A DNA stretch of 64,000 nt from Ignavibacteria bacterium. GTDB lineage: Bacteria > Bacteroidota > Ignavibacteria > Ignavibacteriales > Ignavibacteriaceae. Below are positions 1 to 64,000 of this stretch, piece by piece; position 1 is the stretch's first letter; the number at the start of each line of letters is the position of its first letter. Both the position numbers and the translations under genes were made by a program. The notes under the pieces are model-generated. The model saw only the letters and a list, made by a program, of their open reading frames with translations. It did not search any database and was not told the origin of the DNA. The stretch covers positions 1 to 64,000 of the forward strand of contig JAUXVN010000040.1 of assembly GCA_030684555.1 (NCBI GenBank), read 5' to 3'.

Positions 1-57
1 GAGAACAAAATCAGCATAACCTTTGGAGATATCGATGCCAAGAAAGAACTCAGTCAT
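1..57 (-). CDS. IS110-family transposase, N-terminal end (partial)
   Basis: Only the first 19 codons lie in the window; the rest runs off the left edge. The start at position 57 is preceded by a GGAG ribosome binding site. The residues MTEFFLGIDISKGYADFVL match the opening of the RuvC-like DEDD domain of IS110 transposases, with the first catalytic Asp in the G-I-D-I-S motif. IS110-family enzymes are known to act with a bridge (seek) RNA encoded in a non-coding end of the element, and some members target integron attC sites. It lies just upstream of an attC-like site, which fits. Family assignment rests on a short stretch, so it is good but not certain. Confidence 0.75.
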   Translation of the reverse strand, partial: MTEFFLGIDISKGYADFVL

Positions 58-267
58 AATAAAACTCCTTTTTTGTTATAATAAACAGTTTGCCAGGTAA
101 CATCAGTCTTGTAAAATGCGGCTTCAAAAGCCAAGTTATTCGCCGATTTTAACCTGACGGAAGGAAGAAACTTGTTAACAGGCTAAAGATGCCTAGCGAC
201 TCAACCTTCTCTTCCGCAAGTATATGAATATTTTCTTTATTATTTTAGCGTTACTTTAAACATACAA
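58..267. other. Non-coding flank of the IS110 element, candidate bridge RNA region
   Basis: No credible gene lies here. The segment is upstream of the transposase start, which is where IS110-group elements usually encode their bridge (seek) RNA. It holds small stem candidates such as GGCT-TCAAA-AGCC near 121-133. I cannot place the element boundary or fold an RNA by eye, so the RNA itself is inference from family architecture. Confidence 0.3.
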
Positions 268-484
268 GCGCCTCAACCCGACCGCCATTTTAGTTTGGCG
301 ATTTTATAATTTTTGGCGTTTTGTTTTTGTTCGGCAATTTGTTCTAAGTGTTCGTTCTAATTAATTAACTTACAAACTGCACTTGCTAATGAAAGTTAAG
401 TGCAGTTTGTTAAATATTTATCAGTTGTGTTTTGCTTGGCTTCCTTGCTTGGGGCGGCGGGTTAGGCGCAACGTCGTTAGGCGC
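268..484 (+). other. attC-like recombination site 0 (end of a cassette upstream of cassette 1)
   Basis: The left core is GCGCCTCAAC at 268-277 and the right core GTTAGGCGC is at 476-484. A second GTTAGGCGC copy at 461-469 fits the L' position. CCCGACCGCC just inside the left core can pair with GGCGGCGGG on the right with one bulged base, as in the R-L stem of attC sites. The cassette that owns the left core was not identified and may be disrupted by the IS110 element. Confidence 0.65.
372..410. repeat. Perfect 13-bp inverted repeat inside attC site 0
   Basis: ACAAACTGCACTT at 372-384 and AAGTGCAGTTTGT at 398-410 are exact reverse complements with a 13-nt loop. It sits in the middle of the attC-like site, where the variable terminal structure of the folded single strand would be. 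Confidence 0.7.
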
Positions 485-514
485 ATTTTCTTATATTGGT
501 TTTAGGTATTATCA

Positions 515-1339
515 ATGAATAGCAAAACAATTTTAGACTATCTTTCACATATTATTAATGTTATCAATCTTGTTAAGAAATATGAGACAAGTTCAAAGTT
601 TGCCCAACAAGATGTAAGAAGAACTTTCTTCGCTAAAGTGGCTAACGCCTTACGCGTCTATTATCTTGGTCATGACTTCGAATTCATTGTTTCAAAATTG
701 AATGCTAGAGAAAATTACTCTGTGAATGAAATTCCACACATTGAAAATATTGGATGGATCATGCCTGTTGATACAAATGCATTATTCTTACAAACATACC
801 ATTCAATCTTGAAATTAAACTTGCTTAATGATTCCTGGGTATGCTTTGAGAGCAGTATAGATGAGATATTTAAAACAATCACAACACTTGATGTTCGTGA
901 GGGTATTGAGTTAAGAAAATATTATCAGTTAGTTAAACTTCTTAAAACATTTGAGATTACTAACGAACTCGATAATAAACTCAGAAATATTTTGCGCGAG
1001 AAACACATTCCAGCTAATAACAAGTGGAATACTATCTTTAATCTTGATTATCCGGCACAAAGAGAACTTAAACAAGACCGGGAATTTCTGGAATTCTTCG
1101 GGTCATGTAGAAACTGTATGCATAACAATTCTATTTCTTTTAAGGATGCTCATTTTAAAACAAAGTTTGGAGACTATGACTTCTACATAGACAAGGCTAT
1201 TAATTTCATTACTGGCGATCTCATTTTAGATATGGTCTCTGAGTTAGCTGAAATTTTCTATGTCATGTGTAGCGCAATAAACTATGAAAGGATAATCATT
1301 GATCCTTACTCTGAACAAGTTGAGAATGATGGACATTGA
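515..1339 (+). CDS. Cassette 1: uncharacterised 274-aa protein with an R-N-x-x-H motif
   Basis: I do not recognise the family. The protein appears mostly helical, with no signal peptide or membrane segment, so it is probably cytoplasmic. Near residue 198 it carries RNCMHNNS, which resembles the R-N...H-N motif of HEPN ribonuclease and toxin folds, although HEPN normally has four to six residues between R and H and here there are three. It is the only gene in cassette 1, which begins at the R' box at 476 and ends at the matching R'' box at 1379-1386, so transcription would rely on an upstream or integron promoter. A toxin or defence role is only a suggestion. Confidence 0.7.
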   Translation: MNSKTILDYLSHIINVINLVKKYETSSKFAQQDVRRTFFAKVANALRVYYLGHDFEFIVSKLNARENYSVNEIPHIENIGWIMPVDTNALFLQTYHSILKLNLLNDSWVCFESSIDEIFKTITTLDVREGIELRKYYQLVKLLKTFEITNELDNKLRNILREKHIPANNKWNTIFNLDYPAQRELKQDREFLEFFGSCRNCMHNNSISFKDAHFKTKFGDYDFYIDKAINFITGDLILDMVSELAEIFYVMCSAINYERIIIDPYSEQVENDGH

Positions 1340-1378
1340 CGATGCTTATAAGATACAAAATACTATCAATTTCAGTAT

Positions 1379-1567
1379 CGCCTAACCAGTTTTTCCACCC
1401 GACCGCCATTTCAATGCGGCAGTATCGTGTTTATTGGCATTGTTACAGTATGCTAATTTGTTGTTCGGCAGTTTTAAGTAAAATAAGTGATAAATAAATG
1501 TTGGCGTTGTCTTTCTTGCTTAGCCGTTTGTTCTGGGGCGCCGCTTATCGGCAATGCCGTTAGGCTG
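1379..1567 (+). other. attC-like recombination site 1
   Basis: R'' CGCCTAAC at 1379-1386 is the reverse complement of the cassette 1 start. R' GTTAGGCTG at 1559-1567 opens cassette 2. The L'/R' block GCTTATCGGCAATGCC before the R' box matches the layout of site 3 closely. The site is about 189 bp long. Confidence 0.8.
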
Positions 1568-1616
1568 TGCAAATAATCTGTGTAATTGCGAATATCAATT
1601 TATTAAAGGAAACATT

Positions 1617-1670
1617 ATGAGAAATACTATACCTCTTAATTCCATTCATGGTCGAATGGAAAATAAATAA
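1617..1670 (+). CDS. Possible 17-codon leader ORF in cassette 2
   Basis: An ATG at 1617 follows a TAAAGGAAAC ribosome-binding-like stretch and opens MRNTIPLNSIHGRMENK before a TAA. It ends 23 bases before the main cassette gene. It could be a translated leader helping expression of a promoter-poor cassette, or chance. No homology is recognised. Confidence 0.2.
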   Translation: MRNTIPLNSIHGRMENK

Positions 1671-1693
1671 CAACAAAACAAAATGAGGTAAGT

Positions 1694-2131
1694 ATGAAAC
1701 GGACAGTAGTAATTCTTGTAGTATTGTTTTCTTCAATTGCATTTTCTTCACCAAAAAGTGGAGATGATAGTAAAAAGACAAATAATTCGGAATTTGTTGA
1801 ACAACTTGTTCCGATTGTAACATCGGTTCTGCAAGGGAAAGATATTACTGAGTTCAGAGAAAACATTTCTCCTGAAGCATATGTAATCAATAACAATACA
1901 TATGAAAGTATATTCGAAGTATTAGGTAATGATTCAAAAAAAGAAATGTTCGTTGAGGGGAAAGAAATTAAAGTTGGGTCTGTTCATTTACGGCTGACGG
2001 AAAATCAAAAAGAAGCGTATATGGTTTTAAGAACAAAATCAGCAGATAACACGAAGACAAGTTGGCATTCAATTTTATTTAGGATTGGCGAAAATAATAA
2101 ATGGCAAATCTTAAGTTGGCATAAAAGTTAA
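1694..2131 (+). CDS. Cassette 2: small secreted protein, NTF2/SnoaL-like ending
   Basis: The 145-aa protein starts with a clear signal peptide (MKRTVVILVVLFSSIAFSS) and is probably periplasmic or secreted. The start is supported by GAGG about six bases upstream. The mature part, including SWHSILFRIGENNKWQILSW, looks like the last strands of an NTF2/SnoaL-like cone fold, where a W-x-I/V-x-S-W-H ending is common. This is a weak resemblance and no catalytic residues can be named. The R'' box of attC site 2 begins four bases after the stop codon, a tight arrangement typical of cassettes. Confidence 0.65.
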   Translation: MKRTVVILVVLFSSIAFSSPKSGDDSKKTNNSEFVEQLVPIVTSVLQGKDITEFRENISPEAYVINNNTYESIFEVLGNDSKKEMFVEGKEIKVGSVHLRLTENQKEAYMVLRTKSADNTKTSWHSILFRIGENNKWQILSWHKS

Positions 2132-2135
2132 ATAA

Positions 2136-2350
2136 ACAGCCTAACCTGCCAATCAAGGCGGACGCCCCCGCAGAGCGGGGCAAGCTGTTTTCGCATTTGG
2201 CATTTGTACAGTTTAAATGTTTGCAGTTCCGTTACGGTTTATGGTTTAAAGTAGTATGTAAATGGAAGTTTGTCTAAATAATAAGTTATTTAATAAATAT
2301 GGCATTGTTGTTCTGGGCGGCGGGTTAGCAGCCACGCTGTTATATGTAAT
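2136..2350 (+). other. attC-like recombination site 2
   Basis: R'' ACAGCCTAAC at 2136-2145 pairs exactly with the cassette 2 start. R' GTTATATGTAAT at 2339-2350 opens cassette 3. The left part, GCCAATCAAGGCGG, recurs in site 4. An internal CCCCGC/GCGGGG stem lies near 2166-2180. Total length is about 215 bp. Confidence 0.8.
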
Positions 2351-2404
2351 GTATAGATGGTTCTATAAAACACTCATAATCAATAATGGAAAAGTTTTAA
2401 TAAT

Positions 2405-4015
2405 ATGAAACAAGCATTTATGTTTACAGTTCTGCTAATTATTCTCTCAACAGTCACCAGTGCTCAAAATGCTGAAAAGGATTTTATATTAAATGATATC
2501 AATAAAAAAGTAAATGAATATCCAAATCGTTTTGATTTAAGTTCGCCGCTTAATTCATTCATTACTTACAAGTATCTACAATCGGAGGGAAAACAAAGTT
2601 TCTATCAAGCGGTAAATTCATACCGCATTAAAGGATTTTTCCCTAAATCGAACTCGCCAAACATCGAAGTAAATAAAAAGAAAATTGAGAATTTACTGAA
2701 TACGAAAATCATAGAAGTAATCGTTTATAAAGATTCAATTGCGGGAGTGATAACCGAATATTCCGGGGCTATGTGTATAATTACATATTTAAGTTATGAA
2801 GATAATAATTGGTTAAATGCCGGTGAAGACCTGGGAAATGATTTGAATGATTCAAGAGAAATATTTAAAAGAAAGTGCAATAATTTTTTAGACGTTATTC
2901 ATAAAATTAAAAAACTAAAACAAGCTCCGATTGATATATCTTCATTCACCACATATTTAAAGAAAAATGGAGAAGCTCCGATTGACTTTATTCTAAATGC
3001 ACTAGCCAATCATAAAATTGTTATATATGGTGAAATTCACAGACGCAAGACATCCTGGGATTTGATGAAAAGCGTAATCATTAGTCCAAAATTTATTGAA
3101 AAAGTTGGAACTGTATTTATGGAGCTTTCTTCGGATAAGCAAGATGAACTTGATCAGTTTTATAAAAATGAAAAGTTAGATACTGAAATTGTTTTAAATA
3201 TTTTCCGAGACGTTCAAATAAATGGATGGTTTGATAAAGGGATGTATGAGTTTTTAATAGAAATATGGAAATTAAACAAAACCCTGCCTAAAGGGGAAAG
3301 ATTAAGCGTTGTTTGTGTAGACGAACCGCGACCTTTTAAATCATTTAATAATTATGAGGAAATGAAAACTCATTTCAGTCGCATTTTAGACAGAAATGAA
3401 CAAATGGCAAATATTATTTCAGAAACGATTTTGACAAGAAAAGATAAAAGAAATAGTTTGTTTATTGTAGGTAACGGCCACGCGTATAAATCACCTGTTC
3501 CCGGTTTTGGAATAGGAAGACCTAAAAGTGAGTCTAAACCAACAGCAGCTTCTCAATTATCAAAAATATTCTCTCATGAAGAAGTTTTCTCAATTTTTCA
3601 ACATTCCCCAATAATTAGTAATAATGGCACTATTCACGGATTAATTAGAAATGGGTTATTTGATTCTGTCTTTGCAAAATTCGGAAAAACACCATTAGCT
3701 TTTAAATTAAAAGACAGTCCTTTTGGCATAGAGCCATTTGATGGTCTTTATGAAATTACATATGAAAAAGAAACTGGTGATTATAAAAATAATTATGATG
3801 CTTACATTTTTTTAGAACCAGTAGAATCAGAACAAGGGGAATACTTGCTTTATGATATTCTTACAGATGAATATGTTAAGGAATTGAATAGACGTGCTAT
3901 AATGACAAATACAAGTGTTGAAAAATGGTTTGGTGTTAGTGAAGCTACAAAAGAAGCAATTATTGAGAAGTTGAAAAGTGATAGTATAAATAAGAAACGA
4001 TGGATTATTTTGTGA
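2405..4015 (+). CDS. Cassette 3: secreted Tiki/ChaN/EreA-superfamily protein
   Basis: The 536-aa protein has a signal peptide (MKQAFMFTVLLIILSTVTSA) and so is exported. From about residue 190 it carries IVIYGEIHRRKTSWDL, then VFMELSSD, VCVDEP and FIVGNGHAYKS. The G-E-x-H motif and a late G-N-x-H motif are marks of the superfamily that includes erythromycin esterases, ChaN haem-binding proteins and Tiki/TraB proteases. The first about 180 residues and last about 100 are not recognised. Because cassettes often carry resistance or exported stress functions, a hydrolase on an external small molecule or peptide is plausible but unproven. Confidence 0.75.
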   Translation: MKQAFMFTVLLIILSTVTSAQNAEKDFILNDINKKVNEYPNRFDLSSPLNSFITYKYLQSEGKQSFYQAVNSYRIKGFFPKSNSPNIEVNKKKIENLLNTKIIEVIVYKDSIAGVITEYSGAMCIITYLSYEDNNWLNAGEDLGNDLNDSREIFKRKCNNFLDVIHKIKKLKQAPIDISSFTTYLKKNGEAPIDFILNALANHKIVIYGEIHRRKTSWDLMKSVIISPKFIEKVGTVFMELSSDKQDELDQFYKNEKLDTEIVLNIFRDVQINGWFDKGMYEFLIEIWKLNKTLPKGERLSVVCVDEPRPFKSFNNYEEMKTHFSRILDRNEQMANIISETILTRKDKRNSLFIVGNGHAYKSPVPGFGIGRPKSESKPTAASQLSKIFSHEEVFSIFQHSPIISNNGTIHGLIRNGLFDSVFAKFGKTPLAFKLKDSPFGIEPFDGLYEITYEKETGDYKNNYDAYIFLEPVESEQGEYLLYDILTDEYVKELNRRAIMTNTSVEKWFGVSEATKEAIIEKLKSDSINKKRWIIL

Positions 4016-4052
4016 AGTTATAAATTGTTAATTAATAAGTTTAATACTGGCA

Positions 4053-4270
4053 ATTACATATAACACGCCGCTCAACATGGACTGTGTTTTCCAAAGCGGT
4101 TTTTGTGTAGTTATTAAATTGTGTTTACAAAACTTATTTGCTCTTTAAGATGGGTTTTTCCTCCGAAGGAGTGCCTTCGGCATTAGAAACATTTTATAAA
4201 TAATAATCGGTTGCACTATTCGGCATTCTTATTCCGGGCTGCCGCTTATCGGCAACATCGTTATGTTTAC
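4053..4270 (+). other. attC-like recombination site 3
   Basis: R'' ATTACATATAAC at 4053-4064 matches the cassette 3 start over 12 bp. R' GTTATGTTTAC at 4260-4270 opens cassette 4. The right block GCCGCTTATCGGCAACATC closely repeats that of site 1. An internal CTCCGAAGGAG / GCCTTCGGC hairpin-rich zone lies near 4160-4180. The site is about 218 bp. Confidence 0.8.
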
Positions 4271-4285
4271 TGTGGGGTATTATTA

Positions 4286-5986
4286 ATGAGTTGGATATTC
4301 GGATTTTATTCAAAAAAACCTATTGACACAAAATTTGTTTCAGAGTTACATCCCCCTGCAATTGAAAGTGTTATTAATAATAGGTATAACATTGCTATTG
4401 GTGGAAACAAAACTACACTTGTATCTGAGAAGAATAATCCACAAATGAAATATTTTGTTTGTGGAATTCCAATCTCTCAGGATTCTTCAAAAATACTTGA
4501 TAAAGGTGATTTGAATAATATTTTTGAATCACCACTACATAATTTCGATATAATTAGTGGTCACTATTGCGGAGTGCTTATACAAAATGACTCCATCTGT
4601 TTTTTTACCGACAAATTAGGTTTAAGAGAGATTCACATTTATGAAAATGAAAATGGTTGGTACTTTTCTACACGATTAGATTGGCTATTAAAGTTAAATC
4701 ATTTTGAAATCGATTTTAATGAATTCGGTTCACGTTGGAAATTAATTAATCAACTTTCCAATAAAAGTATTGTAAAAAAAATTCATAGAATAAACTGCGG
4801 TTCAAAAGCAAAAATTGAACAGAATAGAATTGAGTTTACAGAATGCAATTGGCTTCCTCAAAAAGATAGAGCTGTGAGCAGAAGTGAATTCGATAATACT
4901 CTGCGGAAAAATGTACTTATCGGAACATATCATAACTCTAAAATATCTCTAAGTCTATCTGGAGGTATGGATTCAAGAGTAGTATTATCATATCTACTAA
5001 GTAGTGACTATAATAATTGGGATTGCCATACTTTTAAATCCGAATCTAATATGGACAGTACAATTGCTGAAAACATTTCAAAACATTTCCATATTAAATA
5101 TCAAATACTTTCTGACAACAATTTTAATCACGATAATATGTTACCAGATTTGTGCGAGTATGTTGGAGCGACATATTTAACCGAATCTGGTTATATTTCA
5201 CGTAAGTTAATGCATTATGAATCATTGCCTCAAGATAATTTAATAATTGACGGTGGATTCGGAGAAATATGGAGACGTGAGTTTTTAACGCGTTTATATC
5301 ATTTTGGCAAAAAAGATTTGTTAGATAGAAATACTCAAAACATCTCAAGATATTTAACTAATCATCGTGCTGATATTTTTAATGAAGATTGCGACTCTAT
5401 AATGCAAAATGGGATTAATGAGCAGATTGATAAAATATTTTCCGACCTGCCTCCAGTAAAGGAAATTGGCTTGGGCAATTGGCTGGATTTATTTTCATTG
5501 AAAACCCGATTAGTAAATTATTATGCTCCGGAACAAGCGAGAATCGATAATTATGTAAAAGCATATATGCCATTTGTACAACTCAGTCTGCTTGAAAACT
5601 TATTAAATGTCCCAATAGATATTAGAAAGAATAACCGTTTATTTAAGAGCATAATAAAATCAAACTATTATAAATTATCGAAATATCCTTTAGCTAAGGG
5701 CAATTTATCATATCCATATTGGTTTACACCCTTAATGAAGAGAGCGTATTCAAAAGTTTATAATGCATCTAATCAATCGGGAGAAAATCATAACAAGGAT
5801 ATATATTTAAATAAACTAAAAGAGTTTACTTTAGATACGATTTCTTCAAATGCAGTAAAAGAATATCCGCCATACAATTACGCTATTATTAAAAAGAATA
5901 TTAGTGATTATTACAAAGGAAATGTTGAATTAAGAAAATTTGTCGATTGGTTTATTACATTTGAAATATTTAAACAAAAGTTATAA
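4286..5986 (+). CDS. Cassette 4: asparagine-synthetase-like protein with Ser in place of Cys2
   Basis: I chose ATG 4286 (566 aa) because the longer reading frame starting at 4211 would be translated from inside attC site 3. The protein has the two-domain layout of glutamine-dependent asparagine synthetases. A glutaminase-like N-terminus (about 1-200) opens MSWIFGFYSK where AsnB has MCGIxG. An ATP-pyrophosphatase domain begins with SLSLSGGMDSRVVLSYLL near residue 230. The missing Cys2 nucleophile suggests that it uses ammonia, uses Ser, or amidates something else; related enzymes include lasso-peptide cyclases and beta-lactam synthetases. The R'' box of the next site begins right after the stop. 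Confidence 0.8.
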   Translation: MSWIFGFYSKKPIDTKFVSELHPPAIESVINNRYNIAIGGNKTTLVSEKNNPQMKYFVCGIPISQDSSKILDKGDLNNIFESPLHNFDIISGHYCGVLIQNDSICFFTDKLGLREIHIYENENGWYFSTRLDWLLKLNHFEIDFNEFGSRWKLINQLSNKSIVKKIHRINCGSKAKIEQNRIEFTECNWLPQKDRAVSRSEFDNTLRKNVLIGTYHNSKISLSLSGGMDSRVVLSYLLSSDYNNWDCHTFKSESNMDSTIAENISKHFHIKYQILSDNNFNHDNMLPDLCEYVGATYLTESGYISRKLMHYESLPQDNLIIDGGFGEIWRREFLTRLYHFGKKDLLDRNTQNISRYLTNHRADIFNEDCDSIMQNGINEQIDKIFSDLPPVKEIGLGNWLDLFSLKTRLVNYYAPEQARIDNYVKAYMPFVQLSLLENLLNVPIDIRKNNRLFKSIIKSNYYKLSKYPLAKGNLSYPYWFTPLMKRAYSKVYNASNQSGENHNKDIYLNKLKEFTLDTISSNAVKEYPPYNYAIIKKNISDYYKGNVELRKFVDWFITFEIFKQKL

Positions 5987-5987
5987 T

Positions 5988-6021
5988 GTAAACATAACCC
6001 GCCAATCAAGGCGGGTTATCG
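5988..6021 (+). other. attC-like site 4, truncated to a short hairpin
   Basis: R'' GTAAACATAAC at 5988-5998 matches the cassette 4 start over 11 bp. It runs straight into a perfect 10-bp stem, ATAACCCGCC (5994-6003) and GGCGGGTTAT (6010-6019), with loop AATCAA, then CGG. GCCAATCAAGGCGG is shared with site 2 and GGTTATCGGC resembles the L' block of the other sites, but no R' box follows. The site appears collapsed or cut by the intron remnant. Confidence 0.6.
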
Positions 6022-6302
6022 GCTAAAGCAATGCAGACGAAAATACACAATAGTAAAATACTTGCGAAACTTAGGATGCACAGAATCGAAAAGCTGGAAT
6101 GTAGTGATGTAATTCCCAGAGATGGTAGAATATGTCAAAGAAAACAGCCATAGGACAGGCAATGAGTGTAGAATGGTTTACACAATTAGGGCTACAATCT
6201 TTTACATGAAGGATGAACTTATAAGTTATTGGAAACCGCCTTGGTACGTGAGTATACCGGGTGGTGTGGGAGGACAGCAGCTCTGCCGCTTCCTACCCGA
6301 TT
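6022..6302 (+). mobile_element. Group II intron remnant (domains V and VI, no maturase)
   Basis: Positions 6231-6268 fold as a domain V hairpin: ACCGCC near 6235 pairs with GGTGGT near 6261 around a GTGA tetraloop. Positions 6265-6300 give a domain VI hairpin, GGGAGG with CCTACCC and an unpaired A, ending in CCGATT at about 6302. This ending closely resembles the 3' ends of bacterial group II introns (GGTGGTGTGAGAGG...CCTACTCGATT). The upstream 200 bases, with GCTGGAATGTAGTGATG, look like ribozyme core sequence, but there is no room for a maturase, so it is a deleted relic. The left boundary is uncertain. Group II introns are known to insert at attC sites. Confidence 0.6.
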
Positions 6303-6314
6303 AAATACTTTTAA

Positions 6315-8231
6315 TCATCTTATCAGTATCATCTTTTTTAGGGCAGAATTAGTTTTAGTTTTTAAATGATAGAAATAAACTCCGCTTGCAAGGCTGGCTG
6401 CATCCCAATTAATTTCATAAAAACCCGGCTGCATTTCTTTATTTATTAATTCTGCAATTTCTTTTCCAAGTACATCATAAACTTTTAAGGTAACAAACTC
6501 AAGATTAGAAATCCGAAATCCGAAATTGGTTTGGGGGTTAAAGGGATTCGGATAATTTTGAAGCAGCTCAAATTTTGCCGGTGAATATATTTCAACTTCC
6601 ATTTCATCATAATATTTATAGCTTCCTCCCGAATCAATCTGCTTAAGCCTGTATTGATATAAACCTGAACCGCCTGTAATTTCGTCTCTGTAAGAATATT
6701 CAATCACACTGTATTTATTTCCGTTTCCGGGGACAAAACCGATAAGACTCCATACCGGTTCTTCTTTTCTTTTTCTTTCAATCTCAAAACCATAGTTATG
6801 CAGCTCTGTTTCCGTACGCCATCTTAAGGAAACAATATTCTCTTTTACATCTGCAAAAAATAAAGAAAGCTCTACCAGCAGCGGTTCATTTGTAGAACGG
6901 AGCTGCGTTATTGAATATGGATAAATCAGAATCGAATCGCTGCTTGTCCCGCTTATTTTATTTAAGCTTGAAAGGCTGTTTACAATAAGTGCAGTATCGG
7001 CAAAATAGTGATCGTAATTTATTTCTGTATAAAATCCCGCAGCTGCAAGGGATACATAAAAAGTATCTGAAGATAAATTGCATATAAAACCGTTTACTTC
7101 GGTATCGCTTTTAAACTTCCATCCTATAAGCTTTGAATAGCTTGTTGAACCTATTGTTATTTGCGGATCAGGATTAAATGAAATGATAATTGCCGAATCT
7201 AATCCTCTTGATATTTCACTAAATAATTTTACCGCTGCGCCGTTTGCAAGCAGGTGATTATCTGTAACATCTATTGCAGCAAACCGGTAAATATTTGTAA
7301 GGTTATGATCTATAAGCATTGTAATTTTTGGAATTTGCAGAAAGATATGATTCATTGCAGTAACAAATAAAGCATGAACCCAGGTGTTAACAAACTGCTC
7401 CGGGCAGCCGTTCCCCTGTTCCCATAGATTAAATTCTGTAACCCACACTTCAATGCTGTCCGGAATATCATTAAAGCCGGCTAAATCAAAACGATTTGCT
7501 AAAATTCTAAACGGTTCCGCAAGCGCTCTTGCAGTATAAAAAACCGAATCGCTGTTGTTAGCGCCTATATAAACATGAAAAGCAAGCGCATCAAAATCGG
7601 GTGAGTAAGCAAAAATGGAATCATGCCAATCAGCCCTATTGGGTGGAGCGCCGCCGACAAGGCATATCTTGCTGTTTGGAAATTCACTCTTAATACTGTC
7701 GCACCAAATCTTTGACTGCGACGAATAGTAAGAACTTGAAAGCGAATCCATTGAAAGGTTATGTTCGTTGCCGATCTCTAAAAAATCAACAGGAATATTT
7801 AATGAATCAATATGCCTTAGCCATTTCATCTGGTAACTGATGTTTGAGTTTTGCAGGTTCATAACAAAAAGCCCTTCGCATTCAGCGGCATCAAGCCCTA
7901 ATTTAAATTTTGATGTGCTTACATCTATTTGCGGTAAGTTGCCGAGGCCGGGAGGAAGAGTAATGCCGGACATAAACCAGCCGGTTTGCCAATCCCAGTA
8001 ATTTGCAGTACTCCCGCCCGGGTAGCGTAAAATTGCCGGAGCTAAATATGCGGTTGAATCTAAGAAACTCTGCACTGTATAAGTAGCAGTAGTATGATGC
8101 GCATTTGTATTTAATCCGATTAATGGAACAGTTCGGCTAATGCTTCCGAGCTCTGCGGTAATTAATGTTTGAGCTATTAATGGATAGCTAAATACAAAAA
8201 GAATGAGGGTGGCTATTTTATTTTTCATCAT
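6315..8231 (-). CDS. Secreted clan GH-A-like glycoside hydrolase with T9SS sorting domain
   Basis: The 638-aa protein has a signal peptide and a TIM-barrel hydrolase layout. RYPGGSTANYWDW lies near residue 65, LEIGNEHNLS near 150 (probable acid/base Glu in G-N-E) and VWVTEFNLWEQGN near 265 (probable nucleophile Glu). This pattern is seen in clan GH-A families such as GH39, GH51 and GH79; I cannot fix the family. The C-terminus holds FELLQNYPNPFNPQ and ends KKMILIR, the T9SS export and anchoring signal. It lies 76 bases downstream of the two-component pair and could be cotranscribed or regulated by it. Its substrate is unknown; arabinose- or glucuronate-containing glycans are reasonable guesses. 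Confidence 0.75.
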   Translation of the reverse strand: MMKNKIATLILFVFSYPLIAQTLITAELGSISRTVPLIGLNTNAHHTTATYTVQSFLDSTAYLAPAILRYPGGSTANYWDWQTGWFMSGITLPPGLGNLPQIDVSTSKFKLGLDAAECEGLFVMNLQNSNISYQMKWLRHIDSLNIPVDFLEIGNEHNLSMDSLSSSYYSSQSKIWCDSIKSEFPNSKICLVGGAPPNRADWHDSIFAYSPDFDALAFHVYIGANNSDSVFYTARALAEPFRILANRFDLAGFNDIPDSIEVWVTEFNLWEQGNGCPEQFVNTWVHALFVTAMNHIFLQIPKITMLIDHNLTNIYRFAAIDVTDNHLLANGAAVKLFSEISRGLDSAIIISFNPDPQITIGSTSYSKLIGWKFKSDTEVNGFICNLSSDTFYVSLAAAGFYTEINYDHYFADTALIVNSLSSLNKISGTSSDSILIYPYSITQLRSTNEPLLVELSLFFADVKENIVSLRWRTETELHNYGFEIERKRKEEPVWSLIGFVPGNGNKYSVIEYSYRDEITGGSGLYQYRLKQIDSGGSYKYYDEMEVEIYSPAKFELLQNYPNPFNPQTNFGFRISNLEFVTLKVYDVLGKEIAELINKEMQPGFYEINWDAASLASGVYFYHLKTKTNSALKKMILIR

Positions 8232-8307
8232 CTAACAATTTTATTCAGAAATTAAAGGGAACATACAGTTAGATTAAGGAAGATCAACCACATAAAGATG
8301 TAGTTTT

Positions 8308-8955
8308 TCAGATAAGCTTTTCGCGGATTACTTTTGCAACCGCTTCCGGGCGTGATTTTACATGTAGCTTTGCATAAATATTTTTAACGTGAAATCTTAC
8401 AGTGTTGATGCTTATAAATAATTGCTCCGCTATTGAATTATAACTGAAGCCTTTTGTTAAAGCTTTTAACACTTCTATTTCCCTATCGGAAAGAAGTGAT
8501 TCAAGTTTTTCTTTTTGCGGTGCGGATAAAAAGGTTAAGACTTTGCGTGCAATTTCTCCCGTCATCGGAACGCCCCCTTCGTAAGCATCTTTTATTGCTT
8601 GAATTATTTTTTCCGATTTTGTTTTCTTCAATATGTAGCCGACGGCGCCGGCCTGCAGCGATTCAAAAATTTTATCCTCGTCTGCGTAAACCGTCTGCAT
8701 TATTATTTGAACATCCGGGTTTATCTTTTTTATCTCCTTAACGCATTGTATCCCGGATTTACCCGGCAGCCCGATATCCATTAAAACTACATCAGGTAAA
8801 AGCTTGCTTATTCCTTTAATTGCAGACTCGCCGTCTTCAAATACGCCGGCGCAGTTTATTCCATCGGAATTATCCAACAGCCATTTTAAATGATCTCTTA
8901 CATTTTCTTCATCTTCAACAATAACGGTGCGGATTATATTTTTTGTATCACTCAT
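8308..8955 (-). CDS. NarL/LuxR-type response regulator
   Basis: The 215-aa protein has a receiver domain (about 8-125) with the acidic pocket E-D-E near residue 15, phospho-acceptor Asp in VVLMDIGLPG near 61, and Lys in GYILKK. A LuxR-type HTH follows (about 150-210) with LSDREIEVLKALTKG and INTVRFHVKNIYAKL. Its start overlaps the kinase stop in an ATGA junction, so the two are translationally coupled and form a cognate pair. The target genes are not known; the hydrolase immediately downstream is the nearest candidate. Confidence 0.93.
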   Translation of the reverse strand: MSDTKNIIRTVIVEDEENVRDHLKWLLDNSDGINCAGVFEDGESAIKGISKLLPDVVLMDIGLPGKSGIQCVKEIKKINPDVQIIMQTVYADEDKIFESLQAGAVGYILKKTKSEKIIQAIKDAYEGGVPMTGEIARKVLTFLSAPQKEKLESLLSDREIEVLKALTKGFSYNSIAEQLFISINTVRFHVKNIYAKLHVKSRPEAVAKVIREKLI

Positions 8956-10937
8956 ATTTTATTTTTCTTAACGGGAATAGCAAGTAATATTTCTGTTCCG
9001 CTTCCCGGCGCACTATGTATATCATACTTTCCTCCAAGTTTTTCAATTCTCTTTTTCATGTTGTTGATTCCATTTATTCTTTTCAGTCCGGAAATATCAA
9101 ATCCATTTCCATCATCTTTAATATTAACCCGGATTATTTTTTTTACAGCAACATTTATACTGATTATTAATTCTTTAGCGGAAGCATGCTTTATCATATT
9201 AGTTACAGCTTCTTTTGTTATCAGCAAAAGAGAGCGAAGAATTTCGAGGTCCGGCTTAATTCGCGAAGCATCGCCATCAACATTAAGCTTAAAAGATATA
9301 TTTTCGGATTCACAAATTTCCCTAACGCTTGCTTCTATTCTTACAAGCAGCTTTTCAAGCGAATCATTTTTAGGATCAATTGACCAGACCACATCGCTCA
9401 TTGATTCAATTAATTCTCTCGCTATGTTTCCCACTTTTAATGTGGAAGCTGAAACCGCATCATCCATATAACTTTGCGACGCCATTTTTTTATTTATCTG
9501 CTCGGAGAACATTGAAATCTGTACAAGCCCGGAACCAATATCATCATGAAGATCAGCGGCAATTCCCGCACGTATTCTTTCAATGCCTATTAATCTTTTA
9601 ACTCTCATTCTTATAACAATTCCGGTTATCATAAGAAGTATAACAACGCTGGAAGAGATAAAAAGAGACCGGTCAATTACTTTTTCTTTTTGAAGAATTT
9701 CAATTTGCTGTTCTTTTTTTTCGGTTTCATATTTTGTTTGAAGGTCTGCAATAATCTTAGAGTTCTCTTCGTTAAAAACGCTGTCTTTCAAACTGTTAAA
9801 AAGCCGCTGATATTTAAGCGCCGATTTATAATCTCCTCTTGCTTCGGATAACTCCATTAAAAAATCGTAACTGTTTTTTATTAAATCCTGAGCGCCTATT
9901 TCTTCGGCAAGCTGCATTCCTTTTAGCAGATTTTTTTCTGCTTCATTTAAATTATTAAGCTTTATATAAATGCCGCCGATGTTTTTATACGTGTTGGCGA
10001 GTGTATATTTATCGCCGTACTTTTCAAACAACGGAAGCCCTTTAACATAATACTTAAGCGCTTCATCATAATTTTTCATATCGTAATACGTGTTGCCGAG
10101 GTTCCCCAAATCTCCCGCTGTTCCTCTTTCAGAATTCATTTGAATATGAACTTGATACGCTGCATTAAAATTCTCCAGTGCTTTTTCATGGCTCCCCTGC
10201 TTGCTATGAATTGAGCCGGCAACATTATAAGCGTTTGCAATTCCGGTTTTGTAGTCCAACTCGATGTTCAGCTCCATTGCACGGCTGTTATACATTGCCG
10301 CTTTGTCATAATCTTCCAGTGAAAAATAAATTACAGCAAGAATATTAAGCGGATCAATTAAATACTGCTTTTCACCTATCTTCTCTCTTACTTTTAGACA
10401 TTTGAAAGCAAACTCAGCTGCCTTCTCAAGCTTATTCAACTGGAAATAAATTATGGATAGCTGAACATAGCAATTACCTATTCCTGTACGGTTATTAATA
10501 TCCTCATATTCCTCAAGCGCCCCGGTTAAAAAATCTTCCGCTTTGCCGAAGTTATTCTGTTCCATGTATAAGAGGCCGATGTTAAACTTCGTCCATGCCG
10601 ACTTCTCTTTATCCCCTGCCGATTCATACTCTTTAAGCCGCTCTAAACGGACGTTTATCGCATCATCGAATTTACCGAGGTTAAAATAAATTTCCGAAAG
10701 GATATCATTAGAGCGTACCTCTTCCGCTGCGCTGCCTGAATTAGCGGCAAGTGTATGAGCCTCTTTAGCGTAGGTTAAAGCTTGTTCCGGGTTTTCATCT
10801 TTTAAGGAATCCGCAAAATCATTTAACAGCTTAATTTTATTTTCCCCTTTAGATTTTTTTAAGATAATTTCCAGGCTGTCAATATTTACCTGCGCATAAG
10901 CGGAAGCGATGCAGAAGAGTATAAAAATAATTTTCAT
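8952..10937 (-). CDS. TPR-sensor histidine kinase (HisKA_3 type)
   Basis: The 661-aa protein has a signal peptide, then about seven tetratricopeptide repeats (roughly residues 50-370), a coiled-coil stretch, a transmembrane helix near 425-445 (SLFISSSVVILLMITGIVI), a HisKA_3 dimerisation domain with the phospho-His in AADLHDDIGSGL, and a HATPase domain with N, DDGNGFD and GSGTEI boxes. This design places a periplasmic TPR ligand-sensing region before a cytoplasmic NarL-family kinase. It is the partner of the overlapping LuxR-type regulator. TPR-type sensors of this kind are frequent in the Bacteroidota lineage; the signal sensed is unknown. Confidence 0.92.
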   Translation of the reverse strand: MKIIFILFCIASAYAQVNIDSLEIILKKSKGENKIKLLNDFADSLKDENPEQALTYAKEAHTLAANSGSAAEEVRSNDILSEIYFNLGKFDDAINVRLERLKEYESAGDKEKSAWTKFNIGLLYMEQNNFGKAEDFLTGALEEYEDINNRTGIGNCYVQLSIIYFQLNKLEKAAEFAFKCLKVREKIGEKQYLIDPLNILAVIYFSLEDYDKAAMYNSRAMELNIELDYKTGIANAYNVAGSIHSKQGSHEKALENFNAAYQVHIQMNSERGTAGDLGNLGNTYYDMKNYDEALKYYVKGLPLFEKYGDKYTLANTYKNIGGIYIKLNNLNEAEKNLLKGMQLAEEIGAQDLIKNSYDFLMELSEARGDYKSALKYQRLFNSLKDSVFNEENSKIIADLQTKYETEKKEQQIEILQKEKVIDRSLFISSSVVILLMITGIVIRMRVKRLIGIERIRAGIAADLHDDIGSGLVQISMFSEQINKKMASQSYMDDAVSASTLKVGNIARELIESMSDVVWSIDPKNDSLEKLLVRIEASVREICESENISFKLNVDGDASRIKPDLEILRSLLLITKEAVTNMIKHASAKELIISINVAVKKIIRVNIKDDGNGFDISGLKRINGINNMKKRIEKLGGKYDIHSAPGSGTEILLAIPVKKNKI

Positions 10938-11063
10938 AGCTTCATTTTTTAGTAAATGATTAAAGAGAGAAAATCCGGTTAAATAATTGAAGTGATATTA
11001 AATAGAAAAATCGGTTAATGCAATATGAGGCAGGTTATAAAATATCTTTTTGTTATAACTCTT

Positions 11064-11102
11064 TAGAAATGTCATGGTATTCAGCACAATAGAAATGTCA
11101 TG
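11064..11102. repeat. Two direct copies of TAGAAATGTCATG, possible IS-end relic
   Basis: TAGAAATGTCATG occurs at 11064-11076 and again at 11090-11102, a period of 26 bases. Similar short tandem repeats are found at the ends of IS21-family elements. No transposase is nearby, so this would be a remnant. The 10938-11144 stretch otherwise holds nothing recognisable. Confidence 0.45.
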
Positions 11103-11144
11103 TTTAAGTATGCAATGGAAGGCATCGTTAACAGTTTAAAAGTT

Positions 11145-11803
11145 TTAAATGGCTCGCTGACTTCGCATAATATCTAATCTAATAATAACCTGAAGCAGCC
11201 ATTTAATTTTTTCTTTGCTCAACTTTTTAATTCTCTTTGTTAGAGGGAATAAAAAAAATAAAATCTTCCGGAGCCAGTTCGGATTTTGCTTTTCAAGCCG
11301 GGGATCAAAATTCCAGTTGTTAGCTTTAATTCTTTCATGCATCATACAAATATGTGGTTCTTTAAATATTTATAAATTTCCAAGGTCATCATATCTAACA
11401 ATTTTTCATGTAGCTTCTTCAACTGCATCATCGGTACGGTTCAGCATCGGAATGCTTAAAATCCATTGCATTTCCCCACGAAACAACATCTTGAAAATTT
11501 CAATTACCCTTACTTTACGAATGCACCAGTTACTATAGTTATTCTGGTAATAATCAAAGCTAAAATATTTTTGGTTTCAATTGATAAGACTTTCTCCCTT
11601 CTCTCAAGCTCATATCCAATCCTCTTTTGATAATCTTTATCTTATCGCTTTTATATTCTGTACAGCTTCAAGAGTTTTATCATCACTGATTCCGACATTA
11701 ACAATGAATTCATCGCATAGAGGAAGCCCCGATTTAATAGCTTCAAAAAAGGATAGCAACATTTTAAGCAGTTGCCGATTATGGTAAAGCCGGAAACTTT
11801 CAT
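11145..11803 (-). pseudogene. Decayed family 2 glycosyltransferase
   Basis: Reading leftwards from ATG 11803, three frames together spell a glycosyltransferase. MKVSGFTIIGNCLKCCYP comes first; then, after a shift, FFEAIKSGLPLCDEFIV plus NVGISDDKTLEAVQNI; then, after a stop and shift, DKIKIIKRGLDMSLREG. Near 11345-11270, MHERIKANNWNFDPRL is recognisable as the family's C-terminal segment. The order and content match intact enzymes that add sugars from nucleotide-sugar donors, but at least two frameshifts and lost central sequence make it non-functional. The IS-like repeats beside it suggest an old insertion or deletion event. Confidence 0.75.
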
Positions 11804-12112
11804 TGCTAAGTCTTGAGCTGCATATTGTAGAGCTTGTAATAAAGCCCTTTATTCTTTTTAGAAGATTTTCGTAAACCCATTCTTCAACAATTCTTCCTTT
11901 TTCATACTTTAATATTGAGATCACTTTTGCTTTTAAATAAGTGAATAAAATTGTTCGATGTCATAAATCTTATTTTGTTAATTTATCAAAAGTTGTCGGA
12001 ACATCCGGAAATGCAAGAGCTTTGTATCTGCATCTTACAAATATTGATATTTCTATTCCGGTCTCTAGAACTTTTACAAATCAGATACTATCCCACTTAA
12101 AATAAATGCCCG

Positions 12113-12172
12113 TTTGTCACATCAAGAGGGGGATAAGTGGCTTTTATCACAAAAAGTTAGCCCTTTATCACA
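12113..12172 (+). promoter_or_regulatory. Three phased TTTRTCACA repeats upstream of a TonB receptor
   Basis: TTTGTCACA at 12113 and TTTATCACA at 12143 and 12164 are in the same orientation, 30 and 21 bases apart, close to whole helical turns. TCACA is the half-site seen in CRP/FNR-type operators, but no inverted TGTGA partner is present. The rest of 11804-12239 shows no gene. Confidence 0.35.
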
Positions 12173-12239
12173 TTCCTAAACTTATCAAAAATAAATAAAT
12201 TAAATTTGAGCATTAAATTTCATTAAAAAAGGGGTGAAA

Positions 12240-14747
12240 ATGTTTAGAGTATTGTCGGTTTTATTAATTGCTTTCGTCTCATTAGCTTATGCTCAAAAAG
12301 GAACTGTTGTCGGAAGAATTACAGATGCATCAAACAAAGACGTTTTATTAGGGGCAAATATTCTTGTAAAAGAATTGGATGGAGTTGGTACGGCAACTGA
12401 CATTAACGGAAGATTCAGTTTAAAATTACCTTCCGGGGTTTATTCGATTGCCATAAGTTTGATCGGATATAAATCTGTTGTAAAAACCGATATAATAGTT
12501 CGTTCGAATAGTGAATATTTTGTTGAAGTTTCCCTTTCTCCCACTTCAGTTGAACTAAATGAAGTAACTGTCTTTGCCGATTATTTTGATAAAACAATAA
12601 ATGAAAATAACTTAAGCACATTATCATTAGCGGTTGAGGAAGTGCGTCGTTCTCCCGGCTCTATGGGGGATTTTCAGCGAATACTTCAGGCAATGCCCGG
12701 AGTCTCTTTTTCAAGTGATCAAACAAATGAATTGTTGGTAAGAGGGGGTTCACCAAATGAAAATCTTACAATACTTGATGGTATGGAACTTCATTCAACT
12801 AATCATTACCCGAATCAACTTAATTCCGGTGGACCTATCAATATGATTAACACCGATTTAATTCAAGATATTAAGTTCTCTTCGGGTGGCTTTATCGCAA
12901 AGTATGGTGACAAGCTTTCTGCGTTTACAAATATAGAAACCCGGGAAGGAACCCGCTCAAAATCTTTTTCCGGACAAGTTGATATGAATATGGCAGGAAT
13001 AGGAACTGTACTCGAGGGAAGAATAGGTGACGGGAAAGGTTCGTGGTTAATTTCTGCAAGAAAAAGTTATATCGATTTAATTGCAAGCAGTTTCGGTTTA
13101 ACTTCAACTCCTTTCTATTATGACGGACAATTTAAAGTAACGTATGATCTAAATACTTCGCACAAAATAAGTTGGGCTGGAATTTATGGTCATGATCGAA
13201 TTGATGTTGTCGGTAAATCAGATGTAGTATATAAAGAAAAAGCAAATCAAAGAGACTCAGTTGATTATGAAGATGTATATGTTTATCAATCACAGTGGGC
13301 AACCGGTTTAACTCTCAAAAGTCTTTGGTCAAAAAAAATGTATTCGGATATTACATTTTATGCAAACAGCTATAAACAAAAATTTGATGTAAAAAGCGTA
13401 TTTACCGAGCGAGAATTCAACTCGAACGGAAATCTCGGTTCCACAAAAGATATTTCGAGCCGGCAAATATATTATGAAGAATCATCAACAACAGAAGCAG
13501 CACTTCGTGCAAATTTCGGTTATGTTTTTAACAACGTTCATAAACTTGAGTTTGGGGCTTCTCTGAAATCGGCTTCCATTTCAAATGACTTTTTTGTTGA
13601 TGCCGATACAGTTCGTTATGATTTGAATAACGACGGAATTTTTTCCTCCGATTTCACTGTTGATCCTATTATTGTAAATCCGGCTTCAGCATTCGCTTTT
13701 AACAAAAATCTTGGCGATGAAAACAAAAGTTATTTTTATTTAAATAACAGCCTAAATTTCTTTAATGAACGATTGGTGCTTAATATCGGTTTGCGTTACG
13801 ATTATTTTTCTTTCAGCCAAAAAGGGAATGTCTCACCAAGAATATCGGGAAGTTTTTACCTCCAACCCTCAATAACGAGTATTAATTTTTCTTATGGCGA
13901 ATATTATCAAACACAAGCATACCCGATATATTGGGATAGATTTAATTCCGGAGTTAATCAATATTTAGAAAATTCACATGCCACACATTTTATTGCAGGA
14001 ATTGAACACATACTAAATGATGGTCTTAAACTGAATGCTGAAGCTTACTATAAAAAATATAACAAACTTCCTATCTCTGAAAGATTTGTTAATTTTAATG
14101 ACAGAACTTTCAGATCGGAAAAATATTTAAATATCGGGGAGCAAAAAATCTATGGAATGGATTTTTTACTTCAGCAAAAATTCGTGAAAGATATCTACGC
14201 AACAATTAGTTATTCAAGGATGTGGTCGCACATAAATGATCTTAGAATCGGCTATGAAGGTAAATCATATATCTCTGAGTATGACTTTCCTCATATCTTC
14301 AACATAGTAGTTGGTAAAAGTTTTAGTAACGCTCGGACGGAATTAGACAAAATGAACTTTTTAATAAAATACACAAGTATGTTGTTACCCTTTTCTGATG
14401 ACATGGAAATAAGTTTTCGATGGCGGTATGCAGCCGGTTCCCCGTATACAGAAAGATTTTTTTCACCTTCTGAACAACACAGAAGCGGGGGTACGAGTTG
14501 GACAGGAGGGGGTTGGGTTGAATCAGATAATATCAATGGAAAACGTTATCCGGCTTATCACCGATTAGATATAGGCATGAACAGCCGCTATAACTTTGAT
14601 TGGGGAAACTTAGTTTTTGTATTCTCAATACAGAATGTTTATAATCGTAAAAACATAGCGGCGTATAGATATAATTCTGACAGCACGATTGATACTATTT
14701 ACCAGTTCTCAATACTCCCGGTTGCGGGGATAGAACTGGAGTTTTAA
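12240..14747 (+). CDS. TonB-dependent outer-membrane receptor
   Basis: I chose ATG 12240, with AAGGGG just upstream, rather than the GTG two codons earlier. The protein of about 835 aa has a signal peptide ending in AYA, a carboxypeptidase-regulatory-like beta sandwich (about 20-110: GTVVGRITDASNKDVLLGANI), a plug domain (about 120-235, with MPGVSF and LLVRGGSPNENLTILDGM), and then a long beta-barrel ending in GIELEF with a terminal Phe. It transports a substrate across the outer membrane using TonB energy. There is no SusD-like gene beside it and no enzyme in its immediate operon, so the substrate cannot be guessed. Confidence 0.9.
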   Translation: MFRVLSVLLIAFVSLAYAQKGTVVGRITDASNKDVLLGANILVKELDGVGTATDINGRFSLKLPSGVYSIAISLIGYKSVVKTDIIVRSNSEYFVEVSLSPTSVELNEVTVFADYFDKTINENNLSTLSLAVEEVRRSPGSMGDFQRILQAMPGVSFSSDQTNELLVRGGSPNENLTILDGMELHSTNHYPNQLNSGGPINMINTDLIQDIKFSSGGFIAKYGDKLSAFTNIETREGTRSKSFSGQVDMNMAGIGTVLEGRIGDGKGSWLISARKSYIDLIASSFGLTSTPFYYDGQFKVTYDLNTSHKISWAGIYGHDRIDVVGKSDVVYKEKANQRDSVDYEDVYVYQSQWATGLTLKSLWSKKMYSDITFYANSYKQKFDVKSVFTEREFNSNGNLGSTKDISSRQIYYEESSTTEAALRANFGYVFNNVHKLEFGASLKSASISNDFFVDADTVRYDLNNDGIFSSDFTVDPIIVNPASAFAFNKNLGDENKSYFYLNNSLNFFNERLVLNIGLRYDYFSFSQKGNVSPRISGSFYLQPSITSINFSYGEYYQTQAYPIYWDRFNSGVNQYLENSHATHFIAGIEHILNDGLKLNAEAYYKKYNKLPISERFVNFNDRTFRSEKYLNIGEQKIYGMDFLLQQKFVKDIYATISYSRMWSHINDLRIGYEGKSYISEYDFPHIFNIVVGKSFSNARTELDKMNFLIKYTSMLLPFSDDMEISFRWRYAAGSPYTERFFSPSEQHRSGGTSWTGGGWVESDNINGKRYPAYHRLDIGMNSRYNFDWGNLVFVFSIQNVYNRKNIAAYRYNSDSTIDTIYQFSILPVAGIELEF

Positions 14748-14920
14748 ATTATTTTCATATTCATTTCCCATTGTTACTCGCATAGGAATAGTGCAAGGGA
14801 AGGGAAATAAGCCTGAATTGACCCTGCTCAGCCACACAATTCGGATAGATGAAAAGAGGGATTAAATATGTTAAAACCTGTTTTAATCTTTGAAAGGGTT
14901 TATACAAAAGGAACAAAATA

Positions 14921-14947
14921 TTTGGGGCTGTCACATTCAGCCCCAAA
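14921..14947. terminator. Bidirectional terminator between convergent genes
   Basis: TTTGGGGCTG and CAGCCCCAAA form a perfect 10-bp stem with loop TCACATT. It lies between the + strand receptor gene and the stop of the - strand symporter, with T-rich sequence on both sides, so it can serve both. Confidence 0.8.
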
Positions 14948-14966
14948 CATAAATTTTCATTTACTG

Positions 14967-16511
14967 TCACTCAGCACCGATTCCAAGATAGGTGCGAAGT
15001 TTTTCATCTTCGAACATATTTTCAGCTTCGGGTTCTTTTGTAAATAAAGAAACTATAATACCCATAATAAATGCAGCGCTCATAGAAATTAACGCTGGAT
15101 TTTTAAGCGGGAAAATTGCAGTCTCGTTTTTAAATATATCGACCCAGACAGTAGGACTTAAAATTATAAGTATAATTGCAAGTAATGCACCGGTTATTAT
15201 ACTATAAACAGCTCCTTTAGTAGTAAACTTTTTCCACATAATTGACATAAGTAGTGAAGGGAAGTTTGCACTTGCAGCAATTGCAAATGCAAGCCCGACC
15301 ATAAACGCAACGTTCTGACCTTTAAAAATCAAACCGAGTAATACAGCAACAACTCCAATCCCGAGTGTGGCTATTCTTGCAACTCTTACTTCTCCGGCTT
15401 CATTTGTTTTTCCTTTTTTGAAAACATTAACATAAAGATCGTGAGATAATGTTGAAGCGCCTGAGAGTGTAAGTCCGGCAACTACCGCAAGAATAGTAGC
15501 GAACGCAACCGCAGCAATAAATCCGAGGAAAAATTGCCCCCCCACGGATTCAGCTAATAATAACGCCGCCATATTACCCCCTTTATCAAAACTGCTGACT
15601 ACATCCTGCCCGACAAGTACCATAGCTCCAAAACCAATTACGAATGTAAGGATATAAAAATATCCTATAAATCCGGTGGCAACAAAAACTGATTTACGTG
15701 CCTGTTTTGCATCAGGAACAGTAAAAAATCTCATAAGTATATGTGGCAAACCTGCCGTCCCGAGAATTAGTGCAAGTCCCAATGAAATTGCATCCCATGG
15801 GTTTGTAATAAATCCACCCGGTTCTAGAACTGATTTATATTTCATAGCTGCCTGTTCGAAAAGATTAATCGGATTCATTGCAAAATGAGATAACGTCATA
15901 ATTACAAGTAATGTAGCACCGCTTAGTAATAAAACTGCTTTGATAATTTGTACCCATGTTGTTGCAAGCATACCTCCGAATAAAACGTATGAAATCATAA
16001 CTACCCCTACTATTACAACCGCTGCTTCATAAGGCAAGCCGAATAGAACAGTTATAAGAGAACCTGCACCAACCATCTGCGCAATAAGGTAAAAAGTTAT
16101 AGTCATTAATGAACCAACCGATGATGCTATTCGTACTGGCTTTTGTCTTAAGCGGTAAGCAAGTACATCGGCAAAAGTAAACTTGCCCAGATTCCTTAAT
16201 GGCTCTGCAATTAAAAACATAACGAGTGGCCAACCGACTAAAAATCCGATTGAATAAATAAGTCCGTCGTATCCTCTTAACGAAACCATTCCGGCAATTC
16301 CCAGAAAAGATGCTGCGCTCATATAATCACCGGATAAAGCTAATCCATTTTGAAAACCTGAAATACTTCTATCAGCGGCGTAAAACTCCGAAGTGGTTTT
16401 TGTTTTTTTTGCTGCCCAATAAGTTATAACTAAAGTAACTGCGACGAAAAGAAAGAAAATAATAATCGAAGCAATATTAACCTGCCCAATTGATGTTTGA
16501 ATTGTATCCAA
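14967..16511 (-). CDS. actP: Sodium:solute symporter, acetate (ActP) type
   Basis: The 514-aa integral membrane protein shows about 13 hydrophobic helices and the SSS-family signature. [20 protein letters not shown] near residue 50 and [17 protein letters not shown] match ActP cation/acetate symporters, and [15 protein letters not shown] follows. It would import acetate or another short monocarboxylate with Na+. It is preceded by a DUF485 gene 43 bases upstream, the usual yjcH-actP order. The adjoining sensor with CBS and DUF294 domains also fits acetate uptake. Substrate is inferred from family resemblance. Confidence 0.85.
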
Positions 16512-16554
16512 TTGTCAATCTCCTAATATTATATGTGGTAATAAATAATTGATA

Positions 16555-16869
16555 TTAGTTTTTTAAAACTTCGTTCCGTAGCTCGCGAACGGCTTTATCA
16601 TAATCTTTGTTAGCCCAGCGCGTGTAAACACCTGTTAAAAGCCAGGCAAAGATTATAATGCCAATACCAATAGGTAAACCGAGCGTTATATGCTCACCAA
16701 TTTTGATTGAAAGGAATTCTTTATAGAAAGCAATTGAGAGGATGAACCCGAAATAAACAGCGAGTATAATAATGGTTAGAGTTATGGAAAATTTTAATCT
16801 CTTTTTGACAAGATTCTTAAATTTTTCCGATTCGATTATATCCCTGACACGTTCTGCACTTACACTCAT
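16555..16869 (-). CDS. DUF485 membrane protein (YjcH-like)
   Basis: The 104-aa protein has two membrane helices (about 31-53 and 66-88) and the DUF485 layout: a short charged N-terminus with F-K-x-L-V-K-K-R, helix, the G-x-P loop (GLPIGIGIIIFAW), helix, and a final YTRWANKDYDKAVREL segment. This family is regularly encoded just before actP-type symporters and is thought to be an accessory subunit, though its exact role is unclear. It is probably cotranscribed with the symporter. Confidence 0.85.
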   Translation of the reverse strand: MSVSAERVRDIIESEKFKNLVKKRLKFSITLTIIILAVYFGFILSIAFYKEFLSIKIGEHITLGLPIGIGIIIFAWLLTGVYTRWANKDYDKAVRELRNEVLKN

Positions 16870-17002
16870 AGGAATTCTCCCTGTATGATTTTATTTTGTG
16901 AAAAGAACAATTAGTAGTCTAAAACAGGAATAACAGTTATTCTCAAATTTTTTACATAGCAAGATAAATCAATTCATTTACATAAGAAAAGAATTCTTGT
17001 CT

Positions 17003-19894
17003 TTATCTTACTAACGATCCCTTAAAATCTAAACGGATTTTGTTTTTGAGTTCATCAAGAAGTCCGTATGTCTTTTTAAGAATTACGATATCCATCTCGG
17101 TTAAATTTTGTTGATTTATAATATTATCAACACTTTCTCCATTAAATATTTTTTCAACCTGATTTTTTAACCTCTGCTCCATTAAAAAGTTATATGAATA
17201 TAAAATATTCTTAAACATCTGTTTTGAAATTGCTTCTTTCTCCAACAGTTGTTCAAATCTTTCAATTGTGTTTGTTGTGTTGAGCCGATGTTTTAAGCTA
17301 TACATACGTGCAAAATCTACTATAGGAAGCAAAATTAATTTAGTATCGATGGGGGATTTTATCTTCTGCATATTCTCCGGTATTTCTGATTGCAATAAAC
17401 TTTCCGATAGATAAACAAAAAAGAGATTAAAGCTTCCTGTAACCTTGTTTACATGTTTTTTAAGTTTGGCTGCAAGAGTGTTGTCTCCGTATACATTTCT
17501 GAAGTCGAAAAATATTTTTATATCCAATAAATTCTGTGGACTTGCCGATGTAATCCAATCAGTAAAATATTTCTGCCATACAGGTAGAGGCTGACACCAT
17601 TTCGTATTTGATGCCATTATATTTCCCTTACAAAAACTGTAACCGGCAGTATTTAAATTGCCCGAAACTATTTCTCCGAGTTTCGCAAAATAATCTTTGA
17701 CAATTTCTTCATTTTCATTCTCAACATCTTCGTAAATAATTGCATTATCCTGGTCAGTATATAATGTTTGCTCTTCCCTTCCTTCGCTTCCCATAGTTAT
17801 AAACGCAAAGTTTACCGGAGGATTTCCAAGTCGTTCAACCGCAAGTTGAATTATACGTTTTGTAATAACATCAGAAATTAACGAAATCATTTTCGTAGAG
17901 CTTTTTACGCTGCTGTCCGATTCTATTAATCCTTTTACTAATAGAATAAGCTGGTTACGGTATTCTTTAATTTTTTTGATTGAATCTGATTGTTCGATAT
18001 TGTTAAGAAAAAACAAATAATTAGAATATGATGCATTAAATAAATCTTCAGCAAACAAAACACCAACAGTGATATTATTATTTTTAACCAAAAGCTGAGA
18101 AAGTTTACTCTCTTTTAATTTTATAAGTGCATCATAAATTGTTGATGTAACAGGGAGTGAGGCAACGGGTGAAGTCATAAAAGAATAAATTGCCGTGTTA
18201 ATATTGGCATTTGTAAAAACAATCCGTTCTCTAATATCAGAGTCGGTTACTATTCCCATTTCTTCGTTATTGCTGCCGTTAACTAGAATGACACGGCTGT
18301 TATTATCAGTCATTAATTTAACTGCTTCTGTAACGGGAGTATTATAATTACATGAAGGAACCTCTTTAATAAAATGTTTGATGTTTAGGTTAAGCATCAA
18401 AACAGATGTTTGAAGATCAGAAATTAAATCCTCTTTCTCTTTATCGGTTTTTTTCTTTTCAGTGATGTCTTCAATTATACCGTCAACCGATAAATAATTA
18501 TCTGCCGAATTTTTAACAACTACTGCTGAAAGAGCAACAATTAATTTTTTACCGTTCAAGTTCTTAAACTGAACAATTCTATTTTTCAAAAATTTGTTCT
18601 CAAGAAGTTCACTTACAAAACTTTCTTCATCTCCCGAGTGCTCAAAAAACTTTAATAGTGATGTTGATAGAAGCTGCTCCATATTTTGAGCACCCAGTAA
18701 ATTAACTGTAGCGGGATTAACTTCCTTAAATAAAAAATTCTTATCTGGAGTAGTTCTAAAAACCCCAATAGTGAGCTGGTTTGTTAATGTAAGATATTTT
18801 TCCCTGCTGTAATCAAGTTCTTCTTTAATTTCCTTATTAAGGCTAATATCTTTGACGCCTAAAATTATCCCGTTGTTGTTCATTAATGAAATGGGGGAAA
18901 TAATTAAAAGCACGTTCAACAAATCGCCATTACATTTTTTAAATTGTGTTTCAAATTGTTCTACAATCGTCTGGTCATCACTAATTTTTTTGAAAGTTAT
19001 GAAGTCAAATATTTTGGATTCCGGGTAATTAACAAAAATGTCATCCAAACCAAGCTGCTTCGAAATTTCATTATAACCGAGTAGTGAATAAAGTGTTTTG
19101 TTTATAAATGTCTGTTCATTTTCAAGAATCATTATTATTCCTTCGCCTGAAGTTTCGACGAGCATTTTATATTTTTCTCTCGACTCCCGCAGCTCATTTT
19201 CTGCTAACTGCCTTAGTTTTTCACTCCGCAAATTTTGAAATGCAATATATAAGAGAAGAAGGGCGCTTAGTATTGAAATAATGATTGAGATGGTCAGAAT
19301 TTTTTGTTCGAGCAAAGCAATTTCTTCGTGTACATCTTCTATATAAATGCCAGTTCCTATTACCCAATCCCAGGGTTTAAATTCCTTTACATAAGATAAT
19401 TTAGGGACAATATTTGTCGAATCATCCTTCCACTGCCATGTGTAATCTACAAATCCATCTCCATGCTGTTTTACTACATTAACCATCTCTACAAAAAGCT
19501 TTTTATGGTGCGAATCTTCAAAAGTGTTTAAATCTTTTCCATCAAGGTCAGGGCGGTATGGATGAATGATCATCTTTGGTTGCATATCTGTAATCCAGAA
19601 GTAATCTTTTTGTTCGCTGCCGTAACGCAAACTTTTTATCTGGTTTATTGCAGATTCCTGCGCTTCACTTCTACTTACTTCGCCAGCTATTTCCAGACGG
19701 TACCATTTATCAATCATACTTACGGTTGTGCTTGTAAGCTCGCGTATCATCTCCCTTTTTCTATCAATTATAATATTTTCAAACCGGGGAATTATGATAA
19801 CAAAAAGTGCAGTAATAAAGAGGGAGATAGTAATAAAGGTAGGCAGCAGAATTTTTATATAATGCAATTTATTTGATGATTGTTTCGATTCCAT
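17003..19894 (-). CDS. Membrane sensor: Cache - PAS - PAS - CBS pair - DUF294 nucleotidyltransferase-like
   Basis: The 963-aa protein has an N-terminal membrane helix and an extracytoplasmic single-Cache domain (about 40-190, with DYFWITDMQPKMIIHPYRPD and WDWVIGTGIYI). A second helix (195-220), two PAS domains (about 235-360 and 365-480), two CBS motifs (about 505-630) and a GlnD-like DUF294 region follow, with GSEGREEQTLYTDQDNA near residue 705. There is no kinase, GGDEF or methyl-accepting domain. Cytosolic CBS-DUF294 proteins often sit next to actP and are proposed to control acetate uptake. Here that module is fused to a membrane ligand sensor, an unusual combination. It lies 133 bases upstream of the DUF485-actP pair. 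Confidence 0.85.
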   Translation of the reverse strand: MESKQSSNKLHYIKILLPTFITISLFITALFVIIIPRFENIIIDRKREMIRELTSTTVSMIDKWYRLEIAGEVSRSEAQESAINQIKSLRYGSEQKDYFWITDMQPKMIIHPYRPDLDGKDLNTFEDSHHKKLFVEMVNVVKQHGDGFVDYTWQWKDDSTNIVPKLSYVKEFKPWDWVIGTGIYIEDVHEEIALLEQKILTISIIISILSALLLLYIAFQNLRSEKLRQLAENELRESREKYKMLVETSGEGIIMILENEQTFINKTLYSLLGYNEISKQLGLDDIFVNYPESKIFDFITFKKISDDQTIVEQFETQFKKCNGDLLNVLLIISPISLMNNNGIILGVKDISLNKEIKEELDYSREKYLTLTNQLTIGVFRTTPDKNFLFKEVNPATVNLLGAQNMEQLLSTSLLKFFEHSGDEESFVSELLENKFLKNRIVQFKNLNGKKLIVALSAVVVKNSADNYLSVDGIIEDITEKKKTDKEKEDLISDLQTSVLMLNLNIKHFIKEVPSCNYNTPVTEAVKLMTDNNSRVILVNGSNNEEMGIVTDSDIRERIVFTNANINTAIYSFMTSPVASLPVTSTIYDALIKLKESKLSQLLVKNNNITVGVLFAEDLFNASYSNYLFFLNNIEQSDSIKKIKEYRNQLILLVKGLIESDSSVKSSTKMISLISDVITKRIIQLAVERLGNPPVNFAFITMGSEGREEQTLYTDQDNAIIYEDVENENEEIVKDYFAKLGEIVSGNLNTAGYSFCKGNIMASNTKWCQPLPVWQKYFTDWITSASPQNLLDIKIFFDFRNVYGDNTLAAKLKKHVNKVTGSFNLFFVYLSESLLQSEIPENMQKIKSPIDTKLILLPIVDFARMYSLKHRLNTTNTIERFEQLLEKEAISKQMFKNILYSYNFLMEQRLKNQVEKIFNGESVDNIINQQNLTEMDIVILKKTYGLLDELKNKIRLDFKGSLVR

Positions 19895-19927
19895 TATTAA
19901 GCCTTATTAAAAATATTAATCACTCTT

Positions 19928-20677
19928 TTACTTCAATGAAATTGCTTCAAAAATTCCGGTTGAAGTATCAATTATCATTATCCCGTTTTCTCTCGTTGTT
20001 CTTGCAACGCAGGGAACAACCATCCAGCTATTTTCTTCTTTTAGTTTATGAGACCCGAAACTGAGAGAAGATATTTTTTCATCATCAGCAACTATTACTC
20101 CGCCGGGATGACCATGCCCTGAGATGCTTGTATCGCATTCATGGACTTTCATAAACTCAAAATGCTTTTTCAGGTGAAATGCTTCTCCGGGAAAATGAAT
20201 TGAAGAACCCGAAAAATCGGGGAAGCAAAAATGCGAGAGTAGAAATTTATTGTTATCGGATTCTATTATTCTTATTTCGGGTAAACCAAGCAAATATTCT
20301 TTTGATGCATCACTCAATTGGCAGGTAATTTCATTGTCTTCATACAACCAGATTTTATTGCGAGATTTTTTTGCACGAATCTCGTAATCAAGTTCATACC
20401 AGTTATTTCCGTAGTTAAAGCCTGCATCATAAGAAGGTGTCTTTTTTACTGCATACAAATCATGATTGCCTACAACTACTGCCGAACAGTTCTCTTTTAC
20501 AAGCCTGATGCATTCTTCGGCATTTCTTGTTTCGATATACCTGTAGAATGGAATTGTAAAACCGACAATATCACCGAGACAAAAAACGGAATCACAATTA
20601 TTTGCTGATAATAATTTGAGTGCTTTTTCCAGACTGTGAATGTCTTCGTGTATATCGCTTATAAAACCAATCTTCAT
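19928..20677 (-). CDS. Calcineurin-like metallophosphoesterase (YfcE/MJ0936 type)
   Basis: The 249-aa protein shows the full metal-binding set of the metallophosphoesterase fold: SDIHEDIHS near residue 7, CLGDIVGF near 33, VVGNHDLY near 70, LLSHFCFPD and SGHGHPGG near 185. It is a soluble two-metal phosphodiesterase or phosphatase of unknown substrate; relatives act on cyclic nucleotides and model phosphodiesters. It is the first gene of a probable - strand unit, 33 bases ahead of the Cache-PAS-CBS sensor, so it may share its control. Confidence 0.88.
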   Translation of the reverse strand: MKIGFISDIHEDIHSLEKALKLLSANNCDSVFCLGDIVGFTIPFYRYIETRNAEECIRLVKENCSAVVVGNHDLYAVKKTPSYDAGFNYGNNWYELDYEIRAKKSRNKIWLYEDNEITCQLSDASKEYLLGLPEIRIIESDNNKFLLSHFCFPDFSGSSIHFPGEAFHLKKHFEFMKVHECDTSISGHGHPGGVIVADDEKISSLSFGSHKLKEENSWMVVPCVARTTRENGIMIIDTSTGIFEAISLK

Positions 20678-20962
20678 TCTGTTTTTATTAATTAATGAGA
20701 CGGCATTTTTAATAAGTTAAAACTAAGTTTCATTTTCTTTAAACTCAATAAAAATCGTTTCGGTTTCAAATAAAAAAATCCTCCGAACAGTCTATAACTT
20801 TCGGGGTATCCACTCCGGTTAGAAAATATTTTTTATAAGTTAATTCGCACGTAGATCCCTCAGAATTGGAGTTTTAGCATTGTTTAACCATGACAGCTAT
20901 CATCAAAAATCAGAAATAATAGAAACTCTGCAAATCTTAATGAAAAAATTTTCTGCATCCTT

Positions 20963-20990
20963 ACAACCTTTTAAACTTATTTTAGTCTAA
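20963..20990 (+). promoter_or_regulatory. Candidate ECF-sigma promoter (autoregulatory)
   Basis: ACAACCTT at 20963-20970 and GTCTAA at 20985-20990, 16 bases after ACAACC, resemble the AAC / GTC-TAA boxes of ECF-dependent promoters. They lie 24 bases upstream of the sigma gene start, where autoregulation is common. The remaining 20678-20962 spacer shows nothing else I can name. Confidence 0.35.
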
Positions 20991-21013
20991 CCAATAAAAA
21001 CGGAGTTACTGAT

Positions 21014-21589
21014 TTGGAAGATTTATCTTCACTTAGCGATAACGATTTAATTCTTTCTTTCCGAAATGGGAATGACGCTGCTTTTGCAACTTTAGTTTAT
21101 CGACACGATAGAGAGGTGCTTTCATTGGCTTCTCATTATGTTAAGTCTTCAGATGATGCAAAAGATATATATCAAGAAGTTTTTCTGCGTGTTTATAAAG
21201 GCTTAAAGCGTTTTGAATTTCGGAGTGAGTTTACGACATGGCTGTTTAGAGTAACAACTAATGTTTGTCTCACTCATAAAGCCAGCTATAAGAAATATCA
21301 AACTGTAAGCCTTTCACCTGAAGTTGATGATGAAAATCCTCGATTAGATTTGAAGTCCTCAGAGGAGCATGAGCCGGACAAACAACTCCTCGAAGCTGAA
21401 AGAAAGGGATATATAAACAAAGCCATCGACAGTTTAGCGCCAAAACAAAAAATGGCTTTTATGTTGAAAAATCTGCATGATTATAAGATTAAAGAAATTG
21501 CTAAAATGATGGAGTGCAGTGAAGGGACAATTAAAAAATATCTGTTCATGGCAAATGAAAAACTTAGAGTGAAATTAAAAACTATTTAA
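21014..21589 (+). CDS. ECF-family RNA polymerase sigma factor
   Basis: The 191-aa protein is read from TTG 21014, which has GGAG nine bases upstream. Region 2 (about 25-95) includes DAKDIYQEVFLRVYKGLKRF and TTWLFRVTTNVCL. Region 4 (about 130-188) includes the helix-turn-helix KIKEIAKMMECSEGTIKKYL. It directs RNA polymerase to a small regulon. The next gene, nine bases downstream, encodes its likely anti-sigma factor, and a DUF4097 protein follows, giving a three-gene operon. A candidate self-recognised promoter lies just upstream. Confidence 0.93.
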   Translation: MEDLSSLSDNDLILSFRNGNDAAFATLVYRHDREVLSLASHYVKSSDDAKDIYQEVFLRVYKGLKRFEFRSEFTTWLFRVTTNVCLTHKASYKKYQTVSLSPEVDDENPRLDLKSSEEHEPDKQLLEAERKGYINKAIDSLAPKQKMAFMLKNLHDYKIKEIAKMMECSEGTIKKYLFMANEKLRVKLKTI

Positions 21590-21597
21590 AAGACGAG

Positions 21598-22542
21598 ATG
21601 AAAATGGAACATAATAAATTTAAAGAGATGTTGATTCTTTACAGTTACAATGAGCTGGGGAAAGAAGAACAGAAAGAATTTGAACGTCATCTTCTCGATT
21701 GCGCTTCATGTAAAAACGAACTGGAAGAATTATTAAAACTTCATCAAGTAATAAAAAACAGCTTTTCCGAAGAAGTTGATGAAGATACACTTTTTGAGTC
21801 AAGACATGAACTACTTGCGGGAATAAGAATTCTTAATCGAAAGAAAGTGAGTCCGCAAAAAATTTGGGAGTTCCTAACCACTCCGACAACAGAAAGCTTA
21901 AGATTTTCATATTCAATTGCAGCAACCGTTCTGATTTTTGTTACTGCTTATTTCCTTTTATTTAATTCTGTTGAGGTGATGAAAACCCCTAACGACAACT
22001 CCTCAATTGGCGAACTGAATGTTTCAAATCTACAAATCATTAATAAAGATGATGAGAATGGCGAGGTTGAGATATCCTTTGAGCAAACAGTTCCGGTTAA
22101 ATTAAAAGGGAATATCAATGATATTGAGATTCAACAGGTATTAGCAAAATCGTTACTCAATAGTGAAAATCCGGGAATCAGATTGCAGACTGTAAGTGCA
22201 ATTTATTCAGAAAAACGTGAGAGTACTACGGAAGTGTTAAAAAATGCTCTTCTGAACGCAATGATGTACGATAATAATCCGGGAGTAAGGAAGGTAGCGA
22301 TGAATGCATTATGTCTTATTCCATTTGATAATGAAGTTCGGGATGCTATGATTTATGTTCTTCAGAATGATAAAAATTCCGGTTTACGAATTCAAGCTAT
22401 CAATTGTCTGAGTGAAAAAAATGATCTCAAACAGTTTTCTGATCCTAACACAATTAATGCTTTAAAAGAGAGAATGAATGAAGATGAAAACAGTTATATA
22501 AAAATTCAAGCAAAAACAATTTTAACAAAAATCTCATCATAA
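21598..22542 (+). CDS. Zinc-finger anti-sigma factor with periplasmic HEAT-like repeats
   Basis: The 314-aa protein opens with a zf-HC2 anti-sigma domain (about 1-60), with HLLDCASCKNEL giving the His-x3-Cys-x2-Cys zinc site. A single membrane helix lies near residues 100-122 (YSIAATVLIFVTAYFLLF). The outer part, from about 180, has HEAT-like helical repeats with NPGIRLQTVSAI, NPGVRKVAMNAL and NSGLRIQAINCL. It should hold the adjacent ECF sigma factor at the membrane and release it on a signal. HEAT repeats in the extracytoplasmic half suggest protein-protein sensing; this is inferred. Confidence 0.88.
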   Translation: MKMEHNKFKEMLILYSYNELGKEEQKEFERHLLDCASCKNELEELLKLHQVIKNSFSEEVDEDTLFESRHELLAGIRILNRKKVSPQKIWEFLTTPTTESLRFSYSIAATVLIFVTAYFLLFNSVEVMKTPNDNSSIGELNVSNLQIINKDDENGEVEISFEQTVPVKLKGNINDIEIQQVLAKSLLNSENPGIRLQTVSAIYSEKRESTTEVLKNALLNAMMYDNNPGVRKVAMNALCLIPFDNEVRDAMIYVLQNDKNSGLRIQAINCLSEKNDLKQFSDPNTINALKERMNEDENSYIKIQAKTILTKISS

Positions 22543-22553
22543 GGAGAAACATT

Positions 22554-23675
22554 ATGAGAACAAAATATATGTTCGGTTTAACATTAACAGTCCTTTTATT
22601 AGTCGGACTTACAACTATTGGAAGAGCACAAGAGACAAAATCATTTGATGTCAGGAAAGGAGAAAATCTATCTCTTAAAGTTAACGGAGACGTCAAGGTT
22701 GAATCATGGAGTAAGGATGAAGTTTACATTGAAGTTTCCGGAGTACGTAAAGCTAATCTTGAAGAATTAAAAATAAATCAGGAAGGGAATACGGTCTTCA
22801 TAGAATTTAAAAGCAATGATGATGCCTCATTTTTGATTAAAACACCTGAGCAATTCAATTTGGATATTAAGACAAGCGGCGGAGATATTTCATGCCTTGG
22901 TAAGTATTTCGGAAATATCAATAGTGCAACTGCCGGAGGTGATATAAAAGTTGAAAAAGTTTCGGGTAATGTTGTACTAACTACTGCCGGTGGTGATATT
23001 ACAACCGGTGATATTGAGGGTAATCTTAAAGCCGCTACTTCGGGGGGAGATATTAAAACAGGTAGTATTTCTGGTGAAGGAAAAATTTCAACTTCAGGTG
23101 GAGATATTACTGTTGTTAGTTCAAACAAATCTCTTTCATTAGCAACCTCGGGGGGAGATATCAAGGTCGGGAATATCAACGGTGATTTCTCAGCCTCAAC
23201 TTCCGGTGGTGACATTTTTGTTGGGAATGTAAACGGCGAGGCAAAACTTAATACTTCAGGTGGAGATATAAAATTAGCCGGAGCTAAAGGAAATACAAAA
23301 GCAAATTCATCAGGTGGTGATTTGAAATTAGAAAATCTTTACGGTTCTGTAAAGGCTAATACTTCAGGTGGCAAGGTATATGTAGAGTTAAATCCTGATG
23401 GGAGTGAAGAGAGCAAAATCGCTTCATCCGGCGGAAGTATCACTTTACTAATTCCGGAAAACGCTAAAGCAACCATCGAAGCAGTAATAAAAGTACAATC
23501 AAAAAATGATTTAAAAGATGGTTATACTATCGTGTCTGACTACAAAATTGACAATTACATTACAGATGAAGATCGAAAAGAGATACGAGCAACAATTGTT
23601 TTAAATGGCGGAGGTAAACTGATTTCACTCAATACATCTAACTCACAAATAACTGTTAAAAAATGGAATAAATAA
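22554..23675 (+). CDS. Secreted DUF4097-type beta-solenoid protein with ten SGGDI repeats
   Basis: The 373-aa protein has a signal peptide ending in GRAQ and a body of about ten repeats of 18-19 residues, each with (S/A)GGDI or a close variant (for example ATSGGDIKVGNINGDF). This is the DUF4097 pattern, predicted to form a right-handed beta solenoid. It follows the anti-sigma gene by 11 bases after a GGAG site and is thus probably a target or partner of the ECF system, perhaps at the envelope. No enzymatic motif is visible. A strong terminator follows. Confidence 0.85.
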   Translation: MRTKYMFGLTLTVLLLVGLTTIGRAQETKSFDVRKGENLSLKVNGDVKVESWSKDEVYIEVSGVRKANLEELKINQEGNTVFIEFKSNDDASFLIKTPEQFNLDIKTSGGDISCLGKYFGNINSATAGGDIKVEKVSGNVVLTTAGGDITTGDIEGNLKAATSGGDIKTGSISGEGKISTSGGDITVVSSNKSLSLATSGGDIKVGNINGDFSASTSGGDIFVGNVNGEAKLNTSGGDIKLAGAKGNTKANSSGGDLKLENLYGSVKANTSGGKVYVELNPDGSEESKIASSGGSITLLIPENAKATIEAVIKVQSKNDLKDGYTIVSDYKIDNYITDEDRKEIRATIVLNGGGKLISLNTSNSQITVKKWNK

Positions 23676-23691
23676 TCTAAACTTATAGATT

Positions 23692-23716
23692 AAACCCCGT
23701 CAAGTGGACGGGGTTT
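23692..23716 (+). terminator. Rho-independent terminator of the ECF operon
   Basis: AAACCCCGTC and GACGGGGTTT form a perfect 10-bp stem around AAGTG, followed by AGTTTTG. It lies 16 bases after the DUF4097 stop. Confidence 0.88.
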
Positions 23717-24163
23717 AGTTTTGCATTCCACTTCGTCCGTTTTTTATAATAATTTCCCAAAATAACCTCGTGATAGACTAACTGAATCCCAATCAAAATA
23801 GAACAGACCTAAACCCGCATCCCAAAAATCGTACATGAGATTTCCGATTTTTCTTGACAAAATAAAAAAAAATTCCCAAGTTTCGGGTAGCAACTGAATC
23901 GTTTACTTAAACGATAAAGTAAAATTGAAAAATGTGACTCACAAGGCGAAGCTATGCCCGTTAAATCAAGTCGAAATGGATATTAGCTTCAAAATATTCG
24001 TCACTGCTGCTTCTACTGTTCAAAATTTCGAAATCTTGATTTATCCTCCTCCAATTATTCCTTGTTCTTTTATTTCAGTTATACTATTTATACTTGATCT
24101 CTCTAATTACCGATTAATTTATTATTAACAAACCATCAATTGTACCTCCTAGGAGTTTTTCAA
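23717..24163 (+). other. Long non-coding leader region ahead of the pectin locus
   Basis: No convincing gene lies in these 447 bases. They contain a TTGACA-like box at 23854-23859 without a good -10 partner, an operator-like palindrome at 23898-23915 and an AT-rich leader. I looked for riboswitch cores and recognised none. Confidence 0.5.
23898..23915. promoter_or_regulatory. Operator-like palindrome, LacI-type candidate
   Basis: ATCGTTTA-CT-TAAACGAT is a perfect 8-bp inverted repeat. CGTTTA/TAAACG half-sites are typical of LacI/GalR operators, and a LacI regulator lies at the far end of the locus. It is the only copy I found, about 250 bases before the first pectin-locus gene. Confidence 0.4.
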
Positions 24164-27100
24164 ATGAAAACAACATCTACTTTCAAAATGTTATTGATTT
24201 TGGTTCTATTCTCAGTAACCCAGGTATTGGGACAGGGAACTTTAAGAGGTGTCATCTTTGATAGTTTAACCGTCCAACCGCTTGTTGGGGCTAATGTTTT
24301 CTTATTGGGTACAGGGTTGGGGAGTGCGACTAATGTTGAAGGGGAATATCGAATTACGAATATCCCCGAAGGTAATTACACTTTAAAAATCTCTTACATT
24401 GGTTATAAGAATAAAGAGGTTACAATTAAAGTACCTTCCGGAAATAAAACAATAGTACTAAACGAATATTTAATGATGGATTTTCTGGAAAGTGATGAAG
24501 TTTATGTCACTGCTCAGGCTAAAGGGCAAGTAGCAGCCATAAACCAACAGCTAAACTCGAATACTATTGTAAACGTTGTCTCTGAAGAAAGAATTCAGGA
24601 ACTGCCCGATGTAAATGCTGCGGAAGTAATCGGTCGATTACCCGGTGTTTCTTTGCTCCGTTCCGGTGGTGAAGCAAATAAAGTGGTCATCCGGGGTTTA
24701 AGTGACAAATTTGGAACTGTTACTGTCGATGGTGTTCGTATTCCTGATACAGATATTGACTCACGCGGAATCGACCTTTCTACATTCTCTCAAGGATCAC
24801 TCGCCGGAATTGAGTTATATAAAGCTTTGACTCCTGATAAAGATGCTGACGCTATTGCTGGAAGTGTAAATCTTGTTACAAAAAAAGCACCTGAAACTCG
24901 TTTACTCAGATTGGATTCGAAAGGGATTTACAATCAATTAAATAATACAATTAAACAGTATGACTTTAATCTTAAATATGGTGAAAGATTTTTTGATAAT
25001 ATACTCGGTGTTCAGTTTAACGGAAATATTGAACAAAGAGATAGAAGCAGTGAAAGAATAGATGTTGATTACGGTTCTGCATCAAATAATGTTAATGATT
25101 ATGAAATTACGGATTTTTCAGTTCAATACACAGATGAAATGAGAAGGAGAAATGGTTTAGGAATACTTCTCGATTTTAATACGCCGGATCACGGATCAAT
25201 TAGATTTAATAATATTTACAGCAGCACTTCACGAGATTATCTCTTTTCAACAAGAAACTATCCCACTGGAAGTGCAGACTTGCTTTACACCGCACGAAAT
25301 CGTGAACAAACAATTAAAACAATCAACAGTTCGCTACGTGGTGAAAATCATTTATTAGGTATTGACGCAACCTGGGGATTATCATTCGGACAATCTCAAT
25401 CGGAAAATCCATACGACTATGAATTAGAATTTGTTGAACCTTCGAGTCTTGATTCAGCGGGGAATCCAAAATCAAAAATGAATAATGTACCCGAGGGAGT
25501 AAGAAAAGGTCCACCTGAATTATTAATTCCGTACGCTCTAAATAATTATGAAATGGCTTATTTATTTTGGGGATATTTCAGACATCAGAAGAGTTTTGAT
25601 AAAGAAAAAACTGCTTACTTTGATTTAGCAAAAGATTACGTTCTTGTGAATCTTTTCACGGGTCAGTTAAAATTTGGAGGTAAGTACAAACACAAAACAA
25701 GATTCAAAGAGACTTCTGAAAAAGCCGCCGCTTATCACTTATATGGATTTCATAAATATACAGTAACAGAGAGTGGGGATGTAGTATTAAAAGATTTTAC
25801 CGGGACACGGTTTGAAAATTTCATCTTAAAGAATAATGCAATTATCTCTACAAATTTTCTTTCCAACATTCCCGATAACAGAAATGTATTTGATAAGTAT
25901 TTGTTGAATCCTATTGTAAATAGAGATGCATTACGCGATTGGTATAAACTAAATCAACACGGTGCAGCTAATGCAGACGGTTCAAGTGCGGAGTATTCAA
26001 ATAACATAGAAGTTTCAACCAATTACTATGATATAGTAGAAAGAATTTCTGCCGGTTATGTAATGAATACATTAAACTATGGCGAAATGATAACCTTCAT
26101 TACCGGTTTAAGAGTTGAGTCAGAAGACAACTTTTACAAATCAAAATTTACACCCGGCAAATTGACCGGATTTCCAACCCCAAGCGGAACAGTAAAAGAT
26201 ACAACCGCATCATACACAGAAACCATTCTTTTACCAAATTTTCATTTATCAGTAAGACCTGTAGAATTTATGATGATGAGATTCGCAGCTTATAAAGCGA
26301 TTGCCCGTCCCGATTTTAATCATCGATTAGAAAATTATATTGCAAGAGACGGTGGCGGATTTACAACATTATCAATCGGCAATTCACGTTTGCAAGCTGC
26401 CAAAGCATGGAACTTTGAAATCAATACATCATTCTTCAGTAATACAATCGGATTATTTTCAGTATCTGCATTCTATAAAGAAATTAAAGATATGTTCCAT
26501 TTAATTAATGGAATTAAAGTCGATCGTGCAGAAATACTGGATAGTCTTGGTATCTCGTGGCAAAGTCCTTTCGGCGCTACTCAAGTATATAATTTAACTT
26601 ATCCATACAACTCAACTAAACCAACAAAAGTGTGGGGATTTGAAGTTGAACATCAAGCTAATCTTTTCTTCCTACCGGGACTTCTACAAAATATTGTTTT
26701 GAGTTATAACTTCTCGTTGGTTCGATCAGAGACATTTGTAGCATCATCAAAAACAGTTGTGTGGAGAGATTCGATTGAACTTTTCCCGGGGTATTGGATT
26801 CCGCGCGATAATTCAAAAATCGAATTAACAGAAGCGAAACGTAAACTTGAGGGACAACCGGAATTCTTCGGAAATTTTGCAATCGGTTATGATATTGCCG
26901 GATTTTCGGGAAGAATATCAGTTTTCTATCAAGGTGATTTTAACAGCTCATTCTCCGGAGACGGTAAGAGTGATGGTGTTGTGAATAGTTTTACCAGATG
27001 GGATTTAGCTCTTAAATATCAATACAATGATCATCTCTCTTTTTTACTTAATATTAATAATTTTACAAATATTGAAGAAAGTACAACACGACTTAATAGA

Positions 27101-27178
27101 GTTGATAATTGGAATCTGCTCAATACAAGTGAAAGATACGATATGACGGCAGATTTTGGAGTTCGAATTACTCTTTAA
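24164..27178 (+). CDS. TonB-dependent receptor at the head of the pectin locus
   Basis: I start it at ATG 24164, which has AGGAG ten bases upstream, rather than an in-frame TTG 24 bases earlier. The 1004-aa protein has a signal peptide, a carboxypeptidase-like beta sandwich (GTLRGVIFDSLTVQPLVGAN), a plug with ELPDVNAAEVIGRLPGVSLL and VVIRGLSDKFGTVTVDGV, and a barrel of about 780 residues. The plug resembles those of oligosaccharide receptors of the FecA/CirA-like type found without SusD. As first gene of the locus, after the palindrome, it is a good candidate for pectin-oligomer import. Confidence 0.88.
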   Translation: MKTTSTFKMLLILVLFSVTQVLGQGTLRGVIFDSLTVQPLVGANVFLLGTGLGSATNVEGEYRITNIPEGNYTLKISYIGYKNKEVTIKVPSGNKTIVLNEYLMMDFLESDEVYVTAQAKGQVAAINQQLNSNTIVNVVSEERIQELPDVNAAEVIGRLPGVSLLRSGGEANKVVIRGLSDKFGTVTVDGVRIPDTDIDSRGIDLSTFSQGSLAGIELYKALTPDKDADAIAGSVNLVTKKAPETRLLRLDSKGIYNQLNNTIKQYDFNLKYGERFFDNILGVQFNGNIEQRDRSSERIDVDYGSASNNVNDYEITDFSVQYTDEMRRRNGLGILLDFNTPDHGSIRFNNIYSSTSRDYLFSTRNYPTGSADLLYTARNREQTIKTINSSLRGENHLLGIDATWGLSFGQSQSENPYDYELEFVEPSSLDSAGNPKSKMNNVPEGVRKGPPELLIPYALNNYEMAYLFWGYFRHQKSFDKEKTAYFDLAKDYVLVNLFTGQLKFGGKYKHKTRFKETSEKAAAYHLYGFHKYTVTESGDVVLKDFTGTRFENFILKNNAIISTNFLSNIPDNRNVFDKYLLNPIVNRDALRDWYKLNQHGAANADGSSAEYSNNIEVSTNYYDIVERISAGYVMNTLNYGEMITFITGLRVESEDNFYKSKFTPGKLTGFPTPSGTVKDTTASYTETILLPNFHLSVRPVEFMMMRFAAYKAIARPDFNHRLENYIARDGGGFTTLSIGNSRLQAAKAWNFEINTSFFSNTIGLFSVSAFYKEIKDMFHLINGIKVDRAEILDSLGISWQSPFGATQVYNLTYPYNSTKPTKVWGFEVEHQANLFFLPGLLQNIVLSYNFSLVRSETFVASSKTVVWRDSIELFPGYWIPRDNSKIELTEAKRKLEGQPEFFGNFAIGYDIAGFSGRISVFYQGDFNSSFSGDGKSDGVVNSFTRWDLALKYQYNDHLSFLLNINNFTNIEESTTRLNRVDNWNLLNTSERYDMTADFGVRITL

Positions 27179-27275
27179 TGGGTTTCTAATTTTCTACTAA
27201 TTCTTTTTCAAAATAAAAATCCTCAACTAATCAATACTTTATTAACAATCAAAAACAAAAAGCTGGGAGGCTTAG

Positions 27276-28946
27276 ATGAATAAGATTAAATACTTATTCC
27301 TTTTTCTTGTCATTTCTTTTTTATCCCCTGTACTTAATGGACAGGTGAATCCACATGAATTACTTATTGCACCCTGGAATGGAAGTAATTATCTCAATGA
27401 TGTTATAGTCGGTGATTCAACAGCAACTGGTGCTCGTGTTGATCCTGATCGCATTTATGTTTTACAACGTAATGGAGTTTATTTTGTCAATACTCCAATC
27501 AGAAATACTGACTGGGTCTTAAATATAAAGGCTCAAGATGGAACAGGTAGAAAACCGGTTATTTTTTTGGTGAAAAATACAACCACTAGTGCAAACCCGG
27601 CTGCGTTTTTACAAGTTGCCGGAAATATTTGGTTGAGCAATTTAATAATTTCCGGTATTCTTGAATCAGATACTTCATCTTACAGTTTGATGCAGGGACA
27701 ATTAATCGGAACTAATCAAGCCGGAAAAGATATTGTCATTGATGGATGTATATTAACCAATAGTAACGGTAATCATATCCGTACAGATCAAGCAACAAGA
27801 GTAATGAAAATTACGAATACCATCTTCGCAAATATGGGTTATCTTGGCAGATCAAATCTTGGTGCAGGCAAAGCAATTGACGTTAGAGCGGTCTCTTGTG
27901 ATTCTTTAGTTTTAGTCAATAATACTTTCGTTAATTTTCAGGATAGAATTATAAGACACTTCAACAGCACTGCTGCAATTAACAATTTTATTTTTGATCA
28001 CAATACAGTTGTTAATGGTATGTCCTATCATGGTACATTGGTACTTGGTATTCTTGGTGCAAAATCTGAAATAACAAACAACTTATTCATTGATCCGTTT
28101 GCACTTGGCAATGATACAGATTACGTTCGTCAAGCTGAATTTAATGAGAGCGGTGAATTAGATCCTGTTGGTAATAGAAGAATGAGTTGGATTTTTTCTG
28201 TTAATAATACAGAGACAAACTGGAAAGTCTCTAACAATTTTTATTCAATATCTGATTCCGGGCAGGCATTTTTTAACAGACATGCTTCTACAGGTGTAAC
28301 AGGTGAAGGTTCTCCTTTATCAAGGCATATCAACAGCAGACTTGGTGCTGATTCTCTAACTGCTTTTGTAAAACAAAGTGTGGTCTTAGCCAACATTCCA
28401 AAGCTTATGACGGCTATGATGGACTGGTATAGAAGACCTGTTGAGCAAGGCGGTGCAGGTAAAACAAAAGCAACCACTAATTTCAATAGATTATTACACG
28501 ATTATAATCGTGCTTCATGGACTTATTTAAGTGATACTTTAAATGGTTCATATTCTACATCTTCGCCAGCGTATAGTGCCGGAACCGGTAGTTTTCCTTT
28601 AGGTGATTTGAATTGGTTCCCTACAAAGAAACAAGAATGGTTGAACTGGATTACTGATGTTAATGAACCGGGTATGACTCCAGTTGAATTTTCATTAAAC
28701 CAAAATTATCCGAATCCATTTAATCCATCAACTAAAATTTCTTTTAATCTTGTTGCTGCCGGTAAAACTAATTTGTCAGTTTTCAATGTGCTCGGACAGA
28801 AAATGGCAACTTTAATAGATGAAGAATTAACCGCCGGTTATCATGAGATTAATTTTGATGCATCAAAACTAACTACAGGTGTTTATTTCTATCGATTAGA
28901 ATCAGGAAATAACTTCTCAATCAAAAAAATGTTATTAGTTAAATAA
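27276..28946 (+). CDS. T9SS-exported parallel beta-helix protein
   Basis: The 556-aa protein has a signal peptide (ending LNGQ) and a body rich in short beta strands, such as GNIWLSNLIISGI, DIVIDGCILTN and VMKITNTIFAN. This is the look of a right-handed parallel beta helix as in pectate-lyase-like and chondroitinase-B-like proteins. The C-terminus carries NQNYPNPFNPSTKISF and ends KKMLLVK, marking T9SS export. No catalytic Arg/Asp cluster can be assigned with confidence. Between a receptor and a pectate lyase, a role in binding or cutting pectin is likely. Confidence 0.75.
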   Translation: MNKIKYLFLFLVISFLSPVLNGQVNPHELLIAPWNGSNYLNDVIVGDSTATGARVDPDRIYVLQRNGVYFVNTPIRNTDWVLNIKAQDGTGRKPVIFLVKNTTTSANPAAFLQVAGNIWLSNLIISGILESDTSSYSLMQGQLIGTNQAGKDIVIDGCILTNSNGNHIRTDQATRVMKITNTIFANMGYLGRSNLGAGKAIDVRAVSCDSLVLVNNTFVNFQDRIIRHFNSTAAINNFIFDHNTVVNGMSYHGTLVLGILGAKSEITNNLFIDPFALGNDTDYVRQAEFNESGELDPVGNRRMSWIFSVNNTETNWKVSNNFYSISDSGQAFFNRHASTGVTGEGSPLSRHINSRLGADSLTAFVKQSVVLANIPKLMTAMMDWYRRPVEQGGAGKTKATTNFNRLLHDYNRASWTYLSDTLNGSYSTSSPAYSAGTGSFPLGDLNWFPTKKQEWLNWITDVNEPGMTPVEFSLNQNYPNPFNPSTKISFNLVAAGKTNLSVFNVLGQKMATLIDEELTAGYHEINFDASKLTTGVYFYRLESGNNFSIKKMLLVK

Positions 28947-28974
28947 TTTTTCTCTCCTGTTGTTGTATTGTGGA

Positions 28975-29010
28975 GGGCATCCAATTGCATAGATTAGGAT
29001 GCCCTTTTAT
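28975..29010 (+). terminator. Terminator after the beta-helix gene
   Basis: GGGCATCC (28975-28982) pairs with GGATGCCC (28997-29004), followed by TTTTATT. It separates the first two locus genes from the lyase group and may lower or end transcription. Confidence 0.75.
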
Positions 29011-29025
29011 TAACAACTTTAATTT

Positions 29026-30354
29026 ATGATAAAATATAAAAACCTTACTTTTCTTTTACTTCTTCTATTAACCCCGGTAAGTTTCCCACAGCTAAAAAGT
29101 TTTCCGGGAGCTGAGGGATACGGACAATTTACTTCCGGTGGAAGGGGGGGTGCTGTAATAGAAGTTACTAACCTAAATGACAGCGGCGAAGGTAGTTTAC
29201 GTTATGCAGTTGAAAAGAAATTTCCACGTACTGTAATTTTTAGAGTATCCGGTATTATTGAACTTCAATCAGAATTAGAAATAAGTCATGGTAACCTTAC
29301 AATTGCAGGTCAAACAGCCCCGGGTGACGGAATCTGTATTAAAGGAAATCGTTTTTCTATTACTGCTGCTGACAACATCATCATTCGCTTTATTCGTTTT
29401 CGTATCGGAGATGAAAACAAAATTCCTGAAGATGCAATATCAGTTATGCGTTGTAAAAATGTTATTATTGACCATTGTTCAATGAGCTGGGGAATTGATG
29501 AAGTAGGAACTTTTTATGACAATGAAAATTTTACTCTTCAATGGTCTATAATTTCAGAAGCACTTAATAATTCTGTTCATCCAAAGGGGGCACATGGTTA
29601 CGGCGGAATTTGGGGTGGTGTGAACGCTACTTTTCATCACAATCTTTTAGCTCATAATTCAAGCAGGAATCCACGATTCAATGGTGCAAGAACTCATACA
29701 ACTCCTGAAACAGAATTGGTTGATTTTAGAAATAATGTAATTTATAATTGGGGAGAAAATAGTTCTTACGGTGGAGAAAAAGGGAATCATAATATTATTG
29801 CCAATTATTATAAAGCCGGACCTGCATCACATAAAAAAAATCGGATCTTAGAACCGTTTGATAATTTGGGTAAATGGTTTATTGATAAAAATGTAGTGGA
29901 AAATTATCCGGATATCACCGAGGATAATTGGAACGGGGGAATACAAGGCAATTATGCAAATGAACCGCAAATTAAAGCTCTAAAAGCATTTGGTAAAGAA
30001 AACATAATAACTCAAACCGCAGAAGAAGCGTATAGTTCAGTTTTAAAATTTAGTGGTGTAATTTTGCCTAAAAGAGATAAAGTTGATTCAAGGATTATTT
30101 GTGAGGTAAAAAATTCCAAAGTTCTTTCCGGTAACGGAATAATCAATTCTCAAAGTGAAGTGGGAGGATACCCTGTTCTAAATTCTCTTACCCCACCTTT
30201 AGATTCTGATAAAGATGGAATCCCAGATGATTGGGAAATTAAAAATAATCTTGACCCGAATGATAATTTAGATGCTAATAAAACCGCAGCAAGCGGTTAT
30301 ACATTTTTAGAAGAATATTTGAATGAACTTGTAAAGGACGCTTATGTTTTTTAA
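29026..30354 (+). CDS. Family PL1 pectate lyase (no T9SS tail)
   Basis: The 442-aa protein has a signal peptide, then FPGAEGYGQFTSGGRGG, the classic start of PL1-type lyases in this lineage, followed by GDGICIKGN, IIIRFIRFRIGDEN and NVIIDHCSMSWGIDE. The Arg in SSRNPRFNGARTH near residue 213 fits the catalytic position of the beta-elimination enzyme, which cleaves polygalacturonate using Ca2+. The end (DSDKDGIPDDWEIKNNLDPN) is a calcium-binding thrombospondin-3/dockerin-like loop. It lacks the sorting tail of its neighbours, so it may stay periplasmic. Its last 11 bases overlap the next gene. Confidence 0.88.
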   Translation: MIKYKNLTFLLLLLLTPVSFPQLKSFPGAEGYGQFTSGGRGGAVIEVTNLNDSGEGSLRYAVEKKFPRTVIFRVSGIIELQSELEISHGNLTIAGQTAPGDGICIKGNRFSITAADNIIIRFIRFRIGDENKIPEDAISVMRCKNVIIDHCSMSWGIDEVGTFYDNENFTLQWSIISEALNNSVHPKGAHGYGGIWGGVNATFHHNLLAHNSSRNPRFNGARTHTTPETELVDFRNNVIYNWGENSSYGGEKGNHNIIANYYKAGPASHKKNRILEPFDNLGKWFIDKNVVENYPDITEDNWNGGIQGNYANEPQIKALKAFGKENIITQTAEEAYSSVLKFSGVILPKRDKVDSRIICEVKNSKVLSGNGIINSQSEVGGYPVLNSLTPPLDSDKDGIPDDWEIKNNLDPNDNLDANKTAASGYTFLEEYLNELVKDAYVF

Positions 30355-31867
30355 TAAATCGAAATCAGTATTATCTGGTTTCAGAATCATTTTATCGGTA
30401 CTTCTCTTCAGTTTTTCATCAATAAGTTATTCACAATTGTATGTTGCAGTTGATGGGAGTGATGAAAATCCGGGCACAATTGATCTTCCGTTAAAAACGA
30501 TAACCCGCGCAATTCAACTCGCTGCTGCAGATACAACAATTTTTGTGCGGGGCGGTGTGCATGAATACAACTCGACTATCAGATTAAATAAAACCGGACA
30601 GGCAGATAAACCGATTAAAATATTCGCTTATCCGGGTGAAAAACCAATTATAGATTTTTCTTCACAACCGGTAGCAACATCTTCACGCGGATTTCAAATC
30701 TCACATAATTACTGGCATGTGAAAGGACTTGAGATCAGAAATGCAGGGGATAACGGTATTCATATTTCAGGTTGGTATAACTTAGTTGAAGAATGCCGAA
30801 TTTATCATTGTTATGATACAGGCATTCAACTTAGTAATGGAGCGAGTCACAATAAAATAATTAATTGTGATTCGTATGAGAATTGTGATAAACATACTAA
30901 CGGTGAAAACGCAGATGGTTTTGCAGCAAAACTTTCTATCGGTCCGGGAAATGAATTCCACGGCTGCCGAGCTTGGGGAAATGCTGATGATGGATGGGAT
31001 TTATATGAGGGGGCAAATGCAGTTATAATTAACGACTGTTGGGCATTCCGAAACGGTTATAATGTATGGGGTTTACCAACATATACCGGTGACGGAAACG
31101 GATTTAAGGTTGGCGGTAACTATGTTCAGGGTCCACATATAGTAACTCGTTCAGTGGCTTTTGATAACAAGCAAAAAGGCTTTGACCAAAATAATAATAC
31201 AGCAGGGATTACATTATACAATAATACTTCTTTTAGAAATGGTACCAGGAATTTTTCATTCCCGTCTAATCCGGCTTCGGGAAAACATATTCTAAAAAAT
31301 AATATATCACATCGATCGGGAACTACAAATTCGATTGTATCAACATCGATAGTTGAAGCAAACAGTTGGGTTGGATTCACAATTAATGATTCTGATTTTA
31401 TTAGTTTAGATACAAGTTTAGCTCTCTCTCCACGCAATGCAGACAGTTCTCTTCCGTATATCGATTTTTTAAGATTATCTCAATTCAGTTTATTTATTGA
31501 TGCAGGAGTTGATGTAGGTTTATCATTTAACGGCACTGCACCCGATCTTGGCGCATTTGAAACTGGTCCTATTTTAAGTGTAAATGAAAACTTTGTTGAA
31601 GCGAGGTCGTTTAAGTTATTAAATAATTACCCAAATCCGTTTAACCCTACAACTACAATAGCATTTTTAATTGATAAAAGAGAACATGTTAAACTTGCCG
31701 TCTATGATATTACCGGAACTCAAATTGATGAACTTGTGAATGATACTTTAGAACCAAATAATTATTCTGTACGGTTTGACGGAAGCCGCTTATCAAGTGG
31801 AATTTATTTCGCAAGACTTTCAACTTCATCAAAACATCAGGTTATTAAACTTCTTCTGATGAAATAA
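30344..31867 (+). CDS. Family PL9 pectate lyase with T9SS sorting domain
   Basis: The 507-aa protein opens LYVAVDGSDENPGTIDLPLK after its signal peptide, a standard PL9 start. ENADGFAAKLSIGPGNEF near residue 188 and WGNADDGWDLYEGANAV near 210 are hallmarks of PL9 (Pel9A-like) enzymes, with Asp residues that bind Ca2+ and a basic residue for beta-elimination. The C-terminus has NNYPNPFNPTTTIAF and ends in KLLLMK, for T9SS export. The 11-bp overlap with the PL1 gene indicates coupled translation. It should act outside the cell on homogalacturonan or the rhamnogalacturonan backbone. Confidence 0.9.
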   Translation: MFFNKSKSVLSGFRIILSVLLFSFSSISYSQLYVAVDGSDENPGTIDLPLKTITRAIQLAAADTTIFVRGGVHEYNSTIRLNKTGQADKPIKIFAYPGEKPIIDFSSQPVATSSRGFQISHNYWHVKGLEIRNAGDNGIHISGWYNLVEECRIYHCYDTGIQLSNGASHNKIINCDSYENCDKHTNGENADGFAAKLSIGPGNEFHGCRAWGNADDGWDLYEGANAVIINDCWAFRNGYNVWGLPTYTGDGNGFKVGGNYVQGPHIVTRSVAFDNKQKGFDQNNNTAGITLYNNTSFRNGTRNFSFPSNPASGKHILKNNISHRSGTTNSIVSTSIVEANSWVGFTINDSDFISLDTSLALSPRNADSSLPYIDFLRLSQFSLFIDAGVDVGLSFNGTAPDLGAFETGPILSVNENFVEARSFKLLNNYPNPFNPTTTIAFLIDKREHVKLAVYDITGTQIDELVNDTLEPNNYSVRFDGSRLSSGIYFARLSTSSKHQVIKLLLMK

Positions 31868-31880
31868 AAATGGAGAGAAT

Positions 31881-33278
31881 ATGAAAAATTATAGATTAAT
31901 CAGATTTGCACTTTTAATATCGATTTTAACAATTGTCTCATGTGATTTTTCAAACTCGCAACGTGACGGGTGGGATAAGTTAGATGAAATAAGAAAAAAT
32001 ATTATTCCCCCTACCTTTCAAGATAAAGATTTTAACATAGTTGATTTTGGTGCTGTTGCTGACGGTAAAACCGATTGTACAGAGGCATTTAGAAAAGCTA
32101 TTTCTGCTTGTAATGAAGCTGGTGGCGGAAGAGTTGTTGTTCCCGAAGGCGAATTTTTTACCGGAGCAATTCATCTTAAAAGTATTGTGAATTTATATCT
32201 TTCAAAAAACTCGGTTATTAAATTTTCTACAAATCCGCAAGACTATCTTCCCCTTGTATTTACAAGGTGGGAAGGGGTTGAATGTATGAATTATTCACCT
32301 CTGATTTATGCTTATGAGCAAGAAAACATTGCAGTTACCGGAAGCGGAATTATTGATGGACAAGGAGCAAATGATAATTGGTGGCCCTGGAAGGGGAACA
32401 AAGTAGACGGCTGGATTGAGGGAACACCTCATCAAAAAAAAGGAAGAGATTTACTTTTCCAAATGGCTGAAGATAATGTTCATCCACAAGAAAGAATTAT
32501 GGGAGAAGGATTTTATCTTCGTCCGAGTTTCTTTCAACCTTACAAATCAAAAAATATTTTAGTAGATGGAGTTACATTCAAAAATTCACCGATGTGGTTT
32601 TTAAATCCCGTTCTGTGTGAAAATGTAACAGTTAAAAATTTAAAGATAGAAGGACTTGGACCAAATAATGACGGCTGTAACCCTGAGTCATCAAAAAATG
32701 TGTTGATCCAAAATTGTTATTTTGATACGGGTGACGATTGCATTGCAATAAAATCCGGTAGAAACAATGACGGAAGAAGAATTAATGTCCCGAGTGAAAA
32801 TATAATTATTGAAGATTGCAATATGAAAGAGGGACATGGCGGTGTAGTAATGGGAAGCGAAATTTCAGGCGGTGTAAGAAATGTTTTTGCACAGAATTGC
32901 GAAATGAGTAGTCCTAACCTCGATAGAGCTTTACGCTTTAAGACAAATGCTGTTCGCGGAGGAACAATAGAAAACATCTACTTTAGAAATATTAAAGTCG
33001 GCGAAGTTAGCGAAGCAGTAATAAAAATTGATTACTATTATGAAGAAGGTAAAAAAGGGAACTTCCTTCCTACCATTCGAAATGTGCATGTTCAAAATCT
33101 TACAAGCGAAAAAAGTAAATTTGCAATATGGATTAAAGCCTTTGATAATGCCCCTGTTACCGGTCTGTATCTTGATAATTGTAATTTTAATCAAGTTGCC
33201 AAAGATAATGTTATCGAACATGTAAAAGATTATAAGTTTAATTCCGTGATGATAAATAATAAAATAATATCCGAATGA
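31881..33278 (+). CDS. Family GH28 polygalacturonase, lipoprotein
   Basis: The 465-aa protein has a lipobox-like SILTIVSC at the end of its signal peptide, so it is probably membrane-anchored. NIVDFGAVADGKTDCTEAF is the GH28 opening. Catalytic motifs appear in order: NNDGCNPES near 264, TGDDCIAIKSG near 284, GHGGVVMGSE near 318 and RFKTN near 351, giving the three Asp, the His and the Arg-x-Lys expected of an inverting galacturonan hydrolase. The start is 13 bases after the PL9 stop, so it belongs to the same operon. It probably trims oligogalacturonides, possibly from the non-reducing end. Confidence 0.93.
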   Translation: MKNYRLIRFALLISILTIVSCDFSNSQRDGWDKLDEIRKNIIPPTFQDKDFNIVDFGAVADGKTDCTEAFRKAISACNEAGGGRVVVPEGEFFTGAIHLKSIVNLYLSKNSVIKFSTNPQDYLPLVFTRWEGVECMNYSPLIYAYEQENIAVTGSGIIDGQGANDNWWPWKGNKVDGWIEGTPHQKKGRDLLFQMAEDNVHPQERIMGEGFYLRPSFFQPYKSKNILVDGVTFKNSPMWFLNPVLCENVTVKNLKIEGLGPNNDGCNPESSKNVLIQNCYFDTGDDCIAIKSGRNNDGRRINVPSENIIIEDCNMKEGHGGVVMGSEISGGVRNVFAQNCEMSSPNLDRALRFKTNAVRGGTIENIYFRNIKVGEVSEAVIKIDYYYEEGKKGNFLPTIRNVHVQNLTSEKSKFAIWIKAFDNAPVTGLYLDNCNFNQVAKDNVIEHVKDYKFNSVMINNKIISE

Positions 33279-33345
33279 TTTTTGGGAATTTCATCCTACC
33301 TATTTTTGACAAAAAAGACGCGTATTTTTTTATAAGGAGAAAAAT

Positions 33346-36300
33346 ATGAGCCTGAACAAAACCATTAAAATAACTACAACAACATTCCTCATTTTTCTAA
33401 TGACTTCGCAACTAAATGTTGCTCAATCGAGAAGTAAAATACAAGGGACGGTTAAAGACACGCAAACGGGAGAAGTTCTTTTTGGGGCAAATGTTGTTAT
33501 ACTTGATACATATTTTGGTGCAGCCACTGATGTTCATGGAAAATATTTTATCATAAATGTTCCGGTCGGTACGTATAGAGTTCAGGCTTCAACAATAGGT
33601 TACAACAAAAATATTGTTACTGAAGTTATAGTTTCCGCAGATAGAGTTACTACCGTTGATTTTGATTTATCCTCGACTATAATTCAGAGTGAAGAAGTTG
33701 TTGTTACGGCTCAAAGAAATTCATTAAATAATGAAGTATCAAATACAATAAATGTTATAACAGCAGAGCAATTGCAAAATACAACCGGGATGAGGGAAGT
33801 TTCATCTTTTCTTGAGAAACAACCCGGGGTTTCATCCGAAAACGGATTTTTACAAATAAGAGGCGGTTCATCGGATCAAACAGGAACATTTGTAAATGGA
33901 ATGGCATATAATAATGCGGCTGTCGGTAATGCTGAAACATCTATTCCCTTAAGTTCAATTGAACAAGTTTCATTACTCTCGGGAGGTTTCAATGCTGAAT
34001 ACGGGAATTTCCGTTCGGGATTAATTAACATTACTACAAAATCAGGTTCGAAGGATACGTATAAAGGGACAATATCAATTTCGAAGAATGCCCCGATGGT
34101 GAAACGTTTTGGTCCACTTATGAGTGATCCATATTCACCGGCATTGAGACCTTATTTAGATCCAGCTTTAGCTTTTTATGGAACAGATAACACATGGAAA
34201 GATACCGACCCTTATCTTTATCAGCAGCATGATCGATTTGATGGCTGGATTGGGGCAGCAAATTCATTTAATCAAACTAATCCGCGGTACCCGGCTTCGC
34301 CAATGGATTATTATTACCTTGCATCCTGGATGCACATGGCGGTTCCCGATTATGAAGGTTTATCAAAACTCCCTGATAGCGTAAAAACTGCTATCGGTTA
34401 TTATGAATTATCAGATGAGCAAAAAAAATTATTTAATGATCATTCATGGGATGAAGAGGGAAGTGATTACAATTTTGATTTAGGTTTTGGAGGTCCAATT
34501 CCTTTCATAAGTAAAATGCTTGGTGATATGACTTTTTATCTTTCACACAGTACAAAGGAAACTAATTATATTATTCCGGTTAGTAGAAAAAGTCAAAAAT
34601 CACACGTTACTTTATTAACGATGAAGACTAATCCACTCGAGTCACTTACTATAACGATAAACGGATTATGGAAAAGACAATTTGGTGTAAGCCCTATTAA
34701 ACCGGCATTCGGTGATTTTCCCGATGCTGCGAGAGAAGGGGGCTTTATGACAACAGATAACCTTAAATATTTTGCGCGTCTATCTAATCTCGATGGCGGA
34801 GTAAATTATTGGTACACTCCGCCTATGTTCCCACAACTTAATCAAACAACTTTGATGGGGGGATTTTCAATAAATCATGTTCTTAATCAAAGAACATTTT
34901 CTGAATTTGCAGCAAGTTATTTGTCGATAAGAGATGATGCTCCTGTTGGCGATAATCGGGATCCTTCAATACTTACAATGTTTGGACCGTTTCCCGTAAC
35001 AGAAATGCCTTATGGAAAATGGCAATTTGCTCCTAATAACCGGTTAACTTATATCACTCCAACCGATACAATAAGTTATCTTTATCCAAATTATGATGCT
35101 CTACCGGGTGTAATAAGAAGATTCAGAGGGAAAGAGGGAGACTTATATACAAATGTACATACACAGCAACAGCGCGTTAAGTATGATTTAGTTTCGCAAA
35201 TCGGAGATCACAATTATTTCAAAGGCGGAATAGAATATAATCGTTTTGATATTGATCATAAAATGTGGATGAAGTGGAACAGAACCGGTCCTTATAATTC
35301 TTATGAATTCAATTACCGTCGAACTCCGAGCACAACCGGTATGTACTTACAAGATCAAATTTCTTATGAAGGTGTAATTGCTAATTTGGGATTACGAATG
35401 GATTATTTCTACGGCGGCGGTGGTAAATGGCCTACAGGAGATCCGTTCGCTTTTGCATTTACTTCTGCATTTGGCGAAGCTCCACGAGATCCCGGTGCAG
35501 CTACAGATTCATTCTATGCTGCTTTAGCTTCAGGGCGTTCATTGATTTGGGAAAAGTGGGAAGATTATGATAAGCAAAATCCCGGATTCCTTGCACCTGT
35601 GAAAAACTTTACTACATTCAGTCCAAGACTCGGAATTTCATTTCCTGTTACCGAACGGGCAAAATTTTATTTTAATTATGGACACTTCAGATCAAATCCG
35701 CCTTATTCGACAATGTTTTTAGTCCGTTATCGATACGACAAAAATGGTTTATATGATATGGCTAATCCTAATCTTGAACCTCCTAAAACAGTTTCCTACG
35801 AGCTTGGGGCGGCATATAATCTGCTTGATAACTACTTAATAAATGTATCGGGTTATTATAAAGATATAACCGGACAAAATGGTGATGTCAATTATAAAAG
35901 CAGTTCAGGAAGTATTGATTATGATTTGTGGGAGAATAATAACTATCAAGATATTCAAGGGATTGAAGTAAATATTACTAAAAACGATAACAGTTGGATT
36001 ACCGGATGGGTGAACTTCAATTACATGTTAAAAAAATCAGGTTTAACCGGAAGAGCAATCGTTTCTGACGTAACAATTAATGATGATAGAGCGGGTTTAT
36101 ATTCTGCACAAGAAAGCAGATTTTTACCACTTCCCATTTTAAATGCTAACATTACTCTAAATGCACCCCGCGATTTGTTTGAAGAGAATATTCTACTGAA
36201 CTCACTATTAGCCGGATGGAGTACTACTTTCTTTTTTGAATGGAAAACTGGTGATTACTTCACATGGAACCCACTCAACAAACTTCATGTAAGTAATAAT

Positions 36301-36702
36301 ATGCAATGGCCCGATTATGTTATGCTTAACATGAAAATGAGTAAATCGTTTAATGTTAGAGGCATTGGAATAACTTTCTTTGTTGATGTATCAAATCTTC
36401 TTAATAACAAAATCAGTATGTTGAATAAAGGTTATGCATTCAGAAGAAGCAATATTGATGCGGGTAGTTTTACCGAATGGGCTGATACCAAAAATTATTT
36501 AGCTTCACTACAACTGCCTGAGTATAATTCTCCTGAATATGATAATCTGCGTGAACAAAATGCCGGTAAGTATATCGCCGGAGAGGATAAAGTTGGAGAT
36601 TTAAGGTCTGAATCGAAACCATACATCAACGATCCCGATTATTCCTACTTCATTTATGGTCAGCCGCGGGATATTTGGTTCGGTCTTAAACTAGATTTTT
36701 AA
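33346..36702 (+). CDS. Second pectin-locus TonB-dependent receptor
   Basis: The 1118-aa protein follows AAGGAG and starts with a signal peptide. It then has a carboxypeptidase-like domain (KIQGTVKDTQTGEVLFGANV), a plug with QPGVSSENGFLQIRGGSSDQ and LSGGFNAEYGNFRSG, and a long barrel ending in the C-terminal Phe of FGLKLDF. The plug and barrel resemble the large receptors typical of Ignavibacteria that lack a SusD partner. It is followed by an uncharacterised secreted protein and a PorV-like protein in tight spacing, suggesting the three work together at the outer membrane. Confidence 0.88.
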   Translation: MSLNKTIKITTTTFLIFLMTSQLNVAQSRSKIQGTVKDTQTGEVLFGANVVILDTYFGAATDVHGKYFIINVPVGTYRVQASTIGYNKNIVTEVIVSADRVTTVDFDLSSTIIQSEEVVVTAQRNSLNNEVSNTINVITAEQLQNTTGMREVSSFLEKQPGVSSENGFLQIRGGSSDQTGTFVNGMAYNNAAVGNAETSIPLSSIEQVSLLSGGFNAEYGNFRSGLINITTKSGSKDTYKGTISISKNAPMVKRFGPLMSDPYSPALRPYLDPALAFYGTDNTWKDTDPYLYQQHDRFDGWIGAANSFNQTNPRYPASPMDYYYLASWMHMAVPDYEGLSKLPDSVKTAIGYYELSDEQKKLFNDHSWDEEGSDYNFDLGFGGPIPFISKMLGDMTFYLSHSTKETNYIIPVSRKSQKSHVTLLTMKTNPLESLTITINGLWKRQFGVSPIKPAFGDFPDAAREGGFMTTDNLKYFARLSNLDGGVNYWYTPPMFPQLNQTTLMGGFSINHVLNQRTFSEFAASYLSIRDDAPVGDNRDPSILTMFGPFPVTEMPYGKWQFAPNNRLTYITPTDTISYLYPNYDALPGVIRRFRGKEGDLYTNVHTQQQRVKYDLVSQIGDHNYFKGGIEYNRFDIDHKMWMKWNRTGPYNSYEFNYRRTPSTTGMYLQDQISYEGVIANLGLRMDYFYGGGGKWPTGDPFAFAFTSAFGEAPRDPGAATDSFYAALASGRSLIWEKWEDYDKQNPGFLAPVKNFTTFSPRLGISFPVTERAKFYFNYGHFRSNPPYSTMFLVRYRYDKNGLYDMANPNLEPPKTVSYELGAAYNLLDNYLINVSGYYKDITGQNGDVNYKSSSGSIDYDLWENNNYQDIQGIEVNITKNDNSWITGWVNFNYMLKKSGLTGRAIVSDVTINDDRAGLYSAQESRFLPLPILNANITLNAPRDLFEENILLNSLLAGWSTTFFFEWKTGDYFTWNPLNKLHVSNNMQWPDYVMLNMKMSKSFNVRGIGITFFVDVSNLLNNKISMLNKGYAFRRSNIDAGSFTEWADTKNYLASLQLPEYNSPEYDNLREQNAGKYIAGEDKVGDLRSESKPYINDPDYSYFIYGQPRDIWFGLKLDF

Positions 36703-36757
36703 TTTCAGAAAATATCATATACAAAAGAATTTTTGAAAGTCCCAAAGGAGTTTGATA

Positions 36758-38941
36758 ATGAATAAAATTATTAATATAAATAAAAGAAAACGTATTCTGC
36801 TTCTATTTTTGTTTGTCTCATTGATGTTGGGTTCAAATGTAGAAGCGCAAAATCCTGAACTTGCGACCGCAATTGTTAAAGTCGGGAAGATATGGGGTGG
36901 AATTGTTGGGAATGGTGATCAGGCAACATTTGATTTTCGAGCAGGATTTTTTCCGAATGATTTTGGTATTCTTCAGTACAGAGGACAACAATCAGATAAT
37001 TATTTCGGTTCAGGTTTCAGAATGGGAGCAACAGGCTGGCTTGCCCCAAATGATTCACTCTACACAGTAGGACTCTTTGGACCTAAAAATGATTTTATGC
37101 CTGCCGGTAAGGTTGTTGTTCCTTTAACAAGTTTTATAAGATATAAATATCCCGAGCAAATAGTTAATGGTAATCCAGTTGCGATTCCAATGTTCACAAA
37201 TTATGACCCGACTAAATTTACCTCGGGCACTTACGATCAAGTGGTGGAAGTTACCAGCAAAAATATTATTGGTGTAGAAGTTAAAAGAAGAGTCCTTGCA
37301 TGGAGTCAAACATTTAATGATAATTATGTTATTGTTGAAGTTGAATTAACAAATGTCGGAGTCGACAAAACAAACGGATCCGTTTATCAAGACACACTTC
37401 GAAATTTTCATTTTGGAATGTCGCAAGGTATGGCAAACAATTATTATTCATACGGGAATAATCCCGCTCCACCTTCAAATGAAAGACCAAATTATCAATA
37501 CGTTTGGCAAAATTATTATGGTGCAAGACCAGGGGATTCATTACGTCTATTTTATTTTTATGGTGCCGATGATCCCGGTACTCCGGGGGACAATATGGGA
37601 GCTCCGGCATTAAGCCAAAACGGAAGATTGTTAAATACGAATTATACTTTTTATTCGATACTCCACGCTTCAGCAACTCCATTTACAAATATTGCTCAAG
37701 ATGTAGATGATTTTCTTCAGCCGCGTGTTACCTACATCGGAACTGAAACTAAAATCCCAAGTCCTGAAGGAGGGGAAGATCCTTACGGAAGTAAAAATTA
37801 TTGGGCAATGCGCGGAGGTTATTCTGACAAATTTCCACGAGCAAATATTCATCCTGGGACTCACCACGGAGTTGTGAATGATGAACTTGGTGTTCCCGAT
37901 TTTTCTTCATTCCCTGCAGGTGTTGTTCAAGCTGTTAATTCAAAAAACTTCAGTAGTTTCGGACCATATAACTTTCCGCCGAATGCAAAGTTGAGATTTG
38001 TTTATGCAGTTGGTACAGCCGGAATAGGGGAACAAACTGCTAAAGAAGTAGGTGAGAAATGGTTAGCCGGAACATTAACCGATCCGCCAAATATGCCTGA
38101 TCCAAATACCGGATGGCTGCCTTCAAATTTTGCTTTCCCCAATGGTGCTACAGAAATGGATAAGAAAAAAGCCCGTTGGATAAGCATGGGACGAGATTCT
38201 GTTATGCTTACCGCTTGGCGCGCAAAATGGAATTCTGATAACAATTATGAAATCCCCCAATCACCACCTCCCCCTTCACATTTTTCAGTAACAGGTTATG
38301 GTGATGGTGTTGAGTTGAAATGGAAAAATGCCGAGGCAGAAGCTCTTCCAAATTTCGCCGGATATATTATAATGAGACGAATTTCAAATATGGATACAGT
38401 CTTCTACAATGAAGTTTATTCATCCGATGCTACTGATAAAGCTGATGAGCATGTTTACAAAGATCAAACGGTTGTTCCCGGAGCGCAGTATTACTATTAT
38501 ATTCAGAGTAAAGCCTTAATTGATGCGAATGATTCTAAAGCCGATCCAACCACACGCGGAAAAATTATTTATAGCGGAAGGGCTTATATTCCAAACGTAA
38601 CATTTATCAATCCACCAAGATTTTCAACTGATGATATGGCACGCATTCGAATAGTCCCGAATCCTTATAACATAAATGATCCTTTATTAAAAGCCTACGG
38701 TTATGTTGATCAAAGAGGAATTAATTTCTTTAATCTGCCGCAAGCTGTTACTATTAAAATTTATACAGAGCATGGGGACCTTGTACAAACCATTGAACAT
38801 AATAGTCCCGAAAGAGCCGGTTCTTATACGTGGGATATGATTTCTTCATCGCAGCAGGTAATTAACAGCGGACTTTACATCGCCGTTTTTCAAAAACCGA
38901 ACGGTGAAGTTGCTTATCACAAATTTTTAGTAGTAAGGTAA
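36758..38941 (+). CDS. Large exported protein of unknown function, receptor-linked
   Basis: ATG 36758 is chosen because AAAGGAG ends seven bases before it. The protein of about 727 aa has a long signal peptide ending VEAQ. The first about 480 residues, with KVGKIWGGIVGNGDQATFDF and RMGATGWLAPND, match nothing I can name. A fibronectin-like part (about 505-600, SVTGYGDGVELKWKNAEAE) and a C-terminal domain follow, with RIVPNPYNINDP and ending KFLVVR, a divergent T9SS-like tail without the usual NPFNP. Placed between a receptor and a PorV-like protein, it might take the glycan-binding role that SusD plays elsewhere; this is inference. Confidence 0.65.
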   Translation: MNKIININKRKRILLLFLFVSLMLGSNVEAQNPELATAIVKVGKIWGGIVGNGDQATFDFRAGFFPNDFGILQYRGQQSDNYFGSGFRMGATGWLAPNDSLYTVGLFGPKNDFMPAGKVVVPLTSFIRYKYPEQIVNGNPVAIPMFTNYDPTKFTSGTYDQVVEVTSKNIIGVEVKRRVLAWSQTFNDNYVIVEVELTNVGVDKTNGSVYQDTLRNFHFGMSQGMANNYYSYGNNPAPPSNERPNYQYVWQNYYGARPGDSLRLFYFYGADDPGTPGDNMGAPALSQNGRLLNTNYTFYSILHASATPFTNIAQDVDDFLQPRVTYIGTETKIPSPEGGEDPYGSKNYWAMRGGYSDKFPRANIHPGTHHGVVNDELGVPDFSSFPAGVVQAVNSKNFSSFGPYNFPPNAKLRFVYAVGTAGIGEQTAKEVGEKWLAGTLTDPPNMPDPNTGWLPSNFAFPNGATEMDKKKARWISMGRDSVMLTAWRAKWNSDNNYEIPQSPPPPSHFSVTGYGDGVELKWKNAEAEALPNFAGYIIMRRISNMDTVFYNEVYSSDATDKADEHVYKDQTVVPGAQYYYYIQSKALIDANDSKADPTTRGKIIYSGRAYIPNVTFINPPRFSTDDMARIRIVPNPYNINDPLLKAYGYVDQRGINFFNLPQAVTIKIYTEHGDLVQTIEHNSPERAGSYTWDMISSSQQVINSGLYIAVFQKPNGEVAYHKFLVVR

Positions 38942-38955
38942 GAAGGGAGATTATC

Positions 38956-39960
38956 ATGAAAAAAACAATATTGATTGCACTGCTCTTAATTCTTACTTCG
39001 TTAACAACGACCTACTCGCAGGTTAGTCTGAATAAGGTTGCTCAAACCACAATGAACTTTTTGCTTGTCGGAACATCACCTAAAGCCTCTGCTATGGGAG
39101 AAGCCTTTACCGCTTACGGCTCAGGGGTGGAAGGAATGTTTTATAATCCGGCGGGAATGGCTGAAATGAATTCTCAGTTTAATGTAACTGTTAATTATAC
39201 AGATTGGATTGCCGATATTAATTATTTAAGCGGCGGAGTTGCATGGAATCTTAATAACCTCGGCGTTATCGGTATAAATTTATTAACAGTTGATTATGGC
39301 ACAATCCATGGGACAAGCCTTCTTGGAGCCGGGGAAAGTGATTTATTTCCTCTTGGTTATAAAGATAATGGTAATGTAAGTAATGTCGGAGCTTATTCAG
39401 TTGGTATAACTTATGCTAAATCAATCTCTGAACAATTTGCTTTTGGAGGTACTGTTCGATTTGCGGGACAGAATCTCGGACAAAATCTTCTTGAGAGCGG
39501 AATGAAAGATAATAATGCTTCAAAATTAGTTTTTGATTTAGGTGTGAAGTATAAAACTTTCTTTAACGGATTTGCATTCGGTATGTCGATTAGAAATTTT
39601 GCTTCGAACATTAAGCGCGAAGAAATAGATGAACAACTACCGCTCGTTTTTGCATTAGGAGCTTCAATCAATTTAATGAATTTTATTCTTCCCGAGCATG
39701 ACGGGGCACTTCATTTAGCAACTGATTTTCTGCATCAGAATAATTACTCTGAAAGAATTAATGTCGGATTGGAATATATATTTTTGAATATGCTTTCAGT
39801 GCGAGGCGGTTATCAAACAAATCGTGATCTGGCTTCATGGTCAGGTGGTGTTGGATTTAATTATTCACTCTTCGATTACGAAGTTGAAGTTAATTACTCA
39901 TATTCCCGTTACGAAATTTTTAATAGTGTAAATAGATTGTCACTTCTTTTTGCGTTTTGA
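38956..39960 (+). CDS. PorV/PorQ-like outer-membrane protein
   Basis: The 334-aa protein has a signal peptide and FLLVGTSPKASAMGEAFTAY followed by VEGMFYNPAGMAEM, the opening of PorV/PorQ and related UPF0164 barrel proteins. The strand-rich remainder ends in the aromatic LSLLFAF, typical of outer-membrane barrels. PorV is the T9SS shuttle protein that carries cargo to the attachment complex. This copy is 14 bases after the unknown exported protein and may be a dedicated partner for it rather than the housekeeping PorV. Confidence 0.8.
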   Translation: MKKTILIALLLILTSLTTTYSQVSLNKVAQTTMNFLLVGTSPKASAMGEAFTAYGSGVEGMFYNPAGMAEMNSQFNVTVNYTDWIADINYLSGGVAWNLNNLGVIGINLLTVDYGTIHGTSLLGAGESDLFPLGYKDNGNVSNVGAYSVGITYAKSISEQFAFGGTVRFAGQNLGQNLLESGMKDNNASKLVFDLGVKYKTFFNGFAFGMSIRNFASNIKREEIDEQLPLVFALGASINLMNFILPEHDGALHLATDFLHQNNYSERINVGLEYIFLNMLSVRGGYQTNRDLASWSGGVGFNYSLFDYEVEVNYSYSRYEIFNSVNRLSLLFAF

Positions 39961-40050
39961 TATATAAACTGTTAGCCTCATTCTCAATTGCGATAATACT
40001 GCGTTTAGCGAGATGAATCTCGCCCTAAAATTTTTAAATTAATTTCGTAG

Positions 40051-40155
40051 GGAACGGTCGAGACCGTTCCGCCCTTTGGATAAGAGGTAATATCTTATTT
40101 TAAGAATATATTTCGATAATTCTATTGTTTAATGCGGAACAGTCGCGACTGTTCC
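40051..40155. repeat. Inverted pair of REP-like palindromic repeats
   Basis: GGAACGGTC-GA-GACCGTTCC at 40051-40070 and the perfect palindrome GGAACAGTCGCGACTGTTCC at 40136-40155 are copies of one unit. The first is flanked by GTAG...GC and the second by the reverse, GC...CTAC, so they face each other about 65 bases apart, like a BIME. They fill the 267-bp gap between two genes. Confidence 0.75.
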
Positions 40156-40227
40156 CTACATCTAAAACCCCAAAAATTTTTAATTCATTAAAAGAAATCA
40201 CTTTTCACTAATTATCATTAAAATAAA

Positions 40228-43200
40228 ATGAAGATTAAATATACTTATCTGATTGTTCTACTATTGATGGGGTGCACATCAATGTTTGCTCAAGATGCAT
40301 CAGCATTATATTCGCTCTCAAGCAGTTCAACCACATCTGTAACGGTTAACGGAAGTATTGTTGGGTTTAATGAATCTTTCAGCGGGATGACAATTAATAA
40401 TTATTCAGGACCAAATTCAAGTCAACGTATTACAACTTTAAACGGAAGTTGGTCGGGGGAAACAGGACAAAATGATCAGCGGTTTATTCAATTTGCAGTT
40501 ACTCCGCAAACCGGAAACAATTTTTATATAACATCAATAGCAATGAGTATTGGAGCTGCCGGTGGCGGTAATATGAGAGCAAATATCAGATACTCAACCG
40601 ATTCAACTTTTGCAACATCACTATTACTTAATTTTACTCCATTGGTTTTACCGAGCGGTGCTTTTCTTTCACCTTCGCCTAATTATCAATTAAACCAATC
40701 GGTTTATGATGGTGAAGTATTTTATCTAAGAGTTTATCCCTGGTACACATCCGCCTCAACCGGAAAATATGTTTGTCTGCAAAATGTTAATATTTCGGGA
40801 GCAACGGTCGGAGCCGCTATTATCAATGTTTCAGTGAGCTCGTTGCAAACATTCGGTGCAGTTGTTTCGGGGACAACCTCTTTTTCGCAACAGTATGTCG
40901 TTTCAGGTTCAAATTTATCAGGAAATGTAACCATCAATGCTCTATCAAATTTTGAAATAAGCAGTGATAACTCAAGTTTCAGTAACTCATTAGAATTTCA
41001 AAACAGCGACGGAAGTTTGTCATCTACAACTGTTTATGTTAGATTTTCTCCAACATCAGCATCGGGGACAGTGAGTGGACTAATAACTCATAACAGTATA
41101 AATGCAGGTCCAAAAACTGTTATGGTTGAAGGGATAAGTGTTTCTTCTGAGCCGACACTACATTCAACTATTTCCTTCGGAAATGTTACCGGAAATTCGA
41201 TGGATGTTAATTTTATCGGCGGAAACGGCAATAGAAGAATCGTAGTTATTAAAAAAGATTCACAAGTTGATTGGCTACCAGCAGACGGTGTTGTGATTAG
41301 CGGAGTTAGTAATAATTTTCTGAATGCAGTAAATCAATCTAACGGAAATAAAGTCGTTTATGACGGGAGCGAAAACAGTGTTAATGTTGTCGGATTATCG
41401 AGCAATGTAACTTATCATTTTGCGGTATATGAATACAATGTCGGTACGAACAATTCGCAAAACTATTTAACTTCATCATTTGGAACAGGAAATCAAACTA
41501 CCCTTGCAGTCCCGACTATTACCATTAATCCTGAAGTTTTAGAATTCGGTAATGTCGGTGTAGGAACAACATCTTCAGAAAAAACATATACAATAAGTGG
41601 TGCAACACTTTCACCTTCAAGTGGAAATATAACTATTAATGCTCCGACCGGTTACGAAATATCTTTAACAAGCGGAAACGGATTCAGTAATTCAATTTTT
41701 ATTCCGTACACAAATACTTCGTTCGGAAATACAACGGTTTATGTAAGATTTAAGCCCACATCAATTACAACCTATAACGGGGACATTGTAAATTCAGGCG
41801 GTTCAGCTCCTTCGCAGCAAGTTGAAGTATCAGGAAATGGTATGGTTCCGAATTCTCAACAGAATGTAGATGTAATTGTGGCTCAAGACGGAACCGGTGA
41901 TTTTACAACAATTCAGGAAGCAATCAATTCTATCCCGGCAAACAACAGTGTTATGAAAGTAATCTTAATCAAAACGGGGACTTACAACGAAAAGATTTAT
42001 ATATCTAACAGTAACATTACTTTAGTCGGTGAAGAGAGAGAAAACACAAAAATCATTTATGCAGAGTTGCGTTCGAACTGGCATATAACAAGCGGCGGAA
42101 GCGATTGGGGTGCTGCCACATTGAATATAAACAGCGGAGTTAGCAATTTAGTTTTAGCAAATCTTACAATATATAATAACTATGGTTCACTATTCGGCAG
42201 TACGGATCATCAATTTGCGATAAGAGGTGCGACAGCCGATAGAATTATTATAATCAATTGTGATATTAAAGCTGATGGTGGAGATACTTTATCATTATGG
42301 AATGTCACATCAGGAAAATATTATCACTACAACTGCTACTTTGAAGGTAATGTTGATTTTGTTTGTCCGCGCGGATGGTGTTATATAAGTGATAGTAAAT
42401 TTTATCAACGAAGTGCATCTGCAAGTGCGAGTATTTGGCATGATGGAAGTGCAAATCAAAATTCTAAGTTCGTAATTAAAAATTCGAGATTTGACGGAGT
42501 TCCAAATTTTGCACTCGGGCGTCATCACCTTGATGCACAATTTTATTTGATTGATAATACTTTTTCATTCAATATGAAAAATCAACCTATTTTCTTTGCT
42601 GTTTCAAATCCACCTAATACATTGCAGTGGGGACAAAGATATTATTACTTCAATAATTTTAGAGATTCAATAAATTATACTTGGTATGCAAACAATTTAG
42701 ATAGCGCATTAGGCTCGCCGGTACCCCATCAAATCACGGCGGAATGGACTTTCTCAACGGCACCAACAACCTGGAATCCCGAAGCTAACTTTCCGGTTGT
42801 ATTACCGAATGCAGAATTTCCTAAACCGGAAAGGAATCAAACTGAAGTGAGTAAAACCGGATTAGCTTTAACCTGGATAACAGGAAGAAGAGCAACTTCT
42901 TATAATGTTTACTTCGGAAATTCAAATCCACCTCAGTTTATTGGGAATCAAACAGAGACATATTTTAGTCCTTCCAATCTAAGCGACACCACACAATATT
43001 TCTGGCGAATTAATGCAGTTACACCTTACGATACAATTCAAGGGGAAGTCTGGTCATTCACAACTTCGAATGAAAATGTAGTTCCGGTTGAACTTGAATC
43101 ATTCGGAGCTTCACGTGTAAACGGAAAAGTAAAATTGGAATGGATTTCCAAATCAGAAAAAAACAATTACGGTTTTGAGATTGAGAAAAATGTAAATGAA

Positions 43201-43653
43201 TCAAGTTGGATTAAGATTGGTTTTGTTGAAGGAAAAGGGACATCAACACAAAAATCAAATTATTATTTTATTGATGAAAGTTTAATCAATTCAAATAAAG
43301 TTATCAAGTACAGATTAAAACAAATCGATTTTAACGGAACATTTGAATACTCAAAAGAAGCCTTAATTGATGCGGGTAAACCCTGTTCTTATAATTTGTA
43401 TCAAAACTTTCCAAATCCATTTAATCCCGAAACAAACATCAAATATGAAATTATGAATAATCAATTCGTCACTCTAAAGATATACGATTCACTCGGTCAA
43501 GAAGTTAAAACATTAATAAATGAAGAACATGAAGCCGGTTATTATACACAACAATTCAGCATACACGATGTAGGCACATCCAGCGGTGTTTATTTTTATC
43601 GTCTCATTGCAGGTGATTTTATAAACACAAAAAAAATGACTTTGATAAAGTAA
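40228..43653 (+). CDS. Multidomain T9SS-exported pectin methylesterase (CE8)
   Basis: The 1141-aa protein has a signal peptide and several immunoglobulin-like domains (about 25-545). The CE8 domain (about 547-850) starts VIVAQDGTGDFTTIQEAINS. GNVDFVCPRG near 709 carries the nucleophile Asp, with ALGRHH near 770 giving the conserved Arg; the usual Q-D-T-L is G-D-T-L and L-G-R-P-W is changed to L-G-R-H-H. A fibronectin-like segment precedes the tail NFPNPFNPETNIKY...KKMTLIK. It removes methyl esters from homogalacturonan, making it accessible to the lyases. Part of its N-terminus is shared with the PL1 protein at 53.6-57.3 kb. Confidence 0.88.
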   Translation: MKIKYTYLIVLLLMGCTSMFAQDASALYSLSSSSTTSVTVNGSIVGFNESFSGMTINNYSGPNSSQRITTLNGSWSGETGQNDQRFIQFAVTPQTGNNFYITSIAMSIGAAGGGNMRANIRYSTDSTFATSLLLNFTPLVLPSGAFLSPSPNYQLNQSVYDGEVFYLRVYPWYTSASTGKYVCLQNVNISGATVGAAIINVSVSSLQTFGAVVSGTTSFSQQYVVSGSNLSGNVTINALSNFEISSDNSSFSNSLEFQNSDGSLSSTTVYVRFSPTSASGTVSGLITHNSINAGPKTVMVEGISVSSEPTLHSTISFGNVTGNSMDVNFIGGNGNRRIVVIKKDSQVDWLPADGVVISGVSNNFLNAVNQSNGNKVVYDGSENSVNVVGLSSNVTYHFAVYEYNVGTNNSQNYLTSSFGTGNQTTLAVPTITINPEVLEFGNVGVGTTSSEKTYTISGATLSPSSGNITINAPTGYEISLTSGNGFSNSIFIPYTNTSFGNTTVYVRFKPTSITTYNGDIVNSGGSAPSQQVEVSGNGMVPNSQQNVDVIVAQDGTGDFTTIQEAINSIPANNSVMKVILIKTGTYNEKIYISNSNITLVGEERENTKIIYAELRSNWHITSGGSDWGAATLNINSGVSNLVLANLTIYNNYGSLFGSTDHQFAIRGATADRIIIINCDIKADGGDTLSLWNVTSGKYYHYNCYFEGNVDFVCPRGWCYISDSKFYQRSASASASIWHDGSANQNSKFVIKNSRFDGVPNFALGRHHLDAQFYLIDNTFSFNMKNQPIFFAVSNPPNTLQWGQRYYYFNNFRDSINYTWYANNLDSALGSPVPHQITAEWTFSTAPTTWNPEANFPVVLPNAEFPKPERNQTEVSKTGLALTWITGRRATSYNVYFGNSNPPQFIGNQTETYFSPSNLSDTTQYFWRINAVTPYDTIQGEVWSFTTSNENVVPVELESFGASRVNGKVKLEWISKSEKNNYGFEIEKNVNESSWIKIGFVEGKGTSTQKSNYYFIDESLINSNKVIKYRLKQIDFNGTFEYSKEALIDAGKPCSYNLYQNFPNPFNPETNIKYEIMNNQFVTLKIYDSLGQEVKTLINEEHEAGYYTQQFSIHDVGTSSGVYFYRLIAGDFINTKKMTLIK

Positions 43654-43692
43654 TTCATACAAACAACAACAAATAATAATTAGAGGTTCAAG

Positions 43693-46600
43693 ATGAAAAA
43701 ACTAGTAACAATTTTCTCGTTGGCCATTATTCTTTTCTTTTGGTCTTTTGCTGAAGAAGTAAAGGGTCAAGATGCTTTTATGGGATATGACTATGTGACA
43801 ACAACATATCCTCTTGCGTGGACGATTGAAGCCACAACTTTTAATTCCGGTACTGCCAAGGAATTAATTTATGCTCCTTCGGGAGGTGCTCTTTATACTG
43901 CTACAACTTGTAATACTTCAAGTATTAATGGCTATCAAATTAATGCAACTGCGGCGCATGTTGAAATGAATTTGACTGCCAACAGCAGCACTTCTACAAT
44001 TACAAGTATAACTTTTACCGGAAGTACAAATAATAACACTACTGCAGGTGATGCCGGGGTAGTATTCTCAAGTGAATATCCTTTTAATACCTCCAAAGTT
44101 GTTGGAGCATCTGCGGTGCCGTTTCCTTCTGCTACTGGTGAATGGATTGTACTTAATCCTACAATTCCTGCTGATGCAAAATCTATGCGAATTTATAGAA
44201 GAGTTTATTATAATGCTACTGACTCTACAATGAGTACTTCAACTGGAACCGGATTTGTCCAATACGGTACAAATACAACAATCAGGTTAGCTTCATTAGC
44301 AGTCACACTAAGTGCATCAGGAACAGCTCCAACTTTAACTACAGCCGCTATCACAGACATTGGTCAGATTACGGCTACAGGTGGCGGTAATGTGAGTGAT
44401 TCAGGAAGTGCATCCGTGACTGTTAGAGGTGTTTGCTGGAGTACGAGTGAAAATCCAACAATAACAGATTCAAAAACAGAAGACGGATCAGGAACAGGTG
44501 TATTTGCAAGCTCATTAACAGGATTAACTTCAAGTACAACATATTATGTTCGTGCTTATGCGACAAATTCAGTTGGAACATCTTACGGAGATCAAGTCTC
44601 TTTTACAACTTTAGTGGGAACTCCGTCAATAGTTTTATCTTCAGAAAATCCGGCTGTAGCAGCTGGTGAAATCGGTTTGGGTACTTTAAAAAATATAGTA
44701 TATAAATTTTCACTTGATGTTACGGTTACCGGAGCACAATTAACTCAAGTTGATTTTACTACTATAGGAACTTATTTAGCTTCAGATGTAGCTAAGTTTC
44801 AATTATGGTATAGTTCAAGTGATCAGTTTTCAAATGCAGTTCAAATCGGAAGTGATATAATCGCATCGCTTGGAGCGGGTGCTCATTCTTTTGGATCGGT
44901 AAACCAAAACATGTCAGCTTTAGCAACAGGATATTTATGGATTACAACAGATGTTGCGATGAATGCTGTCTCCGGAAGAACTTTAGCTGTTTCAGCATTA
45001 ACTACGACTGACTTAATTTTCGATGCTGGTAATAAAAGCGGAACAGCCTACGATGGCGGCGTTCAAACAATTGTTGGCGGAACTTTACCGACTGAATTTT
45101 TCAGAAGTGTAACGACAGGCGATTGGAACTCAGCTTCCTCATGGGAAGCCTCAGTAGATGGAATTAGCTGGAGCAATTCAACAGTTTCTCCTGACTCAAC
45201 AAGTGCGGGAATTTTAGTTAGAGCCGGAGATACTCTTTATGTAACAGAATCAGTTATAGTAGATCAAGTAGTTGTTAATGAAGGTGGAGCGATTGAAGTT
45301 AACGGAAGTCCCGTTGTATTTACAATCGCAAATGGTTCCGCAGATGTTGATATGCTTGTTAATGGAACATTAAAAGTAACAGGAACCGCAATAGTTTCTC
45401 CCGGACCTTACTCGGTATCACTGTCAACAGATGCAGTATTAAGTTTCGGTGCAACGGGTGTTTATGAGCATAATCAAAATGCAGGAGCTATTCCGGTTTC
45501 GGTTTGGAATACGGGTTCAACGTTAAAGTTAACAGGTGTTGTTTCAGGCTCACCTGCAAACGGAAATCAAAATTTCTATAATATCATTTGGGATTGTGCA
45601 GCTCAAACTTCAAGCTTAAATCTTGGTTGGACTGATGTTACCATTGGCGGAAATATTAATGTTGTAAATACAAATACAGGTAGATGGCAATTCTGTGCTC
45701 CAACAACCGGGTCATCAGCAACTGTGAATATTATGGGTGATGTTACACTTGCTGCCGGAAATTTAACAACTAACGGAACAAGTAACGGAAATACAACTAT
45801 TGTGATTAATCACTACGGAAATATTAATGTAACAGGTGGTAACTTCGCTATTACACGAGGTTCTCAAGGTGGTACCGGAACTTCATACTGGTATTTGTTT
45901 GGTGGTAATTTCACAATGTCGAATGCCACTACGCAAAATTCGAATTCTGCAGGTGGTAGATTTGTATTCAAAGGTTCAACCCCACAATCATTAAATCTAA
46001 CTAATGTAACTTTTACTGGCAGCGGATTGCCATTAATTGTTGACAGCAATGCTATAGTCAATTTAGGTAATAGTGTTGTTGGTGGAAGTGGTGTATTTAC
46101 AGTTAATCCATTAGCTACTATCAACACTGCTATGGAAACCGGATTTGACGGAAATATAACAACTACAGGAATAGTTACATTAAGTCCAGAAGCCAATTAC
46201 GGATATAACGGAACAGCGACTCAAGTCACCGGAACTAAGTTACCTTTAACAGTAAGCGGACTCAATATTAATAATGTTAGCGGAGTAACTTTAGGTTCAA
46301 ACTTAACTGTAAACGGAGAATTAAATGTAAGCTCAGGATATTTAAATCTGAATGGATTCGACGTAACTCTTGGTGCTGAGGCTTCTTTAGTTGAAGCTCC
46401 GAATGCAACTGTTAAAGGATTAACAGGAAAAATTTCTGCAACAAGAACATTAAATAATCCTTCAGCAGTGAATGTTGCCGGAATGGGAGCAGTTATTACA
46501 TCAGCATTAAATTTGGGTGAAACTGTTCTTGAACGTTATCATTCTGCACCAACAGGAAATAATAATAGTGCTGTTTACAGATATTATAAAGTAACACCAA

Positions 46601-47385
46601 CAACCAATACCGGACTAAATGCAACTTTGCGTTTTTATTATGACGAAACCGAACTGATGGGACTTGTTGAGCAAAATTTAAGATTATTCAGATCGGAAAC
46701 AGCAGAACCGAATTCATGGGTTAAAGTCGGCGGAACTGTAAACACTGCAGATAATTATGTAGAGCTTTCCGGAATTAATGATTTCTCTTATTGGACATTA
46801 TCAGATTCAGCAAATCCTATTCCTGTCGAATTTAGTGCATTAAATGCTGTAGTCAGCAATAACAAAGCAACGATTACATGGGAGACTGCTTCGGAAACAA
46901 ATAACAAAGGCTTTGAAATCGAACGTACTTCTGATCAATTAAATAAGGTATGGACAAAAGTTGGATATGTTCAAGGTATGGGGAATCGAACTGAAACTAC
47001 TTCATATCTTTTTAAAGATAATGAAAAATTATCGGGAAATTATTCATATAGATTAAAGCAAATCGATTTTGACGGAAGTTATTCATATAGCAATACTATT
47101 GAAGTTGATTTTGGAATGCCGATGGAATTTGGGTTAAGTCAAAATTATCCGAATCCTTTTAATCCGTCAACAACAATTGAGTTTCAACTCCCATCAGATT
47201 CAGATGTAGAAATTAAACTATACGACATTCTCGGAAATGAAGTCTCTTCATTATTAAACGAAAAGAGAGAAGCAGGATTTCATTCAATTAATGTAAAACT
47301 TCAAAATTTAAGTACCGGCATTTATTACTATCGTATGAGTGCAGGAAACTTCATTCAAGTTAAAAAGATGCTCTTAGTTAAATAA
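43693..47385 (+). CDS. T9SS surface protein 1 (repeat-rich, paralogue family)
   Basis: The 1230-aa protein has a signal peptide, a fibronectin-like part (SLTGLTSSTTYYVRAYATNS near 275-300), and then long strand-rich repeats from about residue 480 such as GNITTTGIVTLSPEANYGY and VTLGSNLTVNGELNV, ending in NQ/SQNYPNPFNPSTTIEF and KKMLLVK. The block from VKGLTGKISATRTL to NDFSYWTLSDS is shared closely with the proteins at 47.5 and 51.4 kb. No catalytic residues are seen; it may be an adhesin or carbohydrate-binding surface protein. The location inside the pectin locus suggests polymer attachment. Confidence 0.75.
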   Translation: MKKLVTIFSLAIILFFWSFAEEVKGQDAFMGYDYVTTTYPLAWTIEATTFNSGTAKELIYAPSGGALYTATTCNTSSINGYQINATAAHVEMNLTANSSTSTITSITFTGSTNNNTTAGDAGVVFSSEYPFNTSKVVGASAVPFPSATGEWIVLNPTIPADAKSMRIYRRVYYNATDSTMSTSTGTGFVQYGTNTTIRLASLAVTLSASGTAPTLTTAAITDIGQITATGGGNVSDSGSASVTVRGVCWSTSENPTITDSKTEDGSGTGVFASSLTGLTSSTTYYVRAYATNSVGTSYGDQVSFTTLVGTPSIVLSSENPAVAAGEIGLGTLKNIVYKFSLDVTVTGAQLTQVDFTTIGTYLASDVAKFQLWYSSSDQFSNAVQIGSDIIASLGAGAHSFGSVNQNMSALATGYLWITTDVAMNAVSGRTLAVSALTTTDLIFDAGNKSGTAYDGGVQTIVGGTLPTEFFRSVTTGDWNSASSWEASVDGISWSNSTVSPDSTSAGILVRAGDTLYVTESVIVDQVVVNEGGAIEVNGSPVVFTIANGSADVDMLVNGTLKVTGTAIVSPGPYSVSLSTDAVLSFGATGVYEHNQNAGAIPVSVWNTGSTLKLTGVVSGSPANGNQNFYNIIWDCAAQTSSLNLGWTDVTIGGNINVVNTNTGRWQFCAPTTGSSATVNIMGDVTLAAGNLTTNGTSNGNTTIVINHYGNINVTGGNFAITRGSQGGTGTSYWYLFGGNFTMSNATTQNSNSAGGRFVFKGSTPQSLNLTNVTFTGSGLPLIVDSNAIVNLGNSVVGGSGVFTVNPLATINTAMETGFDGNITTTGIVTLSPEANYGYNGTATQVTGTKLPLTVSGLNINNVSGVTLGSNLTVNGELNVSSGYLNLNGFDVTLGAEASLVEAPNATVKGLTGKISATRTLNNPSAVNVAGMGAVITSALNLGETVLERYHSAPTGNNNSAVYRYYKVTPTTNTGLNATLRFYYDETELMGLVEQNLRLFRSETAEPNSWVKVGGTVNTADNYVELSGINDFSYWTLSDSANPIPVEFSALNAVVSNNKATITWETASETNNKGFEIERTSDQLNKVWTKVGYVQGMGNRTETTSYLFKDNEKLSGNYSYRLKQIDFDGSYSYSNTIEVDFGMPMEFGLSQNYPNPFNPSTTIEFQLPSDSDVEIKLYDILGNEVSSLLNEKREAGFHSINVKLQNLSTGIYYYRMSAGNFIQVKKMLLVK

Positions 47386-47399
47386 AATTTTCTAACAAA

Positions 47400-47438
47400 G
47401 ATGACCTTCGGTTATACAATTAATAATCGAAGGTCATC
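47400..47438 (+). terminator. Hairpin between paralogues 1 and 2
   Basis: GATGACCTTCG (47400-47410) pairs perfectly with CGAAGGTCATC (47428-47438). The following CAACTTAATT is not strongly T-rich, so it may be an attenuating or mRNA-stabilising hairpin. Confidence 0.6.
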
Positions 47439-47472
47439 AACTTAATTAAGCATCAAAACAGAAGAGGATTTT

Positions 47473-49896
47473 ATGAAACATATTTTTAGTTGTTTAATGA
47501 TAATGGTGGTCGCAATACTATTATCTTCAACTTCATATACACAAACAAATGGAGACTACCGTTCTGCCTTAACCGGAAGCTGGGTTTTAGCTACAACCTG
47601 GGAAGTTTATAATGGAACAGCCTGGGTTGCAGCCACTAATCCTCCAAGCGGTTCAGAAAATATAACTGTAAAAGATACAGTCTCAGTCTCCTCAACAGAT
47701 GTAACTATTTCAGGTTATCTTAAAGTTGAATTGGATGGTGTTCTTACTGTTGGTGAGACAGGTACAGTTACATTTAGTTCAAGTAGTACTTATGAACATG
47801 CAAGAAATGCTGGAACAATTCCGATGTCAACATGGAATGTCGGCTCAACTGCAAAATTTACAGGACTAACGAACACCGCTCCCGGGAACAGAATACAATC
47901 GTTCTCAAAAATAATTTGGGATAATCCACTTCAAACTTCAAACTTAAATATGGGATGGCATAATGTTACCATCTCGGGAGATATTATAATAAATAGCACA
48001 GGAACCGGGCGTTGGTATTTTGCAGGTCCGACAACAGGAAACTCCGGTATATTTACTATAAATGGAAATATTACACATAATGCCGGTAATTTTGCAACAC
48101 ATGGGACAAGTAACGGAAACACAACAATTATTGTAAACCATTTTGGTAATATTACATCAAATGCAGGAAATTTTTCAATTTGTCGCGGCTCTCAATCGGG
48201 GACGGGAACAACAACCTGGTATCTTCATGGTAATCTATCATTAATTAATACCGAAACACAAAACTCGAATGTTACAGGGGCAAAATTTGTTTTTGCCGGT
48301 GAACCATATCGATCACTAACACTTTCGAATGTTACTTATGGCGGTGGAGGTTTACCTCTTGCTGTTGATAGCAGTGCAACTGTAATGATTGGTAGCAATG
48401 TTATTGCAGGGAATGGGGCTTTTACTGTGAATGATTTTGGCGGAGTGTGGACTTCTCATCCTGACGGATTAAACGGAAATTTAACAACTACCGGGGTAAT
48501 AACTTTAAGTAATATGGGTAACTATGGTTTTGATGGAACTGTTGCTCAAGTAACGGGAGTTTTATTACCTACAATGGTAAATGGGTTTGCAGTTGCAAAT
48601 CCAACTGGTGTTACATTGAGTGGTAATCTTCTTGTAAATGGGAAGTTGGATTTATTTAATGGAATATTTTCTTTAGGAGGAAATAATTTCACTTATGGAA
48701 ATTCAGCAACATTAAATTATCAAGGTTCAACAGCTCAAACGACTTCTGATTTAGAATTCCCCACTACAGGTGGACCTTTGAACCTGAGAGTACATAACAG
48801 TTCAAATGTAACTCTTCATGCAAACAGAACGGTTAACGGAACAGTAAACATTGTTAAAGGCAAATTAAACCTTAATGGAAACATACTAACACTCGGCAGC
48901 TCAGCAATGTTGGTCGAAAGCCCGATCAATACTGTAACAGGTACATCGGGAAAAATTACAACGACAAGAACTCTCACATCTCCGAATGATAATATTGCCG
49001 GATTAGGTGCAATGTTAACAAGTAGTGCCAATCTTGGAGTAACTACAGTTGAACGTTATCATAATGTAAGAAGCGGAAGTGGTAATCAAAGCATCTTGAG
49101 AACGTTTAACATTTCTCCATCCAACAATACCGGATTAAACGCAACGATTCGGTTTTATTATGATGAATCAGAATTAAACGGAATTCAGGAATCTGAATTA
49201 GTTCTTTTTAATTCAACTGATGGAACAAATAACAATTGGTTACTTTCTGGCGGAACTGTAAATACCTCAGACAATTATGTTGAATTAAGTAGTCTTAACA
49301 GTTTTTCATATCTTACGCTTGGAAGCTCAGTAAACCAGATTCCTGTTGAGTTAACTTCATTTACTGCAATTCACGAAAATGGTAAAATATTGTTGAATTG
49401 GTCAACAGCAACTGAAACGGAAAATCGTGGTTGGGATATTGAAAAACAAATTAATAACACCTGGGAAACTATTGGTTTTGTTGATGGTGCAGGAACTTCA
49501 TTGCAACCATCGACATATAGTTTTATTGATAATCAAATTAATAAAACCAAAGTCAGCTATCGTCTAAAACAAATTGATTTTAATGGTCAAGTTTCATACA
49601 GTAATATCGTTCAAGTTGATGGTTATTCACCATTAACATTTACATTAAATCAGAACTATCCAAATCCATTTAATCCCGAAACTATAATTCGATTTGAAAT
49701 CCCATTCACATCACATATTAATTTGACTGTGTATAATTTACTAGGTGAAAAAATCTCTTCAGTTATTGATGAAATTCTTGAGAGTGGTATTTACACAAAG
49801 AGTTTCAATGCATTCAACCTAACAAGCGGTATCTACATTTACAGGTTAACAGCGGGTGAAGTGATGTTAACCAAATCAATGATGTTGTTGAAGTAG
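47473..49896 (+). CDS. T9SS surface protein 2 (paralogue family)
   Basis: The 807-aa protein has a signal peptide (ending TSYTQ) and the same modules as its upstream neighbour but without the fibronectin-like part: RNAGTIPMSTWNVGSTAKFT, a GTSNGNTTIIVNHFGNI block, VTLSGNLLVNGKLDL repeats, and a closing NSFSYLTLGSS segment. The tail is NQNYPNPFNPETIIRF...KSMMLLK. Its modules align in order with those of the 1230-aa protein, so tandem duplication is the simplest origin. Function is unknown; no enzyme motif is seen. Confidence 0.75.
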   Translation: MKHIFSCLMIMVVAILLSSTSYTQTNGDYRSALTGSWVLATTWEVYNGTAWVAATNPPSGSENITVKDTVSVSSTDVTISGYLKVELDGVLTVGETGTVTFSSSSTYEHARNAGTIPMSTWNVGSTAKFTGLTNTAPGNRIQSFSKIIWDNPLQTSNLNMGWHNVTISGDIIINSTGTGRWYFAGPTTGNSGIFTINGNITHNAGNFATHGTSNGNTTIIVNHFGNITSNAGNFSICRGSQSGTGTTTWYLHGNLSLINTETQNSNVTGAKFVFAGEPYRSLTLSNVTYGGGGLPLAVDSSATVMIGSNVIAGNGAFTVNDFGGVWTSHPDGLNGNLTTTGVITLSNMGNYGFDGTVAQVTGVLLPTMVNGFAVANPTGVTLSGNLLVNGKLDLFNGIFSLGGNNFTYGNSATLNYQGSTAQTTSDLEFPTTGGPLNLRVHNSSNVTLHANRTVNGTVNIVKGKLNLNGNILTLGSSAMLVESPINTVTGTSGKITTTRTLTSPNDNIAGLGAMLTSSANLGVTTVERYHNVRSGSGNQSILRTFNISPSNNTGLNATIRFYYDESELNGIQESELVLFNSTDGTNNNWLLSGGTVNTSDNYVELSSLNSFSYLTLGSSVNQIPVELTSFTAIHENGKILLNWSTATETENRGWDIEKQINNTWETIGFVDGAGTSLQPSTYSFIDNQINKTKVSYRLKQIDFNGQVSYSNIVQVDGYSPLTFTLNQNYPNPFNPETIIRFEIPFTSHINLTVYNLLGEKISSVIDEILESGIYTKSFNAFNLTSGIYIYRLTAGEVMLTKSMMLLK

Positions 49897-49949
49897 TTCT
49901 CTACAATAAATTCATGTTTTATAATATAAAAAAATTAGAGTTAGATGTT

Positions 49950-50001
49950 GAGCGATGTAGTTATTAATACTGCTTGATGAACGAATAATTTTACATCGCT
50001 C
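49950..50001 (+). terminator. Long-loop hairpin after paralogue 2
   Basis: GAGCGATGTA (49950-49959) and TACATCGCTC (49992-50001) are exact reverse complements with a 32-base loop, followed by TGTTTAATT. It is probably a terminator before the kinase gene. Confidence 0.6.
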
Positions 50002-50065
50002 TGTTTAATTAAACTTTTGGCTGAAATCAAAAACGGGTAACAGTTTCTAAAAACTCGGGTGATGA

Positions 50066-51319
50066 ATGAAAATGCATGGATCTGATATAAAACAGAATGA
50101 GAATCTTGAATCAACTCTTATCTCTACAACAATGCTTAATGAAATGACTAATGCCCAAACCTCCGAAAGAATAATTATTGAGAATAATTTCTTTCGTACT
50201 TTAATAGATCAACTGCCTGATAGAATATTTTGTAAAGATAAAGAGTGCCGATTTTTAATAAACAATAAGGCACATTTAAAAGCCTTAGGAAATAAAACCC
50301 AGCAAGAAGTCATTGGGAAAACCGATTTTGATTTTCGACCAAAAGAGGTTGCAGCAAAGTTTTATAATGATGACATGATTGTAATTCAAACAGGCAAAAG
50401 CTTTGAAGATATTGAAGAATTAACAGTAGATAACAATGGAAATGAATCGTGGAGATTGGTAACAAAAGCTCCACTGTTTGATTTAGAGAATAATGTAATC
50501 GGGTTGACTGGTATTAGTCGAGACATAACTCAACGTAAACAGAATTTGGAAGCTATTCAAAAACAGAATGAAGAATTAAAATTATTAAATGCTGAAAAGG
50601 ATCAATTATTTTCGATAATTGCTCACGATCTCAGAAGTCCCTTTCAAGGATTTATCGGTTTATCAGAAGTACTCAGTAAAGAGTACCATTCATTCTCTAT
50701 TAAACAGCTTCAAGCGATGAGTGATGAATTATTTCACTCGGCAATTAATTTGTATAAATTATTAGAAAATCTTCTTGAGTGGTCTAACGTAAAACGGGGA
50801 GGTGTTAAGTTCAATCCTCAACTAATCAATCTCAGCAACATTCTAAAGGCTAATATCGAACTACTTAGTCCCCGTTTAAACTTAAAAGACATTAAAATTG
50901 AAGCGGATTTTTCTGACAATATAGAAATTTTTGCAGATCAGAAAATGATAGAATCAGTTATACGAAACCTCATCTCAAATGCGATTAAATTTACTGACAA
51001 AGGGGGAAAAATCACCGTTTATCTGAACGATGAATTTACTGATTATGTGGAAGTTTTTGTGAAAGATACAGGTGTGGGAATTCCACCGGATGTCTTAACC
51101 AAATTATTCAAAATTGGAGAAAAAGTTACAAGAGTTGGAACTGATGGAGAACCAAGCACAGGACTCGGTTTGTTTTTGTGCGATGAGTTTATTAACAAAC
51201 ATAACGGAAGCATTCAAGTTGAAAGTGAAGTGGACAGGGGAACAACTTTTTCTTTCAGACTTCCAAAAGTTGTTATGAAAATAAACGAACAGGGAATAGA
51301 AGACTCGATTAAAAATTAA
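50066..51319 (+). CDS. Lone PAS-domain histidine kinase inside the pectin locus
   Basis: The 417-aa protein has no membrane helix and should be cytoplasmic. A PAS domain (about 40-160, LIDQLPDRIFCKDKECRF) is followed by a short coiled coil, a HisKA domain with SIIAHDLRSPFQGF (phospho-His near 187) and a HATPase domain with NLISNAIKFT, DTGVGIPP and STGLGLFLCDEF. No response regulator is adjacent, so its partner is elsewhere. It sits between surface-protein paralogues 2 and 3, flanked by its own hairpin, and may have been inserted among them or may tune this locus. Confidence 0.9.
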   Translation: MKMHGSDIKQNENLESTLISTTMLNEMTNAQTSERIIIENNFFRTLIDQLPDRIFCKDKECRFLINNKAHLKALGNKTQQEVIGKTDFDFRPKEVAAKFYNDDMIVIQTGKSFEDIEELTVDNNGNESWRLVTKAPLFDLENNVIGLTGISRDITQRKQNLEAIQKQNEELKLLNAEKDQLFSIIAHDLRSPFQGFIGLSEVLSKEYHSFSIKQLQAMSDELFHSAINLYKLLENLLEWSNVKRGGVKFNPQLINLSNILKANIELLSPRLNLKDIKIEADFSDNIEIFADQKMIESVIRNLISNAIKFTDKGGKITVYLNDEFTDYVEVFVKDTGVGIPPDVLTKLFKIGEKVTRVGTDGEPSTGLGLFLCDEFINKHNGSIQVESEVDRGTTFSFRLPKVVMKINEQGIEDSIKN

Positions 51320-51383
51320 GAATAATATAAACACTGAAAAATTTTAATAAATAAATCAATAAATAATAATTAAAGGATCAATC

Positions 51384-53489
51384 ATGAAAAAAATACTTTT
51401 GATCGTAATCATCATGATTACAGCACTTCCGGTATTGGGACAAACATTTAGTAATGGCACCGGCGGTGGTGATTGGAGTAGCCCCAGTACATGGTTAAGT
51501 GGAGTCGTACCTAATATAAATTCTGATGTAGTAATTGCCGGAAGCGATTCGGTATCTACAGCAGCAGGAGCAGTCTGTAATAGCTTAACAATTCTTTCGG
51601 GTGGTAAATTAGCTACCGGAATAGATTCAATAAGTTGTACAAACACATTCGAAGTTGAAGCCGATGCTTACTTTTATAATGCATCTACAAAAGGAACTGT
51701 TCCCGGATCTGTAAGAATTTTGGATGCTGCAAGTACAGTTGTGCATATCGGAAGCGGAACAGTTGGGGCTATCGGTAATAGTGAATTTGGAAATCTTGTT
51801 ATTCAAAGAGTTGAAGGTTGTACTCCCGGGACAAGTCTCACAATAAAAGGAAACCTAATAATTAATAACGCTGGCGCATCAATCGTCTTTAGAGGTGCGA
51901 GACCTGCAACCGGTAGTCAATCTCATTTGGTTGAAGGTAATATTATTGTAAATATGGGAACGCTATCCTGCCTTGACGTTGGTGATAACACTATGTTTGG
52001 TATATGGAATGTTTTAGGAGATATAGTTTTAACCGGACCTGATGCAAGATTCGGATGCTTTTCAAGTGCAAATGCTGCTGGACTTGGTGTTTACAATATT
52101 GAAGGGAACATCATTAACAACGGTGGCAGAATACAAGCCGGAACAAGTAGTAGTGCAGGACCCGGAATTGGCATCGTAAATTTAAAGGGAAATTTTACAT
52201 TCAACAGTGGTGCATTCGCAACAAATTCACTTGGATCTTATTCGCTAAATTTTGTTGGAAGTGGAATTCAAAATTTCTATTTACGCGGTGCTAACCTAAA
52301 TCTAAATACTTTTTTGCATGATACTGTGAAGGCTGGTTCTACTGTTATAATGGATTTGGATACTAACAAATGGGGTTCAGCTACAGGTGGTGATTTTGTC
52401 GTGAATGGAACTCTTGAATTAAAAAATGTATCGAGATTAACAGGTGCAGGAACATTCACACTTAATCCAAATGGAACATTACGAATCGGAAGTGCTGATG
52501 GAATCTCATTATCAACTATGACCGGCAGCGTTCAGATGGTTGGTGGAAGAAATTACAGCACAGAAGCGAACTATGTTTATTCAGGTTCGTCAGAACAAGT
52601 TTTTGGTGACGGTTTTCCATCAAGTGTTAATGGGCTTGCAATCGGCAATTCAAATGGTTTGACACTCAACGGAAATTTATCTGTAAACAGCTCACTTAAT
52701 TTGACAGGTGGAAGTTTGCATCTGAATGGTAATAATATAACATTAGGAAGTTCAGCCTCCCTTTCTGAAACTTCAGGTAATACAGTTAAAGGAATAAGTG
52801 GAAAAATTGTAACAACAAAAGATATTGGAATACCTTCTTCATCAAATGTTGGTGGTTTAGGTGCGGTGTTAACTTCTGCAATAAATTTTGGGAATACAAC
52901 AATTGAAAGATATCATTCTGCAAGAACAGGTTCAGGAAATTTTGGAGTTCTGAGAGCCTATAATATTCAACCTTCAAATAACTCCGGGTTGAATGCAACC
53001 TTCCGTTTCCATTATGATGAATCAGAATTAAATGGAATACCAGAAGCAAATTTAATATTATTTAAATCGGTTGATGGCTCAGATAATTCCTGGACTAAGA
53101 TTGGCGGAGTTGTAAATACGAATGATAATTATGTTGAAGTATCGGTAGTAAATGAATTTTCTTATTGGACACTGAGCGGAACGAATAATCCATTACCTGT
53201 TGAAAATGAGATTACAGAAATTCCAAAAAATTTCAGTTTACATCAAAATTACCCGAATCCGTTTAATCCTTCTACAAATATCAGATTTGATTTACCAAGA
53301 GCAGCATTCGTTAACATCTCTGTTTATAATATTATCGGACAAAAAGTAACTGAACTTGTTAATCGTAACATTGAAGCTGGAATTCACAACATTTCGTTTA
53401 ATGCTGAAAAATTTCCTTCGGGAGTTTACATCTATAAGCTTACCTCTCCTGATTATTCATTCACCCGAAAAATGAATCTACTTAAGTAA
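51384..53489 (+). CDS. T9SS surface protein 3 (paralogue family)
   Basis: The 701-aa protein has a signal peptide (ending VLGQ) and a different first half (FSNGTGGGDWSSPSTWLSGV), but its second half repeats the family modules: LTLNGNLSVNSSLNLTGG, GISGKIVTTKDIG and VNEFSYWTLSGT. The tail is HQNYPNPFNPSTNIRF...RKMNLLK. The W-x-S-x-x-T-W-L-S-G-V opening is common in Bacteroidota cell-surface proteins of unknown role. It probably stays on the surface after T9SS export, as a binding or scaffold protein. Confidence 0.75.
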   Translation: MKKILLIVIIMITALPVLGQTFSNGTGGGDWSSPSTWLSGVVPNINSDVVIAGSDSVSTAAGAVCNSLTILSGGKLATGIDSISCTNTFEVEADAYFYNASTKGTVPGSVRILDAASTVVHIGSGTVGAIGNSEFGNLVIQRVEGCTPGTSLTIKGNLIINNAGASIVFRGARPATGSQSHLVEGNIIVNMGTLSCLDVGDNTMFGIWNVLGDIVLTGPDARFGCFSSANAAGLGVYNIEGNIINNGGRIQAGTSSSAGPGIGIVNLKGNFTFNSGAFATNSLGSYSLNFVGSGIQNFYLRGANLNLNTFLHDTVKAGSTVIMDLDTNKWGSATGGDFVVNGTLELKNVSRLTGAGTFTLNPNGTLRIGSADGISLSTMTGSVQMVGGRNYSTEANYVYSGSSEQVFGDGFPSSVNGLAIGNSNGLTLNGNLSVNSSLNLTGGSLHLNGNNITLGSSASLSETSGNTVKGISGKIVTTKDIGIPSSSNVGGLGAVLTSAINFGNTTIERYHSARTGSGNFGVLRAYNIQPSNNSGLNATFRFHYDESELNGIPEANLILFKSVDGSDNSWTKIGGVVNTNDNYVEVSVVNEFSYWTLSGTNNPLPVENEITEIPKNFSLHQNYPNPFNPSTNIRFDLPRAAFVNISVYNIIGQKVTELVNRNIEAGIHNISFNAEKFPSGVYIYKLTSPDYSFTRKMNLLK

Positions 53490-53497
53490 TTGATTTT

Positions 53498-53527
53498 GAG
53501 GAAACTCCATAACTATAGAGTTTCCTC
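53498..53527 (+). terminator. Hairpin after paralogue 3
   Basis: GAGGAAACTC and GAGTTTCCTC form a perfect 10-bp stem around CATAACTATA. The following ACAAGTATAA is not T-rich, so termination may be partial. Confidence 0.6.
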
Positions 53528-53549
53528 ACAAGTATAAAAAAGAGACGCT

Positions 53550-56500
53550 ATGAAAATCACAACTATAATCTTTGTAATAGTAATAATTGCATTATTACAG
53601 TTAGAAGTCCTCTCTCAAGTTCAACTAACAGAGAACTTTGATAGTGGAAATTCAATTCCGACTTCAAGTAGTAATGCCCCTACGACACCGACAACTTATA
53701 CGACAAGTTCAGGTGTTTGGACATTATTTAAGGCATACCGACATGGTACTACAAACTATTCTGCTCCGTATGCAATAAGACTTCTGAAAAATACAAATGA
53801 AGCACCGGCTTATGCAGTAACACCCTCACTCAACACAGCCGGAAGCATCTCTTTTTGGGCTTATGGTAGTTCGTCTAAACCAATTGTAGTTTCAAAATCC
53901 ACAGATGAAGGTGTTACATGGATTTTGGTTGATTCAGTTTTAACCGGAAACGGTGTTTTCCAATATTGTTCTGTCACTATAAATGATGGTTCACCAAATC
54001 TCAAATTAAAAATTGAAAATGGAACAGGCTCAGTCAATGATTTGAATATAGATAATGTTGAAATAACATCTTACACTGCAGCCTCGACTATACTACTTTC
54101 AGCAAATGTACTGAATTCTTTCGGAACAATTATAGCAGGATCAAATTCACAATCAGATTCATACTCATTATCGGCATACAATCTTACATCAGATGTTACA
54201 GTTAAAGCATCAACAAGTTTTAAGGTTAGTTTAGATAATTCTGAATTTACCGATTCGGTTTTGCTGCAACAAAACGGAGGAATCATTTCTTCCACAACAA
54301 TTTATGTTCGGTTTTCACCTTCAACTGCCAACGGTACTAACGATGGTGTAATATCTAATTTAAGTACCGGTGCAGTAACACAAGTGGTAAATGTTAATGG
54401 TGTTGCAATAGCTGCTGAACCTTCTTCGCAATCATCAATTTCATTCGGTGAAGTTACCGGTTCTTCTATTGTTGTTAATTTTAGTGGCGGGAATGGACTG
54501 AAAAGGGTTGTCATCGCTCGCTCTGGAAATGGAGTAAATTGGAGTCCGGGTGACGGAAATACACTCACCGGAGTTAATAGTGATTTCAGTTCTGCTTCAG
54601 ATCAAGGGGGCGGTAACCGAGCTGTTTATTCTGATAACGGAAATAGTGTTCTTGTAACAGGTTTACAAGGAAATACTACATATCATTTTGCGGTATTCGA
54701 GTTTAATGAGGGGACAAATAATTCACAGAATTATAACATAACTTCACCCGGGACAGGAAATCAAACTACTTTAACACAACCCACAATTGTTGTAACTCCT
54801 CAAAATATCTCTTTTGGAAATGTTCAAATAAATACTATTTCAGTTGAAAAAACTTATTCAATATCTGCTCATACTCTTTCTCCTGCAAATGGAAATTTGA
54901 TCATAACTGCTCCTGAAGGATACCAAATATCTTTAACATCAGGGGCACAATTTTTAAGTTCGATTCAAGTGGCTTATTCGGGCGGGATATTAAATCCGAC
55001 CATAATTTATGTACGATTCACGCCTCAAACTTTAACTTTATATAGTGGTGTAATTATAAATTCGGGTGGCAGTGCCACAGATGTTAATGTTGCTGTAAGT
55101 GGAAATGGAACTTCTCCTTCAGAACCAAATGTATTTCAAGCAGAAGACGGGATATTTGAAGGGGCTTATGTAAGACAACAATACTCAGGTTATACAGGTT
55201 GGGGTTATGTTGATATTACTGATCGATCAGGCTCATTTCTTGAATTTGTATTTAGTAAGTTATCTGCTTCAACAGAAACTGTTACTGTTACTTTTGCCAA
55301 TGGTGGAAGCAGCAGAAGTTATCAAGTTAAATTAAATGATAACATACTTGGCACACTGAATTTCCCTTCAACCGGTAGTTGGGCAGCCTGGGCAACTGTA
55401 ACATACAATGTTGCTTTCGTTAGCGGAATTAATCGTTTGAGTTTCAATTCAACCACAAATGGTACTAATGCAAATATTGATAAAATTCATATAGCAGGAG
55501 ATGTTGCAACACCCATTTATAAATTAACTTTATTGAAAAGTGGTGAAGGATCAGTATCAGCAAGTTCTAATGAAACTTATTTTAATGTGGGAACAGAAGT
55601 TACTCTAACAGCAACACCTTCCGCAGGAAATATTTTTTATAGATGGAACGGAACAGAGGTCTCATATACGAATCCTTTTACAATTACAATGAATTCTCAT
55701 CGAACACAAATCGCACTGATGAATGATTTCTCAAGTTATTCAACTTTCCCGTATGAAGTAAATCCCCGGGGATTTGCATCACTTCCAGGACGCGGAATTT
55801 CAACCGGAACAACCGGCGGTTCAGGAATTGGTAGTAATGTAATTTATGTTTCGACTGCCCTTGAATTACAAAATGCAATGTATCAAAGAGTTGATGCTAA
55901 TGGGGTAAGCGGTTATGCACCATTGACGGTCTATGTTGTTGGTATTCTTTCGCGTGACGCTGGAATCGGTGAAATGGTAGATGTAAAAGATGTCTATGAT
56001 GTTTCAATTATCGGGGTTGGCTCCGATGCAATCATAACCGGATTTGGTCTCAATGTTACAAGAAGCAAAAACATCATCATCAGAAATATAAAATTTGCAA
56101 GCTGGAGTGATGATGCTATATCTGTTGATGCTGGTGATGATCCAAATAAGGGAAATCATGTATGGATTGACCATTGCACTTTTACATATACTCCCCCTCC
56201 AGGTTATCCAACTGCATCCGGTCCGGATGGCTCTGTAGATATTACTCATACTGTTGATTTTTCAACCGTCTCATTTTGTCGGTTCGATTCTACTGATAAA
56301 AACAGTTTAGTTGGTCACTCGAATTCAAATGTAGCTGATACAGCTATGAAATTATCTTATCATCATAATTGGTTTAAAAATTCAAATCAAAGAAACCCGC
56401 GAGTGCGCTTTGCAAAAGTTCACGTATTCAATAATTATTATACAAATAATTCTATTTATGGTGTCTCTTCAAATATGGAAGCTGATGTTTTGGTTGAAGG

Positions 56501-57302
56501 GAACTATTTCTTTAATACACCAATACCAACCGAAACTTCCAGAGATGGAAGTCCTCAGGGTGATTTGGTTGAAAGATATAACGTCATGGTTAATTGCGGT
56601 CCTGCGGGGACAAGAGGGGATGCATTTGAGGCATCATCATTTTACTCATACTCGTTAGATCCGGCTTCTGAAATACCTGATAAAGTAAGTGCATTAGCAG
56701 GAAGTGGATTGTTCGATTTCAGCAACCCTGAAGTTATAATTCCTGTTGAGCTAAATTCCTTCAAAGCCTTAGCGGTGGAGAACGAAGTTCATATTGAATG
56801 GACAACCGGTTCAGAAGTTAATAACATGGGATGGGATATAGAATTAAAAAAACAAAACTTGAATTGGGAAAAGATAGGATTTGTTGAAGGAATCGGAAAT
56901 AGTGCTGTATCAAATGTTTATAAGTTTACCGACAACAACATTAAAGAAAATGGCAAATACTATTATCGTATTAAACAATTGGATTTTGATGGCTCATTTA
57001 GCTATTCAAATGCGGTTGAAGTTGATATTAATCGAGTTGCAGCTTTTGATTTAGCTCAGAATTATCCAAATCCATTTAACCCGATTACCGTAATCAAATA
57101 TCAGATACCGAATAGAGAAAAAGTATCATTAAGTATATATGATGTGCTTGGCAACCAGGTTAAGATTTTAGTTGATGAGGTTAAGGATGCCGGAAGTTAT
57201 CAAGTTAATTTTGATGCGGGTAAACTTGCAACTGGAGTTTATATGTATCGTCTGAAATCCGGTAATCTATTTATTTCAAAGAAAATGTTATTAATAAAGT
57301 AA
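53550..57302 (+). CDS. Multidomain T9SS-exported pectate lyase (CBM35-like plus PL1)
   Basis: The 1250-aa protein has a signal peptide and N-terminal immunoglobulin-like domains partly shared with the methylesterase at 40.2 kb. A CBM35-like module (about 529-655, FQAEDGIFEGAYVRQQYSGY) and an InlB-type repeat (about 660-720, GTEVTLTATPSAGNIFYRWN) follow. The PL1 domain (about 740-1055) has HVWIDHCTF, SYHHNWFKNSNQRNPRVRFA (catalytic Arg near 950) and VHVFNNYY. The tail is NYPNPFNPITVIKY...KKMLLIK. It binds and cleaves homogalacturonan outside the cell. Its stop codon shares one base with the start of the GH105 gene. Confidence 0.9.
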   Translation: MKITTIIFVIVIIALLQLEVLSQVQLTENFDSGNSIPTSSSNAPTTPTTYTTSSGVWTLFKAYRHGTTNYSAPYAIRLLKNTNEAPAYAVTPSLNTAGSISFWAYGSSSKPIVVSKSTDEGVTWILVDSVLTGNGVFQYCSVTINDGSPNLKLKIENGTGSVNDLNIDNVEITSYTAASTILLSANVLNSFGTIIAGSNSQSDSYSLSAYNLTSDVTVKASTSFKVSLDNSEFTDSVLLQQNGGIISSTTIYVRFSPSTANGTNDGVISNLSTGAVTQVVNVNGVAIAAEPSSQSSISFGEVTGSSIVVNFSGGNGLKRVVIARSGNGVNWSPGDGNTLTGVNSDFSSASDQGGGNRAVYSDNGNSVLVTGLQGNTTYHFAVFEFNEGTNNSQNYNITSPGTGNQTTLTQPTIVVTPQNISFGNVQINTISVEKTYSISAHTLSPANGNLIITAPEGYQISLTSGAQFLSSIQVAYSGGILNPTIIYVRFTPQTLTLYSGVIINSGGSATDVNVAVSGNGTSPSEPNVFQAEDGIFEGAYVRQQYSGYTGWGYVDITDRSGSFLEFVFSKLSASTETVTVTFANGGSSRSYQVKLNDNILGTLNFPSTGSWAAWATVTYNVAFVSGINRLSFNSTTNGTNANIDKIHIAGDVATPIYKLTLLKSGEGSVSASSNETYFNVGTEVTLTATPSAGNIFYRWNGTEVSYTNPFTITMNSHRTQIALMNDFSSYSTFPYEVNPRGFASLPGRGISTGTTGGSGIGSNVIYVSTALELQNAMYQRVDANGVSGYAPLTVYVVGILSRDAGIGEMVDVKDVYDVSIIGVGSDAIITGFGLNVTRSKNIIIRNIKFASWSDDAISVDAGDDPNKGNHVWIDHCTFTYTPPPGYPTASGPDGSVDITHTVDFSTVSFCRFDSTDKNSLVGHSNSNVADTAMKLSYHHNWFKNSNQRNPRVRFAKVHVFNNYYTNNSIYGVSSNMEADVLVEGNYFFNTPIPTETSRDGSPQGDLVERYNVMVNCGPAGTRGDAFEASSFYSYSLDPASEIPDKVSALAGSGLFDFSNPEVIIPVELNSFKALAVENEVHIEWTTGSEVNNMGWDIELKKQNLNWEKIGFVEGIGNSAVSNVYKFTDNNIKENGKYYYRIKQLDFDGSFSYSNAVEVDINRVAAFDLAQNYPNPFNPITVIKYQIPNREKVSLSIYDVLGNQVKILVDEVKDAGSYQVNFDAGKLATGVYMYRLKSGNLFISKKMLLIK

Positions 57303-58516
57303 TGTCTAAATTATTAAATTCAGATATGTTTTTTTTAATTCTACTAATTTCGTTTTTTGTTCCAAATTCTTTTGCGCAAGAGTCTGGAAAAGTAAACACA
57401 AAAGGCGATGTTTATATTAGCATCGCCGACAATTTTATTTCTCTTTACCCAGATACAGTTGCATATAAAACAGAAGCTAAAAGTTATCGTTGGAACTATG
57501 AACAGGGTTTAATTTTGTATGCCTTCATCCAGGCTTATAAAATTTCCGGAGATAAAAAGTATTTTGACTACATTAAAAAAAATATTGACTATTATGTTGA
57601 TGAGGAAGGAGCAATAAAAACATACAAACTCGAGCAGTTTAATATTGATAATATTGCTCCCGGTAGAGTTCTTCTTTATTTGTATGAAGAGACAAAACAA
57701 GAAAAATATAAAAAAGCTGCTGAGACACTGAGAAAACAGCTTGAACTTCATCTGCGTACGATTAGTGGTGGATTTTGGCATAAGCAAATTTATCCTTATC
57801 AAATGTGGCTTGACGGGCTTTATATGGCTCAACCCTTTTATGCAAATTATTCGGTGCTAAATAATGATACATTAGCATATACGGATATTGCTAAACAGTT
57901 TTTATTGATCAATGAGCATCTTAAAGATAATCTCAGCGGACTCTATTACCATGGGTGGGATGAATCACGTGAGCAGAAATGGGCTGATCCTGTAAAAGGT
58001 ACATCACCAAATTTTTGGGGAAGATCTCTCGGTTGGTTTATGATGGCTATGGTTGATGTTCTCGATTATTTTCCTGAATCACACAAGGATCGAATAAAAA
58101 TTATTGAAATGTTTGTAGACTTATCGCAAAGTATTATTGAGTATCGTGACAAAGAATCTTTATTGTGGTATCAAGTTGTTGATAAAGGAAATCTTAAAGG
58201 AAATTACATTGAAACCTCAGCCTCATTAATGTTTATATATGCGTTAGCGAAAGGCTTTAATAAAGGGTATCTTTGCAAAAATTATTATGAAATTGCAGAT
58301 GAATCTTTCAACAACATGTTTAGTAAGTATGTTACTTATGATTCAAATGGGAATTTGTTTTTGAACAACGTCTGCTCGGTTGGTGGTCTTGGGGGAAATC
58401 CTTACCGAAGCGGTAGTTTTGAGTATTATATAAGTGAACCAATTCGTGTTAATGATTTCAAAGGATATGGTCCTTTTATTTTAGCTGCAATTGAGTTAGC
58501 TAAGTTAAAAGAATAA
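57302..58516 (+). CDS. Family GH105 unsaturated rhamnogalacturonyl hydrolase
   Basis: The 404-aa protein has a signal peptide (FFLILLISFFVPNSFAQ) and no sorting tail, so it is probably periplasmic. It has the alpha/alpha-toroid motifs of GH105 (YteR/YesR): KSYRWNYEQGLILYAF, FWHKQIYPYQMWLDGLYMAQ with the catalytic Asp near 168, and NFWGRSLGWFMMAMVDVLDY. It removes the unsaturated uronate that PL1/PL9 lyases leave at the non-reducing end. The one-base overlap with the upstream lyase implies coupled expression of cleavage and trimming. Confidence 0.92.
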   Translation: MSKLLNSDMFFLILLISFFVPNSFAQESGKVNTKGDVYISIADNFISLYPDTVAYKTEAKSYRWNYEQGLILYAFIQAYKISGDKKYFDYIKKNIDYYVDEEGAIKTYKLEQFNIDNIAPGRVLLYLYEETKQEKYKKAAETLRKQLELHLRTISGGFWHKQIYPYQMWLDGLYMAQPFYANYSVLNNDTLAYTDIAKQFLLINEHLKDNLSGLYYHGWDESREQKWADPVKGTSPNFWGRSLGWFMMAMVDVLDYFPESHKDRIKIIEMFVDLSQSIIEYRDKESLLWYQVVDKGNLKGNYIETSASLMFIYALAKGFNKGYLCKNYYEIADESFNNMFSKYVTYDSNGNLFLNNVCSVGGLGGNPYRSGSFEYYISEPIRVNDFKGYGPFILAAIELAKLKE

Positions 58517-58555
58517 TTTCCCTAAATTTGTTAGCAGAAAAAACGAAGTATTAAA

Positions 58556-59587
58556 ATGAGTAAAAAAGTTCAACATGTAAAATTGGAAGACCTGGCCCAA
58601 AAATTAAATGTCTCCAAAGTAACAATTTCTAAGGCGCTTAGGGATCATCCTGATATTTCTATTGAAATGAAACGAAAAGTAAATCTGCTTGCCGATGAGC
58701 TCGGGTATGTCCCAAATTTTCTGGCAAAGAATTTATCATCAAGAAAATCTAATATAATCGGATTAGTAGTTCCTAAAATTGCACATTTCTTTTTCGGTTC
58801 CATTATCGAATCGGTATATGATACTGCTTTTAAAAATAATTATGAAATCGTATTAACCGTTTCGCAAGAAATGGCTGCGCGCGAGCGAAAACATATTCTT
58901 TCACTCCTTTCTATGAAAGTTGATGGGTTAATAGTTTCTGTAACGCAAGAGACTACTGATAATGCAATCTTTGAGCGCGTTAAAAATATGAAAGTCCCGC
59001 TTGTTTTTATTGATCGTGTTCCTACAACAGAATGTACCTCAAGTGTTACTGTTGATGACTATGGCGGCGCATATTCAGCAACCGAATATTTTATAAAAAA
59101 AAGATTAACAAAAATCGCTCACCTCGGAGGTTATAACCACATCAATATAGGTAAAGCAAGAACCGCCGGTTTTACTTCAGCAATGAATGATTATAACATT
59201 CCAATAAATTCAGATTGGATGATTGAAGGTGGATTTGCAGAAGAAGATGGTTACGAAGGTTTTAATAGAATTTTTAGTAAAGGTCCGTTGCCGGAAGCAA
59301 TTTTAGCGGTTACTTATCCAGTAGCTCTTGGTTTCTATGAAGCTGCAATTCAACATGGTATTAGTATTCCTGATGATGTTCAGATTACCTGTTTTGGAAG
59401 TAACTCATATAAAAATATGGTGCCGTCAGTATTTAATTTTGTTCATCAACCGGCGAAAGAACTTGGTGAAGAAGCAGTGAAATTAATTCTCAATCTTATC
59501 AATAATCCGACAGAGTTTGAGTGCTCGAATATCGAACTTAAAACCCAATTAATGATTAACGGAAAAAGTAATAAATCCGTAGCGTGA
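58556..59587 (+). CDS. LacI/GalR-family transcriptional regulator
   Basis: The 343-aa protein starts with a LacI-type helix-turn-helix (about 7-55, KLEDLAQKLNVSKVTISKAL, then GYVPNFLAKNLSS), followed by a periplasmic-binding-protein-like sugar domain (NIIGLVVPKIAHFFFGSIIE to VFNFVHQPAKELGEEAV). It probably represses the locus and responds to a pectin-derived uronate. It is 40 bases after the GH105 gene and 49 before the TRAP operon. A candidate operator is the CGTTTA/TAAACG palindrome at 23898. Confidence 0.93.
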   Translation: MSKKVQHVKLEDLAQKLNVSKVTISKALRDHPDISIEMKRKVNLLADELGYVPNFLAKNLSSRKSNIIGLVVPKIAHFFFGSIIESVYDTAFKNNYEIVLTVSQEMAARERKHILSLLSMKVDGLIVSVTQETTDNAIFERVKNMKVPLVFIDRVPTTECTSSVTVDDYGGAYSATEYFIKKRLTKIAHLGGYNHINIGKARTAGFTSAMNDYNIPINSDWMIEGGFAEEDGYEGFNRIFSKGPLPEAILAVTYPVALGFYEAAIQHGISIPDDVQITCFGSNSYKNMVPSVFNFVHQPAKELGEEAVKLILNLINNPTEFECSNIELKTQLMINGKSNKSVA

Positions 59588-59636
59588 AATTTTAATTCTC
59601 ATCTTAACCTAACTTGCTAACTCATCCGATAATATC

Positions 59637-60620
59637 ATGAAATCACTTACAATAAAAATTGTCTTCTACACTATTATTCTAATATTTTTTGCGGGTTGCA
59701 CCAAAACCACTGAAGTAAGAAATATTAAAGTTGGTCACGGACTCGACCAATTTCATCCGGTTCATAAAGCAATGGAATTCCTTGCAAAAAGTGTGTATGA
59801 AAAATCGGGGGGCAAAATTCAAATGACTGTTTATCCGAGTCAACAACTTGGTACCGAAAGAGAGTGTTTAGAGTTGCTGCAAATCGGAAGTCTCGGAATG
59901 ACAAAAGTATCATCTTCAGTATTGGAAGGATTCAGCCCGAACTTCAAAGTCTTTTCGCTGCCTTATATATTCAGAGATGATGAACATAAATATAAATTAT
60001 TTGAGAGTGATTTAGGAAAGCGACTTCTAAAAAGTACTGAAAAATATTGGCTTAGAGGATTATGTTATTATGATGCAGGAAGCCGAAGTTTCTACACGAA
60101 AAATAAACCGATAATGAGTCCTGATGATTTAAAGGGGTTAAAGATTAGAACTCAAGAAAGTCCAACCTCAGTAAAACTCGTAAATTCACTCGGTGGTTCT
60201 GCAACTCCAATTTCCTGGGGCGAGCTTTACACAGCGCTGCAACAAGGAGTTGTTGATGGTGCGGAAAATAATCCTCCGAGCTTTTATCTTTCGCGTCATT
60301 ATGAAGTTTGTAAACATTATTCACTTGATGAGCACACGTCTGTTCCCGATGTTTTACTTATAAGTACTGTCATTTGGGATGATTTGACAGACCAGGAAAA
60401 AGTATGGATTCAAGAATCAGCTGATGAATCATATCAATTTCAGAAAAAACTTTGGAAAGAGGCTACTGAAGAGGCATTGAAAGAAGTTCAAAAAGCAGGT
60501 GTGCAAATATATTATCCCGATAAAAAAACATTTGATGAAAAGACACAATCTCTTTTAGAAGAGTTTAAGCAAGAACCGGAAATATTCAATCTCATTCAAA
60601 AGATAAAATCAATAAAATGA
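59637..60620 (+). CDS. dctP: TRAP transporter substrate-binding protein DctP
   Basis: The 327-aa protein has a lipobox-like FFAGC at residues 18-22 and the DctP fold: VGHGLDQFHPVHKAMEFLA, LPYIFRDDEHKYKLF, DLKGLKIRTQES, with the Arg that grips the substrate carboxylate, and LYTALQQGVVDGAENN. It captures an acidic substrate, most likely a monomeric or dimeric uronate made by the pectin enzymes, and hands it to the membrane subunits encoded next. Its stop overlaps the dctQ start by four bases. Confidence 0.92.
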   Translation: MKSLTIKIVFYTIILIFFAGCTKTTEVRNIKVGHGLDQFHPVHKAMEFLAKSVYEKSGGKIQMTVYPSQQLGTERECLELLQIGSLGMTKVSSSVLEGFSPNFKVFSLPYIFRDDEHKYKLFESDLGKRLLKSTEKYWLRGLCYYDAGSRSFYTKNKPIMSPDDLKGLKIRTQESPTSVKLVNSLGGSATPISWGELYTALQQGVVDGAENNPPSFYLSRHYEVCKHYSLDEHTSVPDVLLISTVIWDDLTDQEKVWIQESADESYQFQKKLWKEATEEALKEVQKAGVQIYYPDKKTFDEKTQSLLEEFKQEPEIFNLIQKIKSIK

Positions 60621-61126
60621 TACTCAAAAAAATTAAAAACTCGATAGACACAGTTCTTAAATGGATTGTAATAATAATTATGGCGGGTATGACAATTAAT
60701 GTTTTGTGGCAGGTATTTTCACGCTTCATTTTGGAAACACCAAGTTCGTTCACTGAAGAACTCGCAAGGTACATGCTGGTATGGCTCGGGATACTTGGAG
60801 CTAGTTATGTCGCCGGACAAAAGATGCATCTTGCAATTGATTTGCTGAGTACAAAACTTGAAGGAAAGTCTAAATCAATTCTTGAAATAGCAATTCAACT
60901 TTTTGTATTCGTGTTTGCTTTTTTTGTAATGTTCATAGGCGGGATTCGCCTTATCACAATAACATTTACATTGAATCAAATCTCTGCGGCACTACAGATT
61001 CAGCTTGGTTACATTTATCTTGTAGTCCCGCTCAGCGGTTTATTGATGATGTACTATTCTTTCTATTTTGTATATGAAGAAGTAAAAAAAATTAAATTAA
61101 TCTCCTCAACAAATATTCAAGCATAA
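60617..61126 (+). CDS. dctQ: TRAP transporter small membrane subunit DctQ
   Basis: The 169-aa protein has four membrane helices and family motifs: FSRFILETPSSFTEELARY-like sequence near 40 and LGILGASYVAGQKMHLAIDLL near 60. It pairs with the large subunit to form the sodium-driven TRAP permease. Translation is coupled to dctP through an ATGA overlap, and dctM follows after eight bases. Confidence 0.92.
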   Translation: MILKKIKNSIDTVLKWIVIIIMAGMTINVLWQVFSRFILETPSSFTEELARYMLVWLGILGASYVAGQKMHLAIDLLSTKLEGKSKSILEIAIQLFVFVFAFFVMFIGGIRLITITFTLNQISAALQIQLGYIYLVVPLSGLLMMYYSFYFVYEEVKKIKLISSTNIQA

Positions 61127-61134
61127 GTGATAGT

Positions 61135-62433
61135 ATGGAAATAGCAGAAATTTTAATATTAGTTTTATCATTTGTATTGCTTTTATCATTGGGCGTGCCT
61201 ATCTCTTTCAGCATTGGAATATCAAGCCTCCTGACAATGTTGATGTCGATTAAGTTAGTTCCTGCATTAACAACTGTATCACAAAGAATGGCGACGGGGC
61301 TTGATAGTTTTGCGTTACTTGCAATTCCGTTTTTTATCCTAGCCGGGCAGCTAATGAACAGTGGTGGAATAGCAAGAAGATTAATTGAATTTGCTAAAGT
61401 GATAGTTGGTAAACTTCCCGGCGGATTAGCATTCGTAAACATTATGGCGGCAATGTTGTTTGGTGCAATTTCGGGCTCTGCTGTTGCAGCCGCATCAGCA
61501 ATTGGCGGGTTTATGACACCGGTAATGAAAAAAGAAGGTTATGATGAATCATTTTCTGCTGCGGTAAATATAACTTCAGCTACAACAGGAATGATAATTC
61601 CTCCAAGTAATATTTTGATTGTTTATTCTCTTGCGAGTGGTGGAGTTTCGATAGCTGCACTATTTCTTGCCGGTTATCTCCCCGGAATTCTTCTTGGACT
61701 TTCATTAATGGTTGTTGCCGGCATTTACGCTAAAAAGAATAAATATAAAGTTGAGTTTAATATTACCTTCAGCCAGGGTCTAAAGCGATTCTTCGATGCT
61801 GTTCCCAGTCTTCTATTAATTATAATTGTGATTGGTGGAATTGTTGCGGGATATTTTACTGCAACAGAAGCTTCAGCAATCGCGGTCTTTTATGCTTTTA
61901 TTCTCAGCGTTTTCATTTATAGAGAAATAAAATTTAAAGATCTCCCTCAAATATTATTATCAAGTGCTACAACGACAGCGGTTGTTATGCTTCTTATTGG
62001 AACCTCCATGGCTATGTCGTGGGTGATGGCTTACGAGAATATTCCGCAAAGTGTTGCTGCCGCTTTGATTGGGCTATCTGATAGCAAGATAGTTATCTTC
62101 TTGATTATTAATCTGATTTTACTATTTATCGGAACATTCATGGACATGACTCCGGCAGTACTAATTTTTACTCCGATATTTTTACCTGTAGCAATACAAT
62201 TGGGTGTTGATCCAATTCATTTCGGAATAATAATGGTTATGAATTTAAGTATTGGTTTATGTACGCCGCCGGTAGGGAGTGTCCTTTTTGTCGGATGTTC
62301 AGTTGCGGGTTTGCCAATTACCAAAGTTATTCGCCCCCTTATTCCATTTTTTATCGCAATGATTATAACGCTTATTCTGATTACATATATACCCGAAATA
62401 TCAATGGTAGTCCCTAAATATCTTGGTTATTAA
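61135..62433 (+). CDS. dctM: TRAP transporter large membrane subunit DctM
   Basis: The 432-aa protein has about 12 membrane helices and the DctM signatures: LGVPISFSIGISSLLTM, FALLAIPFFILAGQLMNSGG, FGAISGSAVAAASAIGG, and late motifs MDMTPAVLIFTPIFLP and GLCTPPVGSVLFVG. It forms the transport channel with DctQ and uses the Na+ gradient. TRAP systems of this kind are known for galacturonate and glucuronate uptake, which matches the locus. Confidence 0.93.
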   Translation: MEIAEILILVLSFVLLLSLGVPISFSIGISSLLTMLMSIKLVPALTTVSQRMATGLDSFALLAIPFFILAGQLMNSGGIARRLIEFAKVIVGKLPGGLAFVNIMAAMLFGAISGSAVAAASAIGGFMTPVMKKEGYDESFSAAVNITSATTGMIIPPSNILIVYSLASGGVSIAALFLAGYLPGILLGLSLMVVAGIYAKKNKYKVEFNITFSQGLKRFFDAVPSLLLIIIVIGGIVAGYFTATEASAIAVFYAFILSVFIYREIKFKDLPQILLSSATTTAVVMLLIGTSMAMSWVMAYENIPQSVAAALIGLSDSKIVIFLIINLILLFIGTFMDMTPAVLIFTPIFLPVAIQLGVDPIHFGIIMVMNLSIGLCTPPVGSVLFVGCSVAGLPITKVIRPLIPFFIAMIITLILITYIPEISMVVPKYLGY

Positions 62434-62463
62434 AACTGCATCAATATAAATCAACTAAATAAC

Positions 62464-63307
62464 TTGATCCTTCTATCAATTCTTTTCATAATTCTTCAAC
62501 TCAATATTTTTGGGCAAGAAAATCCGATTACAATATTTATGATCGGTAATTCTACCATGGCGAATAAAGCATTTAGAGGAGGTCATCCAGAAACAGGCTG
62601 GGGACAAACTTTATCGCTATATTTCAAAGAGGGAATTAAAATTGATAATCATGCAATGAATGGAAGAAGCACAAAAAGTTTTATCGATGAAGGGCGATGG
62701 GAAGTCGTACTTAATAAAGGGCAACTCTAAAATCTTTATTTAGCTCTATTCGAAAATCCAGTTTGGCAGCATATACCTGTTATCCGTTAGTCGACGGATT
62801 AGTTTTTAGAGGAGCCCTAAAATTAAATCCGGGGATTATGTCATTATTGAGTTCGGACATAATGATTCAAAAAAAGAAGACCCCAAAAAATTTGCAGATG
62901 CAAATACCGATTATCGAATTAACTTTATCAAGTATGTAGATGAAACTCGTTCAAAAGGGGGAATCCCGATTCTTGCAACTCCGATAGTAAGAAGAAGATT
63001 TGATAAAGAAGGTAATTTCTATGATGTACATGGGGATTATCCGAAAGTAGTACGTGAAGTAGCATTAGAAAAAAATGCGATTCTTCTTGATCTTCATAAA
63101 AGTAGTGAAGAATTACTAAAAAAATATGGCGAAGAAAGATCAAAAAAATTATTTCTACATATTCAACCGGGAGAATATGATTCACTTCCGGAAGGATTAA
63201 AAGATGATACACATCTTTCTCCTTATGGTGCTTTCAGAATATGCGATTTAGCCATTCTCGAAATCAAAGAAAAAATCAATCAGCTTAAGCCTTTCATAAA
63301 AGAATAA
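62464..63307 (+). pseudogene. Rhamnogalacturonan acetylesterase (SGNH, CE12-like) broken by an insertion
   Basis: Joined without the 99-bp element and one TAAA copy, the frame encodes about 246 aa from TTG 62464, with a signal peptide (ILLSILFIILQLNIFGQ). All four SGNH blocks are intact: MIGNSTMANK (nucleophile Ser), GRSTKSF (Gly), FGHND (Asn) and DDTHLSPYG (Asp/His). It would remove acetyl groups from rhamnogalacturonan after cleavage. In the genome as given, translation stops at 62730 after VLNKGQL, and the second half, from IKSGDYVIIEFGHND at 62821, is in another frame. The start of the protein lacks a good Shine-Dalgarno. Confidence 0.85.
62719..62817. mobile_element. 99-bp MITE-like element
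   Basis: The element begins GGGCAACTCTAAAA and ends in the complement of GGGCTCCTCTAAAA, so the inverted ends match at 12 of 14 positions. It is bounded by TAAA on both sides (62715-62718 and 62818-62821). Removing the element and one TAAA restores an open acetylesterase frame. A small internal stem, ATCCGT/ACGGAT, lies near 62782-62799. It has no coding capacity, so it would depend on a transposase elsewhere. The target could also be read as TA or TAA. Confidence 0.8.
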
Positions 63308-63338
63308 CTTTTTACTCATCAACATTCAATAAAATAAA

Positions 63339-64000
63339 ATGAAATTAATTAAGACTATTATAATAGTAGCACTCTTTTTGTCGTTAAGTACTGAAATACT
63401 TGGACAAGAGTCATCAACAATCACTGTAACAAATCCTACTGAAATGTATCTTAAAGATTCTTTCATTGAGATTGATGTGAAAAACCTTTCTGAATCTTTT
63501 TCTTTATTTAATGTAAAAGAAGAAATACCATATCAAATATTTTCAGATAATGGCAAAAGTAAACTTGGATTTGTGATTGATCTTCTGCCAGGTCAGAAAA
63601 TGGAACTTAATCTTTCTAAACAAAATCCCAACGTGAAAAAACAATTCCCACCGCGTACTTATGCTGAATTGGCAATGAAGCCAGGGAACATTCATATCGA
63701 TGGAAAGTTTCGAGGAAATAGTTTTCAAAACGTAACCAAAATAAAAGTCCCGGCAATTCATAAAGACCATGATGCCCTTTTCAAATATGAGGGACCAGGA
63801 TGGGAGTCTGAAAAAGTCGGTTATAGATTTTATCTTGATTGGCGTAATGCGACAGATATTTTCGGAAAGAAAGTAAACGAACTTATTCTAAATAAAGTTG
63901 GGGTTCATGATACAGTTGCAAAAGATGATTCATATCATCAGATGCAGGAATGGGGAATGGATATTTTCAAAGTAGGCAGCACTTTAGGTATTGGTTCTAT
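63339..64000 (+). CDS. DUF4861-family protein, N-terminal part
   Basis: The gene opens at ATG 63339 with a signal peptide (ending LGQ) and runs past the right edge, so only about 220 codons are seen. HDALFKYEGPGWESEKVGY and RFYLDWRNATDIFGKKV are the DUF4861 hallmark, a family regularly encoded in pectin loci of the Bacteroidota lineage and suspected to act on pectin oligosaccharides. It follows the broken acetylesterase by 31 bases and probably belongs to the same transcript. Confidence 0.85.
   Translation, partial: MKLIKTIIIVALFLSLSTEILGQESSTITVTNPTEMYLKDSFIEIDVKNLSESFSLFNVKEEIPYQIFSDNGKSKLGFVIDLLPGQKMELNLSKQNPNVKKQFPPRTYAELAMKPGNIHIDGKFRGNSFQNVTKIKVPAIHKDHDALFKYEGPGWESEKVGYRFYLDWRNATDIFGKKVNELILNKVGVHDTVAKDDSYHQMQEWGMDIFKVGSTLGIGS

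Follow-up and report, generated by a model that had tools for sequence, protein, structure and literature searches.

The window, a 64,000-nucleotide stretch from an Ignavibacteria bacterium (contig JAUXVN010000040.1), carries three consecutive genes on the forward strand that encode a TonB-dependent receptor, a middle protein and a PorV-like protein. Their features are as follows.

33346..36702, forward strand: gene 1, TonB-dependent outer-membrane receptor, 1118 aa (ORF call, Pfam)
33439-33705, forward strand: CarbopepD_reg_2 domain at the receptor N-terminus (Pfam)
33733-34011, forward strand: plug domain of the receptor (Pfam)
36758..38941, forward strand: gene 2, middle protein of 727 aa, a candidate capture subunit at the surface (ATG at 36758, stop at 38941)
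36842..38272, forward strand: predicted super-beta-sandwich with linker helices, middle protein residues about 29-505 (structure model, VIA-align)
38255..38620, forward strand: predicted fibronectin type III-like (Fn3) domain, middle protein residues 500-621 (VIA-align)
38630..38938, forward strand: predicted C-terminal type IX secretion (T9SS) domain of the PorZ/PorU kind (retained, barrel-docked), middle protein residues 625-727 (VIA-align, TIGR04183, genome pairing)
38956..39960, forward strand: gene 3, barrel protein of the PorV/PorQ family, 334 aa, which may anchor or shuttle the middle protein (NF033709)

An earlier sequence-only reading had given the coordinates, sizes and spacing of the trio exactly, with 55 bases between the receptor and middle genes and 14 between the middle and PorV-like genes. 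The middle gene is taken here to start at the ATG (727 aa) rather than at the TTG at 36752 called by the ORF tool (729 aa). A ribosome-binding-like AAAGGAG lies 5′ of the middle-gene start, and AGAAGGGAG lies 5′ of the PorV-like start. Promoter and terminator scans returned numbers near chance and played no part in the reading.

The proposal that the three genes form one unit is borne out by their conservation as a cassette across phyla. A TonB receptor lies directly upstream in 152 of the 156 middle-protein homologues with a readable upstream gene (172 homologues in all), at a median gap of 15 bases, and only 3 of these 156 have no receptor among the two nearest upstream genes; the family thus does not occur widely without receptors. 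A PorV-family gene adjoins the middle gene or lies near it in 156 of 167 homologues. Over 127 trios, distance matrices correlate at 0.95 for receptor and middle protein, 0.84 for middle protein and PorV-like protein, and 0.86 for receptor and PorV-like protein. The pairing is not absolute, since middle genes L121, L227 and L235 have no adjoining PorV gene and the divergent L044 and L154 have no adjacent receptor; the linkage is far beyond chance. Named genomes were searched with a six-member alignment of the middle protein. The trio ranges over Ignavibacteria, Neomarinimicrobiota, KSB1, Calditrichota and other Bacteroidota-group MAGs, and the host genome holds about ten copies, which take 10 of its 30 TonB plugs. 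No description of this trio was found in the open-access literature searched, in agreement with the earlier view of it as an undescribed module.

SusCD is the textbook route of complex-glycan uptake in Bacteroidota, in which SusD is a lipid-anchored TPR protein. The trio resembles SusCD/RagAB in several respects. The receptor has the domain order of SusC/RagA (Pfam CarbopepD_reg_2, Plug and TonB barrel), the gene for the candidate surface partner lies directly downstream in the position of susD, and the locus is a polysaccharide locus. In the major trio clade a TIG-domain lipoprotein follows next, comparable to the surface glycan-binding proteins encoded after susD. The receptor's NCBIfam matches at E 0.1 or better include no SusC-specific model, in a library that may lack such models. 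Unlike in SusCD/RagAB, the partner combines super-beta-sandwich and Fn3 domains with a T9SS tail, and it has a PorV-like barrel of its own. Identity with SusD/RagB is ruled out by domain, model and signal peptide: the SusD Pfam domains (PF07980, PF14322 and kin) give no match at E 0.1 or better, the beta-rich model lacks the N-terminal TPR helical fold, and a lipobox turns up just once among 127 family members, where the start is over-extended. SusD matches are absent from the host genome and from 67 of 78 relatives. The earlier suggestion of a SusD substitute therefore holds for gene position, next to a TonB receptor in genomes mostly without SusD, but not for family or fold. SusD folds are also missing from the middle protein's fold lists, an absence that is no test of SusD kinship.

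The middle protein is predicted to consist of a signal peptide, the super-beta-sandwich, the Fn3 domain and the T9SS tail (pLDDT 83, pTM 0.84). No Pfam family scored above cut-off, and a sequence search of solved structures gave no match. The model is beta-rich at residues 37-422, with the main helices only at 425-494. By VIA-align, the sandwich with its linker helices corresponds to the N-terminal part of GH94, GH116 and GH65 enzymes (Z 13-17), for example GH116 8i5o (Z 17.1, 279 residues, 3.8 A) and GH94 5nz7 (Z 16.4). The catalytic (alpha/alpha)6 barrel of these enzymes is absent, and residues 506-727 model instead as Fn3 and tail. The N-terminal half, once described as novel, is thus new in sequence, but shares its fold with glycosidases and phosphorylases while lacking their catalytic barrel. 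The fibronectin-like part proposed earlier agrees with the model, aligning with the LAR Fn3 domain 6tpw (Z 10.7, 93 residues, 2.0 A); fibronectin proteins among the Foldseek matches reflect this domain only. A second class of middle proteins can be aligned by profile only in the tail, yet shows the same architecture when modelled independently (Z 17-18 to GH94-type domains, Fn3, PorZ-like tail).

The divergent sorting-like tail is likewise upheld by the model. It has the Ig-like fold of type A T9SS cargo and is closest in structure to the tails of PorZ (5m11, 2.1 A over 90 residues) and PorU (6za2, 2.3 A over 88 residues). The type A model TIGR04183 scores 14.4 bits, below its cut-off of 23. 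A type B tail (CHU_C) was also considered and rejected, at 17.9 bits below the Pfam cut-off. Gene 3 falls just short of Pfam PorV (26.3 bits, cut-off 27) and well exceeds the NCBIfam PorV/PorQ family model NF033709 (174 bits, cut-off 90), but stays below the equivalog cut-offs for PorV (NF033710, 67 of 250 bits) and PorQ (NF033711, 82 of 220 bits). The host genome contains 14 PorV-family genes over cut-off. Its strong PorZ/PorU-like tails lie directly before a PorV-family gene in 9 of 9 cases, as against 0 of 150 ordinary type A tails among the matches listed. A separate T9SS is present, with SprA and a PorU (1026 bits) adjoining a PorV at 249.6 bits (cut-off 250), and the PorV of the host's secretion system is thus likely encoded elsewhere than by gene 3.

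PorU and PorZ retain uncleaved tails anchored by PorV and PorQ (PMC5562754, PMC10202324, PMC11285876), and a PorV-like partner barrel has been proposed to shield a T9SS tail from cleavage (PMC10202324). By this resemblance, the middle-protein tail may be kept after export. The PorV-like protein had been proposed as a carrier; the tail-barrel gene pairing supports a dedicated partner of the middle protein, but by analogy with PorQ-PorZ and PorV-PorU it looks more like a permanent anchor than a passing carrier. The pairs differ in company and number, as the trio pair accompanies a TonB receptor rather than a secretion machine and is multiplied within a genome into many paralogous pairs. Type B cargo with PorP/SprF offers a further parallel, with a cargo gene followed by a dedicated barrel gene and barrel anchoring proposed, but the trio tail has a type A-like Ig fold and its barrel belongs to the PorV/PorQ family.

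The trio locus is a pectin-use gene cluster. The surrounding features are the following.

29026-30354, forward strand: PelZ-like enzyme, upstream of the trio
30344-31867, forward strand: PelN-like enzyme, upstream of the trio
31881-33278, forward strand: GH28 enzyme, upstream of the trio
40228..43653, forward strand: T9SS-tailed pectinesterase, downstream of the trio (Pfam)
50066-51319: histidine kinase
53550-57302, forward strand: pectate lyase
57302-58516, forward strand: GH88/105-type enzyme
58556-59587, forward strand: LacI regulator
59637-60620, forward strand: TRAP solute-binding protein DctP

The three upstream enzymes (29026..33278) and the pectinesterase are conserved beside orthologous trios, and matches to pectin or galacturonate genes lie beside 25 of the 26 members of the window's clade. 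Related loci include the galacturonate catabolism genes UxaC, UxaA and UxaB. Outside the clade, 'pectin' labels were noisy and left unused, since they stem from BLAST matches of at least 130 aa that T9SS-tailed neighbours can also yield. The substrate link covers the window's trio and its clade, and not the other nine trios of the host genome. A charge signature of pectate binding was sought in the sandwich and not found (mean net charge -15 in the window's clade vs -17 in other clades); the sandwich of this clade is not basic, and its charge therefore gives no sign of pectate binding. The analysis identified no sugar-binding site in the middle protein.

Taken with the gene context, the trio is probably a TonB-dependent importer of pectin oligosaccharides, parallel to SusCD, with a capture subunit that reaches the surface by the T9SS and is anchored there by a PorV-like barrel of its own. 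Secreted pectinases would cleave pectin at the cell surface. The middle protein would be exported via Sec and then the type IX system, and its C-terminal domain, probably uncut, would dock on its PorV/PorQ-like barrel, in the manner of the PorZ-PorQ and PorU-PorV pairs, and so keep the protein on the surface. The sandwich and Fn3 domains could then sit over or beside the receptor in a lid-like manner, capture oligogalacturonides and pass them to the receptor for import with TonB energy. Contact between receptor and middle protein is suggested by gene order and correlated distances, a pattern that shared ancestry alone could also produce.

Other arrangements of the same parts are less probable. 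The middle protein could be a secreted enzyme or a stand-alone sugar-binding protein, with the barrel only a shuttle and the receptor a co-regulated neighbour acting alone. The origin of the sandwich fold in glycosidases and phosphorylases, its further resemblance to the polysaccharide lyase domain 5nok (Z 11.3, VIA-align) and the enzymatic nature of neighbouring T9SS-tailed proteins would fit this reading. However, the catalytic barrel of the matched families is replaced by Fn3 and tail, and no gene lies closer to the middle gene or accompanies it more constantly across phyla than that of the receptor, also in trios outside pectin loci, and the receptor is linked as tightly as the shuttle in the distance matrices; we therefore consider this unlikely.

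It is more doubtful still that the PorV-like protein acts as a general paralogue, serving many cargos as a second shuttle, with a gene neighbourhood that reflects dosage rather than specific pairing. In F. johnsoniae one PorV serves all type A tails, and there is a degree of crosstalk among type B shuttles (PMC12618676), but the 14 PorV-family genes in one genome, the separate barrel for each strong special tail and the correlated divergence speak for dedicated pairs. Least probable of all, and very much so, is a sensing module in which receptor and surface partner bind a ligand and pass a signal on to the cell, with no bulk import. Some TonB receptors do signal, and the window encodes a histidine kinase and a LacI regulator; against this, a FecR/sigma pair was not observed next to the trio, and UxaC, UxaA and UxaB in related loci, together with the TRAP solute-binding protein, fit feeding.

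Two further systems pair a membrane transporter with an accessory subunit as the proposed importer would. The BtuB-BtuG vitamin B12 importers likewise join a TonB receptor to a surface partner other than SusD (PMC10404256). Unlike the trio partner, BtuG is a surface lipoprotein, and its ligand is a vitamin. BtuG is not known to have a T9SS tail or a PorV partner. GLMP, with a sandwich fold related to that of the middle protein (6nyq, Z 11.4, VIA-align), is an accessory subunit in a tight complex with the lysosomal transporter MFSD1 (PMC6819133, PMC11252000); this system is eukaryotic and handles dipeptides, and is cited as an analogy only, with no claim of kinship.

More broadly, receptor, T9SS-secreted super-sandwich lid and dedicated PorV-like anchor could represent a third broad TonB-import design in the Bacteroidota supergroup, which would replace SusCD where SusD is missing and occur in many substrate-specific copies per genome; we regard the case for and against this generalization as evenly balanced. 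SusD is missing from many lineages in the wider group, whose feeding the trio would explain if the proposal is true. The many natural tail-barrel pairs would also provide a test bed for the idea of a barrel-protected T9SS tail (PMC10202324). Since none of the middle proteins tested reaches the cut-off of a Pfam family, hundreds of homologues are probably labelled 'hypothetical protein' today.

At the locus, three genes follow one another on the forward strand, with intergenic gaps of exactly 55 and 14 bases, just as the sequence-only reading had placed them in proposing that a receptor, a SusD substitute and a PorV-like carrier act as one unit (gene calls throughout are simple ORFs):

33346-36702, forward strand, TonB-dependent receptor (1118 aa)
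36758-38941, forward strand, middle protein (727 aa)
38956-39960, forward strand, PorV-like protein (334 aa)

Ribosome-binding-like sequences precede the second and third starts. The receptor carries the CarbopepD_reg_2, Plug and barrel domains of Pfam, while the middle protein has no Pfam family above cut-off. The third product falls in the PorV/PorQ family NF033709 (174 bits, cut-off 90) and scores far under the equivalog cut-offs of both PorV and PorQ. Intergenic palindromes alike in sequence (GGAACGGTCGAGACCGTTCC and GGAACAGTCGCGACTGTTCC, at 39990-40170), 3′ of the trio, look like a small dispersed repeat.

Homologues were collected with the middle protein as the only bait from genomes that share the host's family, order, class or phylum and from named genomes, many of the genomes being metagenome bins. 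A TonB receptor lies directly upstream on the same strand for 152 of the 156 middle proteins with a readable upstream gene (172 in total), at a median gap of 15 bases, and two genes off for a 153rd. A PorV-family gene is found near the middle protein in 156 of 167 readable cases, at position +1 (n = 110), at +2 (n = 27) or upstream (n = 19). The three genes are linked more often than by chance. Trio records are named Ignavibacteria, Melioribacter, Stygiobacter, Neomarinimicrobiota, KSB1, Calditrichota and Bacteroidetes; the loci L205 and L206 come from one bin labelled Planctomycetota and one labelled Actinomycetota, which may be misassigned or reflect transfer. Across 127 trios, the correlation of pairwise distances is 0.95 for receptor and middle protein, 0.84 for middle protein and PorV and 0.86 for receptor and PorV. 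Each value exceeds 999 of 999 Mantel permutations, with shared ancestry contributing to these values, which do not prove contact between the proteins. The largest clade other than the window's adds a gene after the PorV gene, in the position of surface glycan-binding proteins in SusCD loci:

5727-7016 of locus L042, TIG-domain lipoprotein 3′ of the PorV-like gene; conserved fourth gene, 40 loci clustered

The AlphaFold2 model of the middle protein (71 sequences; pLDDT 83, pTM 0.84) opens with a signal helix; its beta-rich domain extends to about residue 422 and its helices to 494, after which come an Fn3 domain and the C-terminal type IX (T9SS) tail. PorZ tail aside, the top 42 VIA-align rows are mostly super-beta-sandwich sugar-processing enzymes, including GH116 (Z 17.1, 279 residues, 3.8 A), GH94 (Z 16.4) and GH65 (Z 14.2), all fold matches resting on predicted models; the catalytic barrel of these enzymes is missing from the model. 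A related sandwich occurs in GLMP, a lysosomal transporter accessory subunit (Z 11.4), and by analogy such domains can act as transporter subunits. A second, longer class of middle proteins, found in 72 of 80 family genomes, aligns by profile comparison in the tail only. Its separate model (pLDDT 76, pTM 0.65) shows a super-beta-sandwich (Z 17-18 against GH94-type domains) followed by Fn3 and by a tail like that of PorZ, and since the separate models agree, the two classes have a common predicted architecture. One example is:

4543-8112 of locus L258, second-class receptor partner of about 1190 aa; Asp-rich loops, predicted sandwich-Fn3-tail, no Pfam family

The host genome holds ten trios, which account for 10 of its 30 TonB plugs:

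window, C40, C41 and a variant at C51: four of ten
C45 (two), C75, C72, C105 and C127: six of ten, with a longer middle protein (912-1191 aa)

No SusD was found in a search of this genome, and relatives gave no match to PF07980 in 67 of 78 cases and none to PF14322 in 36 of 41. Fourteen PorV-family genes exceed the cut-off. SprA is present, and PorU (1026 bits) adjoins a PorV at 249.6 bits (cut-off 250), so the genome has an ordinary type IX system separate from the trios. A 542-aa protein with a PorU-like tail (L265, 8018-9646) adjoins two PorV-family genes and is possibly part of a PorZ-PorQ-like pair.

In a search of the host genome with a tail profile from the middle proteins, each of the nine top-scoring matches (at least 59.9 bits) lay directly before a PorV-family gene. 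Among the 150 matches listed for ordinary type A tails (TIGR04183), hand comparison of coordinates found none with a PorV-family gene in the 400 bases after it. The structurally closest tails are those of PorZ (5m11; 2.1 A over 90 residues) and PorU (6za2; 2.3 A over 88 residues). Both PorU and PorZ retain their tails, with PorV and PorQ as their anchors (PMC5562754, PMC11285876, PMC10202324), and PorV-like partner barrels have been suggested to protect tails against cleavage (PMC10202324). Type B cargos have their own PorP/SprF barrels (PMC9143113, PMC12618676). Given the tail-barrel pairing, the PorZ/PorU likeness and the type B precedent, the middle protein would be anchored by its own PorV-like barrel, with its tail probably retained.

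The trio would belong with TonB-dependent uptake that uses a surface partner. Every element has precedent, whereas their combination, and how widely it occurs, look new within the open-access literature, where full text yielded no published description of the trio. At about 24-62 kb, the window encodes PelN- and PelZ-like proteins, GH28, pectinesterase, pectate lyase and GH88/105, together with a LacI regulator and a TRAP solute-binding protein. Pectin or galacturonate genes adjoin the trio in 25 of the 26 tree rows of the window's clade (SH-aLRT 99), with strong matches to GH28, GH88, PelZ, PelN, pectinesterase, UxaC, UxaA and UxaB; neighbour labels are rough beyond this clade. Pectin-derived oligosaccharides are therefore the likely ligand of the window's trio. 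Secreted pectinases would cut pectin, the T9SS and the PorV-like barrel would display the middle protein on the cell surface, the displayed protein would capture oligogalacturonides, and these would enter through the receptor by TonB-energised import, the middle protein putatively serving as a lid in a physical complex.

A second, different TonB receptor (TIGR01782, 331 bits) is followed by a 556-aa T9SS-tailed protein with no recognised enzyme domain (24140-28946), and this pair is conserved beside some orthologous trios. Three large T9SS-tailed proteins within the pectin cluster (43693-47385, 47473-49896 and 51384-53489), none with a recognised catalytic domain, are possible new pectin-active proteins. 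A histidine kinase with a PAS domain also lies inside the cluster (50066-51319).
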